From Diplonema papillatum (lineage: Eukaryota > Euglenozoa > Diplonemea > Diplonemida > Diplonemidae): a stretch of DNA of 64,000 bases. Under the pieces are notes generated by a model. It worked only from the letters and a program-made list of their open reading frames with translations. It had not been told where the DNA came from and did not search any database. Shown here piece after piece: positions 1-64,000 of this stretch. The stretch lies in NCBI GenBank assembly GCA_030068145.1, contig JAPJBO010000094.1, forward strand, positions 186,001 to 250,000, given 5' to 3'. How positions within the stretch are numbered: position 1 is the first letter of the stretch; each line of letters starts with the position of its first letter. The translations under genes and the position numbers were made by a program.

Positions 1-300
1 GCAGGGTCAGAACCTTGTGTCTTCTTAAAACGCTCCCGCGGGGCCGATGGACCCCAAAAAAAAAATCTCTCGAATCTCTGAGTTAGGGTTTTTAGTGGGT
101 AAGTCCCGACGGAAAAACGGACAGTCCCACACTCACAAGTTTGGTCCGGCTTGTGGTCGTGCGTCATGCATTTCCCCCCTCAGTTAGGGGGAGAGGATTA
201 TTACTATAGCGGAATTTTTTCCCGCAAATTTGGCAGAGAGGTGGGTAGGTCCCTCCCCCCCCCCCCCCAGAATCTGGTGGTGAACCCACTCACATAGGGA

Positions 301-1865
301 TGCGGACGCAGGTTCCGAGCTAGCGGACGATAGCGGACGCAGTTTCCGAGCTAGCGGACGATAGCGGACGCAGTTTCCGAGCTAGCGGACGATAGCGGAC
401 GCAGTTTCCGAGCTAGCGGACGATAGCGGACGCAGTTTCCGAGCTAGCGGACGATAGCGGACGCAGTTCCCGAGCTAGCGGACGATAGCGGACGCAGTTT
501 CCGAGCTAGCGGACGATAGCGGACGCAGTTCCCGAGCTAGCGGACGATAGCGGACGCAGTTTCCGAGCTAGCGGACGATAGCGGACGCAGTTTCCGAGCT
601 AGCGGACGATAGCGGACGCAGTTTCCGAGCTAGCGGACGATAGCGGACGCAGTTCCCGAGCTAGCGGACGATAGCGGACGCAGTTTCCGAGCTAGCGGAC
701 GATAGCGGACGCAGTTTCCGAGCTAGCGGACGATAGCGGACGCAGTTTCCGAGCTAGCGGACGATAGCGGACGCAGTTTCCGAGCTAGCGGACGATAGCG
801 GACGCAGTTTCCGAGCTAGCGGACGATAGCGGACGCAGTTTCCGAGCTAGCGGACGATAGCGGACGCAGTTTCCGAGCTAGCGGACGATAGCGGACGCAG
901 TTTCCGAGCTAGCGGACGATAGCGGACGCAGTTTCCGAGCTAGCGGACGATAGCGGACGCAGTTTCCGAGCTAGCGGACGATAGCGGACGCAGTTTCCGA
1001 GCTAGCGGACGATAGCGGACGCAGTTTCCGAGCTAGCGGACGATAGCGGACGCAGTTTCCGAGCTAGCGGACGATAGCGGACGCAGTTTCCGAGCTAGCG
1101 GACGATAGCGGACGCAGTTTCCGAGCTAGCGGACGATAGCGGACGCAGTTCCCGAGCTAGCGGACGATAGCGGACGCAGTTTCCGAGCTAGCGGACGATA
1201 GCGGACGCAGTTCCCGAGCTAGCGGACGATAGCGGACGCAGTTTCCGAGCTAGCGGACGATAGCGGACGCAGTTTCCGAGCTAGCGGACGATAGCGGACG
1301 CAGTTCCCGAGCTAGCGGACGATAGCGGACGCAGTTCCCGAGCTAGCGGACGATAGCGGACGCAGTTCCCGAGCTAGCGGACGATAGCGGACGCAGTTTC
1401 CGAGCTAGCGGACGATAGCGGACGCAGTTTCCGAGCTAGCGGACGATAGCGGACGCAGTTTCCGAGCTAGCGGACGATAGCGGACGCAGTTTCCGAGCTA
1501 GCGGACGATAGCGGACGCAGTTCCCGAGCTAGCGGACGATAGCGGACGCAGTTCCCGAGCTAGCGGACGATAGCGGACGCAGTTTCCGAGCTAGCGGACG
1601 ATAGCGGACGCAGTTCCCGAGCTAGCGGACGATAGCGGACGCAGTTTCCGAGCTAGCGGACGATAGCGGACGCATTTCCGAGCTAGCGGACGATAGCGGA
1701 CGCAGTTCCCGAGCTAGCGGACGATAGCGGACGCAGTTTCCGAGCTAGCGGACGATAGCGGACGCAGTTCCCGAGCTAGCGGACGATAGCGGACGCACTT
1801 CCCGAGCTAGCGGACGATAGCGGACGCAGTTCCCGAGCTAGCGGACGATAGCGGACGCAGTTCCC
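301..1865 (+). repeat. 31-bp satellite array, left arm
   Basis: About 50 head-to-tail copies of a 31-bp unit containing GAGCTAGCGGACGATAGCGG. Variation is mostly TTTCC versus TTCCC at one site, so the copies are very uniform. No gene lies inside. Confidence 0.95.
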
Positions 1866-3655
1866 GTTCGTCCGCTAGCTCGGAAAGTGCGTCCGCTATC
1901 GTCCGCTAGCTCGGGAACTGCGTCCGCTATCGTCCGCTAGCTCGGAAACTGCGTCCGCTATCGTCCGCTAGCTCGGAAACTGCGTCCGCTATCGTCCGCT
2001 AGCTCGGAAACTGCGTCCGCTATCGTCCGCTAGCTCGGGAACTGCGTCCGCTATCGTCCGCTAGCTCGGGAACTGCGTCCGCTATCGTCCGCTAGCTCGG
2101 AAACTGCGTCCGCTATCGTCCGCTAGCTCGGAAACTGCGTCCGCTATCGTCCGCTAGCTCGGAAATTGCGCCCGCTATCGTCCGCTAGCTCGGGAACTGC
2201 GTCCGCTATCGTCCGCTAGCTCGGAAACTGCGTCCGCTATCGTCCGCTAGCTCGGAAACTGCGTCCGCTATCGTCCGCTAGCTCGGAAACTGCGTCCGCT
2301 ATCGTCCGCTAGCTCGGAAACTGCGTCCGCTATCGTCCGCTAGCTCGGAAACTGCGTCCGCTATCGTCCGCTAGCTCGGAAACTGCGTCCGCTATCGTCC
2401 GCTAGCTCGGAAACTGCGTCCGCTATCGTCCGCTAGCTCGGAAACTGCGTCCGCTATCGTCCGCTAGCTCGGAAATGCGTCCGCTATCGTCCGCTAGCTC
2501 GGAAACTGCGTCCGCTATCGTCCGCTAGCTCGGAAACTGCGTCCGCTATCGTCCGCTAGCTCGGGAACTGCGTCCGCTATCGTCCGCTAGCTCGGAAACT
2601 GCGTCCGCTATCGTCCGCTAGCTCGGAAACTGCGTCCGCTATCGTCCGCTAGCTCGGAAACTGCGTCCGCTATCGTCCGCTAGCTCGGGAAACTGCGTCC
2701 GCTATCGTCCGCTAGCTCGGAAACTGCGTCCGCTATCGTCCGCTAGCTCGGAAACTGCGTCCGCTATCGTCCGCTAGCTCGGAAACTGCGTCCGCTATCG
2801 TCCGCTAGCTCGGAAACTGCGTCCGCTATCGTCCGCTAGCTCGGAAACTGCGTCCGCTATCGTCCGCTAGCTCGGAAACTGCGTCCGCTATCGTCCGCTA
2901 GCTCGGAAACTGCGTCCGCTATCGTCCGCTAGCTCGGAAACTGCGTCCGCTATCGTCCGCTAGCTCGGAAACTGCGTCCGCTATCGTCCGCTAGCTCGGG
3001 AACTGCGTCCGCTATCGTCCGCTAGCTCGGAAACTGCGTCCGCTATCGTCCGCTAGCTCGGAAACTGCGTCCGCTATCGTCCGCTAGCTCGGAAACTGCG
3101 TCCGCTATCGTCCGCTAGCTCGGGAAATGCGTCCGCTATCGTCCGCTAGCTCGGGAAGTGCGTCCGCTATCGTCCGCTAGCTCGGAAACTGCGTCCGCTA
3201 TCGTCCGCTAGCTCGGAAACTGCGTCCGCTATCGTCCGCTAGCTCGGAAACTGCGTCCGCTATCGTCCGCTAGCTCGGAAACTGCGTCCGCTATCGTCCG
3301 CTAGCTCGGAAACTGCGTCCGCTATCGTCCGCTAGCTCGGAAACTGCGTCCGCTATCGTCCGCTAGCTCGGAAACTGCGTCCGCTATCGTCCGCTAGCTC
3401 GGAAACTGCGTCCGCTATCGTCCGCTAGCTCGGGAAATGCGTCCGCTATCGTCCGCTAGCTCGGGAAGTGCGTCCGCTATCGTCCGCTAGCTCGGAAACT
3501 GCGTCCGCTATCGTCCGCTAGCTCGGAAACTGCGTCCGCTATCGTCCGCTAGCTCGGGAACTGCGTCCGCTATCGTCCGCTAGCTCGGGAAATGCGTCCG
3601 CTATCGTCCGCTAGCTCGGGAACTGCGTCCCCTATCGTCCGCTAGCTCGGAACTT
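1866..3655 (-). repeat. 31-bp satellite array, inverted right arm
   Basis: About 58 copies of the same 31-bp unit, all in the opposite orientation to the array on its left. The switch is abrupt at about 1866, giving a 3.3-kb inverted repeat with almost no spacer. Confidence 0.95.
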
Positions 3656-4154
3656 GCACCAAGATTCTCTTGGTGCAAGTTTTCCGAAAATCTCTGAGTC
3701 GGTTTCCCAGGGGATTTGCCTGGAAAACAGAATTTTGGACTCAGGACTTCTTTGGGAAATGGATATGTAAAAATTGCAAAAATATCGAGGATTAGGAAGT
3801 TTTTGGAAAGTGCGTCGAACATCGTGGCAGCTCGGCAAGTGCTGCCGCGAGTCATCAGGAGCCGGTATCGACGATGGTGCAGCTGTAATCCAGCGTATAG
3901 AGACGTTTTTCGGGCCTGGGGTGGGTAGGTCCCTCCCCCCCCCCCCCCATTTTCGTGGGAAAAAAGTCCGCTATAGTAAAAATCCTCTCCCCCTTACCAA
4001 AAAAAAAATTTGGCAAAAAAAAAATTTGCTCAACTTCATCAAAAATTACCGCAGAGTTTGTTCCAAGATTTTAAAATTCGAAAAACCCATTTTTTTTCTG
4101 GAAATAAAATTTTGGCCATTTCCAAAAAGACACAAGGTTCTGACCCTGCATGGT

Positions 4155-4335
4155 AGAGCATTTCCATTACAAAAAACTTCGGTTAGAGTTGCAAGCCATT
4201 TTCATTGAGAAAAACTTCGGTTAGAGTCGCGTAGAGCATTTCCATTACAAAAAACTTGGTTAGAGTCGCAAGACATTTTCATTACAAAAAACTTCGGTTA
4301 GAGTCGCAAGCAATTTTCATTACAAAAAACTTCGT
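4155..4335 (-). repeat. AACCGAAG repeat, short left arm
   Basis: Four to five tandem units of about 38 bp (ACTTCGGTTAGAGTCGCAAG with an ATTACAAAA or ATTGAGAAA spacer). They are inverted relative to the longer array at 4728-5553. Confidence 0.85.
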
Positions 4336-4616
4336 GGATGTGATTGGGTGAGGTGGAGTGGAGGTGTGGGTGGGTTGTGAGTGAGGTGGATGTGAGTGGT
4401 TGGTGTGGGTGTGAGTAGTGAGGTGGATGTGATTGGGTGAGGTGGGTTGTGAGTGAGGTGGATGTGAGTAGTGTGGTGTGGGTGGTGGGGTGTGGGGTGG
4501 TGGGTTGGTGAGTGAGGTGGGTGATGTGGGAGTGGGTGTGGGGTGGGTGGTTGGGGGGTGGGTTGGTGAGTGAGGTGTGGAGTGGTGGGGTGTGGGTGGG
4601 TGGAGTGTGGTGCCAA
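4335..4616 (+). repeat. G/T-rich minisatellite
   Basis: Low-complexity stretch of GGTGGG, GTGAGTGAGG and GGTGTGG words with almost no C on the plus strand. It separates the two opposed AACCGAAG arrays. Long frames read through it on either strand (His/Pro/Thr-rich) are composition artefacts. Confidence 0.85.
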
Positions 4617-4727
4617 CACAGGTCAAACTGGATTTCTGTCTTGATCTTCCCTTCGAAGAGACACAGGCTAAACCAGGTTTCTGTCTTGAGGCCCTTTCTT
4701 TCTTTCTTTCTTTTGCGACCCTTGCGC

Positions 4728-5553
4728 AACCCTAACCGAAGTTTTCTCAATGAAAATGGCTTGCGACTCTAACCGAAGTTTTTTGTAATTGAAAATGGCT
4801 TGCGACTCTAACCGAAGTTTTCTCAATGGAAAATGGCTTGCGACTGTAACCGAAGTTTTTTGTAATGAAAATGTCTTGCGACTCTAACCGAAGTTTTTTG
4901 TAATGAAAATGGCTTGCGACTCTAACCGAAGTTTTTCTCAATGAAAATGGCTTGCGACTCTAACCGAAGTTTTTTGTAATGAAAATGGCTTGCGACTCTA
5001 ACCGAAGTTTTTTGTAATGAAAATGGCTTGCGACTCTAACCGAAGTTTTTCTCAATGGAAATGGCTTGCGACTCTAACCGAAGTTTTTTTGTAATGAAAA
5101 TGTCTTGCGACTCTAACCGAAGTTTTTTGTAATGGAAATGCTCTACGCGACTCTAACCGAAGTTTTTCTCAATGAAAATGGCTTGCGACTCTAACCGAAG
5201 TTTTTTGTAATGGAAACGCTCTACGCGACTCTAACCGAAGTTTTTCTCAATGAAAATGGCTTGCGACTCTAACCGAAGTTTTTTGTAATGGAAAATGCTC
5301 TACGCGACTCTAACCGAAGTTTTTCTCAATGAAAATGGCTTGCGACTCTAACCGAAGTTTTTTGTAATGGAAATGCTCTACGCGACTCTAACCGAAGTTT
5401 TTCTCAATGAAAATGGCTTGCGACTCTAACCGAAGTTTTTGTAATGAAATGCTCTACGCGACTCTAACCGAAGTTTTCTCAATGAAAATGGCTTGCGACT
5501 CTAACCGAAGTTTTTTGTAATGGAAATGCCTTGTGCGACTCTAACCGAAGAGC
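4728..5553 (+). repeat. AACCGAAG repeat, long right arm
   Basis: About 21 tandem units (GCGACTCTAACCGAAG followed by TTTTTTGTAATG or TTTTCTCAATG and a GGAAATG or AAAATGG spacer). They are opposite in orientation to 4155-4335. Together with the G/T-rich centre this makes another foldback-like structure. Confidence 0.9.
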
Positions 5554-5562
5554 TGCCATTGT

Positions 5563-5888
5563 GGCAGGTCTTTAGTCACAGTCGCACAAGGCATTTTACC
5601 AGGAAAATTCTTTAGTCACAGTCGCGATTGTGGCCCTTAACATTTTCACTATGAAAATCTTTAGTCACAGTCGCGATTGTGACCCTTCACATTTTCACTA
5701 TGAAAATCTTTAGTCACAGTCGCGATTGTGGCCCTTAACATTTTCACTATGAAAATCTTTAGTCACAGTCGCGATTGTGACCCTTAACATTTTCACTATG
5801 AAAATCTTTAGTCACAGTCGCGATTGTGGCCCTTAACATTTTCACTATGAGAATCTTTAGTCACAGTCGCGATTGTGACCCTTAACAT
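5563..5888 (+). repeat. 49-bp satellite array, left
   Basis: About six tandem units with the core TTTAGTCACAGTCGCGATTG followed by an ATTTTCACTATGAAAATC palindrome. The array is inverted relative to 25850-26544. Confidence 0.92.
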
Positions 5889-6155
5889 TTTGGGTCAAAA
5901 ATTTGGGTCAAAAACTTTGGGTCGAAATTTTTGGGTCAAAAATTTTGGTCAAAAATTTTGGGTCAAAAATTTTGGGTCAAAATTTTTGGGTCAAAAATTT
6001 TGGTCAAATTTTTGGTCAAAAATTTGGGTCAAAAATTTTGGGTCAAAAATTTTGGTCAAAAATTTTGGTCAAAAATTTTGGTCAAAATTTTTGGGTCAAA
6101 ATTTTTGGATCAAAATTTTGGACCCAAAATTTTGGGTTCAAAATTTTGAGTTGAA
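5888..6155 (+). repeat. GGGTCAAAATTTT minisatellite
   Basis: Roughly 20 degenerate units of TTTTGGGTCAAAAA. The same motif forms a second array at 14584-15005. Long Lys/Phe/Gly-rich frames through it are artefacts. Confidence 0.9.
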
Positions 6156-6164
6156 AGGGCAGCT

Positions 6165-6420
6165 GTTGACGTTTCCCCACCACCAGAGCCTCAAGAGGGT
6201 GGTAGTCAACAAGGCGCGTTTTTTATTTTTAGGTGGAGTGTCGAGGGCTTACGGCATTCTTGCCTGCCCCCCTAATCTCCACCCCCTCCCTTTTTTGGTT
6301 ATTTTTTTTTTTCGGGGGGAGGGCCCCATTTTTTTTTTTTTTTTTTTTTTTTGTGTTTTTTTTTTTGGTTTTCAACTTGGTGTTCAGGAACACCTCCCAT
6401 TCTAAAGTAGAATGGCATTT
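6165..6420 (-). repeat. conserved 3' flank of Merlin-like copy A
   Basis: It holds CCACCAGAGCCTCAAGAGGG, then GGTGGAGTGTCGAG and poly-T runs. A closely related block occurs at 26590-26860, where it also lies just beyond the C-terminal end of a Merlin-type relic. The block is therefore part of the element rather than host sequence. Confidence 0.7.
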
Positions 6421-6422
6421 AA

Positions 6423-6633
6423 CATGCAGGGTCAAAACCTTGTGTCTTTTTGAAAATGGCAAAAAAAAAAATTCGGAAAAAAAATGGGTTTTTTGAATTT
6501 TAAAAGTTTGGAACAAACTCTGCAGTAATTTTTGAGGAAGTTGAGCAAAATTTTTTTTTTCCAAAAAAATTTTTAGGGCTCCATCGGCCCCGCAGGAGCG
6601 TTTTAAAAAGACACAAGGTTTTGACCCTGCATG
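6423..6633. mobile_element. M1 short inverted-repeat element, complete copy 1
   Basis: 211 bp. The ends CATGCAGGGTCAAAACCTTG and their exact reverse complement form terminal inverted repeats of at least 29 bp. It is flanked by TTAA on both sides (6419-6422 and 6634-6637). No transposase is encoded, so it is a MITE-type non-autonomous DNA element. It sits between the 3' flank and the C-terminal part of Merlin relic A. Confidence 0.92.
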
Positions 6634-6731
6634 TTAAATAGGAAGGAAGGAGGGAAAAAATGACAGGAGAGTAGCAATTCAAAACAGGAAAAAATAGAAA
6701 GTAAGAGAGCTTTTGCTTGAAAAAAACAGAA

Positions 6732-7448
6732 CTACCAGAGGATGTCGTAACAAATAGGAAAGAGCGGGACACTTGGCTGTTCTGCTTCAGGGTCTTCATC
6801 AATGTCATCAATGTCATAAAGGTCATCAATATCATCAACACAATCGAGACATTGATGAGTTGCTGCTGCAACTGCAGGAACTTCTTCGACCTTTCTCCTC
6901 TTTGGCTCTTCCCCAGGGGAGCTTGATGGTGCACTGCTTGCAGCACAGATGGATCTGCTTGCATCAGCTTCCTGCAAGAGCTTTAAAGCCAACTGCAACG
7001 ACTCCACCTGCTGTTGCAATGCCACAACCCTGGGTTCCCCTTGGTTGAAGATCTCGCTGTACACCAACCGCAAAGCATCTCTACAGTTCAGCAACTTTTG
7101 TTGCAGTCCTTGCTCCCTTCATCTTGATCAATCTCTTGAGATGACCCCATGTGCCGTCTCCCTTCTGTGTGCCAGCAAGCCATTGCTGTTCACTGTAATT
7201 TTTTCTGAGGTGCACAAGCTCTGCTGAGCTGAGACCGTCAATTGCCCCACCATGGATTGAGGCAAGGATCCGCTCTTCACTCTCAACTGACAGCTCTTTA
7301 AACTCGGTGACTGTATCCACCAACTTCCACGCTGTCCGGAGCCCTGTGAACTCCTCGCGGCCGTGGTTGACCCATCCATATCGTACATTCCCTTTCTTTT
7401 CTTCACCCCAATAGAAGTTGGAAGAGGTGGGGTCAAGTCGGCTGCGGT
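6732..7448 (-). pseudogene. Merlin/IS1595-type transposase relic A, C-terminal part
   Basis: The minus-strand translation contains YGWVNHG, then GTQKGDGTWGHLK and KGARTATKV. These align with YAWVNHG, GTQAADGLWGRLK and KGARTGKKV of relic B (23732-25321). The frame is open from 7448 to about 7090, where a frameshift or stop (KVAEL-stop) separates it from the tail frame (6732-7094), which carries PKRRKVEEVP and an acidic Asp/Ile/Glu run. The other part of the gene is at 14143-14437. Element FB1 (7457-14134) separates the two, with ACGTTCCA duplicated at 7449-7456 and 14135-14142. Removing FB1 and one duplication copy brings the two parts into the same frame. The extreme N-terminus is missing, so the gene is dead. 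Confidence 0.8.
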
Positions 7449-7494
7449 ACGTTCCAGGCGGCGGTCCCGATACCGTCTCATGAGACCTTATCGA

Positions 7495-7825
7495 TACCTT
7501 TTTTGCCCATTTCTGGGTTGCGCCCTTATCTCGACCTTTTGGCCCGTTTTTGGGTTGCGCCCTTATCTCGACCTTTTGAGATGCGCCCTTATCTCTACCT
7601 TTTTGAGCTGCGCCCTTATCTCTACCTTTTTGGCCCGTTTTTGGCTTGTTCCCTTATCTCGACCTTTTTTGGGGGTTGTTCCCTTATCTCGACCTTTTTG
7701 AGGTTGCGCCCTTATCTCGACCTTTTTTGGGGGTTGCGCCCTTATCTCGACCTTTTGGGGTTGCGCCCTTATCTCGACCTTTTTTGGGGGTTGCGCCCTT
7801 ATCTCTACCTTTTTTGGGATTCTGA
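7495..7825 (-). repeat. FB1 left terminal array (about 21-25 bp units)
   Basis: About eleven copies of GCGCCCTTATCTCGACC with T- and G-rich spacers. Read on the minus strand, GGTCGAGATAAGGGCGCAAC is a diverged form of the GGTACCGATAAGGTCGCAAC unit at the other end of FB1. Confidence 0.9.
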
Positions 7826-7834
7826 CCAAATTTT

Positions 7835-8042
7835 CCCGAAATATTTTCAGGCCAAAAAAAAATCCGAAAATTTTCCAAAAATTTCGAAAAAATTTTGGGC
7901 CCAAAAAAAAAAAAATCCGAAAATTTCCGAAAATTTTTGGGCCAAAAAAAAAAATCCGAAAATTTCCGAAAATTTTTGGGCCAAAAAAAAAATCCGAAAA
8001 ATTTCCGAAAATTTTTGGGCCAAAAAAAAAAAAAAAACCCGA
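7835..8042 (+). repeat. FB1 A-rich array
   Basis: Five degenerate units of AAATCCGAAAATTT and TTTTGGGCC followed by poly-A. The equivalent array in FB2 is at 27760-28017. Confidence 0.85.
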
Positions 8043-9690
8043 AACCACCCAATCCAACTATGTACACATGAAACAGAGATCTTACGATTCAGCGAAAAAG
8101 CGAGCAAAAAAGAGTGTTTACAAACCCTGGAGGAAGTCGGAAAAAACAGTCGGCGAAAAACTTGGAAAAAAGACGGGAAAAAGACCTTCAAGTGCTCCAA
8201 GGCCAGACGATTGTAGTGTTGCAAACGAATCACAGACTTTGTACACACGAAACAGAGATCTTATGAATCAACGAAAAGCGAGCGAAAAAGAGCGTGGAAA
8301 AGTCGGAGACAGTCGGCGAAAAACTTGGAAAAAAGACGGGAAAATACGACCTTGAAGTGCTCCAAGATCAGACGACTGCATAGTGTTGCAAACGAATCGC
8401 AAACACGCTGAAGTTGGGACTCCTACACACTGAAATCAAGTGCTCCTAGGCAGACGAACTGTTAGTGTTGCGAACGAATCGCAAACACGCTGAGATCGGG
8501 ACCCCACACACTGAAATCGACTGAGAACAACCTGAGCGATCTCTCTTGATAAAAGATTCAAGCGCCGAAGGCGCAACCACCCAATCCAACTATGTACACA
8601 CGAAAACAGAGATCTTATGAATCAACGAAAAGCGAGCGAAAAAGAGCGTGTAAAACCCGGTAAAAGACGGAAAGACAGTCGGCGAAAAACTAGGAAAAAG
8701 ACGGGAAAATACGACCTTCAAGTGCTCCAAGGCCAGACGACCGCATAGTGTTGCAAACGAATCGCAAACACACTGAAGTTGGGACCCCCACACACTGAAA
8801 TCAAGTGCTCCTAGGCAGACGAACTGTTAGTGTTGCGAACGAATCGCAAACACGCTGAGATCGGGACCCCACACACTGAAATCGACTGAGAACAACCTGA
8901 GCGATCTCTCTTAATAAAAGATTCAAGCGCCGAAGGCGCAACCACCCAATCCAACTATGTACACACGAAACAGAGATCTTATGAATCAACGAAAAGCGAG
9001 CGAAAAAGAGCGTGTAAAACCCGGGAAAAGTCGGAAAGACAGTCGGCGAAAAACTAGGAAAAAGACGGGAAAATACGACCTTCAAGTGCTCCAAGGCCAG
9101 ACGACTGTATAGTGTTGCAAACGAATCGCAAACACGCTGAAGTTGGGACTCCCACACACTGAAATCAAGTGCTCCTAGGCAGACGAACTGTTAGTGTTGC
9201 GAACGAATCGCAAACACGCTGAGATCGGGACCCCACACACTGAAATCGACTGAGAAGAACCTGAGCGATCTCTCTTAATAAAGATTCAAGCGCCGAAGGC
9301 GCAAGCACCCAATCTGACTTTGTACACACGAAACAGAGATCTTATGAATCAACGAAAAGCGAGCGAAAAAGAGCGTGAAAACCCCGGGAAAAGTCGGAAA
9401 GACAGTCGGCGAAAAACTTGGAAAAAAGACGGGAAAATGCGACCTTCAAGTGCTCCAAGGCCAGACGACTGTATAGTGTTGCAAACGAATCGCAAACACG
9501 CTGAAGTTGGGACCCCCACACACTGAAATCAAGTGCTCCTAGGCAGACGAACTGTTAGTGTTGCGAACGAATCGCAAACACGCTGAGATCGGGACCCCAC
9601 ACACTGAAATCGACTGAGAAGAACCTGAGCGATCTCTCTTGATAAAAGATTCAAGCGCCGAAGGCGCAACCACCCAATCCGACCTCCACA
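8042..9690 (+). repeat. FB1 left arm: about 360-bp tandem units
   Basis: About five units start near 8060, 8241, 8594, 8958 and 9322, each with GTACACACGAAACAGAGATC. Each unit also has an internal half-unit duplication (GTGTTGCAAACGAATCGCAA and GTGTTGCGAACGAATCGCAA) and a GCGCC-GAA-GGCGC mini-hairpin. Short Lys/Arg- or Ser-rich frames that recur per unit are not supported as genes. Confidence 0.92.
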
Positions 9691-10290
9691 CTGAACAGCG
9701 ATCTCACAAGTGCTTTGCTGCTGGAGACCGAATGGATGTTGGGCAAGCACTGATGCGGTGCCCGAGTATCCGCAAGACGTATTGTTCAGCGGGAGTTGAG
9801 AGTCTCTGCCAAGGTGCTAGCCGCCGCCGTGGGCCAAGCGATCAAAAAGAACCAGCGACACAACCTGTTAACACTCGCAGGCGGTCGCACCCACCAGCCA
9901 GAACGCCCCCGGCTGCGCCATCATCGACGCAATCATCATCGTTTACGACAAGGCCGCGTCGTTGTAGGCGCACGGCACCAACAACGTAATGATTCTCTCT
10001 CTGATGACAGCCACACATATAGGTGGATGGGGAGACAAAGAAATACATAGTTACTTACTTTCCACACTTTTGTTCTTGTTGCGCAGCCAGCTACGATGAA
10101 GCAGGACAAACCGGATTTGTAGGCTACAAGTGCTGTTCCAATCCATTCGCTTGGAGGATGGTAAACCAACCCCAACTCCACCACACAGGAATGTTAACAG
10201 AGAAAACACCACATCGCAAACAGCGCTGGCGAAGGAGTCTTGTGGCAGATACAGGTACTATTTTGACTTCTTCCGGTTTTTCACGCTCTT
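9690..10290. other. FB1 core between the opposed arms
   Basis: Single-copy within FB1 but conserved in FB2 at about 30385-30985. A frame around GGRTHQPERPRLRHHRR and SDDSHTYRWMGRQ is recognisable in both copies. The copies differ by one A in a poly-A run near 9845, which shifts the upstream frame. It may be a relic of coding sequence; no family is recognised. Confidence 0.5.
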
Positions 10291-13010
10291 TTTCGCTCGC
10301 TTTTCGTTGATTCATAAGATCTCTGTTTCGTGTGTACAAAGTCGGTTTCGGTGGTTGCGCCTTCGGCGCTTGAATCTTTTATTAAGAGAGATCGCTCAGG
10401 TTGTTCCCAGTCGATTTCAGTGTGTGGGGTCTCAATTTCAGTGAGTTTGCGATTCGTTCGCAACACTAACAGTTCGTCTGCCTAGGAGCACTTGATTTCA
10501 GTGTGTGGGAGTCCCAACTTCAGCGTGTTTGCGATTCGTTTGCAACACTACAATCGTCTGGCCTTGGAGCACTTGAAGGTCGTACTTTCCCCCGACGGGG
10601 TTTCCGACTTGTTCCGGTTTTACAGGCTACTTTTTGCTCGCTTTTCGTTGATTCATAAAATCTCTGTTTCGTGTGTACAAAGTCGGATTGGGTGGTTGCG
10701 CCTTCGGCGCTTCAATGTTTTATTAAGAGAGATCGCTCAGGTTGCTCTCAGTCGATTTCAGTGTGTGGGGTCTCAGTTTCAGTGAGTTTGCGATTCGTTC
10801 GCAACACTATACAGTCGTCTGGCCTTGGAGCACTTGAAGGTCGTACTTTCCCCGACGGGGTTTCCGACTTGTTCCGGTTTTACAGGCTACTTTTTGCTCG
10901 CTTTTCGTTGATTCATAAGATCTCTGTTTCGATCCGACTTTGTACACAAAGTCGGATTGGGTGCTTGCGCCTTCGGCGCTAGAATCTTTTATTAAGAGAG
11001 ATCGCTCAGGTTGTTCTCAGTCGATTTCAGTGTGTGGGGTCCCAATATCAGTTAGTTTGCGATTCGTTTGCAACACTAACAATTCGTCTGCCTAGGAGCA
11101 CTTGATTTTAGTGTGTGGGGTGCCAACTTCAGCGTGTTTGTGATTCGTTTGCAACATTAAACTGTCGTCTGGCCTTGAAGCACTTGAAGGTCGTTTGAGT
11201 GTCGGGGCAGCACAACCCTGATTCGTGGGCTACAAGCGGTGTTCGCATCCACTCGCTTGGAGGATGAAACCCAGCCCCCCTACATCACCACACAGGAATG
11301 TTGGAAGCAGAGAAGCCGCACCAGAAGCGGTATGGGAGTCATTGCCGATCTGTGGAAGGTTCAGGTACTTTTTGAAGTGCACTTTTCGCTGATACAATAT
11401 GCAAGCACCATACCATGCAGGGTCAAAACCTTGTGTCTTTTTGGAAATGGCCAAAATTTTATTTCCGGAAAAAAAATGGGGTTTTTGAATTTTAAAAGTT
11501 TGGAACAAACTCTGCAGTAATATTTGAGGAAGTTGAGCAAAATTTTTTTTTTCCAAAAAAAATTTTAGGGCTCCATCGGCCCCGCGGGAGCGTTTTAAAA
11601 AGACACAAGGTTTTGACCCTGCATGATACAGGACATTGAAACAGCCTCGGAACCGTGCCGACACTGAGATTGGGACCCCACACACTGAAAGCGACTGGGA
11701 ACAACCTGAGCGATCTCTCTTAATAAAAGATTGAAGCGCCGAAGCCGCAACCACCCAATCCGACTTTGTACACGACAACAGGGAATCAGCGGGAAAGTGC
11801 ACAAAAAGATGCTAAGGCATACCACTGATCAGCCAACAAGAACTAAGGCGTTTGCGATTCGTTCGCAACACTAACAGTTCGTCTGCCTAGGAGCACTTGA
11901 TTTCAGTGTGTGGGAGTCCCAACTTCAGCGTGTTTGCGATTCGTTTGCAACTATACAGTCGTCTGGCCTTGGAGCACTTGAAGGTCGTACTTTCCCCCGA
12001 CGGGGTTTCCGACTTGTTCCGGTTTTACAGGCTACTTTTTGCTCACTTTTCGTTGATTCATAAGATCTCTGTTTCGTGTGTACAAAGTCGGATTGGGTGG
12101 TTGCGCCTTCGGCGCTTGAATCTTTTATTAAGAGAGATCACTCAGGTTGTTCTCAGTCGATTTCAGTGTGTGGGGTCCCAATCTCAGCGTGTTTGCGATT
12201 CGTTCGCAACACTAACAGTTCGTCTGCCTAGGAGCACTTGATTTCAGTGTGTGGGAGTCCCAACTTCAGCGTGTTTGCGATTCGTTTGCAACACTATACA
12301 GTCGTCTGGCCTTGGAGCACCTGCATCTCGTGCTTTCCCCCGATGGGGTTTCCGACTTGTTCCGGTTTTACAAGCTACTTTTTGCTCGCTTTTCGTTGAT
12401 TCATAAGATCTCTGTTTCGTGTGTACAAAGTTGGATTGGGTGGTTGCGCCTTCGGCGCTTAAATATTTTATTAAGAGAGATCGCTCAGGTTGTTCTCAGT
12501 CGATTTCAGTGTGTGGGGTCCCAATCTCAGCGTGTTTGCGATTCGTTCGCAACACTAACAGTTCGTCTGCCTAGGAGCACTTGATTTCAGTGTGTGGGAG
12601 TCCCAACTTCAGCGTGTTTGCGATTCGTTTGCAACACTATACAGTCGTCTGGCCTTGGAGCACCTGCATCTCGTGCTTTCCCCCGATGGGGTTTCCGACT
12701 TGTTCCGGTTTTACAAGCTACTTTTTGCTCGCTTTTCGTTGATTCATAAGATCTCTGTTTCGTGTGTACAAAGTTGGATTGGGTGGTTGCGCCTTCGGCG
12801 CTTAAATATTTTATTAAGAGAGATCGCTCAGGTTGTTCTCAGTCGATTTCAGTGTGTGGGGTCCCAATCTCAGCGTGTTTGCGATTCGTTCACAACACTA
12901 ACAGTTCGTCTGCCTAGGAGCACTTGATTTCAGTGTGTGGGAGTCCCAACTTCAGCGTGTTTGCGATTCGTTTGCAACACTAAACAGTCGTCTGGCCTTG
13001 AAGCCCTTGA
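10290..13010 (-). repeat. FB1 right arm: inverted 360-bp units
   Basis: About seven units in reverse orientation, with TTCGTGTGTACAAAG near 10327, 10668, 12072, 12417 and 12760 and variants near 10930 and 11765. The arm is interrupted by M1 copy 2. It also holds an internal duplication: the block at 11200-11680 resembles 13015-13250. Confidence 0.9.
11414..11625. mobile_element. M1 element, complete copy 2
   Basis: 212 bp with the same terminal inverted repeats, flanked by ATAC (11410-11413 and 11626-11629). The empty site ACCATACAGGACATTG is present in the duplicated blocks at 13195-13211 and at about 32717-32730, which directly proves insertion with a 4-bp duplication. Confidence 0.95.
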
Positions 13011-13640
13011 AGGTCGTTTGAGTGTCGGGGCAGCACAACCCTGATTCGTGGGCTACAAGCGGTCCCCTACATCACCACACAGGAAAGTTGGAAGCAGAGA
13101 AGCCACCCCCAGAAGCGGTATGGGAGTCATTGCCGATCTGTGGAAGGTACAGGTACTTTTTGAAGTGCACTTTTCGCTGATACAATATGCAAAAACCATA
13201 CAGGACATTGAAACGGCCTCGGAAACGTGCCGGCCTTAGTTCTTGTTGGCTAAACAGTGGTATGCTGTAGCATCTTTTCGTGCACTATCCCGCTGATTCG
13301 TTCGCAACACGAGCAGTTTAGGAGCACTTGATTGCAGTGTATACTTGAGCTCAGCGTGTTTGTGATCTGTTTGCAACACTTTAAAGTCGTCTGCCTCGGA
13401 TCACTTCATTTCAGACTACGACTAGAGTATTGCTGCAAGTGCTCAAGTGCAAACTGCTACTATTACGGCCGTGAAGCGCACACCGGACACAAAGCAAGAC
13501 GACCGCATGACACGACACGTGCAAAGAGTTCTAAGGTCGATAGCGGCTTTGTGCAGTATCATCACAAGCACCTGGTCTTTTTTTAGAGTTGTCGTTTTCA
13601 GAGTTCTTTTTTTCCGACGTTTTTTCTCGACATTTTTTCA
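13010..13640 (+). other. FB1 right spacer
   Basis: Non-repetitive stretch between the 360-bp units and the terminal array. It matches FB2 at about 32530-33120. I see no supported gene in it. Confidence 0.6.
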
Positions 13641-13677
13641 CCTTTCCCCCCCCAATTATTTTTCCGGAACTTTCTCC

Positions 13678-14110
13678 GAAAAAGGTACCGATAAGGTCGC
13701 AACCTCCAAAAGAGGTACCGATACCGTCGCACTCTCAAAAGGTACCGATAAGGTCGCACCTCGTCTTTTTTTCAGACTGCTTTTTTCTCGAAAAAAAATT
13801 TTCCGTTTTTTCTTCTTCAAAAAGGTACCGATAAGGTCGCAACCCCAAAAAGGTACCGATAAGGTCGCAACCTCCAAAAAAGGTACCGATAAGGTCGCAA
13901 CCTCCAAAAGAGGTACCGATAAGGTCGCAACCTCCAAAAGAGGTACCGATAACGTCGCAACCTCCAAAAGAGGTACCGATAAGGTCGCAACCCCAAAAAG
14001 GTACCGATAAGGTCGCACCTCAAAAAGGTACCGATAAGGTCGCAACCCCCAAAAGGTACCGATAAGGTCGCAACCCAGAAATGGGCAAAAGAGGTACCGA
14101 TAAGGTCTCA
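13678..14110 (+). repeat. FB1 right terminal array (21-bp GGTACCGATAAGG units)
   Basis: About thirteen copies of GGTACCGATAAGGTCGCAAC with short A-rich spacers, broken once by a T-rich segment (13760-13825). They run up to the FB1 end. Confidence 0.92.
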
Positions 14111-14142
14111 TGCGACGTTATCGGGACCGCCGCCACGTTCCA

Positions 14143-14437
14143 GCCCCATCTGTAGTAATGAAAACCGGCTTGTTGTCTGTTCCAAGCTGGATAACCTCTT
14201 CGGCAAGGACAGCGTCTAGCTCTACTATAGAGATAGGGGGAGGGGGCGGGACACACTTCTTGGTGCTTGTGTTCTTGCATTTCCCTCCACCTGACGGGAG
14301 ATCAACCTCTTCCCCAGGGTTCATAAGATTTTGCCAACGTTCAGGCAACTCACGGAGAACAAACAGGGATGACCCCCGCTCAACGATTCCCAGGAATCTC
14401 TGGTAGCAAACCTGCTGGTTTTCACCCTCACCTCGCT
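14143..14437 (-). pseudogene. Merlin/IS1595-type transposase relic A, middle part
   Basis: The minus-strand frame reads QRFLGIVERGSS, RELPERWQN, LPSGGGKC, PPPPPIS and FITTDGAGT. These align with FVGVVDRNTNGS, RELPEKWQH, LPSGCGQF, PPPPPIS and FISTDGAAAY of relic B. The D in TTDG is the probable second catalytic aspartate; FB1 is inserted two to three codons after it. On its upstream side the frame stops at about 14437, where a GGCAGGTCT element end begins, so the N-terminal third with the zinc ribbon and first aspartate is absent. The C-terminal part is at 6732-7448. Confidence 0.8.
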
Positions 14438-14580
14438 GGCAGGTCTCTACCCCGGCGAATCTCTACTCCGCCGGGGTAGAGATTGGTGAAGATCGGCGGA
14501 GTCAAGGTCGGCGGAGTCAAGGTCGGCGGAGTAAAGGTCCGGCGGAGTAAAGGTCGACAGAGTAAAGATCCACCCAAGGC
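14438..14580 (+). repeat. GGCAGGTCT end and GGCGGAGT array (Merlin B left side)
   Basis: It starts GGCAGGTCT, like the end at 5563. Then come the short inverted pair CTCTACTCCGCCGGGGTAGAG and four to five GGCGGAGTCAAGGTC units. A related array in inverted arrangement is at 25735-25850. I infer that these are the outer parts of the element carrying Merlin copy B. Confidence 0.55.
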
Positions 14581-14583
14581 AAA

Positions 14584-15005
14584 TTGATTTTTGACCCAAA
14601 AATTTGGGTTCAAAATTTTGGGTCAAAATTTTTGGGTCAAAAATTTTGGGTCAAAATTTTGGGTCAAAAACTTTGGGTCGAAAATTTTGGGTCAAAATTT
14701 TGGGTCAAAAATTTGGGTCCAAAATTTTGGGTCAAAAATTTTGGGGGTCAAAATTTTTGGGTTGAAATTTTGGGTCAAAAATTTGGGTCAAAAATTTTGG
14801 GTCAAAAAATTTGGGTCAAAATTTTGGGTCAAAAATTTTGGGTAAAAATTTGGGTCAAAAATTTTGGGTCAAAAATTTTGGGTCAATTTTTTTGGTTCAA
14901 AATTTGGAAAAATTTTGGGTCAAAATTTTGGGTCAAAAATTTTGGGTCAAAATTTTTGGGTCAAAATTTTTGGGTCAAAATTTTTGGGTTCAAAATTTGG
15001 TTTGG
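14584..15005 (+). repeat. GGGTCAAAATTTT minisatellite, second array
   Basis: About 30 degenerate TTTTGGGTCAAAA units, the same family as 5888-6155. Confidence 0.9.
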
Positions 15006-15109
15006 TTCGGTTGAAAAATACTGCCTGCGTTGGCCGTGACATACATCACGTTTCCAGGGGACACCACGAGGAGGTGCAGGTCAGGTTTTTCTCTCACTCT
15101 GAGAAGTTT

Positions 15110-15262
15110 TTTTCACTGGCAGTGGGCAAAAAACCAATTTTACCCACTGTGTTTTTTCACTAGTGAAAAAAAAAACCCAGTTTTTTTTTCACTAGTGAAA
15201 AAAAAACTTTTTTTCTTCACTAGTGAAAAAAAAATTTTTTTTTTCACTGGTGCCAATTTTTT
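15110..15262. repeat. TTTTTTCACTAGTGAAAAAA palindrome cluster
   Basis: Three near-perfect palindromes centred on CACTAGTG, plus two weaker copies with CACTGGTG or CACTGGCAGTG, separated by poly-A or poly-T. They should be strongly cruciform- or hairpin-prone. No coding potential. Confidence 0.85.
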
Positions 15263-15459
15263 TTTTCCCCCATTTTTTTGGCTGAAAGTGGTCAAGAACA
15301 GGTCAAAAGTGCAGTTGTATGCAGTTTTGGCTGCCCCGGCTAAATCATGCTGAACCATGCCCCCCCCACCCAAACACACTACCAAACCAGCACTATCTGG
15401 TGGTGTGGCAAACCTGGCACCTGCCAGTTCAAAAAACTTCCATTGTGAGAGAAAAAAAG

Positions 15460-15753
15460 TCTCTCACTGGTCAAATGTGGTCGGAAATTGGGGAAAAATC
15501 CCCACTGTGCGTTCGTTTCTTGTTTTTCGGGTTTCGGGGGCCTTTCCGAGGTCCCTCGGGGGTGGAAAAGGCCTCTCGGCAGGGAAAACGGTCGCCACTC
15601 GGGACCCCTTCGGGGCCCCTCGTGGCGACCGTTTTCCCTGCCTCGAGGCCTTTTCCACCCCCTCGGGACCTCTACAAGGCCCCCTCAACCCGAAAAACAA
15701 AAACTCACTACAGTGGGTTTTCCCCAATTTCTCCCACTTTGACCAGTGAGAGA
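15460..15753. repeat. 294-bp giant hairpin
   Basis: The left arm from TCTCTCACTGGTCAAA (15460) pairs with the right arm ending TTTGACCAGTGAGAGA (15753). The arms are about 140 bp with scattered mismatches and the turn is near 15604-15612 (CCCCTTCGGGG). It contains GGAAAACGGTCGCCAC and its inverse. It may be a foldback-type MITE or a precursor-like hairpin; a target duplication is not obvious. Confidence 0.85.
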
Positions 15754-15789
15754 ATGTATATGTCCCCCACCCACCCCACCCTCCCCCCA

Positions 15790-15970
15790 TAGCGCATAAT
15801 GGCACAGAATGAAGAGGAAAACGGAGAACAATGCATTGTGCAAACAATGTGCTGAACAGCACAGGAGAGCATGGCTCTCACAAACAGAGAAGGGAATGTA
15901 ATCACGAAGTGTGCTGAGCAGCACAGAGAGCAACTGAAGTGTAGCTCTCACAAAATGAGGTAAAAAAAAA
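15790..15970 (-). repeat. 3' minisatellite of Merlin copy B
   Basis: Three degenerate units with GTGCTGA(A/G)CAGCACA mini-hairpins and GGCTCTCACAAA. It lies directly downstream of the transposase stop. A parallel set of units follows relic C at 17066-17260. Confidence 0.65.
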
Positions 15971-15976
15971 ATGGAG

Positions 15977-16374
15977 CTACTCAGACGAGCTTCTTCTTCT
16001 GAGTGGAAGTCTTCTTCGCTTTGGAACATTAATCACAACTGGTGATTCTGGTGATCGCTTCCCAAAGGAAAGCTGGAGAGGCTGAGCAGCCTTGTATGCT
16101 CTTACTTCCTGACGGATCTGTGAAACTGCAACAGTGTCTGAGGCTGCAAGTGGGTGTACAATTGTTTCAACCTGGGAAAACAAAGCAGGACAACGATGCT
16201 CAGGGTCTGCAGAAGACTCTGAAAGTTCAAAGGAAGGCGATTCAGAGTGCCAAGCATCATATTGCTCAAGCCCATGGTGCGGTGCAGGTGATTCTGATGC
16301 AACAGGTGGAGCAGCAACAAGAGCAGGTTCAACAGCAAGTTCAACAAGGGGTGCAACAGGGGGGGCAGCAACAG
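15977..16374 (-). pseudogene. Merlin/IS1595-type transposase copy B, C-terminal tail
   Basis: This is the 3' end of the gene whose main part is at 23732-25321. It encodes a Pro/Val/Ala-rich linker (VAPLVELAVEPALVAAPPVA), an acidic Ser/Glu segment, and a basic end with PKRRRLPLRRR, a likely nuclear localisation signal. The stop is at 15977. FBv (16375-23731) lies between the two parts with AGCAACAG duplicated on each side. FBv plus one duplication copy is 7365 bp, a multiple of three, and the two frames are in register after removal. The pre-insertion gene was therefore intact across this point. Confidence 0.8.
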
Positions 16375-16380
16375 GGCGGG

Positions 16381-16878
16381 TCTACACCTTGTCCGAGCTA
16401 CACCTTGTCGGACAAGGTGTAGTTGGGGCTGCCGGACAAGGTGTAGTTGGGCCAATCCAAAATAGCCAGGGGCCAACTACACCTTGTCCGGGAGCCCTAA
16501 CTACACCTTGTCCGGCAGCCAACTACACCTTGTCCGGCAGCCAACTACACCTTGTCCGGCAGCCCTAACTACACCTTGTCCGGCACCCAACTACACCTTG
16601 TCCGGCACCCAACTACACCTTGTCCGGCACCCAACTACACCTTGTCCGGGAGCCCTAACTACACCTTGTCCGGCAGCCAACTACACCTTGTCCGGCAGCC
16701 AACTACACCTTGTCCGGCACCCAACTACACCTTGTCCGGCAGCCCTAACTACACCTTGTCCGGCACCCAACTACACCTTGTCCGGCACCCAACTACACCT
16801 TGTCCGGCACCTTGTCCGGCCAACTACACCTTGTCCGGCAGCCAACTACACCTTGCCCGGCACCCAACTATACATGGT
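16381..16878 (+). repeat. FBv left arm: 17-22 bp CTACACCTTGTCC array
   Basis: About 22 copies of CAACTACACCTTGTCCGGCA variants, mostly in one orientation after an initial inverted pair. Thr/Pro/Leu-rich frames through it are artefacts. Confidence 0.93.
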
Positions 16879-17059
16879 CACTCAACAGCTCAGTCCAATG
16901 GACTGTCCAGGCCTTGTGACCCTGGATGGCGTTTTCCCCATGCAACCCCCCATGCCCTCTCCCAACTCACTGCGCTGGTTACAGCTGCTAAAAAGGGGAT
17001 AAAACAAATGCGAAAACAAGTGAGTGCCTGAGCACCAGCAATCTCTGGAACAAAAGATG

Positions 17060-17265
17060 AAAATAGAGAGCAAAGAATGTGCCTAGCAGCACACCAGATC
17101 AATCTCTGGGACAAAACAAAACAGGGAGCAAGCGATAGCAGGGAGCAAAAGGGCGAACAGTAGACTGTGCCTAGCAGCACACCAGATCAGTCTCTGGGAC
17201 AAAGAACAAAAACAAGGAGCAATGGGCAAACAATATGCCTAGCAGCACACCAGATCAAATCGCCG
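17060..17265 (+). repeat. GCCTAGCAGCACACCAGATC minisatellite
   Basis: Four degenerate units with GCCTAGCAGCACACCAGATC and TCTCTGGGACAAA. It lies downstream of Merlin relic C on the minus strand, matching the position of the 15790-15970 units after copy B. Confidence 0.75.
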
Positions 17266-17328
17266 ATGAAAACAAGAAAACCAAAGAAAAGCCTGGGAAA
17301 AATATGAGTATACATGAATAAACGAGAT

Positions 17329-17505
17329 TCATTCTGATCTGCGAAGCGACAACCTTCTCCGTTTTGGCTGGCTCTCTTTCCTAGTGTCCGGCGAATCTGG
17401 CACTGCAAAATTGAGATTCAGACGTCTTTGAGGGGTTGGAGGACGCCCCTGGGGCACTTGTGGTTGAGCAAGAGTATCAGGATTGGAGTCAGAGTCAGAG
17501 AGCTC
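17329..17505 (-). pseudogene. Merlin-type transposase relic C, C-terminal tail only
   Basis: 58 codons ending at a stop at 17329. An acidic SDSDSNPD stretch, a Pro/Gln-rich linker and a basic PKRRRLSLRR end correspond to the tail of copy B (PKRRRLPLRRR) and relic D (GRRRLQLRR). Upstream of 17505 the frame runs directly into the FBv satellite, so everything else is lost. The catalytic domain is absent, and assignment rests on the tail motif and the similar downstream repeats. Confidence 0.55.
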
Positions 17506-17509
17506 GTTG

Positions 17510-19245
17510 GACCAATCCAAAATAGCCAGGGGCCAACTACACCTTGTCCGGCAGCCAACTACACTTTGTCTGACAAGGTGTAGTTGGCTACCGGACAAGG
17601 TGTAGTTGGGGCTGCCGGACAAGGTGTAGTTGGACCAATCCAAAATAGCCAGGGGCCAACTACACCTTGTCCGGCAGCCAACTACACTTTGTCTGACAAG
17701 GTGTAGTTGGCTGCCGGACAAGGTGTAGTTGGGGCTGCCGGACAAGGTGTAGTTGGACCAATCCAAAATAGCCAGGGGCCAACTACACCTTGTCCGGCAG
17801 CCAACTACACCTTGTCCGGCATCCAACTACACCTTGTCCGGCACCCAACTACACCTTGTCCGGGGAGCCCCAACTACACCTTGTCGGACAAGGTGTAGTT
17901 GGCTGCCGGACAAGGTGTAGTTGGACGCTCCCGGACAAGGTGTAGTTGGACCAATCCAAAATAGCCAGGGGCCAACTACACCTTGTCCGGGAGCCCAACT
18001 ACACCTTGTCCGGCACCCAACTACACCTTGTCCGGCACCCAACTACACCAATCCAAAATAGCCAGGGGCCAACTACCATGCAGGGTCAAAACCTTGTGTC
18101 TTTTTAAAACGCTCCCGCGGGGCCGATGGAGCCCTAAAAATTTTTCTGGAAAAAAAAAAATTGCTCAACTCCCTCAAAAATTACTGCAGAGTTTGTTCCA
18201 AACTTTTAAAATTCAAAAAACCCATTTTTTTTCCGGAAATTTTTTTTTGGCCATTTCCAAAAAGACACAAGGTTTTGACCCTGCATGCTACACCTTGTCC
18301 GGCAGCCAACTACACCTTGTCAGACAAAGTGTAGTTGGCTGCCGGACAAGGTGTAGTTGGGGCTGCCGGACAAGGTGTAGTTGGACCAATCCAAAATAGC
18401 CAGGGGCCAACTACACCTTGTCCGGCAGCCAACTACACCTTGTCTGACAAGGTGTAGTTGGCTGCCGGACAAGGTGTAGTTGGGGCTGCCGGACAAGGTG
18501 TAGTTGGACCAATCCAAAATAGCCAGGGGCCAACTACACCTTGTCCGGCAGCCAACTACACTTTGTCTGACAAGGTGTAGTTGGCTGCCGGACAAGGTGT
18601 AGTTGGGGCTGCCGGACAAGGTGTAGTTGGACCAATCCAAAATAGCCAGGGGCCAACTACACCTTGTCCGGCAGCCAACTACACTTTGTCAGACAAAGTG
18701 TAGTTGGCTGCCGGACAAGGTGTAGTTGGGGCTGCCGGACAAGGTGTAGTTGGACCAATCCAAAATAGCCAGGGGCCAACTACACCTTGTCCGGCAGCCA
18801 ACTACACTTTGTCTGACAAGGTGTAGTTGGCTGCCGGACAAGGTGTAGTTGGGGCTGCCGGACAAGGTGTAGTTGGACCAATCCAAAATAGCCAGGGGCC
18901 AACTACACCTTGTCCGGCAGCCAACTACACTTTGTCTGACAAGGTGTAGTTGGCTGCCGGACAAGGTGTAGTTGGGGCTGCCGGACAAGGTGTAGTTGGA
19001 CCAATCCAAAATAGCCAGGGGCCAACTACACCTTGTCCGGCAGCCAACTACACTTTGTCTGACAAGGTGTAGTTGGCTGCCGGACAAGGTGTAGTTGGGG
19101 CTGCCGGACAAGGTGTAGTTGGACCAATCCAAAATAGCCAGGGGCCAACTACACCTTGTCCGGGAGCCCTAACTACACCTTGTCCGGCAGCCAACTACAC
19201 CTTGTCCGGCACCCAACTACACCTTGTCCGGCAGCCCTAACTACA
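17510..19245. repeat. FBv internal array: 123-bp units with palindromes
   Basis: About a dozen units, with the marker CCAATCCAAAATAGCCAGGG near 17515, 17638, 17760, 17950, 18387, 18510, 18633, 18756, 18879, 19002 and 19125. Each has CTACACCTTGTC and GACAAGGTGTAG facing each other, making perfect palindromes. M1 copy 3 interrupts it. Confidence 0.93.
18077..18287. mobile_element. M1 element, complete copy 3
   Basis: 211 bp, inserted in the CAACTACACC repeat and flanked by CTAC on both sides (18073-18076, 18288-18291). The surrounding satellite supplies the empty site. Confidence 0.95.
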
Positions 19246-19716
19246 CTCGTAGTTTAACTGAGGGAATTCCGATATTGCAAGCATACCTTCACAGGTTCCC
19301 CCTCCCCGTTTACACACAACACGTCCCGTTCTTCTTGCCCATCCTCCAAAAATTGTGGCCACCGTATCGCTATCGATCGCGAAGGACAATTTGGCATCTG
19401 GGCGCAGTTTAACAGGGTCGTTGGAAGCGTTCAACCTGCATCTTGCCAAGATAAAGCAGGGGAAGGCATACATTTGCTGAGGCTCTGAAGACGACGTGCG
19501 TGAAGAGTCAGCACAGATCAACAAGTCGTCCTTCTATTCGTGTACTTAAGCCGCACCGACATCCCGACGTCTGCCGAGACGCTCTCGAACAAACTGCTCA
19601 CCGGCAAGGAAGTTATCGCTCAAAGGTGCATTGAGGTTTGAAGCGCACTAAAAGGAAAGACAAAAGTAACATCGGAAACACAAGAGTTTAGCACCGAGTT
19701 TGCTGGAATATTTTCT

Positions 19717-20724
19717 ATGTCGAGTCCGGAGCCCAACTTTGCTCCATATACCCTGAGTGAGATGCACACCGCACGAGCCAGGGCAGTTTCTCCCTCCGCA
19801 ACAGCTGGTCAAGGTTTACCAGCCCCGACACAAATGTCGGAACGTATGCTCCTGGATCAGGCAGAGGCGCTCGTCGGCAAGCTAGTGGTATACTCTTGTA
19901 AGAGGAAAGACGATGCCTCTGAGTGGACCAAGCATGCCGGAGTGTTAACAAAAGTGGGAGTGTCGGAGGGAGAGACCCCGTACCGTGTGCGATTAAGTGA
20001 AGCATTCAACTACTTGCACGGGATTTCATCATTTGATGGCCCAGAAAAAGAGTTTTTGCTACCAGACCCGAATTGGTTGTACAACAGATTAGTCGAGGCC
20101 TCTGTGCATCAGACTGAGGCGGCCCAACATGAAATGAATTTATTGCAGCAAACTATGGAAGCACGACTGGCAGGGATGGAAAGGAGATTACGATCGCAAC
20201 AGGAACAAGAACATGTGAGAAAGGTTGATTTCGATCAAGAATCAGAGGCCCAAATGAAAAGTGCCGATCATACGTGGTCTCATCCTGCTGCAGTAAAGAG
20301 TGTAGATGAGTGGAAAGAAATGTTTGAAACGCGTGGCCCAGATGGGTTGTTGTTTGCTTTGCAAGCACAATATGTAAGTGGGTTAACTGGGCTGCAAGGG
20401 GGGAAGGATTTGGAAGCTGCCTTTGATCAACTACGGCTTTGGGTAATTGGGTGTGCAATGACTTCAGGTTGGGAATCCACGGCTTTGCTGGAGTTGGGAA
20501 ACGTCCTGTTGCGCAATTTGCGCGTACATCATTATCATGTACGAGACCGTATCCCACGGGGAGCACTGCTGGACAAATTGAAGTTGTCCAACTCTTCGTC
20601 AGACGAAGTAGCGAAAGCGGCGATTGCGATTGGTAAGAAAGGAAAAGGAAAACGGCAATTCTTTTCAGCTTCTGCAAAAGGATACAAGGGACAGGGAAAC
20701 GCCAGGGCAGAGAGAAATCATTGA
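19717..20724 (+). CDS. gag-like ORF1 of the tyrosine-recombinase retrotransposon
   Basis: 335 codons from an ATG at 19717. No catalytic motif is recognised. The middle has a Gln/Glu/Arg-rich stretch likely to form a coiled coil (about residues 130-175, HQTEAAQHEMNLLQQTMEAR). The C-terminus is Lys/Gly-rich (KKGKGKRQ), as expected for nucleic-acid binding. Position, as first gene before recombinase and RT, and this composition suggest a structural Gag-like protein that coats the RNA intermediate. The stop at 20722-20724 lies 129 bp before the next ATG, which is in the same frame. Function is inferred from context, not from a recognised domain. Confidence 0.65.
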   Translation: MSSPEPNFAPYTLSEMHTARARAVSPSATAGQGLPAPTQMSERMLLDQAEALVGKLVVYSCKRKDDASEWTKHAGVLTKVGVSEGETPYRVRLSEAFNYLHGISSFDGPEKEFLLPDPNWLYNRLVEASVHQTEAAQHEMNLLQQTMEARLAGMERRLRSQQEQEHVRKVDFDQESEAQMKSADHTWSHPAAVKSVDEWKEMFETRGPDGLLFALQAQYVSGLTGLQGGKDLEAAFDQLRLWVIGCAMTSGWESTALLELGNVLLRNLRVHHYHVRDRIPRGALLDKLKLSNSSSDEVAKAAIAIGKKGKGKRQFFSASAKGYKGQGNARAERNH

Positions 20725-20853
20725 CTGGCGTTCTTTCTGCCTTCTCCCCCGCCAGTCACGTCGATATTCATACCTCAGTTTGGCAAACAGAAGATCTGCA
20801 CGGCCAAGAATCCGATTCGCTCACGAAAAGAACTTACAACACTCGGACACCAA

Positions 20854-21873
20854 ATGCGAAAAATGCAGCGCGACGCATTGCCGACAGAATTTGGAGACTC
20901 CAACCTACAGCCTCGAAAACAGACAATGAATACCTTTGCCAAGGCTGTGCTCAAAAATCTGGCAGCAGGAATAGGGAGAAAGAGAGCTCACACCAGAGAA
21001 GAAGGTGTTACTGCAAACGAAGCAGAAATTCTGCTCCAAGATCTGGTCTCAATTATGTGGGCTCGATCCACAACAGCCCAAAGACGCCACCTGTGGAACA
21101 GGTTGGTAAGATGGACTTCAGCCCAGGGATTACCTCTGAACGCCGACTCAGCAGCGCTATTCGTAATGGCAACCCGTGTCAGCCCTCAAGCACAGTTGGC
21201 TTATGCGAAAGGAATATCAGCAATGTTGGGGTATTTGGGGCTCGACAATCTCCCTATTTTGAATGTAGCAAGGGCTCTCCGAGCCGTTGGGGGAAACATT
21301 CCCATTCGACAGGCATTGCCGATGGACAAGAAGGTTCTCTTGAAGTGGGCGCAAGAGCAGGACCCAGCCCTCTGTTTGGCGGCTCTATTAGCATGGAAGT
21401 CGGCGAGCAGGTGGGGAGAAGTCGCAGCTCTGGGATCGTCCCAGTTTCTACTGGTCCAGGAAGAGGAGGTGATTGTGGACTGGGGCACAACCCCGAAAGG
21501 AAAACGGGCCAACCCTTTTTCTCCGTCACGCTGGACAGTGATAAAAGGCGACCTGACCAGAGTAATTGCGACACTTGTCCGAAGCTTAGGCAGTTTTCAA
21601 AGTCTGACCCAAGTAAGCACGGCCGAGCTAAACGCGCTTTGGAACAAGGATCCTCGAATGCGGCCGTTCTCCGGTCACAGTATCAAGCGAGGAGCTCTTT
21701 CACATCTTTTCCAACTGTTGTCTCAAGGTGTCCCTCTACAAGATTGGCTTATAGCGCGTTTAGCGAAACATCAAGGGGCATCGGGTCTTCCCGAAATGAC
21801 CATAAGATATGGAGGCGATCCAATTGCGTTAGCGCGTGCCCTGAAGACTGGGGAAGTGACGCGATATTTATGA
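20854..21873 (+). CDS. tyrosine recombinase of the retrotransposon
   Basis: 339 codons. The C-terminal catalytic domain shows the tyrosine-recombinase set: Arg186 in ASRWGEV, His275 and Arg279 in GHSIKRG, His306 in LAKHQ, and Tyr319 in TIRYG as the nucleophile. The N-terminal half (about residues 60-140) resembles a core-binding helical domain. In this element class the enzyme integrates a circular DNA copy, in place of a DDE integrase. The TGA stop overlaps the RT start as ATGA (21870-21873), which suggests coupled termination and reinitiation. The gene is intact. The start at 20854 is the first ATG after the ORF1 stop in this frame that keeps the full domain. Confidence 0.85.
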   Translation: MRKMQRDALPTEFGDSNLQPRKQTMNTFAKAVLKNLAAGIGRKRAHTREEGVTANEAEILLQDLVSIMWARSTTAQRRHLWNRLVRWTSAQGLPLNADSAALFVMATRVSPQAQLAYAKGISAMLGYLGLDNLPILNVARALRAVGGNIPIRQALPMDKKVLLKWAQEQDPALCLAALLAWKSASRWGEVAALGSSQFLLVQEEEVIVDWGTTPKGKRANPFSPSRWTVIKGDLTRVIATLVRSLGSFQSLTQVSTAELNALWNKDPRMRPFSGHSIKRGALSHLFQLLSQGVPLQDWLIARLAKHQGASGLPEMTIRYGGDPIALARALKTGEVTRYL

Positions 21874-23513
21874 GTTCACACAACAAGCATACTCTGACCC
21901 GGCGTGCCCATTGTTCCAGAATCCCGGCAACAGATGAAGAAAGAAACGCTCCACTGCACGCTACAAAGGTGCAACCTTTACAGGTTGAGAAGCTGAAGCT
22001 AAGAATGAGGAAATGCGTACGGGAACGTTTTGATCTCGTTTGGAATGCAACTTTTAATCCCCCGTCTTCTCAATCGTTACCAATGAGAGGTATCCGTTCT
22101 TCATTCAGTGCTGCTCATGCAGAACAATTGGTGAAGTGTGATATTGCTGCTCCTGCAACGGGACCAGGAACCTTGATGTCTGTACCTTTCACGGTGTTGG
22201 AAGAGAAGCCCTCGGGCTTGAGACAGAGGTTTATATTATGGACACGTGAAGCAAATGAAAACTTGAGGGCTTCATACAAAGCTCAGGTGCCGTTAGAACA
22301 TGTTTCTAAGTACATACATGTAGTATCGAACGAGTGTGCATCCCTGAGGGACTTACGGTGTGGATTCTATCAGGTAGAAATACCTGAGGGTTCGCGGAAG
22401 CATTTTCGATACACCGACGATAAAGGCAGATGGTTCGAACTAACCCGGTTGCCTATGGGACACAGTTGTGCTCCAGAACTTATGCACACCCTGACATCAA
22501 CCATTGGAGGGCACCCGGACTATGTCAAGGAGGAATACAGGGCCCAAGACGTGACTGTCCATACCTGGATAGACAATATTCGTCTAACGGGGAGCGAAAG
22601 GTCGGTAAAGGCAGAAACAGCCCGTCTGGACAAGACGGCGCAGGGAGCCGGTGTGACTTGGAAACCGGAGGACAGCGAGGATGCAGCCTCCGTGTATGAT
22701 TTTATCGGGGTAAGTTTTGACCACACAAAAGGTGAAGTTTCGCCTTCAAAAAGACTCTTGTCAAAGTTAGAGAGCGTGCAGTTTGATAAAGTAACTGCCG
22801 GAGAGTTGGAGTCTTTTGGAGGCCGACTCATGCACGCAAGCGCCGTATCAGGGGTACTACTTGGTCGGTTTTGGTTTGCGATTAAGTTCTTGCGGCGAGT
22901 CATTAACAGCCTCAACTCCGGGAAAAGAAGCGCTTCCTCTCTTGTAAGTATCCCTCCTTCCGTTCAAAAGGAGTTAAAACTTTGGCGTGCTGCTGTTGGA
23001 AAACCGCTCAAAGTACAAAATATCCTTCCATGCACCCCATTTGATGTTTTTGTTGATGCTTCACTGCGAGGATGGGGCATGGTTGCAATCGACAACACTA
23101 CTAAGGAAGTAATCGTCGCAGGCAATGCATGGACTGATGCTGAATCCTTGTTGCACATCAACATTCTAGAAGCGTTGGCGTTCCGCAACGCAATATTTGC
23201 TCTGCCTCCCGCTTTTCTGAGTAATAACGTTCATTTTAAAGTCGATAACACGACTGTAGCATCCGCAGCAAGGAAGGGTATGTGCATGGCCTCAAAACCC
23301 TTAAATGAGGCTATTGTAGCAGCTTTGTCAAGACTGCGTGAAGTGGGGGCCACCTTCACAATTGCTTGGGTGCGCTCTGCGTCGAATATTGCGGATTTAC
23401 CTTCCCGCATGTCGCCCCAGCTGCTTTCTTCCAGGAATGGAAAGAGGGTAGTTGAACAAGCGTTGCGGAAGTTTTTTACACGCGATGGGGTTCGTTCTCG
23501 TTCGGAAGGTTAG
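21870..23513 (+). CDS. reverse transcriptase-RNase H of the retrotransposon
   Basis: 547 codons from the ATG that overlaps the recombinase stop. RT motifs: DLRCGFYQVEIP (residues 161-172, first catalytic Asp), LPMGHSCAPEL (194-204), WIDNIRLTG (233-241) at the YxDD position, and DFIGVSFD. WIDN has Asn where the second Asp is usual. RNase H follows with VFVDASLRGWG (about residue 395), an ILEALAF Glu motif, FKVDNTT and WVRSASNIADLPSR. The protein should copy the element RNA and remove the template. The reading frame extends upstream across the recombinase gene to 20721 without a stop, but that part has no RT features, so I place the start at 21870. Confidence 0.85.
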   Translation: MSSHNKHTLTRRAHCSRIPATDEERNAPLHATKVQPLQVEKLKLRMRKCVRERFDLVWNATFNPPSSQSLPMRGIRSSFSAAHAEQLVKCDIAAPATGPGTLMSVPFTVLEEKPSGLRQRFILWTREANENLRASYKAQVPLEHVSKYIHVVSNECASLRDLRCGFYQVEIPEGSRKHFRYTDDKGRWFELTRLPMGHSCAPELMHTLTSTIGGHPDYVKEEYRAQDVTVHTWIDNIRLTGSERSVKAETARLDKTAQGAGVTWKPEDSEDAASVYDFIGVSFDHTKGEVSPSKRLLSKLESVQFDKVTAGELESFGGRLMHASAVSGVLLGRFWFAIKFLRRVINSLNSGKRSASSLVSIPPSVQKELKLWRAAVGKPLKVQNILPCTPFDVFVDASLRGWGMVAIDNTTKEVIVAGNAWTDAESLLHINILEALAFRNAIFALPPAFLSNNVHFKVDNTTVASAARKGMCMASKPLNEAIVAALSRLREVGATFTIAWVRSASNIADLPSRMSPQLLSSRNGKRVVEQALRKFFTRDGVRSRSEG

Positions 23514-23632
23514 GTTCATCCTGCCCGGCCGAGACGATTTCCCCTTCGCTTCTTTACTGCGCGTCCCCTTTCCGTTCACATGCATGCAAGATGGAATTCT
23601 CGTAGTTTAACTGAGGGAATTCCGATATTGCA

Positions 23633-23731
23633 CCCAACTACACCTTGTCCGGCACCCAACTACACCTTGTCCGGGAGCCCCAACTACACCTTGTCCGACA
23701 AGGTGTAGCTCGGACAAGGTGTAGACCCGCC
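23633..23731. repeat. FBv right arm
   Basis: Five CTACACCTTGTCC words ending in the palindromic CTTGTCCGACAAG and the terminal GACCCGCC. It is much shorter than the left arm. Confidence 0.9.
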
Positions 23732-25321
23732 AGCAACAGGTGCAACAGGTACAGGAACGACAAGAGCAGGTTCAATAGCAAGTTCAACAAGGGGTGCAAC
23801 AGGTGCAGGTGGTACATCAAGAGCAGGTGCCACAAGTGGAGCCTCAACAACAGGTGCAGCAGGTGCAACAAGAGGACCAGAGCCATCTGAAGTTTCAGGC
23901 ATCTGGTTGTATTGCAGCTTCATCACTTCTCCAACTGATATCATAGAGACATGAAATATATCCTGGCTAGTATTGCGAGTTCTCCAGTGTTCAAGTAGTG
24001 TTTGTTCCACCTTTTTGCCTGTTCGTGCACCTTTACTTTTCATAGCAAGCTTCAATCTCCCCCACAATCCATCAGCAGCCTGAGTTCCTGCAGTCCAGCC
24101 CTTCAAATGGTAGTGATCAATCAATGCTGTAGCTCCATCAATGTTTCCTGCCTGCACAGCAGCAACAATGTCTGTTTCAAGAACAAGACCCATGTCCATC
24201 CCAAAAGCTGCAGCAGACGATGTTTCTACTCTTCTCACCCAGGATGCAACATATTGGGTGAATTGCTGAGCTCCGTGATTCACCCAGGCATAGCGAACAC
24301 ACTCACGCCCATTTGGGACATCACGCCAGAAAAATGTTGGCTTGATCGGGTTGAAGCGCGATTTGTATGCAGCAGCCCCGTCTGTTGAAATGAAGAGGGG
24401 CTCTTCGGGGGTACCAAGCTGAATGAGACCTGTTTCATTCAACAAGGCATCAAGTTCCTCGTTGCTGATGGGAGGTGGGGGGGGTACAACAACGTGGGTC
24501 TTGGCATTTGTGAATTGACCACAGCCAGATGGGAGCTCAACAGTCTCCCCTGGTCGCACAGCGTGCTGCCATTTTTCAGGAAGCTCACGGATGATGCTCC
24601 CATTTGTGTTGCGGTCAACAACACCAACAAATCGAACATAGCAAAACTCTTGAGTTATGCCAGCACCTCTCTTCTTCAAACCAACTGAGAATTCATCGAT
24701 CTCGATGCAGTGGTTTGGTCCTCCGAGAGGGAGGTCTCTTAGTTCAAAGAACTTCAAGCCTTTCAGTGTGACTTGGCTGACAAACTTGTTGTATCTGGCA
24801 TGGGAAGTAGATGACAGTGGACTATTTGCATCTTGAGCACGGTGACAGATGCCAAAACTAAACCCCATCACTTTGTTCATGAACTGAATGGGGCTGATGC
24901 CTGTGTGGCCATCCAGAGCTGTGCCACCTGTCTCACGTCTCATTGCTTCACAGAAGACTGTGCTGCCGTCAGTTGAACGTTTGCATGTTTTAGATGTGCA
25001 AGCCCAGCAAGGCCACCCATTTGCGCCACATATCCACTCACTTGTAATAGTCCCACACCCACACTTCACTGTCTCTGGGAGCAGACCGTATCCTTGCATC
25101 ACACTCACAACGCCATCCAATCCAAGCAGAGCAACTTGCAGGAGTGACAACTCTGGCTTTGCTCTTCTCTTCAAGTGAGCAGATCCACAGTAGTGAAGTT
25201 TTTCTCTCTCCTCCTTCTGTACACCTTCCATCCAACGACCCTTCCCTCTTTGAACATGTTGCTGGATGTTGCCTGCCATAATGTATATTCTTCCTTTTTC
25301 CTGTTGAGTTTGAGAGTTCAT
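23732..25321 (-). pseudogene. Merlin/IS1595-type transposase copy B, main part
   Basis: Begins with ATG at 25321 and is open to the FBv insertion. A Cys-rich ribbon at residues 87-113 (CGC, C98, CWAC, C113) fits the zinc finger of IS1595-type enzymes. The catalytic domain has IEIDEFSVGLKK (Asp209), FISTDGAAAYK (Asp314) and YAWVNHG (His349), then GTQAADGLWGRLK, where the third acidic residue would be Asp417. Merlin transposases cut and paste DNA and usually make 8-9 bp duplications. A Pro/Val/Ala-rich linker leads to the tail at 15977-16374. Without FBv the frame would be continuous, so this is the least damaged copy. The closest family call is DDE ISXO2-like/Merlin; exact placement needs a profile search. 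Confidence 0.82.
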
Positions 25322-25499
25322 GAACGCACATCTTGTCTTTCACTGGTGGTCTTGCACTGGTGATTGTCAGGCCTGTGGTACTCAAAACCTGAAGGGAAAG
25401 GATGAACATTGTAGAGGGAACAAAAAAAGTTGAAATGAATGGAAAGGATTGAACTGTAGAACAGGAAATGAAAAGAATGAACTGAACAAGTGACTGACT

Positions 25500-25850
25500 T
25501 CAGAAACTGTCTCCTGAAAGGCTGCCGCGTTTTTTTTAACCAAATAGAAAATTTTGGCATGCCCCAGTGCAAAAAACTCGGGAATTTTCCGAGATTTTTT
25601 TTCAAAAATTTTCAGAAAATTTTTCAGGAATTTTTTTGAAAAATTTTCTTAGAAATTTTCTTGAATTTTTTCCTGAAAAAATTTAGAACCAAAACTTTGA
25701 ACCCAAATCTCTTCCCTTTTTCGAACCAAGTTTTTCAGACCTTTACTCTGCGGGATAGAGATTCAAAAGTTTGCCCAAGATTTTAGCGATCTTTACCCCG
25801 CGGAGTAGTCAAGATAGGCGGAGTCAAGGTCGGCGGAGTCAAGGTCCGAT
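25500..25850. repeat. AT-rich stretch and GGCGGAGT array
   Basis: 25520-25735 is AAATTTTC-rich low-complexity DNA upstream of the copy B start. 25735-25850 holds CTTTACCCCGCGGAGTAG and GGCGGAGTCAAGGTC units, related to 14438-14580 and partly inverted relative to them. No gene is seen. Confidence 0.7.
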
Positions 25851-26544
25851 GTGAAGGGTCACAATCGCGACTGTGACTAAAGATTTTCATAGTGAAAATG
25901 TGAAGGGTCACAATCGCGACTGTGACTAAAGATTTTCATAGTGAAAATGTGAAGGGTCACAATCGCGACTGTGACTAAAGATTTTCATAGTGAAAATGTT
26001 AAGGGCCACAATCGCGACTGTGACTAAAGATTTTCATAGTGAAAATGTGAAGGGTCACAATCGCGACTGTGACTAAAGATTTTCATAGTGAAAATGTGAA
26101 GGGTCACAATCGCGACTGTGACTAAAGAATTTTCCTGGTAAAATGCCTTGTGCGACTGTGACTAAAGGTTTTTCCAAGGTAAAGCAAAATTTTGCATTGC
26201 GACTGTGACTAAAGATTTTCATGGTGAAAATGTTAAGGGCCACAATCGCGACTGTGACTAAAGATTTTCATAGTGAAAATGTGAAGGGTCACAATCGCGA
26301 CTGTGACTAAAGAATTTTCCTGGTAAAATGCCTTGTGTGACTGTGACTAAAGGTTTTTCCAAGGTAAAGCAAAATTTTGCATTGCGACTGTGACTAAAGA
26401 TTTTCATAGTGAAAATGTTAAAGGTCACAATCGCGTCTGTGACTAAAGATTTTCATAGTGAAAATGCCATGACTCACAATCGCGACTGTGACTAAAGAAT
26501 TTTCCTGGTAAAATGCCTTGTGCGACTGTGACTAAAGACCTGCC
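25850..26544 (-). repeat. 49-bp satellite array, right
   Basis: About 14 units of CACAATCGCGACTGTGACTA plus a TTTTCATAGTGAAAAT palindrome. Some units are variants with AAGGTAAAGCAAAATTTTGC. It is inverted relative to 5563-5888 and ends AAAGACCTGCC. Confidence 0.92.
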
Positions 26545-26561
26545 TTGATTGTGTAGCATGA

Positions 26562-26587
26562 CAAGACACAAGGTTTTGACCCTACAT
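26562..26587. mobile_element. M1 right-end remnant
   Basis: AAGACACAAGGTTTTGACCC followed by TACATG is the last 26 bp of M1 with one change. The rest is missing. Confidence 0.7.
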
Positions 26588-26589
26588 GG

Positions 26590-26860
26590 TAGACATTTCC
26601 TCACCACCAGAGCCTCAAGAGGGTGGTAGACTACGTGGCGCGTTTTTTTTTTCAGGTGGAGTGTCGAGGACTTGCGGCATAGCCAGCCCCCCTAATCTCC
26701 ACCCCTCTCTTTTTAAGGTTTTTTTTGGTTTTTTTTTGGTGGGGAGAGGATCCCTTTTTCTGTTTTTTTTTGTTTTTTTTGGTATTTTTTTTGTCTCGAT
26801 GTGTTTTTTTTTTTTGGTATTTTTTTACTGCAGATCAGGGATGGTGCTAAGAAACACCCA
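26590..26860 (-). repeat. conserved 3' flank of Merlin-like copy D
   Basis: It has CCACCAGAGCCTCAAGAGGG, GGTGGAGTGTCGAGG and long poly-T runs, and corresponds to 6165-6420. It lies just downstream of the relic D stop. Confidence 0.7.
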
Positions 26861-26908
26861 TTCTGAACAGAATGAACAGGGGAGGAAGAAAAGGAAAAAA
26901 ATAAAGAA

Positions 26909-27715
26909 TCACTGTGGTCTTCTCAACTGCAGCCTCCTGCGACCAGAAAATGGGTTGTACACAGCTCCTTGGTTCTGTGGCTGTCCTTGTGGCTGAACAA
27001 AGATTGGGACACTAGGCTGGTCATCATTGTCTTCCTCCCTTTGGGTTGCAGGCAATACAAAAGGATTGTACTGGCTGCTGTCCACATTTTGTTGTGGGTC
27101 AACAATTGGGCTCTCTTGGCTGCCTTCATCATCAGACTCAGGCTTTTCCTGGGCAAGTCTTTGCATCAACATGTCACGCACCCCAGGCTGGGATAGCATC
27201 TGGTCACACATGCCGGGCTGTGCCAGCAGCTGCAGCAAGGTGTCAGGCTGTCTACCTCAGTAGCTTCAGCCTGGACCACCAGTTCCATCTGTGAAATATT
27301 TTTCCCCAAAGCACAGAGAAAAAGGTGCACTAGGTCAAGATCTGTGTTCATCAGCCTCCACTGATTCATCAGAATCTCAGATGGTTTGCTGTGGTTCTTG
27401 CAGTTTTTGGTTTTAAGAGTAGTCTTAAGATGCTTCCACAAACCATCTGCCTTCTGGGTACCTGTAATCCACTTCTTGTCCCGGTACCATGCAGGGTCAA
27501 AACCTTGTGTCTTTTTGAAACTGGCAAAAAAAAAAATTCCGGAAAAAAATTGGGGTTTTTGAATTTTAAAAGTTTGGAACAAACTCTGCAGTAATTTTTG
27601 AGGAAGTTGAGCAAATTTTTTTTTTTCCAAAAATTTTTTTAGGGCTCCATCGGCCCCGCAGGAGCGTTTTAAAAAGACACAAGGTTTTGACCCTGCATGG
27701 TACATGGGTGAGAAG
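26909..27715 (-). pseudogene. Merlin-type transposase relic D, C-terminal part
   Basis: The minus-strand frame has WITGTQKADGLWKHLK, matching GTQAADGLWGRLK of copy B, then a shifted frame with Gln-rich repeats and the basic end GRRRLQLRR before the stop at 26909. M1 copy 4 sits inside it. The element plus one TSD copy is 216 bp, exactly 72 codons, and the frame passes through M1 without a stop. Coding resumes on the far side with NFSPMY at 27704-27715. Beyond that FB2 begins, so the N-terminal two thirds are missing. At least one frameshift separates the catalytic and tail frames near 27240. Confidence 0.7.
27488..27699. mobile_element. M1 element, complete copy 4
   Basis: 212 bp with full terminal inverted repeats, flanked by GTAC (27484-27487, 27700-27703). 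Inserted in Merlin relic D. Confidence 0.95.
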
Positions 27716-30700
27716 TTCCGTTGCGCCCTTATCTCGACCTTTTTTGGGAATGTGACCAAATTTTCCGAAAATATTTTCAGGCCAAAAAAAAAATCCGAAA
27801 AATTTCCAAAAAAAAAAATTCCGAAAAGTTTTGGCCAAAAAAAAAAACCGAAAAAAATTCCGAAAATTTTTTGGGCCAAAAAAAAAAAACCGAAAAAAAT
27901 TCCAAAAAATTTTTGGGCCAAAAAAAAATCCGAAATTTTCCGAAATTTTTTGGGCCAAAAAAAAAAAAATCCGAAAAAAAATTCCGAAATTTTTTGGGCC
28001 AAAAAAAAAAAAAAGCGAAACCACCCAATCCAACTATGTACACACGAAACAGAGATCTTACGAATCAGCGAAAAGCGAGCAAAAAAGAGTGTTTACAAAC
28101 CCTGGAGGAAGTCTGAAAAAACAGTCGGCGAAAAACTTGGAAAAAAGACGGGAAAAAGACCTTCAAGTGCTCCAAGGCCAGACGATTGTAGTGTTGCAAA
28201 CGAATCGCAAACACGCTGAAGTTGGGACTCCCACACACTGAAATCAAGTGCTCCTAGGCAGACGAACTGTTAGTGTTGCGAACGAATCGCAAAAACGCTG
28301 AGATCGGGACCCCACACACTGAAATCGACTGAGAACAACCTGAGCGATCTCTCTTGATAAAAGATTCAAGCGCCGAAGGCGCAACCACCGAAGCAGACTT
28401 TGTACACACGAAACAGAGATCTTATGAATCAACGAAAAGCGAGCGAAAAAGAGCGTGGAAAAGTCGGAGACAGTCGGCGAAAAACGTGGGAGAAAGACGG
28501 GAAAATACGACCTTGAAGTGCTCCAAGATCAGACGACTGTATAGTGTTGCAAACGAATCGCAAACACACTGAAGTTGGGACTCCCACACACTGAAATCAA
28601 GTGCTCCTAGGCAGACGAACTGTTAGTGTTGCGAACGAATCGCAAACACACTGAGATTGGGACCCCACACACTGAAATCGACTGAGAACAACCTGAGCGA
28701 TCTCTCTTAATAAAAGATTCAAGCGCCGAAGGCGCAACCACCGAAACCGACTTGGTACACATGAAACCGAGATCTTATGAATCAACGAAAAGCGAGCGAA
28801 AAAGAGCGTGTAAAACCCGGGAAAGTCGGAAAGACAGTCGGCGAAAAACTTGGAAAAAAGACGGGAAAATACGACCTTCAAGTGCTCCAAGACCAGACGA
28901 CTGTATAGTGTTGCAAACGAATCGCAAACACGCTGAGGTTGGGTCTCCCACACACTGAAGTCAGTGCTCCTAGGCAGACGAACTGTTAGTGTTGCGAACG
29001 AATCGCAAACACGCTGAGATCGGGACCCCACACACTGAAATCGACTGAGAACAACCTGAGCGATCTCTCTTGATAAAAGATTCAAGCGCCGAAGGCGCAA
29101 CCACCCAATCCAACTATGTACACACGAAACAGAGATCTTATGAATCAACGAAAAGCGAGCGAAAAAGAGCGTGTAAAACCCGGGAAAAGTCGGAAAGACA
29201 GTCGGCGAAAAACTTGGAAAAAAGACGGGAAAATACGACCTTCAAGTGCAAGACCAGACGACTGTATAGTGTTGCAAACGAATCGCAAACACGCTGAAGT
29301 TGGGTCTCCCACACACTGAAGTCCAGTGCTCCTAGGCAGACGAACTGTTAGTGTTGCGAACGAATCGCAAACACGCTGAGATCGGGACCCCACACACTGA
29401 AATCGACTGAAAATACGACCTTCAAGTGCTCCAAGACCAGACGACTGTATAGTGTTGCAAACGAATCGCAAGCACACTGAAGTTGGGACCCCAACACACT
29501 GAAATCAAGTGCTCCTAGGCAGACGAACTGTTAGTGTTGCGAACGAATCGCAAACACGCTGAGATCGGGACCCCACACACTGAAATCGACTGAGAACAAC
29601 CTGAGCGATCTCTCTTGATAAAATATTCAAGCGCCGAAGGCGCAACCACCCAATCCAACTATGTACACACGAAACAGAGATCTTATGAATCAATGAAAAG
29701 CGAGCGAAAAAGAGCGTGTAAAACCCGGTAAAAGACGGAAAGACAGTCGGCGAAAAACTAGGAACAAAGACGGGAAAATACGACCTTCAAGTGCAAGACC
29801 AGACGACTGTATAGTGTTGCAAACGAATCGCAAACACGCTGAAGTTGGGACTCCCACACACTGAAGTCCAGTGCTCCTAGGCAGACGAACTGTTAGTGTT
29901 GCGAACGAATCGCAAACACGCTGAGATCGGGACCCCACACACTGAAATCGACTGAGAACAACCTGAGCGATCTCTCTTGATAAAATATTCAAGCGCCGAA
30001 GGCGCAACCACCCAATCCAACTATGTACACACGAAACAGAGATCTTATGAATCAACGAAAAGCGAGCGAAAAAGAGCGTGTAAAACCCGGTAAAAGACGG
30101 AAAGACAGTCGGCGAAAAACTAGGAACAAAGACGGGAAAATACGACCTTCAAGTGCTCCAAGACCAGACGACTGTATAGTGTTGCAAACGAATCGCAAGC
30201 ACACTGAAGTTGGACCCCAACACACTGAAATCAAGTGCTCCTAGGCAGACGAACTGTTAGTGTTGGGAACGAATCGCAAACACGCTGAGATCGGGACCCC
30301 ACACTGAAATCGACTGAGAACAACCTGAGCGATCTCTCTTGATAAAATATTCAAGCGCCGAAGGCGCAACCACCCAATCCGACCTCCACACTGAACAGCG
30401 ATCTCACAAGTGCTTTGCTACTGGAGACCGAATGGATGTTGGGCAAGCAATGATGCGGTGCCCGAGTATCCGCAAGACGTATTGTTCAGCGGGAGTTGAG
30501 AGTCTCTGCCAAGGTGCTAGCTGCCGCCGTGGGCCAAGCGATCAAAAGAACCAGCGACACAACCTGTTAACACTCGCAGGCGGTCGCACCCACCAGCCAG
30601 AACGCCCCCGGCTGCGCCATCATCGACGCAATCATCATCGTTTACGACAAGGCCGCGTCGTTGTAGGCGCACGGCACCAACAACGTAATTATTCTCTCTC

Positions 30701-33589
30701 TGATGACAGCCACACATATAGGTGGATGGGGAGACAAATAAATACATAGTTACTTACTTTCCACACTTTTGTTCTTGTTGCGCAGCCAGCTACGATGAAG
30801 CAGGACAAACCGGATTTGTACGCTACAAGTGCTGTTCCAATCCATTCGCTTGGAGGATGGTAAACCAACCCCAACTCCACCACACAGGAATGTTAACACC
30901 TCCACATCGCAAACAGCGCTGGCGAAGGAGTCTTGTGGCAGCTACAGGTACTATTTTGACTTCTTCCGGGTTTTCACACTCTTTTTCGCTCGCTTTTCGT
31001 TGATTCATAAAATCTCTGTTTCGTGTGTACAAAGTCGGATTGGGCGCTTCAATGTTTTATTAAGAGAGATCGCTCAGGTTGCTCCCAGTCGATTTCAGTG
31101 TGTGGGGTCTCAATTTCAGTGAGTTTGCGATTCGTCTGGCCTTGGAGCACTTGAAGGTCGTACTTTCCCCCGACGGGGTTTCCGACTTGTTCCGGTTTTA
31201 CAGGCTACTTTTTGCTCGCTTTTCGTTGATTCATAAGATCTCTGTTTCGATCCGACTTTGTACACAAAGTCGGATTGGGTGCTTGCGCCTTCGGCGCTAG
31301 AATCTTTTATTAAGAGAGATCGGTCAGGCTGTTCTCAGTCGATTTCAGTGTGTGGGGTCCCAATCTCAGCGTGTTTGTGATTCGTTCGCAACACTAACAG
31401 TTCGTCTGCCTAGGAGCACTTGATTTCAGTGTGTGGGAGTCCCAACTTCAGCGTGTTCGTGATTCGTTTGCAACACTATACAGTCGTCTGGCCTTGGAGC
31501 ACCTGCATCTCGTACTTTCCCTCGATGGGGTTTCCGACTTGTTCCGGGTTTACAGGCTCCTTTTTGCTCGCTTTTCGCTGATTCATAAGATGTCTGTTTC
31601 GTGTGTACAAATCGGTTTCGGTGGTTGCGCCTTCGGCGCTTGAATCTTTTATTAAGAGAGATCGCTCAGGTTGTTCTCAGTCGATTTCAGTGTGTGGGGT
31701 CCCAATATCAGTTAGTTTGCGATTCGTTTGCAACACTAACAATTCGTCTGCCTAGGAGCACTTGATTTCAGTGTGTGGGGTGCCAACTTCAGCGTGTTTG
31801 TGATTCGTTTGCAACATTAAACTGTCGTCTGGCCTTGAAGCACTTGAAGGTCGTTTGAGTGTCGGGGCAGCACAACCCTGATTCGTGGGCTACTATGCCG
31901 TAGCATCTTTTCGTGCACTTTCCCGCTGATTCCCTGTTGTCGTGTACAAAGTCGGATTGGGTGGTTGCGCCTTCGGCGCTTCAATCTTTTATTAAGAGAG
32001 ATCGCTCAGGTTGTTCCCAGTCGCTTTCAGTGTGTGGGGTCCCAATCTCAGCGTGTTTGCGATTCGTTCGCAACACTAACAGTTCGTCTGCCTAGGAGCA
32101 CTTGATTTCAGTGTGTGGGAGTCCCAACTTCAGCGTGCTTGCGATTCGTTTGCAACACTATACAGTCGTCTGGCCTTGGAGCACCTGCATCTCGTGCTTT
32201 CCCCCGATGGGGTTTCCGACTTGTTCCGGTTTTACAAGCTACTTTTTGCTCGCTTTTCGTTGATTCATAAGATCTCTGTTTCGTGTGTACAAAGTTGGAT
32301 TGGGTGGTTGCGCCTTCGGCGCTTAAATATTTTATTAAGAGAGATCGCTCAGGTTGTTCTCAGTCGATTTCAGTGTGTGGGGTCCCAATCTCAGCGTGTT
32401 TGCGATTCGTTCACAACACTAACAGTTCGTCTGCCTAGGAGCACTTGATTTCAGTGTGTGGGAGTCCCAACTTCAGCGTGTTTGCGATTCGTTTGCAACA
32501 CTAAACAGTCGTCTGGCCTTGAAGCCCTTGAAGGTCGTTTAAGTGTCGGGGCAGCACAACCCTGATTCGTGGGCTACAAGCGGTCCCCTACATCACCACA
32601 CAGGAAAGTTGGAAGCAGAGAAGCCACCCCCAGAAGCGGTATGGGAGTCATTGCCGATCTGTGGAAGGTACAGGTACTTTTTGAAGTGCACTTTTCGCTG
32701 ATACAATATGCAAAAACCATACAGGACATTGAAACGGCCTCGGAAACGTGCCGGCCTTAGTTCTTGTTGGCTAAACAGTGGTATGCTGTAGCATCTTTTC
32801 GTGCACTATCCCGCTGATTCGTTCGCAACACGAGCAGTTTAGGAGCACTTGATTGCAGTGTATACTTGAGCTCAGCGTGTTTGTGATCTGTTTGCAACAC
32901 TTTAAAGTCGTCTGCCTCGGATCACTTCATTTCAGACTACGACTAGAGTATTGCTGCAAGTGCTCAAGTGCAAACTGCTACTATTACGGCCGTGAAGCGC
33001 ACACCGGACACAAAGCAAGACGACCGCATGACACGACACGTGCAAAGAGTTCTAAGGTCGATAGCGGCTTTGTGCAGTATCATCAGAGTTCTTTTTTTCC
33101 GACGTTTTTTCTCGACATTTTTTCACCTTTCCCCCCCCAATTATTTTTCCGGAACTTTCTCCGAAAAAGGTACCGATAAGGTCGCAACCTCAAAAATAGG
33201 TACCGATAAGGTCGCAACCTCCAAAAGAGGTACCGATACCGTCGCACTCTCAAAAGGTACCGATAAGGTCGCACCTCGTCTTTTTTTCAGACTGCTTTTT
33301 TCTCGAAAAAAAATTTTCCGTTTTTTCTTCTTCAAAAAGGTACCGATAAGGTCGCAACCCCAAAAAGGTACCGATAAGGTCGCAACCTCCAAAAAAGGTA
33401 CCGATAAGGTCGCAACCTCCAAAAGAGGTACCGATAACGTCGCAACCCCAAAAAGGTACCGACAAGGTCGCACCTCAAAAAGGTACCGATAAGGTCGCAA
33501 CCCCCAAAAGGTACCGATAAGGTCGCAACCCAGAAATGGGCAAAAGAGGTACCGATAAGGTCTCATGCGACGTTATCGGGACCGCCGCC
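27716..33589. mobile_element. FB2: second foldback-like element, left end lost
   Basis: Same order as FB1: short terminal array (27718-27745), A-rich array (27760-28017), about seven 360-bp units (28020-30380), core (30385-30985), inverted units (30985-32530), spacer, and 21-bp array (33165-33560). It ends in the same ATCGGGACCGCCGCC terminus at 33589. The left GGCGGCGGTCCC end is missing. The left flank is Merlin relic D and the right flank is a hAT transposase, so the two flanks do not come from one target. Deletion or recombination between FB copies is likely. It has the M1 empty site (about 32717). Confidence 0.82.
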
Positions 33590-35068
33590 TTTGTCCTCCC
33601 CATACAAGAACACACCGATGGGAAAGCCTGGACAGGTGCGGAGCTCAAGGTGGTGGGGCTGCGAGTGCTGCAGGAGGTGGGGGTGAGTACATGGCCGAGT
33701 GTCATGTACTCCGACTGCGGTGCCGCCAACGGTGCCCTCTCGCGTGAGCTCGCGAGCTCAGGCGCGGTTTCATTGTTCATCAGGTGTATTTTACACTTTG
33801 TAAAAAACACGATCAACGACTTCGACAAGAAGGCAACGCGGGACGCAAAGGGCAGGCGCATTGCGCGTCTTTTTTCTCACCTGTTCGCGGGTGAAATGTG
33901 CACCGCTCGCAAAACGCAATGGACGGATCTGCAGGAGCGGTACACGGCTCCAGCTATGAAGGTGAGGTGCGGGCTTGAAAAGCTGCACGAAAGGTTGCTG
34001 ACGACGAGGCTGATGTTCGAGAAGAAGCTTCTCAGTCATGCTGAGTACGCAGACGTTCTGCTCGAGCTGAACAACGAGGCAGAATCGGTCCCAGCATCTG
34101 CCCAACCAGCCGCACAGCCTGCACCCGCTCAACCAGCCCCTGCACCCGCCCTCAGTTTTGAGGCGGTCGAGAAGAAGCTCAAGGGGAACATCGCCGCCGT
34201 TGCGATTGCACCCCCAAGGGCGAAAAAGACAGCCAACGACACCCGGATCGAGTCTTCAATTGGTGTCTACGAGCACCTCGCTGAGCGGATGCACATCCTG
34301 CGGCTGTTTGTCTCCCAGAATTTGGACGCGAGGGGGCAGCATTCGGCGGCCTCGTTCAAGGAACTCGCCGAATTGCTCAAGGACTCAGATGGTGCATCGC
34401 AAGTTGAGCGCATCGCGCAGCGCCTTTCACCTGTTTTAGAGTGTTTGAACGACTTGTCAGACAGGTCACGGGCACAGCCCTCGGCGCACCACGTCTTCAG
34501 TACTATGGCGGCAATGCTCGACGGGCTGGCTGCTATTGCAGCCGACCCCGACGCGCAGTTGCTGCACGACCACATAAAAACGGCCTGGGAATCCCATCCC
34601 AATTTTTCATTTTGGCAGCACGTTCGTTTCTTTGACCCTCTGGTCGCCTCTGCCTTGAACAAAAAGCTGTCGTGGGCCTCCATGCAGGGGGCAATACCCC
34701 AACTACAGGCCGCTCACGAAGATGAGTGGAAAGTCTTCTTGCAGCAGGCAAGTGCGCAAGCTCCTCGGATCGCCACTGAGGGCAAGGACGAACATGTCTC
34801 GGAGTGGTGGGCGAGGAACACTTTCCATTTCCCAAATCTGTGTCCCGTGGTGCAGAACGTTCTGTGCATGCTACCTGTTGCGACTGCAGCGGATAGCGTG
34901 TTTTCTTCCATTGGTAGCCGCTTTGCCGACATGAGGCGTGCCCGGTTGAAACCGACAACGAGGCAGCAATTGATGTTCTTGTACACCAACCAGGACATCG
35001 ACGGAAGCCTCGAGTCTGCTGATAGGCACCACGCACTGAGGCATAGGGGCAGGCAGAAGACGAAGTAG
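33590..35068 (+). pseudogene. hAT-type transposase fragment (5' part replaced by FB2)
   Basis: An open frame continues from the FB2 end (an ATG at 33536 lies within FB2) to a stop at 35068; the hAT-derived part is about 492 codons. MYSDCGAANGAL followed by IRCILHFVKNTI matches the second catalytic Asp region and the C-x2-H motif of hAT enzymes. FFDPLVASALNKKL precedes the C-terminal dimerisation domain: EWWARNTFHFPNLCPVV, LPVATAADSVFSSIG and RRARLKPTTRQQLMFLY. A Pro/Ala/Gln-rich insert near 34090-34155 is unusual. The N-terminal zinc finger and first Asp are missing. The remaining frame has no stops, so truncation may be recent. hAT enzymes make 8-bp duplications, the same size as FB1 and FBv. 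Confidence 0.75.
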
Positions 35069-36540
35069 GTCAACCACATACCGCGAATCAGGCAAATAGG
35101 TAACAAAATTCCCGCCACACGCTTCAACCAGGATATTTGGGTTTCTCGCTGAGTTTCACTATCTTCTTGCAGTTCAACAGCACTCCATTGTTAATCTAGG
35201 CCCGACATCAAGTTCAATGGTGGCCTTTCAGACAGACACCCAAAATGCGCCAATTTCAATTCCAAGCGACAACCGATGCAGTGCCGATTTCTTTTTGTTG
35301 AACTGTGGGAGAATACCCTCGTTTTTTCTCACTCTCCCCCATGTCCCGCCCAAAACAAATTTCCCGGTTGAAAACCACAAAAAATGTGCTCCTGTATCCC
35401 GGTATACTCTCAGAACCCCCACACGTGCAGACTTTGAGGTTGAGCCTACACAATTGAGGCGGCTCCTGGAGGTGTAATGAAAGCGCAGAAGTCAACCGAC
35501 TTCACCGCGAAGCCCTCTCGGCCCACCCAAAATTTCGGGATATAGTATTATTGTGGGCACAAGGTTGTTGTGGCCGGGATATAACGGCATTCCACCGTTC
35601 ATTTATACTTTTTCTTTCAATTTTCTTTTTTCCTATTGGTTTGTCTTCACCAGTAAGGTGACACAAAAACGCAAACAGGCAAAGGGGGAAAAACTGAAAA
35701 AAATATCACCTCAAGACACCAAACTGATCGTCCTTCGGGATCGACGGTAACACAAAAAAACAGCCGCCGGTAGGAAAACCTAAAACCTGCCTAAAGAAAT
35801 CAACTGCCTTCGGGCCTAGGCTAGTCTGACACTAGTTGTCATCGAGAAAAAAGATCGATAATCGCCGGAAACACAAAAAAACACGATAAAAACCGACGGT
35901 AACACAACTGTCCAACTTTAATTCAACAAAGATGGTACCCAACACCGCAGATCACAATCACAGTGGTTCGCCACCAAAACAAAATACCGAACCCCACAGA
36001 TGGTTGATTGCTACACCTTTGCCTGTTTGAGGGTTTTTGTGGTAAACTTCTGACTCTAATTACCATCTCTTGCTTTGCACTGCTGTTGCCATTTTTGTTC
36101 CCCAGGACAAGCCAGCCGCGTGCTCTCCCTTTATCCGGTAGCTCGACCTGCGCGTGTACGGGAAGCGCCAGCTGTGACTGCTCGACTTTGCATGTCTCGT
36201 GCTCATCATGCCCATATTTGGTACTGGGACATTGTCTGACTGGCGTAGTACGCAACGGTCTGCCGAGTGGACAAGCTTGGACAAGTTGGACTCCAGTGGC
36301 GGATCGTGCTCGTGACACACGCTACCGAACACTGTGCGGTTGCCACGACCGTTACGGGCCACCGACTGGGACGCGCGCCGGAAACCCAAAACTGCAGACA
36401 TCCACGTCCCAAGAACAACACCGCACAGTGAAAGAGTCATGTGAATCCGGAAGGATCGCGTTTGTCGCGCTTGGGTGGAAGTCCGCAAGGAAATATGCAA
36501 GAGAAAAAGCTCTGGGGAGGGGCTATACAGACCCCTGAGG
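35069..36540. other. no supported gene
   Basis: Mixed-composition sequence downstream of the hAT relic. Open frames up to 176 codons occur (for example 36008-36538) but show no family motif, repeat or start context that I can support. It may be the 3' flank of the hAT element followed by decayed host DNA. Confidence 0.4.
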
Positions 36541-36599
36541 ACCGGTTAATACGAATTATTTTCGGACCAGGTTTTGTTTCCGAACAGTTTCTGTGACCG

Positions 36600-37040
36600 G
36601 GATCCAAAAATCGACAAGAGTCTGGAAATATTGGCAAAAATGGCCAAAATCTGGAAATAATGGCAAAAATGGCCGAAATTGACCAAAAACTGGAAAAATC
36701 GGAAAATCGGAAAATTTGAAAAATCGGAAAAAATGGCCGAAATTGACTGATCTGGATAAATCGGCCAGAGTGGCCAAAATCTCAAAATTGTCCAAAATCT
36801 TGAAAAATCGCCAAAAATGGCCGAAATCTGGAAAAATCGGCAAAGATTGCCGAAATCTGGAAAAATCGGCAAAATGGCCAAAACCTGAAAAAATCGGCAA
36901 AATCGGAAAAAATTGGCTAAGATTGACCAAAATCTGGCAAAAATGGCCAAAATCGGAAAAAATGGCCGAAATGGACCAAAATGAGGAAAAAATGACAAAA
37001 ATCTGGAAATATGGCCAAAATCGGAAAAATTCCAAAAACC
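36600..37040 (+). repeat. degenerate AAAATGGCCGAAATC minisatellite
   Basis: Roughly 30 loose units combining AAAATGGCC, GAAATCTGG and AAAAATCGGC. Frames through it (Phe/Asp/Ile-rich on the minus strand) are artefacts. Confidence 0.85.
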
Positions 37041-37069
37041 GTTATTTGCGTTATTTTTTCCGTTATTTT

Positions 37070-37155
37070 GCGTTTTCGACCGTTATATAACGTTATATAA
37101 CGTTATATAACGTTATCACCGTTATAACGTTATATAACGTTATATAACGTTATCA
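37070..37155. repeat. TATAACGTTATA palindrome array
   Basis: About six overlapping GTTATATAACGTTATATAAC palindromes. No gene. Confidence 0.9.
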
Positions 37156-37162
37156 ACCGGCC

Positions 37163-37242
37163 ATCTATGAAAAACCCATTTTTTTTCTGGAAATAAAATT
37201 TTGGCCATTTCCAAAAAAGACACAAGGTTCTGACCCTGCATG
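37163..37242. mobile_element. M1 right-end fragment
   Basis: The last 80 bp of M1, ending TGACCCTGCATG; the left part is missing. It is the GGTTCTGACC sequence variant seen at 1-60 and 4014-4152. Confidence 0.8.
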
Positions 37243-38279
37243 ATAACAAACGAAGTGGAATAACGAGAAAGCCTTGCGAACAACAAGGTCGCAGGGGGAG
37301 GGAGGGCGGGTTCTTCAAACGCTTTACGTTGGTGTATGCTTGGAAAGTCACACCAGTGCGGCCATATTCGGGTCGTTGATTTCCCCGATAAATCAGCAGA
37401 ATCATCTCTCCTGCTATTCTAGCCGCGTCATAAACTCGAAAGGGAAGAGAAATGCGAAGCAACAGGCTGGTAAACACAATAACAAACGAAGTGGAATAAC
37501 GAGAAAGCCTTGCGAACAACAAGGTCGCATCCCGCCTCCACTACGCCGGTCCTGTGAGAAAGCTCCACACCGCAAGTGTAACCTTCTCCTTGTTTTCCTT
37601 TGTCATCCTCGTTGGAGGAATCCGTGATGGCAAGTCGGCGGGATTGGATGCTGACTTTACCCACTCGAGTGAGAATGCACATCTTCGGTCTTGCAAATAC
37701 TGCAGGGCCCCAACGACGGAGTCGTTCAGGAGCCTGCTCTTCACGCACTGCTTCTTTCTTGCTACACCAGCAACTGTGGTGTTGTCGACGAAAACACTAA
37801 TAAACTTACCGGACGCTCCGGCTGGCAGCATCTGTAAAACACAGAACAATGCTCGAGCTTCCAACTCGTTGATGTGGCGCGTCTTGTAGAAGTGCGACCA
37901 CTCTTCACCGTGCACAAAGACTTCGTTCGTACACCTGTTGACAATGACGCCTCCCCATCCTTTCAGGCTGGCGTCCACGAATACCGTGAATGTAGCCGGT
38001 TTGGATGCACCCGAGATACACCTTTCCTGTTGGGCCCGGTGGAGCCATTCCTGCAACTCGGCTGCAACTGAGGGGGGAACAGAAACACTTGTTGACGGCA
38101 TCTTTGTGCCTCGGTTTAGGTGATTAACCACCCTCCGCAGAAACTTTAGGGCGAACCAATTCTTTAAACGCTTTACGTTTCACCCACCACAACCACTACC
38201 CCTGGATCATGGTGTATGCTTGGAAAGTCACACCAGTGCGGCCATATTCGGGTCGTTGATTCCCCCGATAAATCAGCAG
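37243..38279 (-). mobile_element. tyrosine-recombinase retroelement relic, copy 2
   Basis: Read on the minus strand, the order is: a block at 38279-38161 (A1), an RT-RNase H fragment (38165-37541), a 51-bp repeat (37529-37479, B1), a segment containing a second copy of the A1 block (37404-37313, A2), and a second 51-bp repeat (37293-37243, B2). This is the split direct repeat arrangement A1-ORF-B1-A2-B2 of Ngaro/DIRS-type elements. A1 has about 30 bp (38179-38209) that A2 lacks. Most of the coding region is deleted. Confidence 0.65.
37541..38165 (-). pseudogene. RT-RNase H fragment of retroelement copy 2
   Basis: The minus-strand frame starts NWFALKFLRRVVNHL, homologous to FWFAIKFLRRVINSL of copy 1. 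RNase H motifs follow: VFVDASLKGWG, INELEARALF, VFVDNTTVAG and WVKSASNPADLPSR. It ends at a stop at 37541. About 190 codons remain, covering the connection region and RNase H; all RT catalytic motifs are gone. The frame is uninterrupted and differs from copy 1 at many residues, so the two belong to the same lineage but are not recent duplicates. Confidence 0.78.
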
Positions 38280-38993
38280 TTTTTTGAATTTTAAAATTTT
38301 GGAACAAACTCTGTGGTAATTTTTGAGGAAGTTGAGCGAATTTTTTTTTTTCCCAATTTTTTTTTTTTGGAGGCCATCGGCCCCGTGGGAGCATTTTAAA
38401 AAGACACAAGGTTTTGACCCTGCATGGTAGTTGGCTGCCGGACAAGGTGTAGTTGGGGCTGCCGGACAAGGTGTAGTTGGACCAATCCAAAATAGCCAGG
38501 GGCCAACTACACCTTGTCCGGCAGCCAACTACACTTTGTCTGACAAGGTGTAGTTGGCTGCCGGACAAGGTGTAGTTGGACGCTCCCGGACAAGGTGTAG
38601 CATGCAGGGTCAAAACCTTGTGTGTTTTTGAAAATGGCAAAAAAAAGAATTCCGGAAAAAAATTGGGTTTATTGAATTTTAAAAGTTTGGAACAAATTCT
38701 TGTCCGGGAGCCCTAACTACACCTTGTCCGGGAGCCCTAACTACACCTTGTCCGGCACCCAACTACACCTTGTCCGGCAGCCCTAACATGCAGGGTCAAA
38801 ACCTTGTGTCTTTTTAAAACGCTCCTGCGGGGCCGATGGAGCCCTAAAAAATTTGTTCGGAAAAAAAAAACTTTGCTCAACTTCCTCAAAAATTACTGCA
38901 GAGTTTGTTCCAAACTTTTAAAATTCAAAAAACCCATTTTTTTTCCAGAATTTTTTTTTTGCCATTTCCAAAAAGACACAAGGTTTTGACCCT
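38278..38993. repeat. M1 fragments alternating with FBv satellite
   Basis: Order: M1 right part 38278-38426; CTACACCTTGTCC satellite 38427-38600; M1 left part 38601-38699; satellite 38700-38786; nearly complete M1 38787-38993 (starts CATGCAGGG after CTAA; the last 5-6 bases, GCATG, are missing). It shows that the FBv satellite exists outside FBv and is a repeated M1 target. Confidence 0.82.
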
Positions 38994-39114
38994 TAGCGTG
39001 TTGGAGGGCGCCTGTCGTGAGCAGCTTCGCCCTGCCTCGATTCGTTGAAAGGCGTTGAGGCCATCATGCCGTAGTGCCCACTGGGACTGACAAGTGAAGG
39101 CTACAACTAAGTGG
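38993..39114 (+). repeat. 117-bp duplicated block, copy 1
   Basis: Begins TTAGCGTGTTGG; over 97 percent like 41899-42016. A minus-strand frame around VVAFTCQSQWALRHDG is open in both copies but belongs to no family I recognise. The sequence from 39114 to 39460 continues this minus-strand frame (to a possible Met at 39419) in this copy only. Confidence 0.8.
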
Positions 39115-39640
39115 AGAAGCAGCAGCCAGATTGTGTTTTCCATAACACCCCTCAGGAGAGCCTGTTTCTCCAACTTTGGTCCCTTCCAGTTGCTGTAGTC
39201 GTACTGCAATGTATTGTCATCAGGGCCAGTGGCAGCACCACTAAAACCAAATGCGGCGAGCGACATCTCTTTTATTTTCAAAACCCTTTCAGGCCTGTGA
39301 GCTTTAGGGAACTGGACGAACAGGTTGAAAAAGGCGCAGCTCTTTGGGACACTGCTTGCTTCAGCAATCCCAGCTTTCCGACGCGTAGCGTGGGAAAAAA
39401 TTTTTTCTGGCCAGATCAAAGATTTTTTAACCGGGATTTTTCAAAATTTCGGGGATTAGAATAACCCCTGCACCACAGGGAGAAAAAAAAATTTGCGAGG
39501 GGTCTCCCCTACAGATTTCTGCCTACGACCTTATTCTGCGCTGCCAGCTATTTTCAGTCGGAAAAATAAACGAATTTATTTTTTCCGATCTCGGAATTTA
39601 TTTTGCGCCGCCAGCTATTTTCAGTTGAAACAAATAAATT
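39115..39640. other. no supported gene
   Basis: Between the duplicated block and the next M1 fragment. It has a minus-strand open frame without recognised motifs and a short direct repeat of GCCAGCTATTTTCAGT (near 39543 and 39610). Confidence 0.4.
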
Positions 39641-39804
39641 CCGGAAAAAAATTGGGTTTTTTGAATTTTAAGATTCGTTTGGAACGAACTCTGCAGTTAT
39701 TTTTGAGGAAGTTGAGCAAAATCTTTTTTTTCCAAAAAAATTTTTAGGGCTCCATCGGCCCCGCAGGAGCGTTTTAAAAAGACACAAGGTTTTGCCCCTG
39801 CATG
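39640..39804. mobile_element. M1 right-side fragment
   Basis: About 165 bp with TTGAATTTTAAG, GGGCTCCATCGGCCCCGC and the CATG end at 39801-39804. The left end is missing. Confidence 0.8.
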
Positions 39805-39874
39805 ATAAACCCTTCCTCGGGACTAAAAGGCTTTTTTTAGTCCTAGTAATAAATAGTTATTTTAACCATGGGGA

Positions 39875-41745
39875 GGCGGTGGCAAAGAAGCTGAAGGGAG
39901 GAAAAGCTACAGGTTCAGACGGAATACCAAACGAGATCCTCAAGCTCCCCGAGCTCTCCGATAAGCTGACTGAATTTTGTGTCGCCGCGTACGACGGAAG
40001 TATGCCGGCAGCATGGAAAACATCGGAGACACAACTCCTCTTCAAGAAAGGCAACCGCTTAGACCTGGCGTGTTACCGCCAGATTACACTTGCATCATGC
40101 GAAGCTCTACAACGGTGTGCTGCGGGAACGGGTCCGACAGGCCCTAGACGACGAAATTGGCAGAATTGGTCGCATGCGCAACGCCCAGAATGGGGGCCGT
40201 CCAGGAAGATCGACTGGCGAACATGTTCTATGTCTTCGTACAATAATCGACAACGTCCGTGGCGAGAAGGAAGGAGCGCTGTTTTGCGTCTTCGTAGATT
40301 TCTCGTCGGCATTCGATTCTGTGTTCTGGTCGCAACTTGAGAAGCTTCTGGTAGCATACTCGGTGCCCGAACGGCTGGCACAAGCGATCATTGCGACGTA
40401 CCGGGGCGCGACAACGGCGATCCGGACTCCTCACGGCCTCACCGAAGCGATCGAGATCTGTGCAGGAGTTCTTCAAGGCGACACTCTTGCACCGACGTTG
40501 TTCATCCTGGTAATCGACGCAATAATGCGAGAAGTCGATCGAGCCTCAACCGACGGAAGTTGTGGCTACGTGGTGGGACGAGGGAGCCGGAAGACTCGAG
40601 TGAAAGACCTCGACTTCATGGATGACATAGCAGTTCTGGCACGAACATCGAGAGCTGCAACCCAAATGCTGCGGCGTCTGCACCTCACGGCGAAACGATT
40701 TGGACTGAAGGTAAACTACGGCCAAGGGAAAACTGAGGTGATGGTAATCGGAGATCCGATACCCAGACACGTGCAACGCCCAGAAGGAGGACTCCTGCGG
40801 GAAGTTCGGGACTACAAGTACCTTGGGTGCATGCTGCAGTCCAGCAAGACCGACTTCCTGCGAAACAAGCAACTAGCGTGGGTCGCCCTACACAAGCTCA
40901 AAGCAACGTGGCGGTCAACGCTGGCGATGGCAACGAAGGCTTGGCTGTTTCGGTGTCTGGTTCTCAGCATCTTCCTGGCTGGAGCGGAAGCATGGGTGGT
41001 GGGGACCGAGTTACGTGCAGACGTGATAGGGGCGTACACGTGTATGGTCCGCTACGTGAAGGGGATCAAAGTGTACAGCCGTGACACGCGCATGAAGAAC
41101 TCAGAGCTGATGGTCGGTTTCCCGAGGATCGAGGCGGTGCTGCAAGAGAAGCGCCTGCGGTTTGCGGCGCACTGCATGCGTTCTGATCAGCCGATTGCTG
41201 GCTTGATGTTCGCGGACCAGCTTCGGGCGAGACGAGTGGGGCGACCACTGCTGTCTTTCGAACGAGTAATCTGCAACGATCTCGCGGAAAGGGACCGGAC
41301 AAAAATCCGGGAGTGGATGGAGGACCGGGAGGTCTGGGACGCAAAGGTGAAAGAAGTCGTCGCGAACACACTCAAGAACGTCGAAGAGCCGCCGCGCAAA
41401 GTACGGAAGCTCATACGGCCCCGGGGGCAAGGCTCCGGACGACGACAGAAGACGACAACAACAGCTGCTGCAAGAAGACAACGACGCATTCTGGCCCTTC
41501 GCTACATCGATGAACTGGTCTGCTCGGCGCCGCGGTGCCATGTCAAAGCCTGCGCAGAACACTGCATCAATTGTCATTTTCCGCTGACAGCCCATAATCC
41601 GCTGTACCCCACACTGAGATGCCACCTTTGCGAAAGGTACACCTCATCCGAATGCTGTCACGGCTTGACAGTTTCTGCTGCCGCCGCACTTGAATCGTAT
41701 GAATGCAAACACTGCTCCGTTTTACTCCCGTATCTGCGGGGGTGA
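39875..41745 (+). pseudogene. LINE reverse transcriptase, truncated and frameshifted
   Basis: The first frame (to about 40100) has KKLKGGKATGSDGIPNEILK, KKGNRLDLACYRQITLAS. A one-base loss near 40095-40105 moves coding to a second frame, which begins AKLYNGVLRERV. That frame has FVDFSSAFDSV, GVLQGDTLAPTLF, LDFMDDIAVLA (FMDD at the YADD position) and GKTEVMVIG. It then runs to a stop at 41743-41745 through a Cys/His-rich C-terminus (CHVKAC, CINC, CHLC, CKHC), probably a nucleic-acid-binding zinc motif. There is no endonuclease domain, as expected for a 5'-truncated copy. All RT palm motifs survive, so the insertion is fairly young. Confidence 0.85.
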
Positions 41746-41763
41746 GATGACAACTACTACTAC
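39875..41763 (+). mobile_element. 5'-truncated LINE (non-LTR) retrotransposon
   Basis: Flanked by the 12-bp target duplication TAACCATGGGGA (39863-39874 and 41764-41775). It ends in a short ACT-repeat tail (CAACTACTACTACTAC). The 5' end starts inside the RT coding region, typical of incomplete reverse transcription. Target-primed integration with a variable-length duplication is the known LINE mechanism. Confidence 0.88.
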
Positions 41764-41775
41764 TAACCATGGGGA

Positions 41776-42183
41776 TTTCTGGTGAAAACTTTTTGGCAAG
41801 GGACCCAGGCTACAGGCTCAGATCCTGGAGTCGTAGTTGCTGTTTTGTGTACAGCCTGCCGTCCAGAAATATCTCTGGGGCCATGAGGGGCGTTGGGATT
41901 AGCGTGTTGGGGGGCGCCTGTTGTGAGCAGCTTCGCCCTGCCTCGATTCGTTGAAAGGCGTTGAGGCCATCATGCCGTAGTGCCCACTGGGACTGACAAG
42001 TGAAGGCTACAACTATGTGGTAAAGCCAGCGGCGAGGGTCAAGAAGACGGCACTGACGCGAGCGAAGAAGCGGACGAACTCTGCGTCGGAGCCGACAACA
42101 AAACGGCGTAGAAGAGCGCCTATCGAAGCGCGGCCATCGCCCGAGGGGGCTAAAGAGGCGATAACATGACACATCACGTGCGA
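41776..42183. repeat. duplicated block mosaic
   Basis: 41899-42016 repeats 38993-39114. 42021-42130 repeats 43661-43770 in direct orientation, with a Lys/Arg-rich plus frame KPAARVKKTALTRAKKRT in both. 42132-42183 is an inverted copy of 43909-43960. No intact gene. Confidence 0.75.
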
Positions 42184-42480
42184 ACCCCCGAAACGCAGAA
42201 GCACGTTTACCAGAAAAGAGAGAGACCGAGACCGGGTGATTTTCAACCCAAAAAGGCAGGAATCCTTGTGGCTTACCACAGGATGCGTTCAATGACCGCA
42301 ACATTGCGGTCATTGACCGCAATGTTGCGGTCATTGACCGCAAGGGTGCGGTCAATGACCGCAAGGGTGCGGTCATTGACCGCAAGGTATGCGGTCAATG
42401 ACCGCATAACTTTCTCAGCTGACCGGTCAAAACTGACCGGTCAAACATGCGGTCATGACCATGACCGGTCCACCGTGTAC
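42184..42480 (+). repeat. 297-bp direct duplication, copy 1
   Basis: Nearly identical to 45955-46251. It starts with CGAAACGCAGAAGCACG and ends in the palindromic TGACCG cluster. Confidence 0.9.
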
Positions 42481-42665
42481 ACGGTGGACCGGTCAAGGGC
42501 TGGTGCGGTCAATGACCGCACCACGCTGACCGCAATAATGTTGACCGGTACCTTGCGGTCATTGACCGGTAGGGTACTGGTCATTGACCGCACCCATGCA
42601 GTCATTGACCGCACCCATGCGGTTATTGACCGCAACATTGCGGTCAATAACCGGTACTTATGAAA
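42285..42665. repeat. GCGGTCAATGACCGC palindrome cluster
   Basis: More than 20 GCGGTCA or TGACCGC half-sites, many as perfect GCGGTCAATGACCGC or TGACCGGTCA palindromes. It includes CCACCGTGTACACGGTGG at 42471-42488. Part of it recurs at 46055-46251. Confidence 0.92.
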
Positions 42666-42772
42666 GTTTGCAAGGTAAAATAGGCAGCAAAGTGTACCCA
42701 CGCAAGGCCTAATTCTCGAAGTACGCACTTACAACTATACATACCCCCCCCCGTGTAAGCGGCTCACCGCTT

Positions 42773-43548
42773 TTACCCGTGAAAGCGTCTCAAACCGACC
42801 TCGCAGAGGAGTGAGACACTTTCACGGGCAGCTGACAGTTTTTTGATTGGCAACGAGCCTGGTGGTGTAGCTCTCTCAAACGATGCGACGGTGAGCCCGT
42901 GCGAAGAAAGACACGGGACGCCACGCACCTTTCCATCGTAACAGACGATGTAAAACCCAAGGTTGACTGTCGACCTTTGCAAACTCTTCGATGCAACGAG
43001 TGCCTCCAGTCTCGCAAACAGTTGTGTACCGGCGTACACAAAAATTAGTGTGGCGTCCACTACTATGAGAACAGATGATTTCAACAGGAAGGCAGCCTTT
43101 GCAAATAGCACAATATCTCTTCAACGAGAGAAAGTGCGAACAAAGGCTGCGAGCGCACAAACAAAGGCAAGTTGTCGACAAAGATTCTACTTGTCGACAG
43201 CGGAGTCGCAAACTTTGCCGTCGTCAGCTCGGCAAAGAAGATGTGCTGCGGGACATCTCTACGGGGCCCACATCGCCATGGAGTTTCTTCTGCTCTTCGT
43301 ATTGTCTGACGAGAACTGCCCAGAAGAAAGGGAAAAGTAAGAACACGTCTTTGTAACATTTGTGATATCACTAGCGCAAGGGAATGTTGAGTGACTGCCT
43401 TAACCCGGGAAACGAGCTTGGGCGAGGTCACCTTCCATCCACCACAACGCCAGTGAGAAACTGCCTCACCGTAAGTACAATCGAATCGAGCTTCAGCACC
43501 AATCATGGTCAGCGGATTGAGGGAACCGATTACTGACTCGGTTTCCAC
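42773..43548 (-). CDS. two overlapping unknown frames
   Basis: Minus-strand frames 43548-43081 and 43111-42773 overlap by about 30 bp in different registers, as a frameshifted single gene might. The second has VVDATLIFVYAGTQLFARLEALV. No family is recognised. It lies among retroelement debris, so an element gene is as likely as a host gene. Confidence 0.2.
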
Positions 43549-44010
43549 ATGAGGGGAAAACGTTGCTCGCCACGTATCGTCAAAGCGACAAAGAGCACAC
43601 CCGGAATGCTACCTGAAGCAGCAGAAGACAACCAGCATCAGAGACTCGCAACATCAACATTAAAGCCAGCGGCGAGGGTCAAGAAGACGGCACTGACGCG
43701 AGCGAAGAAGCGGACGAACTCTGCGTCGGAGCCGACAACAAAACGGCGTAGAAGAGCGCCCATCGAAGCGTGGAGGCGTGGTCCGATGCCGGCACGCAGG
43801 GACTGGTGGGCTCTCACAGTTGCACTCAGGGAGTTGTTGCACCACGAAAGTCGAAAAGAGATTTGGGATAGCATGCAAGAATCTGTAGCGATAATCTGCA
43901 TCGCCGGTTCGCACGTGATGTGTCATGTTTTCGCCTCTTTAGTCCCCTTGGGCGATGGCCCCTGGAGGGTGCAGCTTCGAGTCGAAGCCGACCCACCGGT
44001 TGTCCGATAG
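43549..44010 (+). CDS. unknown basic ORF with duplicated segment
   Basis: Open from an ATG at 43549 for 153 codons. The basic stretch KPAARVKKTALTRAKKRT and TTKRRRRAPIEA is also present at 42021-42130. It could be the N-terminal part of an element protein with a nuclear localisation signal. No family is recognised. Confidence 0.25.
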   Translation: MRGKRCSPRIVKATKSTPGMLPEAAEDNQHQRLATSTLKPAARVKKTALTRAKKRTNSASEPTTKRRRRAPIEAWRRGPMPARRDWWALTVALRELLHHESRKEIWDSMQESVAIICIAGSHVMCHVFASLVPLGDGPWRVQLRVEADPPVVR

Positions 44011-44094
44011 ACGCCGGCTCACCCCCGCAGGAACGAAACGATATCGTCCCTCACGCGGACTAGCGACTCGGGTCACCATCCGCAAGCACTGGGC

Positions 44095-44960
44095 TCACCC
44101 TGCAGTGCAGTGTGCCCCATACCATCCACGCTCAAATTGCGGTCTCGACGACTTCCAGACGCCGCGCAGAGTCATTTGCGTCAAATCGACCGAGCAAAAG
44201 AGGAGGTGCGGCTTCTGCACCCACCCTTGCTTCAGCCGGTACCTCTTCGCTGCGAAGTCGAACTCGACTCCCAGGACAACCGGCGTCGAGCTGGGCTCGA
44301 GGACAGCGTCATCCGGTGCTCGGCACACCCGCTCACCCCACTTTTCGTGTCGGGAAATCCCTTCCGGTACGAGCCACGGGTCTCCTCCGACAACGGCCGA
44401 CTTCTTGCCCTTCTTCTTCTCCGTGGTGTCGTCGAAGGCCGTCCATCTCGCTGCACGCTCCGCCCTCTCTCTTCTGTACGTCGGGAAAAGGTCCATCCCC
44501 CACGCCTCGCCTTCAGCTGCGTCTCAGAGACCCCCATCGTCTCCTCGCCGCCGCGGAAAATTGGCCTCATCTCGTAGCCCGTTGGGCTCCCCGGCGTCGG
44601 CCGTCCTACTGGGAATTGGAAGAAATAGGACTTCAGGTCCCGAGCAGTTGTTGGTACTCGTGGCCCGGGAAAAGCAGGAGGTTCGGGCCCGAGATCCCAT
44701 CGAGGTGCCGCAGCACGATGCGGACAGAGGAGCGGCAACGAGTCCGCACCGCCCCTTGCCACATCAAAGCCTGGGCGGCGGCCGTCGGCCAAGCTCCCCA
44801 GGCAGTGATCTGGTCTGCCAGGTTCTTCGGCGGCGACGGCACCGAGTCCAGAAAAATCTGAAAACTCGTTAACACCGTCCGGGTGGCAGCTGAGTGATGG
44901 CCGCCGCACCCAAGCTGCGCCATGTACTGCGCCATCTGCAGGGGGTCGTCGGTGTTCACC
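44095..44960 (-). pseudogene. decayed reverse transcriptase relic
   Basis: On the minus strand, ARDLKSYFFQFPVG (about 44605-44642) fits RT motif A. FDDTTEKKK in another frame (about 44410-44437) fits the xxDD motif about 70 codons later. LGVEFDFAAKRYRLK (about 44250-44295) fits the block after it. The same order and spacing occurs in the RT at 21870-23513 (DLRCGFYQV, WIDN, IGVSFD). Two frames must be combined, with a frameshift near 44480-44560. High-GC flanks produce many shadow frames. Relationship to tyrosine-recombinase retroelements is inferred from spacing. Confidence 0.5.
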
Positions 44961-45086
44961 CCTGAGACCGATAAAGCTGTCCCCTTTGGCTCTGATCTTC
45001 ACCCGTCGATGAAGATTCGGAGGACGAGAGCGTTGATGGGTTTGCGTTGACGACCAAAGTGAACTGGGTGCGGATGAGCAGGACAA

Positions 45087-45950
45087 GAAAGAAAGGTGCT
45101 GGGAAATACAAGCTCTGGGAGGCCTTTATCCTCTTCTGCCGCTCTCCCACAGACGAGTCGAGGAGTCGCCTCGCTCGCGGCTGAGAACGGATCTACCTGG
45201 AAAACAGTAGAAAGTGTGTTCTATGCCCGTCCCTGTCGGGCTCCTGGAGCGCTCCGGGGCTGAGCCCCGGGCACCGACCAGCCCCGGGGCTCCCTGCTCC
45301 GAGAGCCACGGACACAGGCCCAAGTGTCGAGGCATGGGCGTCGGGCCCTACGGTGGCGGTGGTCGCCTGTTGCTGATGGGCGACAATGGGCCTATGGGGT
45401 GCCCCTAAACATCATGGCGTCCGTGCTGGCGGAGAACAAAGCGGCGGCGTGTGTCCTCGACGACCCGCTCAATGAAAGAGCGTGAGTAGGATGATGGCTG
45501 TCCTCAGGAGGAGTCGCCGGACCCACGGCGGGCGAAGCCGCCGGGCGTGAAGGAGTTCAGGACGATCTTCGATGCCGTCCATGACCACGGCGCTGCTCCG
45601 CAGATTCTGGGCGAGTTTCTGGCGCTGCTTAGAACCTCGAGTATGCGGGCGTCCAGGGCGCACAAGGTTCTTGACGTATGAGGCCATAAATTTGGTGCCT
45701 CCGCTCGCGCCCTGACTGCTTGGCACAGATCGGAGCGCGAGCGGCCAGGCGAGTCCTGGTCAAGACCGCGGCACTCCAACGTCTACAACTTCGAAGCCAT
45801 CTAAACTTTACACAGGTGCAGGTGTGACACCCGCAAAATGGACTGCACAGTTCACCCGGTGCTGGAGCACACCGTGTGATTGTGACCTCAGAAATCCCAC
45901 CAAAAAGCCCTGTATGTGACACCCAACATACCTTTTCTCCAACCAGCGTT
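45087..45950. other. no supported gene
   Basis: GC-rich sequence with short inverted motifs (for example GCTCCGGGGCTGAGCCCCGG at 45252). It has overlapping frames on both strands and none with recognised motifs. Confidence 0.4.
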
Positions 45951-45954
45951 TCTG

Positions 45955-46251
45955 ACCCCCGAAACGCAGAAGCACGTTTACCAGAAAAGAGAGAGACCGA
46001 GACCGAGTGATTTTCAACCCAAAAAGGCAGGAATCCTTGTGGCTTACCACAGGATACGTTCAATGACCGCAACCTTGCGGTCATTGACCGCAATGTTGCG
46101 GTCATTGACCGCAAGGGTGCGGTCAATGACCGCAAGGGTGCGGTCATTGACCGCAAGGTATGCGGTCAATGACCGCATAGCTTTCTCAGATGACCGGTCA
46201 AAAACTGACCGGTCAAACATGCGGTCATGACCATGACCGGTCCACCGTGTA
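45955..46251 (+). repeat. 297-bp direct duplication, copy 2
   Basis: Copy of 42184-42480 with a few substitutions and one extra A. The sequences diverge right after CCACCGTGTA. Confidence 0.9.
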
Positions 46252-46295
46252 AAGGACTTCTGACCCCCCCCTCGCCGTTTCTTTTAGTTTTTTCG

Positions 46296-46355
46296 AAAAA
46301 AGGAAACGGAAACGGAAACGGAAACGGAAACGGAAACGTTTCTTTTAAAAGAAAC
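46296..46355. repeat. GGAAAC microsatellite and AAACGTTT hairpin, left
   Basis: Six GGAAAC hexamers followed by CGTTTCTTTTAAAAGAAACG, a perfect palindrome. Confidence 0.9.
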
Positions 46356-47275
46356 GCCGGAAGGCTCTTCATGCTGAGGGGTCCTTTAAGATACCACTTC
46401 ACGGGTCCTTCTGTGAGTCCGTCTGGCGGGCTCTCTGACTCTTCAGGGCCCTTCGACTTGGCTCGGCCCCTTCTTGTGTGTCGTCGCGGTCTCGTTTGTG
46501 CAGAGCAGTCGCCGGTGCTCACCGCTTTCTTTCGTCGGCGATCTGACACGAGCAAATAGGTAACCACAAGCTAATGATGCAGAATGTCGTCACATGTGGA
46601 TGTTTTCTGACACCAGGTTCCACCCTTCTGTGCCTACCACTTCGTCTTCTGCTGCTTCCAACCCACGAGTGGGGCTTGTTGAATCTGCCGTCCTCTTCTG
46701 CATTGTTGGTGGTTTCTTCCTGCCGTCGTTGTCTATGCTCCGACAACACCGCCCCTTCCGGTGACGGTTGCCACCCGTCGTCGTATGCAAGGTGCACTGT
46801 GGCAAGCGATGTTTAACGCACACGTTACTGCGTGGCCATCGCTTTTCTGGCGGGTTCAACATTGCCCCGGCATACGTGTGCCCTTCTCACCTCCTGATGC
46901 TGATTGCACTCCCTCTTTGTCTTACACCGCCGAAAGACCCCGGTCTTGTAGCCTGTGGCGCTGAACGATCGTATCTGTAGAGTCTATTATTGGAAGCGGA
47001 TGTGCTTTCCCGATCGTCTTCAGCGCGTTGGCCAACAGCCTCGCATAACAGAGCATCGTCGCCACAACAGCCATTGGTGTAAAGAGCTGCAGACCTCAAA
47101 GTCAGCACAACCGGACGCGTGTGGTTGCGTCTGCTCCACGCGGTCGCAACTCTTATGCTTCTTTCCTCCCTCTTTTCGGAGCCTCCTTGTCCATGGTTTC
47201 CCGCTGGATTGCGGGGTCCGCCGTTCGGAACACATTTCCGGTCGGACCTTCAGCCAGTATACTAGTGGCATACCA
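46356..47275. other. segment between two GGAAAC arrays, no supported gene
   Basis: About 920 bp bounded on both sides by GGAAAC hexamers and a CGTTTCTTTT(A/G)AAAGAAACG palindrome. The boundaries suggest an element. No transposase or host gene motif is visible in the short frames inside. Confidence 0.4.
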
Positions 47276-47375
47276 GCCGTTTCTTTTGAAAAGAAACGGC
47301 GTTTCCATCCACCGCCAAAAAGAAGGAAACGGAAACGGAAACGGAAACGGAAACGTTTCCAACGTTTCCATCCTA
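47276..47375. repeat. GGAAAC microsatellite and palindrome, right
   Basis: CGTTTCTTTTGAAAAGAAACG (47278-47298) followed by five GGAAAC hexamers (47331-47358) and GTTTCCAACGTTTCC. Confidence 0.9.
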
Positions 47376-47949
47376 CATAGCCTTAGGGAGCCGTACACTA
47401 CCCTCTTTACAACTTTCTATTTTCTATTTTGCATCCCTTTCCTAGACGACATCTTCCTCGAAGAAGACTTGATGCTAGCATCAACCATGCATGAGAGGCA
47501 GTGCTCTGCCTAAACATTAAACTAAGATTTCCCCCCCCCTCGGGTTAAAAGCAAATCATTGATTTGCTTGCATACTATGAATTATACCTATAAACGCGGG
47601 AGTGGGACTCCCGCAATGCGGGAGTGACCCCGACCGCACAAACGACCGCACAAACACTCCCCCATCCGGCGGGGGAGTCCGCCGTGTAAACCCCTGCGCC
47701 CCCATGTCGGATTGTCATGTCGGAAAACCCTATCTTCTCTCGCAAACCCGATGCTTCGCTAGTCGAACAACTAGCCACTCCTGGAGGGGAATGCCCCGAG
47801 ACGTTAACTTGAAAAAAGAACGACACTGCTCCGCACTTGATACTGTGGCCGGAAAACCGCCGCAGACGATGGTGAAACGCCCTTGTTCTGAAAAAGAGTC
47901 GCTATCTCTGACGTCAGATCGCCCGTTATGACGGTCCGACGCTCGCTGC
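47376..47949. other. short palindromes, no supported gene
   Basis: Contains GCAAATCATTGATTTGC (about 47550), CGGGAGTGGGACTCCCG (about 47598) and an inverted CCCCCATCCGGCGGGGG. These hairpins precede the next open frame; a function is not evident. Confidence 0.5.
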
Positions 47950-48693
47950 ATGCACCTCACTCGTACCAACAGGATCTCGAAAGAAATAGTGGAGATGCCC
48001 GCACGTGGCGGTGTCATGCATACTCGGGCTGGTATGGTGTCCAATGCGACGGCGGCATCCGGACGGCAAGTTCATGGAAGAAGGCTGATTTGCCCGAAAG
48101 ACGTGGACGCCATCATGTCTCGCCTGCACAGCCCTGATCACTTGGAGAACACTCCATCAATAAGCGAAGGCTCTGTTGATGACCTGTTGCAAGTTTCTTC
48201 GGAGGGGAGTCGTGGACTCGCGTCGTTGTGTAGTCAGCACAACGTGCACGCCATCATAGAGCATCCTGCGCTGAAGAAGGTGAGGGATGCAGTGTATGGC
48301 TTTGACCTGCCGCTCGACATCGCTGCAGCATCAAGTGTGTTTTCTTCTGTACGTTTGCTGAAGTGACATTGCTCAAACAGTTAGCTTTGTTCTGCGGCGC
48401 TAGCGAGACAACCGAGTCGCCATCCAGGGCACATGAGCTGGTGGGACGGAGCCAACGAAGCATCTGTAAGACGGAGTTGATTAGGTTGTCAGAAGATGCT
48501 TCAAACCGATGCAAACAACAAGGTAGCCACAAAAGGGAAAGCTGAGCAGATTGAAGCGCGAGACACCTGCCGGAGCACAGGGCCAGAAAACCAGCCAGGT
48601 AGTGAACCACATGTCGAAGAGCAACAAAGTGCTCTACGAGCAATACAAGAAGTGGGAGGTCCTGCAGCAGCCTTCCTCTGGATGCACTCCTAG
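47950..48693 (+). CDS. hypothetical protein, possibly spliced
   Basis: An ATG at 47950 opens 138 codons (to 48366) with varied composition and non-repetitive content (RLICPKDVDAIMSRLHSPDH, ALKKVRDAVYGFDLPLDIAA). A GTACGT donor-like site at 48348 and CAACAAGGTAGCC near 48520 suggest splicing into further coding-like stretches: LALFCGASETTESPSRAHEL, then GPENQPGSEPHVEEQQSALR ending at a TAG at 48691-48693. The implied introns would be only about 30 bp, much shorter than those of the kinesin gene, so a decayed gene is an alternative. No domain is recognised. Confidence 0.4.
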
Positions 48694-48952
48694 TTCCTCT
48701 GTTGTGTAGCGCACGAATGTATCACGACTGCTACCCCTCCCTGAGCGCTTCCTTGCCCTGGGGCCGCTAATCTTGACTATTCTTGACAGAGCAGCGCATT
48801 GTCTCAGCTAGAAAGGGAATTTTTGTACAAGATAGTACGGCCACCTCCCTTACGAGTGGAGATCAGTGCGAAAGGTTGAAGTCGCCAAGCGATGGTGCCT
48901 TTCGCCCGGGGCGCGCACATAAACTCGACGTAAATGCACTTCATCTTGCCTC

Positions 48953-49783
48953 GTGGTGGAGGTGGGCTGGGAAACGTTCCGGAAGAGGTTGTCGATAGGC
49001 GCAAAACACACGGTAGCAGACCAGATACCGCCTGTTTCCATCGTCTACTCACTCCACACAGAAAACATCGATTTTCCGCCGCCTAATTTTTTGCTACCGA
49101 CAGCATTAGATGATGTATTTTCGCTTTTGTCAGAAGAAGGGAAAAGGGTGGACTACAACCACCGCCGGCGCAAGCAGAACCAGGTAGGCTTTCAAGGAGG
49201 CGCTGACAAACAGGTCATAAAAGAAAAGGTGGCGTGCACAAGCGTGCCAGAAAAAAAGGATTTACTCCAAGACTTCTTCAAGGGAATAGAGATTGACTTA
49301 CCACAGAACGAGAAGGTACGTTTGAGAGAGCTATTGGAGGAGGGGAAACAGAAAAGTGGCGAGGCGCAGGAGGTAGATGAACGTCTGCAGTACGAAGCGT
49401 GGTGTGGGCGCCGTGGAGCCGCCGAGAGTCACGGAACCAAGGTTCCGACACCGAACCGACTGTTTGTTCAATCTGATATTGTTAGTTACCCAAACATGGT
49501 TACCCACGACGGTGTGATCGCTCCCACGTGGAACGTCCCTTCCAACCCCATGTCCATCTCTGATGGTTCTGACTTTACCGCCACTCCTTTGGCGGGCTGC
49601 ACCGACGTTTCGTCGTTGCTGTCCGACATGGAGGTAATCGAAATGCTTCAAAACACAATCTGCAAGTACTATCAGAACGCGTCAGATCGTTCGCAGGAGT
49701 ACGAGAGGAGATGCAGGCGCGAACAATGCATGAATGATTATCTTCTAGAAAGTAAGGCTAAACTCGGCAGGAACGCGACTTAA
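48953..49783 (+). CDS. hypothetical protein, single long exon
   Basis: An open frame of 276 codons ends at a TAA at 49781-49783. There is no good ATG near the 5' edge (the edge codon is GTG), so this is probably an internal or terminal exon whose acceptor lies near 48950, or its start lies further inside. The sequence is non-repetitive and charged, with a predicted coiled-coil-like stretch (FFKGIEIDLPQNEKVRLREL, LLEEGKQK) and a Lys/Arg-rich segment (VDYNHRRRKQNQ). No family is recognised. It lies on the same strand as the preceding and following host-like genes. Confidence 0.45.
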   Translation: MVEVGWETFRKRLSIGAKHTVADQIPPVSIVYSLHTENIDFPPPNFLLPTALDDVFSLLSEEGKRVDYNHRRRKQNQVGFQGGADKQVIKEKVACTSVPEKKDLLQDFFKGIEIDLPQNEKVRLRELLEEGKQKSGEAQEVDERLQYEAWCGRRGAAESHGTKVPTPNRLFVQSDIVSYPNMVTHDGVIAPTWNVPSNPMSISDGSDFTATPLAGCTDVSSLLSDMEVIEMLQNTICKYYQNASDRSQEYERRCRREQCMNDYLLESKAKLGRNAT

Positions 49784-50014
49784 CGTGTACTGTAATCCAG
49801 CGCGTGAAGAATTGTCAGCAGCATAGACCGCACTCTACCTCTGCAGCTGCATCGAAAATTGTGCGTGCCGAAGCGTGTACCCTTGACGAGTCTGAAGGAA
49901 CCTTTTGCTTGGCAGAAGAGCGGCCCCAGCACGTTTTTTTCTCAGATGTGCGAGCCACCGGTGTTAGTGCGAGCCACGCACCGTGGAACCTTGGTGCTCA
50001 AGGTCGTGCCAAGG

Positions 50015-50470
50015 CAGCCAGGTAGGGCAGCGGCCCTACCTAATTAATTTTGCGATAATATTCAGGTAGGGCAGGATACCTGCCTGCCCTACCTGCCCTA
50101 CCTGGCTGTTTTTCCATTTGTGCACTTAACCATGGTTAAGAAGACGAATGAAAGCATAGACACAAAGCTAGCTCAAAGCATCTGCCTCTGGGCAAAACCC
50201 CGTTTTCACATTTATTCCCAGTGTTACGTCTTCTTGTTGCGTTAGTGGTAACCAATCACTGTACATAGCGCACCCTGACAGCAACACAAAGACCCTCCGT
50301 GAAAAAGGGTGCAACGGGAACGAAACAGGCATTGATAAATACCCCTACATCCTCTTAGCAGCACAGGTCTCGGCGAGAAGCAATATGAGAAAGCAGCTGT
50401 CGACAGAGTTTATTTATTCGGAAAAGCCTTTTCCCCTGCCCTACCTGCGACTACCTAATTACGTCCGGAG
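50015..50470. repeat. GTAGGGCAG inverted motifs and shared dispersed segment
   Basis: GTAGGGCAG and CTGCCCTAC words cluster at 50022-50105 and recur near 50437. Between them, 50155-50215 (AGACACAAAGCTAGCTCAAA to CCCCGTTTTCACATTT) is similar to 62706-62780. It looks like a dispersed repeat; no gene is seen. Confidence 0.6.
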
Positions 50471-51053
50471 CCGAAACCCAGCGACAACACTGGTTATGAG
50501 AACGCTATGAACGTGTATTGTACTATACGCTTTCATGGTCCTTTGGATTGAGTACGGACCTTCCGTGTTGGACCACCGCGAACACCGCACTCAACCGTAA
50601 CTATCAACAAAGCAATGGACCGACGCTCACCTGCCACCCGAGAGGTCGAAAAGGGGTGAAGCGGTCACATGTGAAGCTGCACACCAAACCTGGAAGATAC
50701 ATTCCAAGTGTATTGCCGTTCGTTTCCTCGAACCACCTGTGTGTTCTCACCCTGCACATATCCTAGTCCAGTTCAAGATCCCTCAATACATCATGCTCTG
50801 TCCCACGGAGCTCATTTACACTTCCACGCACCCGCTTCTTCCCTCGCTATTCGTACATTCTTTAGTGTTTCGTACTCCGTTCTCGATCTCCCGCGTTTCT
50901 ACGCACTTCGTACCCACAACGTCGTCATTATTTCGAACGCTCAGCACTTTTCAGGTTTGAGCGTTCAGTCCAGCTGGTGTCGTGTAGAGGGTTGTTCATT
51001 AAGAGTTTCACTCAAAGGGACTCAATCCGTTTGGGTTTGCAGTATCCGTAACC
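50471..51053. other. no supported gene
   Basis: Mixed-composition DNA; short plus-strand frames lack recognisable features. Confidence 0.4.
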
Positions 51054-51551
51054 GTGCGCTGCGGGAGGCATTCTTGGTCTGTGAGACATGGAGTGCCGCG
51101 TTCTCGGCCAGCAGTCAAGTGTGATTATGCACGTACTGAAGATGGCCTGGCCTACCTTCGGGTTCAAGTTTGGGCCGCTCAGAGTGCAGGACTTCCGCTG
51201 AATACGCGTCGTATTTACTACGGGTGTCCCGGCGAGGTCCAAAACACTAACCCCATGGCCGCATACGATTTGCTGGTCGCGCCCCCCGCCTCTGCGACAC
51301 TGCAGACGAGCACCATCGGTAGGGCATTGCCGATTATGACACTGAGGGGGCATACCGGTAGAATCCCATTCGTAACCCTGATTTTGGTTCCCCCATTCCC
51401 ATATGAAGCTTCAACTGCCCTCGTAAACGTGCATATCTCTGCAGCGGTCTCAAGATCCTCGCGTGAAGCCGAGGTCTTCAGTCAGCTTCAAGGCGAGTCT
51501 CTTGAGGAACCCGAAGCACCTTACGAAGTCAAGTGCTACGCCGTAGAGTGA
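51054..51551 (+). CDS. hypothetical protein, exon-like open frame
   Basis: Up to 165 codons without a stop, ending at a TGA at 51549-51551; the 5' edge has no ATG. The central part (GLAYLRVQVWAAQSAGLPLN, PIMTLRGHTGRIPFV, LVNVHISAAVSRSSREAEVF) alternates hydrophobic and polar residues like a beta-rich domain. It might be the 3' exon of a gene that starts upstream. No family can be named. Confidence 0.35.
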   Translation: MRCGRHSWSVRHGVPRSRPAVKCDYARTEDGLAYLRVQVWAAQSAGLPLNTRRIYYGCPGEVQNTNPMAAYDLLVAPPASATLQTSTIGRALPIMTLRGHTGRIPFVTLILVPPFPYEASTALVNVHISAAVSRSSREAEVFSQLQGESLEEPEAPYEVKCYAVE

Positions 51552-51783
51552 GTTGCCCGCCAGGAGCACCCCTTCGATCTGAGACGCTATGTCAAACGCT
51601 ATGTCGCATGCCTCAAAAAGTTGTCCCGAGGGTAGATTGAAATGGCTTCCAGTTGGAAGGAAGGTACAGCCTCTACGAAAACTGGATGACTCTCCTTGAA
51701 GGAAAGAGCTCAGCCCCACGCCGCGCCGTCGTGGCATCGTCGTTTGAATCGTCGCGAACAGCAGCATAAAAAAGAAAGAGAAA

Positions 51784-52794
51784 ATGATCGTAGACGGAGG
51801 CGCGCTGGTTGTCGGCGGCAACAGGCTGGGCTTCGGTCTGGGAGGCGTTGTGGACCGAAAGATCCCGCCGGCAGGTCACCGGAAGGCGATCGTGCTCGCG
51901 AGCATGTACCAGCGCATCCCGAATGACGTCCTGGAAAGGGCGGAGGGCAAGACACCCAGCAGCTTCGCCGTGCTGCGGGTTCCGTGGAGGGACGACGGAC
52001 GACACAAGGACTACAGCGTCGTCATGGGCAAAGGCGACGCGAAGATGGCGCTGTGGTACACGCACTCGCTGCCGAGAGGCAGCACGCTAGAGGACGCCCT
52101 GCACCAGATCGAGACGGTCAACGCGTCGGAGGAACGGGTTCTGAAGTACCAGATCATGTTCGCTGACGGCTCCCGGCTTCGGTTTGAAAGAGAGCACGTC
52201 ACCGACCCCAGGACCCTGCAGTGCAAGGAGTTCTACTCGATCCCTCGTAACGCGGCGGCCGCCAAGGTGCGGCCCGCCACGTTCACCACCAACGCCAAAG
52301 GGCACCTGAAGACCCGGAAGAAGCTCCCTCTGGGCACCAACTCGCTGACGCCGTCCGTCAAGTCTGCGTACAGTGAGCAGTCGTTCACGACCCGCTCCGC
52401 GAACTTCGCGTTCACACCGGTCGGCTTCACCCGTTTCCGCGTGAAGCCGAACGCCAACTACGACGGCGTCCGCCCGACCTTGCGCGAGAGATCCCTCCGG
52501 GCGTACCACTACCGCCCGCGGCCCCTGTACACCAAGATCAACGGCTCGTACACGGTCTCCGTCGTCGGCAACGACTTCCCCGTCGCCGACAACGTGGCCG
52601 CGTCGCTCAACCAGAGGCCGCGCACCTCTTCCCAGCGCCGCACGGCCCACAACGACGCGTCTGAATCCCCCTTGCACGTACAACACGCCCAACCACTGCC
52701 ATGGATCCGCCCCCAGACAGCACCTGCGCCGCGTGTTCCCCGGGGCCCAGCGACCCCAGGCGGCACTCCCCCGGATCACCCACTCGGCGAATGA
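51784..52794 (+). CDS. hypothetical protein, 336 codons
   Basis: ATG at 51784 in an A-rich context (GAGAAAATGATC), stop at 52792-52794. GC-rich third positions match those of the kinesin exons and differ from the AT-rich surroundings, which supports real coding. The N-terminal half is mixed alpha/beta (PAGHRKAIVLASMYQRIPND, DYSVVMGKGDAKMALWYTHS). The middle is basic with Ser/Thr/Pro, and the end is Pro-rich (QTAPAPRVPRGPATPGGTPP), probably disordered. No signal peptide or membrane segment is evident. No family is recognised. It may be a single-exon gene or the main exon of one. Confidence 0.55.
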   Translation: MIVDGGALVVGGNRLGFGLGGVVDRKIPPAGHRKAIVLASMYQRIPNDVLERAEGKTPSSFAVLRVPWRDDGRHKDYSVVMGKGDAKMALWYTHSLPRGSTLEDALHQIETVNASEERVLKYQIMFADGSRLRFEREHVTDPRTLQCKEFYSIPRNAAAAKVRPATFTTNAKGHLKTRKKLPLGTNSLTPSVKSAYSEQSFTTRSANFAFTPVGFTRFRVKPNANYDGVRPTLRERSLRAYHYRPRPLYTKINGSYTVSVVGNDFPVADNVAASLNQRPRTSSQRRTAHNDASESPLHVQHAQPLPWIRPQTAPAPRVPRGPATPGGTPPDHPLGE

Positions 52795-55220
52795 ACTCGG
52801 GATGACTTCAATTGATGGTGGAAGAGCTTAACGAGTTGCAGACAACAGGGTGTGCTTTGAAGCTTTGTGTGACGATGGTCAACCTTGTTCGCGATCGTAG
52901 CATACCTGCTGCGCCCTGCAGTGTAAGCCTTGCAGATAGCCGGGAGAAGACAGGCGTTCTGGTGAGTCGCAGTCACAAACAGGGCCGGTGCTCTAAGGCT
53001 TTCTAATTTCTACCTGGCTGTGACGTGCCACGAACATCAGACACATCGCTACACGCAGCTGCCGCGCTGACAATGGTCTGCCAAATGCGTCCGTGACATT
53101 GAAGAACCCGAAATTCGGTGCAGATAGAAACCGGTCCAAGCACGTTTTTGCATTCGCCACGAGGCTCGAAAGAATGTGAATAGGAACACCAGAAGTTCGA
53201 CAAGAGTGGTCACAATTCGGCCATCGACGACGGATGCTCAGCAACCTGATCGCGTACCTGAAACCCCCACGCACAAACCTGGCTCAGTCTGCGCAGCAAT
53301 GTGCTTCAACTCTGAGCCAAATATTGTGTGAAAATCACCGATAAAAAGGAGGTTCTTCACTTCTTCTCCTCATCTTCTGTTCCTCGGATGGCTTTCTTTG
53401 GAGTCCTCGAGCCGAGCAAAGTCTCCGAAATAGGGGGTTTAGACACAGGGTCCGCATGGTAGACGGGGTGACTCGTAGCATGAGTGGTGGCTGTGGCACA
53501 TCGCCGTCATGTTTGCAGATTCTCAGGTTCGGGGCTGATGATAGTCCGTCTTGTATCCGTGGCTTCAAGGACCGAAACACGGAGCAGATAGGACACGATG
53601 TAGAGCACCCGGAAAGAGTTAACCGCAATTGTTTTGTAGCACACCAATCAAACAAACTATCTCTCCCCCCGCCTTGTTTCTTTCCTAACGCAACGTCGTA
53701 GCGTCCAGCGCAGTACCGTTAGTTGTCGGCTCCGTTCCCACCTGTTTTCCCGGTTATCGGAAACACGTGGTTCAAGTTCATCCCGTTAGTAGTTTTGTTA
53801 CTACTGCTGCCGGGGGTTCGAAACCAACTCTTTTCCGCGCTCGGAAAACCAATGCTATGGTGCGTGCTCTGCATTCGTTTTCGCTCAACTGCGAATGTAT
53901 AGCATGAACGCCGCACTGGGGCAAAATGCAGCTTTCACCCAAGGCTCACCCACTCAAACCTCGACTTGTACACGGGAACTGGACCACCGACCGGACACAC
54001 GTGGCTCTCGCAGTCCGACTGCCTGTGTCACACTGACGGGTTTCTTGCTGCTGTCTCTCTGCTTGAAGTGTTTTCTGGAAGGCAGAAAGAGCCTTGCACC
54101 TTGTATTCCGATGCATGACTTCTTGCCCTGTAAAAGGGTCATCGACAGAACGACATCTCCTTGGGCAAACGGAAGCTTACAATCCACAGTCCTCTTCATC
54201 GTGTCCGGGGTTAACACGCTGCACCAATCATAGTGTATGACCGGCGAAACCGACGTTCACAAGCGCAACAATGGAATGCAGTTCTTTGTGTCAACAATGC
54301 ATTGTTGGTGCTAAAAATTAGTTGTTGGCAGCGTACTACATGAAACTTACCAAAGCAGGTGAGTCCCGCTAGTGCGCACAAACAAAAAGTGCACAATGCT
54401 GGCCGTATTTGCACGTCTCAACATGCGGTACGGGTCGGGCCAGTTCTGCTTTCCGCGCAGAGACGCATCCTTTTCTGTTTTCCCGCCAAAACCTGCAGAT
54501 ATCGTGCCCGAGATGAGGCCGCCTGCCGTCCGTGTATTGCGTAACTCCCTTTTTTTTGAGCCAGTCCCCGGAGCTGCAATGGGTTGCTTTAGATGTTGAA
54601 AGCTGTCTCGGATTCTTGTATACTCTGCCTGCCCTCCTGCAATCCTGGGCATCAGGAACACGAGGTATTGTTGTCAAGTAAGAATAAGAGAAACCTACGA
54701 TCACCCAGTCGGTCTCGTGAGATTCGCACTGTAAGAATGAGAGAAACTTACGATCAGGTCTTGTGAGGTGCACACTTCCATGACAAGGCTGTGTGCGGAA
54801 ACTAGTTTACTGTCTTGAACGAAGGTCTGATCGGCTGTAGCGTGCAGACTTGGGGCCACAATGAAGCGGGTTCGAATCAAGCCCCCCGGGCGGAGTGATC
54901 GCGGCTATTCCACAGCATCTTAGCATTCTGATGGTCCACCAGCACGAGTGGGGACTGGCCCTACTTTCGAACCTATAGGAGTCTTCCCCGTTTCCCCCAC
55001 GCGACAGTTCAGTTTATTTTTCGCAAGAAAAAGAAGGAAAAGAAGAAAGAAGGAAACCAGAAAACACATGTGCGAACTCAAAGAAACAAACCGAATTGCT
55101 TCGCCCCTTGCCTTCCCCGCTGTTGCATCAGTTCATCGTCAGGGCCTTGAAGGTGTAGTTACGCGCACAGCTAATCACGCTTCACCTGTCCAAAGCTCAG
55201 TGTATCCAGCTGACGTACAT
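52795..55220. other. long stretch without a supported gene
   Basis: No frame has recognised motifs, tandem repeats or splice-bounded coding bias. Two GGTTCGAA-like words (53814 and 54883) recall a tRNA B box but lack matching arms. Confidence 0.4.
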
Positions 55221-55221
55221 G

Positions 55222-55400
55222 AAGGGGTTCCAGGGGGGGAGATCATAACGCTAGACAGTTATACCTCGCGCAGGCAGGGTAGGAATATTGGACCAGAGTA
55301 GTTGGAGAGGGTGGGTGCCGTTGGTATGCAATGGCACCCCGTGAAACAGCAACCGACGTCGCACAGGAGTGAGCCACTAGGAAAAGCCAACTAGCAAGTA
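55222..55400 (+). repeat. decayed duplicate of the kinesin 5' region
   Basis: 55222-55400 aligns with 55817-55995: ACCTCGCGCAGG(CA)GGGTAGGA, then GGAGAGGGTG(G/T)GTGCCG, then GCAATGGCAC, which in the second copy contains the kinesin start codon. The first copy has indels and stops soon after its ATG. Confidence 0.75.
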
Positions 55401-55927
55401 TTTTCATCCTCTACGCCCGCTCTGAAATCATGTTTCCTACTTGAAAGTTTGAACCGGAATGGTGGAAATGGTGCCCGGCAAGCACCGGGTGAAAGCGCTT
55501 GCGCGTATACCGAACGCATACAGGTCGACCACTGGTGTCTGCGAACAAACCAGCGTGCCCAAAGCAGGCGCACACACACCGTGGACGAGTAACAAAAGTT
55601 TGTTTTTCTTGACTCTTTTTGTTGGTCTCTTAACCCGACCAGGAATAAGCAAAACGAAGTTCTTAGCGGTCCTCTGCGCGGGATCAACAGGGACTGCCGC
55701 AAGTCCCCATTCAAAGTATCCCTCCGGCGCGTCATCCGCAGCTTTCTGCTTCCGCGAAAGGAGACACAAAATCGCACGAAGGCTTTCCCACTCCCGACAA
55801 ACAGGAACGTAACCAAAGGGGTTCAGCGGGGGTGAGCACAAACGCTATACAGATCTACCTCGCGCAGGGTAGGATTGTTGAACAAGGGCATTCCCCCGTT
55901 GGGGAGGGTGTGTGCCGCCGGGGAGCA

Positions 55928-58900
55928 ATGGCACAAGCCAACAGCAACGGCGTCGCGAAGGACCCGTTGAGCTACTTGGAAAAGACAACGAGCAAAGCCC
56001 GGACGGCGAAGCCCGTGGGAGACAGGGTCACGGTGGCTGTAAGGGTCCGCCCGGTGCTATGCGGAGATCGGTACGCGCACAGCCCCGATGGCGAAGGGGA
56101 CATGCTGCAGGCAGCGGTTATCGGGGACCCGGTGAACAGCATCGTGACCACCAACGACGGGAAGCGGAAGAAGGACTTCGCCTTCGACTACGTCTTCACG
56201 GACGACCAGTACGAGATCTACGACTGCATCGGCAAAGACATGCTGCGGGAAGCGTTCGCTGGGTACAACGTCTGCCTCTTCGCGTACGGTCAAACCGGAT
56301 CTGGTAAGACGTACACTGTGCAAGGCCTGCCAGGGGCGGGGCTTCCGTCGGATATGCACCACAACACGGAGAACGAAGGTCTGCTGCCCCGGCTGATCGG
56401 GGACCTGTTCCGGGTGATGCAGGGGAAGATGGAGGACCCGAACTTGAACATCAAGGTCACGATGTCGGTGGTCGAGATCTACAACGAAAAGTGCCGCGAC
56501 CTGCTGCCGACGGTCGCGCAGCCGAGGGGTGCGGAGCCGGTGAACTTGGACATCAAGGAGACCATCGACAAGAAGATCGTGGTCGCCGGGCTTGCGCAGC
56601 ACACCGTGCTGGGAGCTGAGAGGGTCCTCGAGCTGCTGACCATCGCGAACAAAAACAGGCAGGTGGCCGAGACGAAGATGAACGAAGCATCGTCCCGCAG
56701 CCACATCATCGCGCAGCTCTACATTGTCCAGCGGTACAAGGACCCGTCCATCGACACCAAAGACGTCGAATCCCTCATCACCGTCGTCGATCTCGCCGGC
56801 TCCGAGCGGCAGTCGAAGACGGAGGCTCAGGGCACGCAGTTCACCGAGGCCAAGCACATCAACCACTCGCTGCTGGTCCTCGGCAAGGTGCTCAACTCGT
56901 TCTCGACGGACCGCAGCGGGGGCAAGAAGCACCTGCCCCTCCGCGACTCGAAGCTCACGCGCCTCCTGTCCGAGTCGTTCGGCGGCAACAGCAAGACTTG
57001 GATGCTCGCCACCGCCTCCCCGTCGCTCTACAACTGGAGCGAATCCGTATGCCTCCTCCGTTTCTGAACAGGATCCACACCCCGTCCTCCGCTTTTGTGC
57101 ATCGCATCGCGCGGGGCGAACAAATACGAAAGCCCGTATATACAAGTAGACCAACATTGCAGTGTAAGAGTGTTGTCTACAACCTGTCTGCAATCTGTCT
57201 GTCTCCTTCTGTACAGGTGCTGAGATAGCCACCATGTGTGAGAGAAGCTGTCCCGGGAGGCCACTCCACCAGACCCCAAAAAGACTTTGCCCCGCCCCAG
57301 CCAGCCCGGAGGAATCCTGGCAAGTGGTTCTTATGCCGGCCGGAAGGTGATCTTGCTGCGGCAATCAGTTTTTAAGTCCAACATTGCGGCGTAAGAGTGT
57401 TATCTCTCCCACTGGCGTGAATTGGCGTCCATCTCCTTCTGCACAGGGTGCACATCCCGTCTCCGCTTTCGTGTATCACGCTGAACCTGGATCGCAAGAA
57501 CGAAGTGCGTATTGTTAAGGTGAACATTGCGGCGTGTGCATGTTCCGTACGTGGGTCTGCGTGCGTTCTCCTTCCGTGTACAGCAACCTTCTTCCTCACA
57601 ACCAGCAACCCCGCACAGCAATCGACGCTGAACTACGCATCGAATGCGAAGTTGATCACGAACCACGCGAAGCTGAACCAGCTCGAAAGGGCGCTCGAGA
57701 TGAAGGACTTGAAGGAGCGCAATGCGAAGCTCGAGACCCAGCTCGACACCATAAAGCGGAAGACCGAGCAGATGCAGCGCCAACTCGACAAGCTCCGCAG
57801 GGAGAACGACCTCCTGATGGACGCCCAAGGCCTCAACGGCAACTCTGCCCTCGACAGCAGCCGCCGCATCGACGAAGAAGGCACGAAGTTGTTGTCCCTA
57901 AGGGACCAGCTGAAGACAGAGGTGGACGAGTTGGCCGTCGACGACACGGAGATCTTGCATTCGGCCCGAAGGGACTACAGGCTGAGCTCGTGGATGAAGG
58001 ACAGCACGCCTGTCAACAACATGTACATAGGGCGAGCGAAGGTGTCCCTGAAGAACATCATCGAGCAGACGTCGAAGAATTTCAAGCTGGAGCTCAGCAA
58101 CGAGTCAGGCGTGCAGGTGTCCACGAAGGAAAAAGCGACCCTCATGGTGAAGATCTACCCGGTCGACGCGAAGGTCTGTGTTCATATCATTCTAGTCGTG
58201 GGGCGGCATTGATCACAGACAAGGTCCAGCTGCCATCCGACCAACTTAGACCAAGTCAGGCCACCCCAGGGTAAAGTCCAACTGCAACCCGACCAAGTGA
58301 AACCACCATGCTCCATCCAGCTTACATCAGACCCAGTCAGGCTACCTCAGGAAAAAATCCAACTTCCGCGTTTGTTCGCTCAAGGTTGGAAGGGACGATC
58401 ATCAACACGCCATGCTAGAGTGGGAGTTACGTGTTCGGCAACCAGTCCGCTCTGCCTGTGGCGAACCGCCTTTGCGGGCTCGGGCTCAGCGCAAGCGCCA
58501 GGCCTCGAGGCTTGCCATAACTGCAAGCACCATGCCCTGAGGCTCGCCATAACTGCAAGCGCCAGGCCCCGAGGCTTGCCATAACTGCAAGCACCATGCC
58601 TTGAAGCTCGCCATAACTGCAAGCGCCAGGCCCCGAGGCTTGCCATAACTGCAAGCACCATGCCCTGAGGCTCGCCATGACTGCAAGCACCATGCCCTGA
58701 GGCTCGCCACAACTGCAAGCACCATGCCCTGAGGCTCGCCACAACAGCAAGCACCATGCCCTGAGGCTCGCCACAACTGCAAGCGCCAGGCCCCGAGGCT
58801 TGCCATAACTGCAAGCACCATGCCCTGAGGCTCGCCATAACTGCAAGCACCATGCCCTGAGGCTCGCCACAACTGCAAGCACCATGCCCTGAGGCTCGCC

Positions 58901-61314
58901 ACAACAGCAAGCACCATGCCCTGAGGCTCGCCACAACTGCAAGCGCCAGGCCCCGAGGCTTGCCATAACTGCAAGCACCATGCCCTGAAGCTCGCCATAA
59001 CTGCAAGCACCATGCCCTGAGGCTCGCCACAACAGCAAGCACCATGCCCTGAGGCTCGACACAACTGCAAGCGCCAGGCCCCGAGGCTTGCCATAACTGC
59101 AAGCACCATGCCCTGAAGCTCGCCATAACTGCAAGCACCATGCCCTGAGGCTCGCCACAACCGCAAGCACCATGCCCTGAGGCTCGCCACAACTGCAAGC
59201 GCCAGGCCCCGAGGCTTGCCATAACTGCAAGCACCATGCCCTGAAGCTCGCCATAACTGCAAGCACCATGCCCTGAGGCTCGCCACAACCGCAAGCACCA
59301 TGCCCTGAGGCTCGCCACAACTGCAAGCGCCAGGCCCCGAGGCTTGCCATAACTGCAAGCACCATGCCCTGAGGCTCGACACAACTGCAAGCGCCAGGCC
59401 CCGAGGCTTGCCATAACTGCAAGCACCATGCCCTGAGGCTCGCCACAACAGCAAGCACCATGCCCTGAGGCTCGCCACAACTGCAAGCGCCAGGCCCCGA
59501 GGCTTGCCATAACTGCAAGCACCATGCCCTGAGGCTCGCCACAACAGCAAGCACCATGCCCTGAGGCTCGACACAACTGCAAGCGCCAGGCCCCGAGGCT
59601 TGCCATAACTGCAAGCACCATGCCCTGAGGCTCGCCACAACTGCAAGCACCATGCCCTGAGGCTCGCCACAACAGCAAGCACCATGCCCTGAGGCTCGCC
59701 ACAACTGCAAGCGCCAGGCCCCGAGGCTTGCCATAACTGCAAGCACCATGCCCTGAGGCTCGCCACAACTGCAAGCACCATGCCCTGAGGCTCGCCACAA
59801 CAGCAAGCACCATGCCCTGAGGCTCGCCACAACAGCAAGCACCATGCCCTGAGGCTCGCCACAACTGCAAGCACCATGCCCTGAGGCTCGCCACAACAGC
59901 AAGCACCATGCCCTGAGGCTCGACACAACTGCAAGCGCCAGGCCCCGAGGCTTGCCATAACTGCAAGCACCATGCCCTGAAGCTCGCCATAACTGCAAGC
60001 ACCATGCCTGAGGCTCGCCATAACTGCAAGCACCATGCCCTGAGGCTCGCCACAACTGCAAGCGCCAGGCCCCGACGCTTGCCATAACTGCAAGAACCAT
60101 GCCCTGAAGCTTGCCATAACTGCAAGCACCATGCCCTGAGGCTCGCCATAACTGCAAGCACCATGCCCTGAGGCTCGCCACAACTGCAAGCGCCAGGCCC
60201 CGAGGCTCGCCACAACTGGCACGCAGTAGTCTGCCGACTGGTAGCAGCCGTCCCGTCGCACATGCGCAGAAGCAACCACCCCACACACACAGGGCGCGCC
60301 GGTGACAACGGCCCCTCCGAACACGGAGCAAGGGCTGCTCGGGCAGCGGGTTGACTTCGTCGTGCACATCATTGGTGCCTGCAACATCCCTCAGGTATTC
60401 TTCCCGTATTATTGTAGCTGTAAGAACTTCTCAGCGAGAAGCCGAGAGAGCACCTTACCCCATGTACTTAAACCACACATCGCTGAATGCTCAAGAATTT
60501 TATTCCGCTGCCATTGCATTCGGGGGCTGGCGACCACTACTACAACTGTGTGCAGCACCCCGCCCAGGAGGGTGCAGACACAACAGTCCCACCCCCCGAC
60601 ACGGCTGCTGTGGGTAGAGTGTAAATTCATCGCAGTTCGCACCATACCTAACGTGTACAAACGCACTCACACCGCTCCATACAGTGCTATCGTCACAGGG
60701 ATTCAGCATCCTCTTCCAAACACAGCACACCTCAAACAGGAATACAGCAGCACCGTGTACTGCAAGTACGTGTACAAATGGGCCGAGAAAGACTCGTACA
60801 AGACCAGCGACGCAAAGGGGACGAACCCGGAGTTTGACTTCCGAAAGCGCTTCGCATTTTCGAAGGTGTGCAATCTTTTCTACGTGCTCCGCGCCTGATT
60901 TCTGTCCTATCGAGTGCATGAGTGGGCCACGAATATTCTCTGAGTGAACCCGCTTGCTCTGTTGCAAATACGAGACGGTGCCAAAAAGGGGAGGTGGGGT
61001 TTGGGCAGACGAAATCCGGCGAAGTACGATGTCTGCAAAAAATCATGTTGCTCGGGAAGGTCGCCAGTTGCAAATCCGCTGTCCACGTACAGGTGAGTCT
61101 GAGTTTAGTGCTAGGGGGGGGGGTGCAAGCGTCCGGCAATAACGACCTTCGTGTTGGTGCCTTGATTTTCCTGACCTCTATTGCAGCGCGCAATGGGCCC
61201 TCAGAGTATTTTGCCCGAACTGTAGCACCTAGAACCACAAAACTGCCCCTCAGATGAATGTCGGTCTGGTCGAGTACTTCAGAAGCGACAACGTGATCAC
61301 ATTCGAGGTCATTG
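55928..61314 (+). CDS. kinesin with N-terminal motor, coiled coil and C2-like domain
   Basis: Microtubule motor. Exons supported by GT-AG sites and frame: 55928-57046, 57619-58173, 60293-60394, 60740-60865 and 61254 to about 61314; the 3' end is uncertain. Exon 1 (373 codons) has the motor: VTVAVRVRP, P-loop GQTGSGKT (121-128), switch I NEASSRSH (252-259), switch II DLAGSE (288-293) and HLPLRDSKLT (335-344). The motor ends across intron 1 as NWSES/QSTLNYASNAK. Exon 2 continues with a coiled coil (LERALEMKDLKERNAKLETQ). Exons 3-5 read VDFVVHIIGACNIPQ, YVYKWAEKDSYKTSD with NPEFDFRKRFAF, and GLVEYFRSDNVITFEV. That succession is a C2-like fold, suggesting membrane cargo as in kinesin-3/KIF28-type motors. 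I chose ATG 55928 because the upstream frame has no ATG. Intron 2 holds a large repeat. Confidence 0.9.
58490..60220. repeat. 32-bp tandem repeat in kinesin intron 2
   Basis: About 54 units of 32 bp, containing CTCGCCATAACTGCAAGCAC and CATGCCCTGAGG; a common variant has GCCAGGCCCCGAGG. The period is not a multiple of three and no unit has a minus-strand stop. All three minus frames therefore stay open for more than 630 codons. I read these as artefacts of the repeat. Confidence 0.95.
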
Positions 61315-61539
61315 GTGTATGAGCAAGGCCGCGCACTCCGGCTCAGGTTCGGCGCATCCGCTCGTGCTTTGCAGTCACCGTCGCACTAACGCCGCTAGGG
61401 TGCAATACCAGCACGAAGGAAGGCGTTTGCGGAAGCAGCTGTTCCAGATGCAGTGCCGCACCGTGCAGCGAAAATATTGCAACGGACGCGGCATGAAGCT
61501 GGGCCTTGACCAGTCCTAGCCCACGGCTAGGCCTCGGCT

Positions 61540-61871
61540 AGACCCTGGCTGGGCTTTGGTTGTGCATGAGCCCTTCCTGGGCCCATGCCCTTAAACCCCG
61601 ACAAACGGCACAAACCCAGCGGCATGTAGACTACGGCGTATCGCAGGCCGACCTGCATCACCGTTTTTTTGTGTTCAATTCAACGGTTGAGTACCCTGGC
61701 TAGGCTTTGGTTGCGTTGAGCCCTTCCTGGGTCCATGCACTTAAACCGCGACAAACGGCACAAAACCAGCAGCATCTAGACAACGGCGTATCGCTGGCCG
61801 ACCCACATCACCGTTTTTCTTTTTTTTTTTTTGTGTTCAGTAACGAATCAGTTCAACGGTTGAAGACCCTG
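61540..61871 (+). repeat. 150-bp tandem duplication
   Basis: 61540-61689 and 61690-61871 share CTTTGGTTG, GAGCCCTTCCTGGG, CGACAAACGGCACAAA, ACGGCGTATCGC, CATCACCGTTTTT and TTCAACGGTTGA. The second copy has a longer poly-T run. It lies downstream of the last kinesin exon I can support. Confidence 0.85.
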
Positions 61872-63700
61872 GCCAGAGGTCGGTATTAAGTAATCTTGAG
61901 GAGCGGCGTTGTTCGCGCCGTAGAACTACCTCAAGAAGGCGAGCTTCTTTGCTGACTGATCGTCGTTCGACTTAGTGGTTGGGGGTGCACCTTTCCCGCA
62001 TTTGCACACACACTGACCAGCAGATATGCAAGGGCGGGCTTCGCAGTGCTTGGTGATCGGAAGTGGGGGGCATTCTTGAATCCTTAACTGCGATCCACCT
62101 GCTGTTGGTCCGAATTGCAATCAAGCACTGCGTGAACAATGCCGGTGTGCCCTTTCCCTCAGTGAAACCGCAAAGCTCTCTTTCCCACCTTAGAATGAAC
62201 CCCCCCGGGCACACGAACCAGGGAAGCAAAGGTGAACTTCGTTGTCGGGAGAGGCAGTGCTTGGTGCTCTGCACGAGGACTTCTTTCTGTGATAGAGCCG
62301 TCTCGCCCGGCCCGGCTAAGAATGAGTCTTTGCTGATCAGTAAGACATCCTCCTTCTGTTGGAACGGCGTCGCTGAAATGGGCTGACACGCACGACAACT
62401 AGATACGCAAACATGGACCTTATCACCACCTCCGAACAAACCCGAAACCCACCGCGTTTCTTCCTTTTTTGTCTGTTGATTCTAGATTTTTTTTGCACCC
62501 AAAAGGAAAAGAAATGCAACATCCTCTTTTTTTTAAAAGATTATATCCACTCAATTGAGAACCGGTCTCACACACACACACACACAACAAACGAGGCGGA
62601 AAAGGAGGGGGTCTCAATCGTATTGGTGGTTCAGGCAACCGTTTCTAGACGAAGAAAAAGGGCGGGAGGGGGGGCGGGGATGCCTCTTCTTTTGACGTTT
62701 TCGCATAGACACAAAGATAGCTCAAAGCATCTGCAGAATAACACGAAAAGCCTCTTGGCAAACCCCCGTTTTCACATTTCTTCCTTTGGATGGGCAGCGC
62801 CGGGTTCCCTCTCGTTTCTTATCCGTGGGCTTGTGCAACTCGAACGGCACCTGAGAACGCGGAACACCTCCTTACTTGAGGGCCGGGGCAGGGCTATAGG
62901 CTCTCGTGGCAATCGGGAAAGCCTTGTGCAAGAAAATGACCTTTTTTCTTGCCGAATCCACAGCGATTCCATTTTTCTTACTAATGGCCCGTTCAATCCA
63001 TTAAAGAAGGCCGCCCGGATACTTCAGAATCGCATCCGGAATCTCAAGCGAACTTCAACACTGAAAACTCTAAAACACCCGACTTTATGATAAACCTCGA
63101 GAAGCGCTAAAACTACTCCGAACCTGACCCCTGGCCCAAAACCGAGGGCACGGCGCGCGTCCTCCGTTGTCATTCTGTAGCAGTACGAAGAGAAGCACTC
63201 GAAAGAGTCTAGCAGTGAGGAGACTGGAAACTCCCCGGAGGGATGACCCCCGCACTCTAACTCGCCTCTCTCTCATTCTGGTTGAATACCTGTCCCATTC
63301 TGCGGGCTGCTTAGTATCCGAGTGATATGTGTTGTATCTCCGAGATTTCTGGGGTGTCGGCCAATATGAGAAAATGACCAGTCTCTACGGTAGGATGGCG
63401 GAGCCCAGCCTCAGAAGTTGGAGTTAAAATCTGGGGCTTCACACCCGCAAAGCGAATGTGCTGCAACCAAAACTCGTGTACACGTACACCCGAAAAGCAG
63501 GGGAGAGGCGCACCCTTTTTAGCTCCAGTTCCTGAGGCTGGACCCCACCGTGTAGGATGCCAAACGGGAGGGAGAGGAGAGCCTCGAGGATACCCGCCTC
63601 TGTGTCTCTGTGTAGCTTCCCGAGTCCTACGGTTCTTTTCAGTGCCAACGCTACTCTTTCTATAACCTACATATAAAAGGTGTCCCGGGAAAAGCCGGCG
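61872..63700. other. no confidently supported gene
   Basis: A minus-strand Cys-rich frame ends near 61926 (CEARPCISAGQCVCKCGKG) and could be the last exon of a gene, but I cannot build the rest. A CA microsatellite lies at 62571-62588. 62706-62780 resembles 50155-50215. Confidence 0.35.
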
Positions 63701-63701
63701 G

Positions 63702-64000
63702 ATGCGGCTGCCGACGGCGGAGGTGGACGAGCTACCGCAGCCGGCGGCCCCGCCAGCGGACGCGGCCGGACAGAAGAAGAGGAAGACGCCGGAGCCGGCA
63801 GCGGACGAGCCGGAACCCGCTGGGGACGATGTCCCAATGGACGGTGCAGAGGCGGGCGGGCACGTCCACGCCTTCGGGAGCCCGGCGAAGGCCACCACCG
63901 GCTTCTCCTGCGCCCTATGCGGGAAGAAGAAAGCGAAGGGCCAGATCCGCACGACATGCGAGGGCTGCAACGTCGGCGCGTGCAAGGCGTGTGCGGGTTG
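63702..64000 (+). CDS. zinc-ribbon protein, 5' part (runs off the window)
   Basis: ATG at 63702 is the first Met after an in-frame stop at 63663, and 99 codons are visible. The N-terminal 65 residues are Pro/Ala/Glu-rich and acidic, with one basic patch (GQKKRKTPEP). Then a four-plus-two Cys module appears: CALCGKKKAKGQ, CEGCNVGACKAC, a zinc-ribbon or RING-like metal site. A TATAAAAGG word lies at 63672-63680, but it is only about 22 bp from the ATG, so its role as a TATA box is doubtful. The Cys spacing resembles the zinc-binding tail of piggyBac-type transposases. With only the first exon visible the function stays open. Confidence 0.5.
   Translation, partial: MRLPTAEVDELPQPAAPPADAAGQKKRKTPEPAADEPEPAGDDVPMDGAEAGGHVHAFGSPAKATTGFSCALCGKKKAKGQIRTTCEGCNVGACKACAG

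Follow-up and report, generated by a model that had tools for sequence, protein, structure and literature searches.

We analysed a window of 64,000 nucleotides from the genome of Diplonema papillatum (C94:186001-250000 of a 271-Mb assembly with 2910 contigs), which holds a stack of insertions with the S49 element as the outermost there (Table 1). FB1, FBv, SAG, AGTC, M1, S24, S49 and S38 are used throughout as working names. When all GGCGG/CCGCC pairs in the window were scanned, two had exact 8-bp flanks, FB1 and FBv, with 19/20 and 20/20 terminal bases paired as an inverted repeat, respectively. Three other rows of the scan showed duplications with one mismatch, and their terminal bases matched at 5/20, 10/20 and 10/20 positions. 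By structure, these are foldback elements with long inverted tandem-repeat arms. The original prediction had attributed GGCGG starts, 8-bp duplications and such arms to FB1, FB2 and FBv alike. This was borne out for FB1 and FBv, but not for FB2, an FB1 copy that kept its right tip alone (the left tip was sought and not found).

Table 1. Features of the window, with the coding stretch of the gene-bearing C25 element in the last row.
Feature	Position	Strand	Remarks
CATGCAGGGTC-ended element, 31-bp inverted arrays	1..4152	.	4-bp duplication GTAG
Right-hand part of S38 element, arms of 38-bp repeats	4153..5557	-	right tip GGCAGCTCTTCGGTTAGAG at 5557
S49 element	5563..26544	.	tips GGCAGGTCTTTAGTCACAG; holds FB1, M1, FBv
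S49 arms, 49-bp repeat	5563-5891 and 25849-26544		
S49 transposase gene, 3' part	6735..7455	-	95-100% to L054 gene; cut by FB1
FB1 8-bp duplications ACGTTCCA	7449-7456 and 14135-14142		
FB1, non-autonomous element	7457..14134	+	tips GGCGGCGGTCCCGATA
FB1 left arm	7457..7818	+	repeats of ~26-38 bp, CCCTTATCTCGACC type
FB1 right arm	13818..14134	-	repeats of ~30 bp, GGTACCGATAAGGTCGCAAC type
S49 transposase gene, middle part	14130..14438	-	98%; ends at M1 start
M1 element	14438..25848	-	left tip GGCAGGTCTCTACCCCGG at 14438; right limit approximate
M1 transposase gene, 3' part	16019..16375	-	residues 528-646; 99%
FBv 8-bp duplications AGCAACAG	16367-16374 and 23732-23739		
FBv, non-autonomous element	16375..23731	+	tips GGCGGGTCTACACCTTGTCC
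FBv left arm	16375..16870	+	22-bp repeat CCAACTACACCTTGTCCGGCAC
FBv remnant, final 60 transposase codons	17332..17511	-	98% to residues 797-856 of L053 gene product
CATGCAGGG MITE within FBv arm	18077..18287	.	4-bp duplication CTAC
Retroelement inserted in FBv	19247..23631	+	32-bp direct repeats (19247-19278, 23600-23631); by eye, RT and RNase H-like sequence
M1 transposase gene, 5' part	23729..25321	-	residues 1-531; cut by FBv
FB2, an FB1 copy	27723..33589	+	left limit approximate; right tip 33589
hAT transposase ORF adjoining FB2	33590-35065		outside FB2 tip
C25 coding stretch (positions of the C25 element)	2709-2951, 3146-4600, 4593-5213		match to DIPPA_20292

The flanks of the S49 window copy, GCCATTGT and TTGATTGT, are equal at five of eight bases. 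FB1 is inserted within an S49-type transposase gene, FBv within the M1 transposase gene, and FBv itself later received a MITE and a retroelement; a Pfam search of the latter gave zero matches at the thresholds used. The right tip of M1 was looked for in the window and not found, and its right limit is therefore approximate.

S38 is the immediate left neighbour of S49; its left tip is located upstream of the window. The S38 tip, GGCAGCTC, is of the GGCAG type. The duplication predicted for the window copy, ATTGTGGC, was ruled out, as the left flank reads ACCCTTAT and the two flanks do not match. The pair at 4155-5553, which had been regarded as a further member of the group, belongs to a related GGCAG family with exact duplications in 5 of 9 picked pairs elsewhere (plus one single-mismatch pair), but it is not a GGCGG element and its window copy carries no matching duplication. 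The insert at 1-4152, likewise put forward as a member, was rejected as a GGCRG element: it starts with CATGCAGGGTC, has CATGCAGGG ends and made a 4-bp duplication. It sits in the left arm of S38, cutting this arm. Among 45 copies of its short relatives, 41 showed a 4-bp duplication.

Tips of the GGCRG type are found in at least eight families in the genome (FB1, FBv, SAG, AGTC, M1, S24, S49 and S38). Exact tips were counted genome-wide for FB1 (264), SAG (156), S38 (114), FBv (86), S49 (79) and S24 (61), while the reversed tip patterns used as a control gave 0 for each counted family. Facing tip pairs were then picked by choice from the matches listed, those of FB1, S38 and SAG from the first 100 sites listed; 61 bases were read at most tips, and two S24 pairs used one tip from a previously extracted locus. 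Of these 40 picked pairs, 26 had exact duplications, which were 8 bp long in 24 cases and 9 bp long in two (FB1 5/10, FBv 5/6, S49 4/4, SAG 5/6 and S24 2/5, both of 9 bp, besides the S38 pairs above). Outside the 40, M1 had exact duplications in two of three pairs, and the S24 copy in L040 has an 8-bp duplication. Joining the flanks of 19 exact pairs yielded a match to an uninterrupted site for six, at 97-100% over 30-32 bases in the sequence set searched.

A scan for GGC...GCC termini with exact 8-bp flanks (cut-off of at least 13/20 matching terminal bases) returned 10 matches in 350,769 bases from 56 sequences, compared to 0 in five shuffled versions. In a stricter scan of all 64 starting triplets, only AAA (77) and AAT (16) exceeded GGC (10), an excess that most likely reflects low-complexity sequence. 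GGCRG tips and 8-bp duplications are shared genome-wide by the group. The survey that the original prediction had named as able to refute it did not do so, as the ends turned out to be shared beyond the window copies.

Each of the eight tips used has the form GGCRG and carries T at position 9; among the 61 S24 tips, 26 begin GGCTG instead (counted by hand). The positions common to all families are G, G, C, G at position 5 and T at position 9; the rest differs. We compared tips to arms with one arm per family (both for FB1), using as probe the 14-mer from tip nucleotides 6-29 that recurred most in the arm and counting matches of at least 11/14 bases on either strand. The motif matched 12 times in the FB1 right arm, 19 times in FBv, 11 times in S38, 10 times each in S24, AGTC and SAG, 6 times in S49 and only twice in M1, with 0 matches in the FB1 left arm. 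Shuffled arms had a mean of at most 0.25 matches, quoted at the probe offset that scored best on the real arm; for this reason, the arms of other families are the stronger contrast, and these gave 0 matches save one single match. In seven of eight families an arm is therefore an iteration, at least six times, of a motif located within ~30 bp of the family's own tip, and private to that family. A stretch of 19 bases from the FBv unit is present 1053 times genome-wide, versus 86 FBv tips.

These arms could alternatively be ordinary genomic satellites that were captured, or that grew after insertion, with the transposase reading the short tip alone. This would fit the FB1 left arm, which is no plain iteration of the outermost left tip, the mobility of M1 with only a short tip-motif array, and the occurrence of unrelated 31-bp unit arrays in the other, CATGCAGGG-ended family. 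We nevertheless consider it unlikely, as the own tip motif recurs at least six times in an arm of seven families with one stray match in the arms of others, the two arms of one element are inverted counterparts of each other, and the same tips, read to a depth of 25-45 bases, come back in independent insertions with different duplications.

The original prediction had suggested looking for an autonomous copy with the same termini and a transposase gene, and an FB1 copy with these termini and such a gene was found. The C25 element (8,232 bp) has FB1 tips, a perfect duplication (CTCGGCGA) and a transposase gene inside, to which residues 1-764 of the protein DIPPA_20292 (P0003, 771 residues) match at 98.6-100%. 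The gene has a frame change near 4.6 kb, and we therefore do not claim it to be intact. Matches of window FB1, FB2 and the L046 copy to the C25 element fall in parts of its positions 1-2600 and 5807-8232, and none of the three matches positions 2601-5806, which include the entire coding stretch. The FB1 copies stand to the C25 element in the classic relation of deleted copies to a full-length relative. For FBv, the C111 locus has an FBv tip and a gene with a tail like that of FBv, and on the far side an FBv arm ending in an 11-bp array; the gene-bearing copy of this family was thus seen with one tip lost. FB1 and FBv derive from gene-bearing relatives.

Overall, 14 gene-bearing copies from seven families all had exact duplications: FB1 (C25), M1 (L018, L040), S24 (C2388, 9 bp), S49 (C35, C2399, C678), S38 (C134, C941), AGTC (C113) and SAG (C177, C900, C128, C1090). 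In C35, C2399, C678, C134, C900, C128 and C1090 the gene was placed between the tips by coordinates alone, and the interior of C941 was read in part. The transposase matches of L018 and C2388 contain one in-frame TGA each, and that of C678 is partial. C211, a candidate for a second gene-bearing FB1 copy, was set aside, as its tips bracket a gene but are not accompanied by a duplication. In L047 (39% subfamily), inverted 11-bp arrays surround the gene and no GGC tip could be placed; L048, which equals L051 in the transposase core used for the tree, had no tips in the piece examined.

hAT elements make 8-bp duplications, and the original prediction had named hAT among the candidate machineries. 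A hAT C-terminal domain (by domain match) does lie beside FB2, and the length of the duplications would suit this source. However, the hAT part is located outside the FB2 tip and merely flanks the element, tblastn of one hAT protein against 11 elements gave one chance-level row (E = 0.21) and no hAT gene, the gene-bearing copies carry the other transposase group, and two 9-bp duplications were seen. Movement of the GGCRG elements by a hAT transposase is already disfavoured and, in our view, barely credible.

The only named relatives of the window transposase were three Diplonema papillatum proteins. Subfamily representatives share 33-56% identity with the M1 protein, and tip and arm repeat are specific to the family in most cases. 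Judged by these sequences, we are dealing with one transposase group but not with one enzyme, and the single transposition machinery that had been envisaged holds at the level of the group. Few tip positions are common to all families, as would be expected if the tips had converged independently in unrelated transposons sharing GGC and 8-bp duplications. Yet all eight families are tied to one alignable transposase group with invariant motifs, which renders convergence very improbable and already disfavoured.

The transposases share the motif order DEFS, TDGA..Y, VNHG..FT, TQxADGxW, which we take to be Merlin/ISXO2-like. In nine core sequences, two D residues are invariant and the third acidic residue (ADG/GDG motif) is an invariant D, not E; the transposase looks to be of the DDE type (predicted). 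The PF12762 (DDE_Tnp_IS1595) profile gave 0 genome matches at E<=10 (a control matched in 1/14 genomes) and was absent among the Pfam matches of 15 group members, which included unrelated matches as well (best E = 0.00044, in one of the 15). NCBIfam returned four weak matches, all to non-transposase families, the PDB sequence searches one unrelated row (E = 0.73) and the PHROGs search weak matches only. Plasmid tblastn as well as viral and genome contig scans gave nothing useful for the group. The IS1595 zinc ribbon matched below cut-off at the N-terminus of two of the 15 members (E = 0.05 and 0.08).

Merlin had been the other candidate machinery, and the tips (GGC in all eight, i.e., 5'-GG) and the 8- or 9-bp duplications are indeed Merlin-like. 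As PF12762 has no match in the genome, we do not file the group as Merlin; it looks like a transposase with Merlin-like tips and duplications that is set apart by profile search. That the group is a deeply divergent Merlin/IS1595 branch is nonetheless rather probable, and this filing matter is compatible with the explanation favoured below. The motif order and the faint zinc-ribbon matches speak for such a branch, as do the 5'-GG tips, the 8- or 9-bp duplications and the tandem repeats of some Symbiodinium families described for Merlin in the available parts of PMC8101967. The silent profile, the NCBIfam result and the D as third acidic residue speak against it, and Merlin is said to lack a zinc ribbon. 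Only tentatively do we raise the possibility of a new eukaryotic DDE superfamily, or the first deep branch beside Merlin, with arms that are amplified transposase-binding sites.

Taking together the observed element boundaries, shared tips, duplications, gene-bearing and deleted copies and private tip-motif arrays, we consider it highly probable that the GGCRG satellite-armed families are served by one divergent transposase group, with arms that would act as arrays of binding sites. Each family combines GGCRG tips, 8-bp (rarely 9-bp) duplications and inverted tandem arms. In every family the short tip would signal cleavage, and the repeated arm motif would be the transposase-binding site, as in Galileo (PMC3688188, in the parts available). 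Slippage, unequal exchange or post-excision gap repair may enlarge the arrays; such growth would multiply binding sites and hence be favoured or tolerated, and transposition would disperse the resulting satellite-like arrays. Tip and arm motif would diverge together with the cognate transposase, which would account for arms that differ between families whose tips are alike.

The gene-bearing copies connect the formation of satellite-like DNA with transposition, a link that the original prediction had proposed; binding to the arms is the part we infer. Most of the chain can be seen in one genome and recurs across families: the copy with a gene, its deleted counterpart, the tip, the unit of the arm and the site of insertion. 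The elements also make up an extensive collection of DNA transposons in a diplonemid. Binding assays can thereby test directly whether transposase-binding sites give rise to satellites. On the tentative reading of a new superfamily or deep branch, tip motif and transposase would turn over rapidly, each family would in this way acquire a satellite of its own, and coevolution of transposase and arm would regularly produce new satellite-like families.

The words Merlin, satellite and inverted are absent from the main text of the Diplonema genome paper (PMC10161547) by word search, and the one paper found to combine Diplonema, Merlin and transposon (PMC12278014) has Diplonema, in the parts available, in its reference list only. 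Beyond tips and duplications, the group resembles Merlin/IS1595 (Kalb Lopes et al. 2021, PMC8101967, in part) in its single transposase gene and in the presence of several divergent families per genome, some with tandem repeats. It differs in the missing DDE_Tnp_IS1595 match, the third catalytic-type residue D, the inverted arms of tip-motif repeats in seven of eight families and the possible N-terminal zinc ribbon (Zn_Tnp_IS1595). Galileo, of the P superfamily (Marzo et al. 2013, PMC3688188, in part), has comparable foldback-like long TIRs with tandem repeats, which were identified there as additional binding sites for the THAP domain of its transposase; the Diplonema elements belong to another transposase group, and binding to their arms is proposed by analogy. 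Tetris, a foldback element of Drosophila virilis, also has long inverted tandem-repeat arms and duplications of 8-10 bp, its repeats have a segment in common with the outer domain, and it is linked to satellite arrays, a precedent for satellites growing from foldback arms (PMC4079207, in part). According to the available parts of that study, no transposase-encoding copy of Tetris was found and Mutator was suggested from the duplication length, whereas several Diplonema families include gene-bearing copies that have the same tips.

Residues 1-92 of the M1 transposase are 91-95% identical to the N-terminal segment of S49 elements (C35:2448-4232, C2399 and C2567, contigs elsewhere in the assembly), whereas the core that follows this M1-like segment is only ~40% identical. 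Judged from these sequences, the contrast in identity suggests that N-terminal domains were swapped between transposase subfamilies. A further locus (L053, 2985-7599) is bounded by SAG tips that have an exact duplication and contains a gene of FBv type together with a short FBv array, as though fresh tips had been acquired outside old arms.

Transposase genes of other subfamilies were repeatedly the host sites of the satellite-armed elements FB1 and FBv, both for the copies in the window and at L046, C1570 and L054. Because most of these loci came from transposase searches, this sample is biased and provides no evidence of targeting. The subfamily with 39% identity to M1 is flanked by inverted arrays of an 11-bp repeat that is also present elsewhere; no GGC tip was detected. 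We also identified a relative of the transposase core (P0004) in an ENA assembly; the transposase group may reach past Diplonema.

Features recorded in the window and at related loci
Feature	Location	Detail
Retroelement inserted in FBv	window 19247-23631	32-bp direct repeats at both ends
MITE, ends CATGCAGGGTC..GACCCTGCATG	window 6423-6633, 18077-18287, 27488-27699; further loci	~210 bp
Kinesin motor ORF	window 55832-57064	PF00225 match
Array of 32-bp unit	window 58491-60218	54 copies
11-bp repeat GGGTCATATAG	L047 3672-3941 and 8223-8512; L115 1400-1918; L055	

The MITE family showed 4-bp duplications in 41 of the 45 copies with distinct flanks, some copies being duplicates of one locus, and the duplications were mostly of the NTAN type. 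The minus strand carries long open reading frames that overlap the 32-bp array. In the published Diplonema genome, one kinesin-motor gene is described as containing a 72-kb intron, and long introns are said to be frequent sites of transposable elements (PMC10161547). The window, with its kinesin ORF, might lie inside that gene.

The retroelement within FBv carries RT/RNase H-like sequence as judged by eye, and a Pfam search of it returned no match at the thresholds used. Its ORF order looks similar to that of YR-type retroelements.
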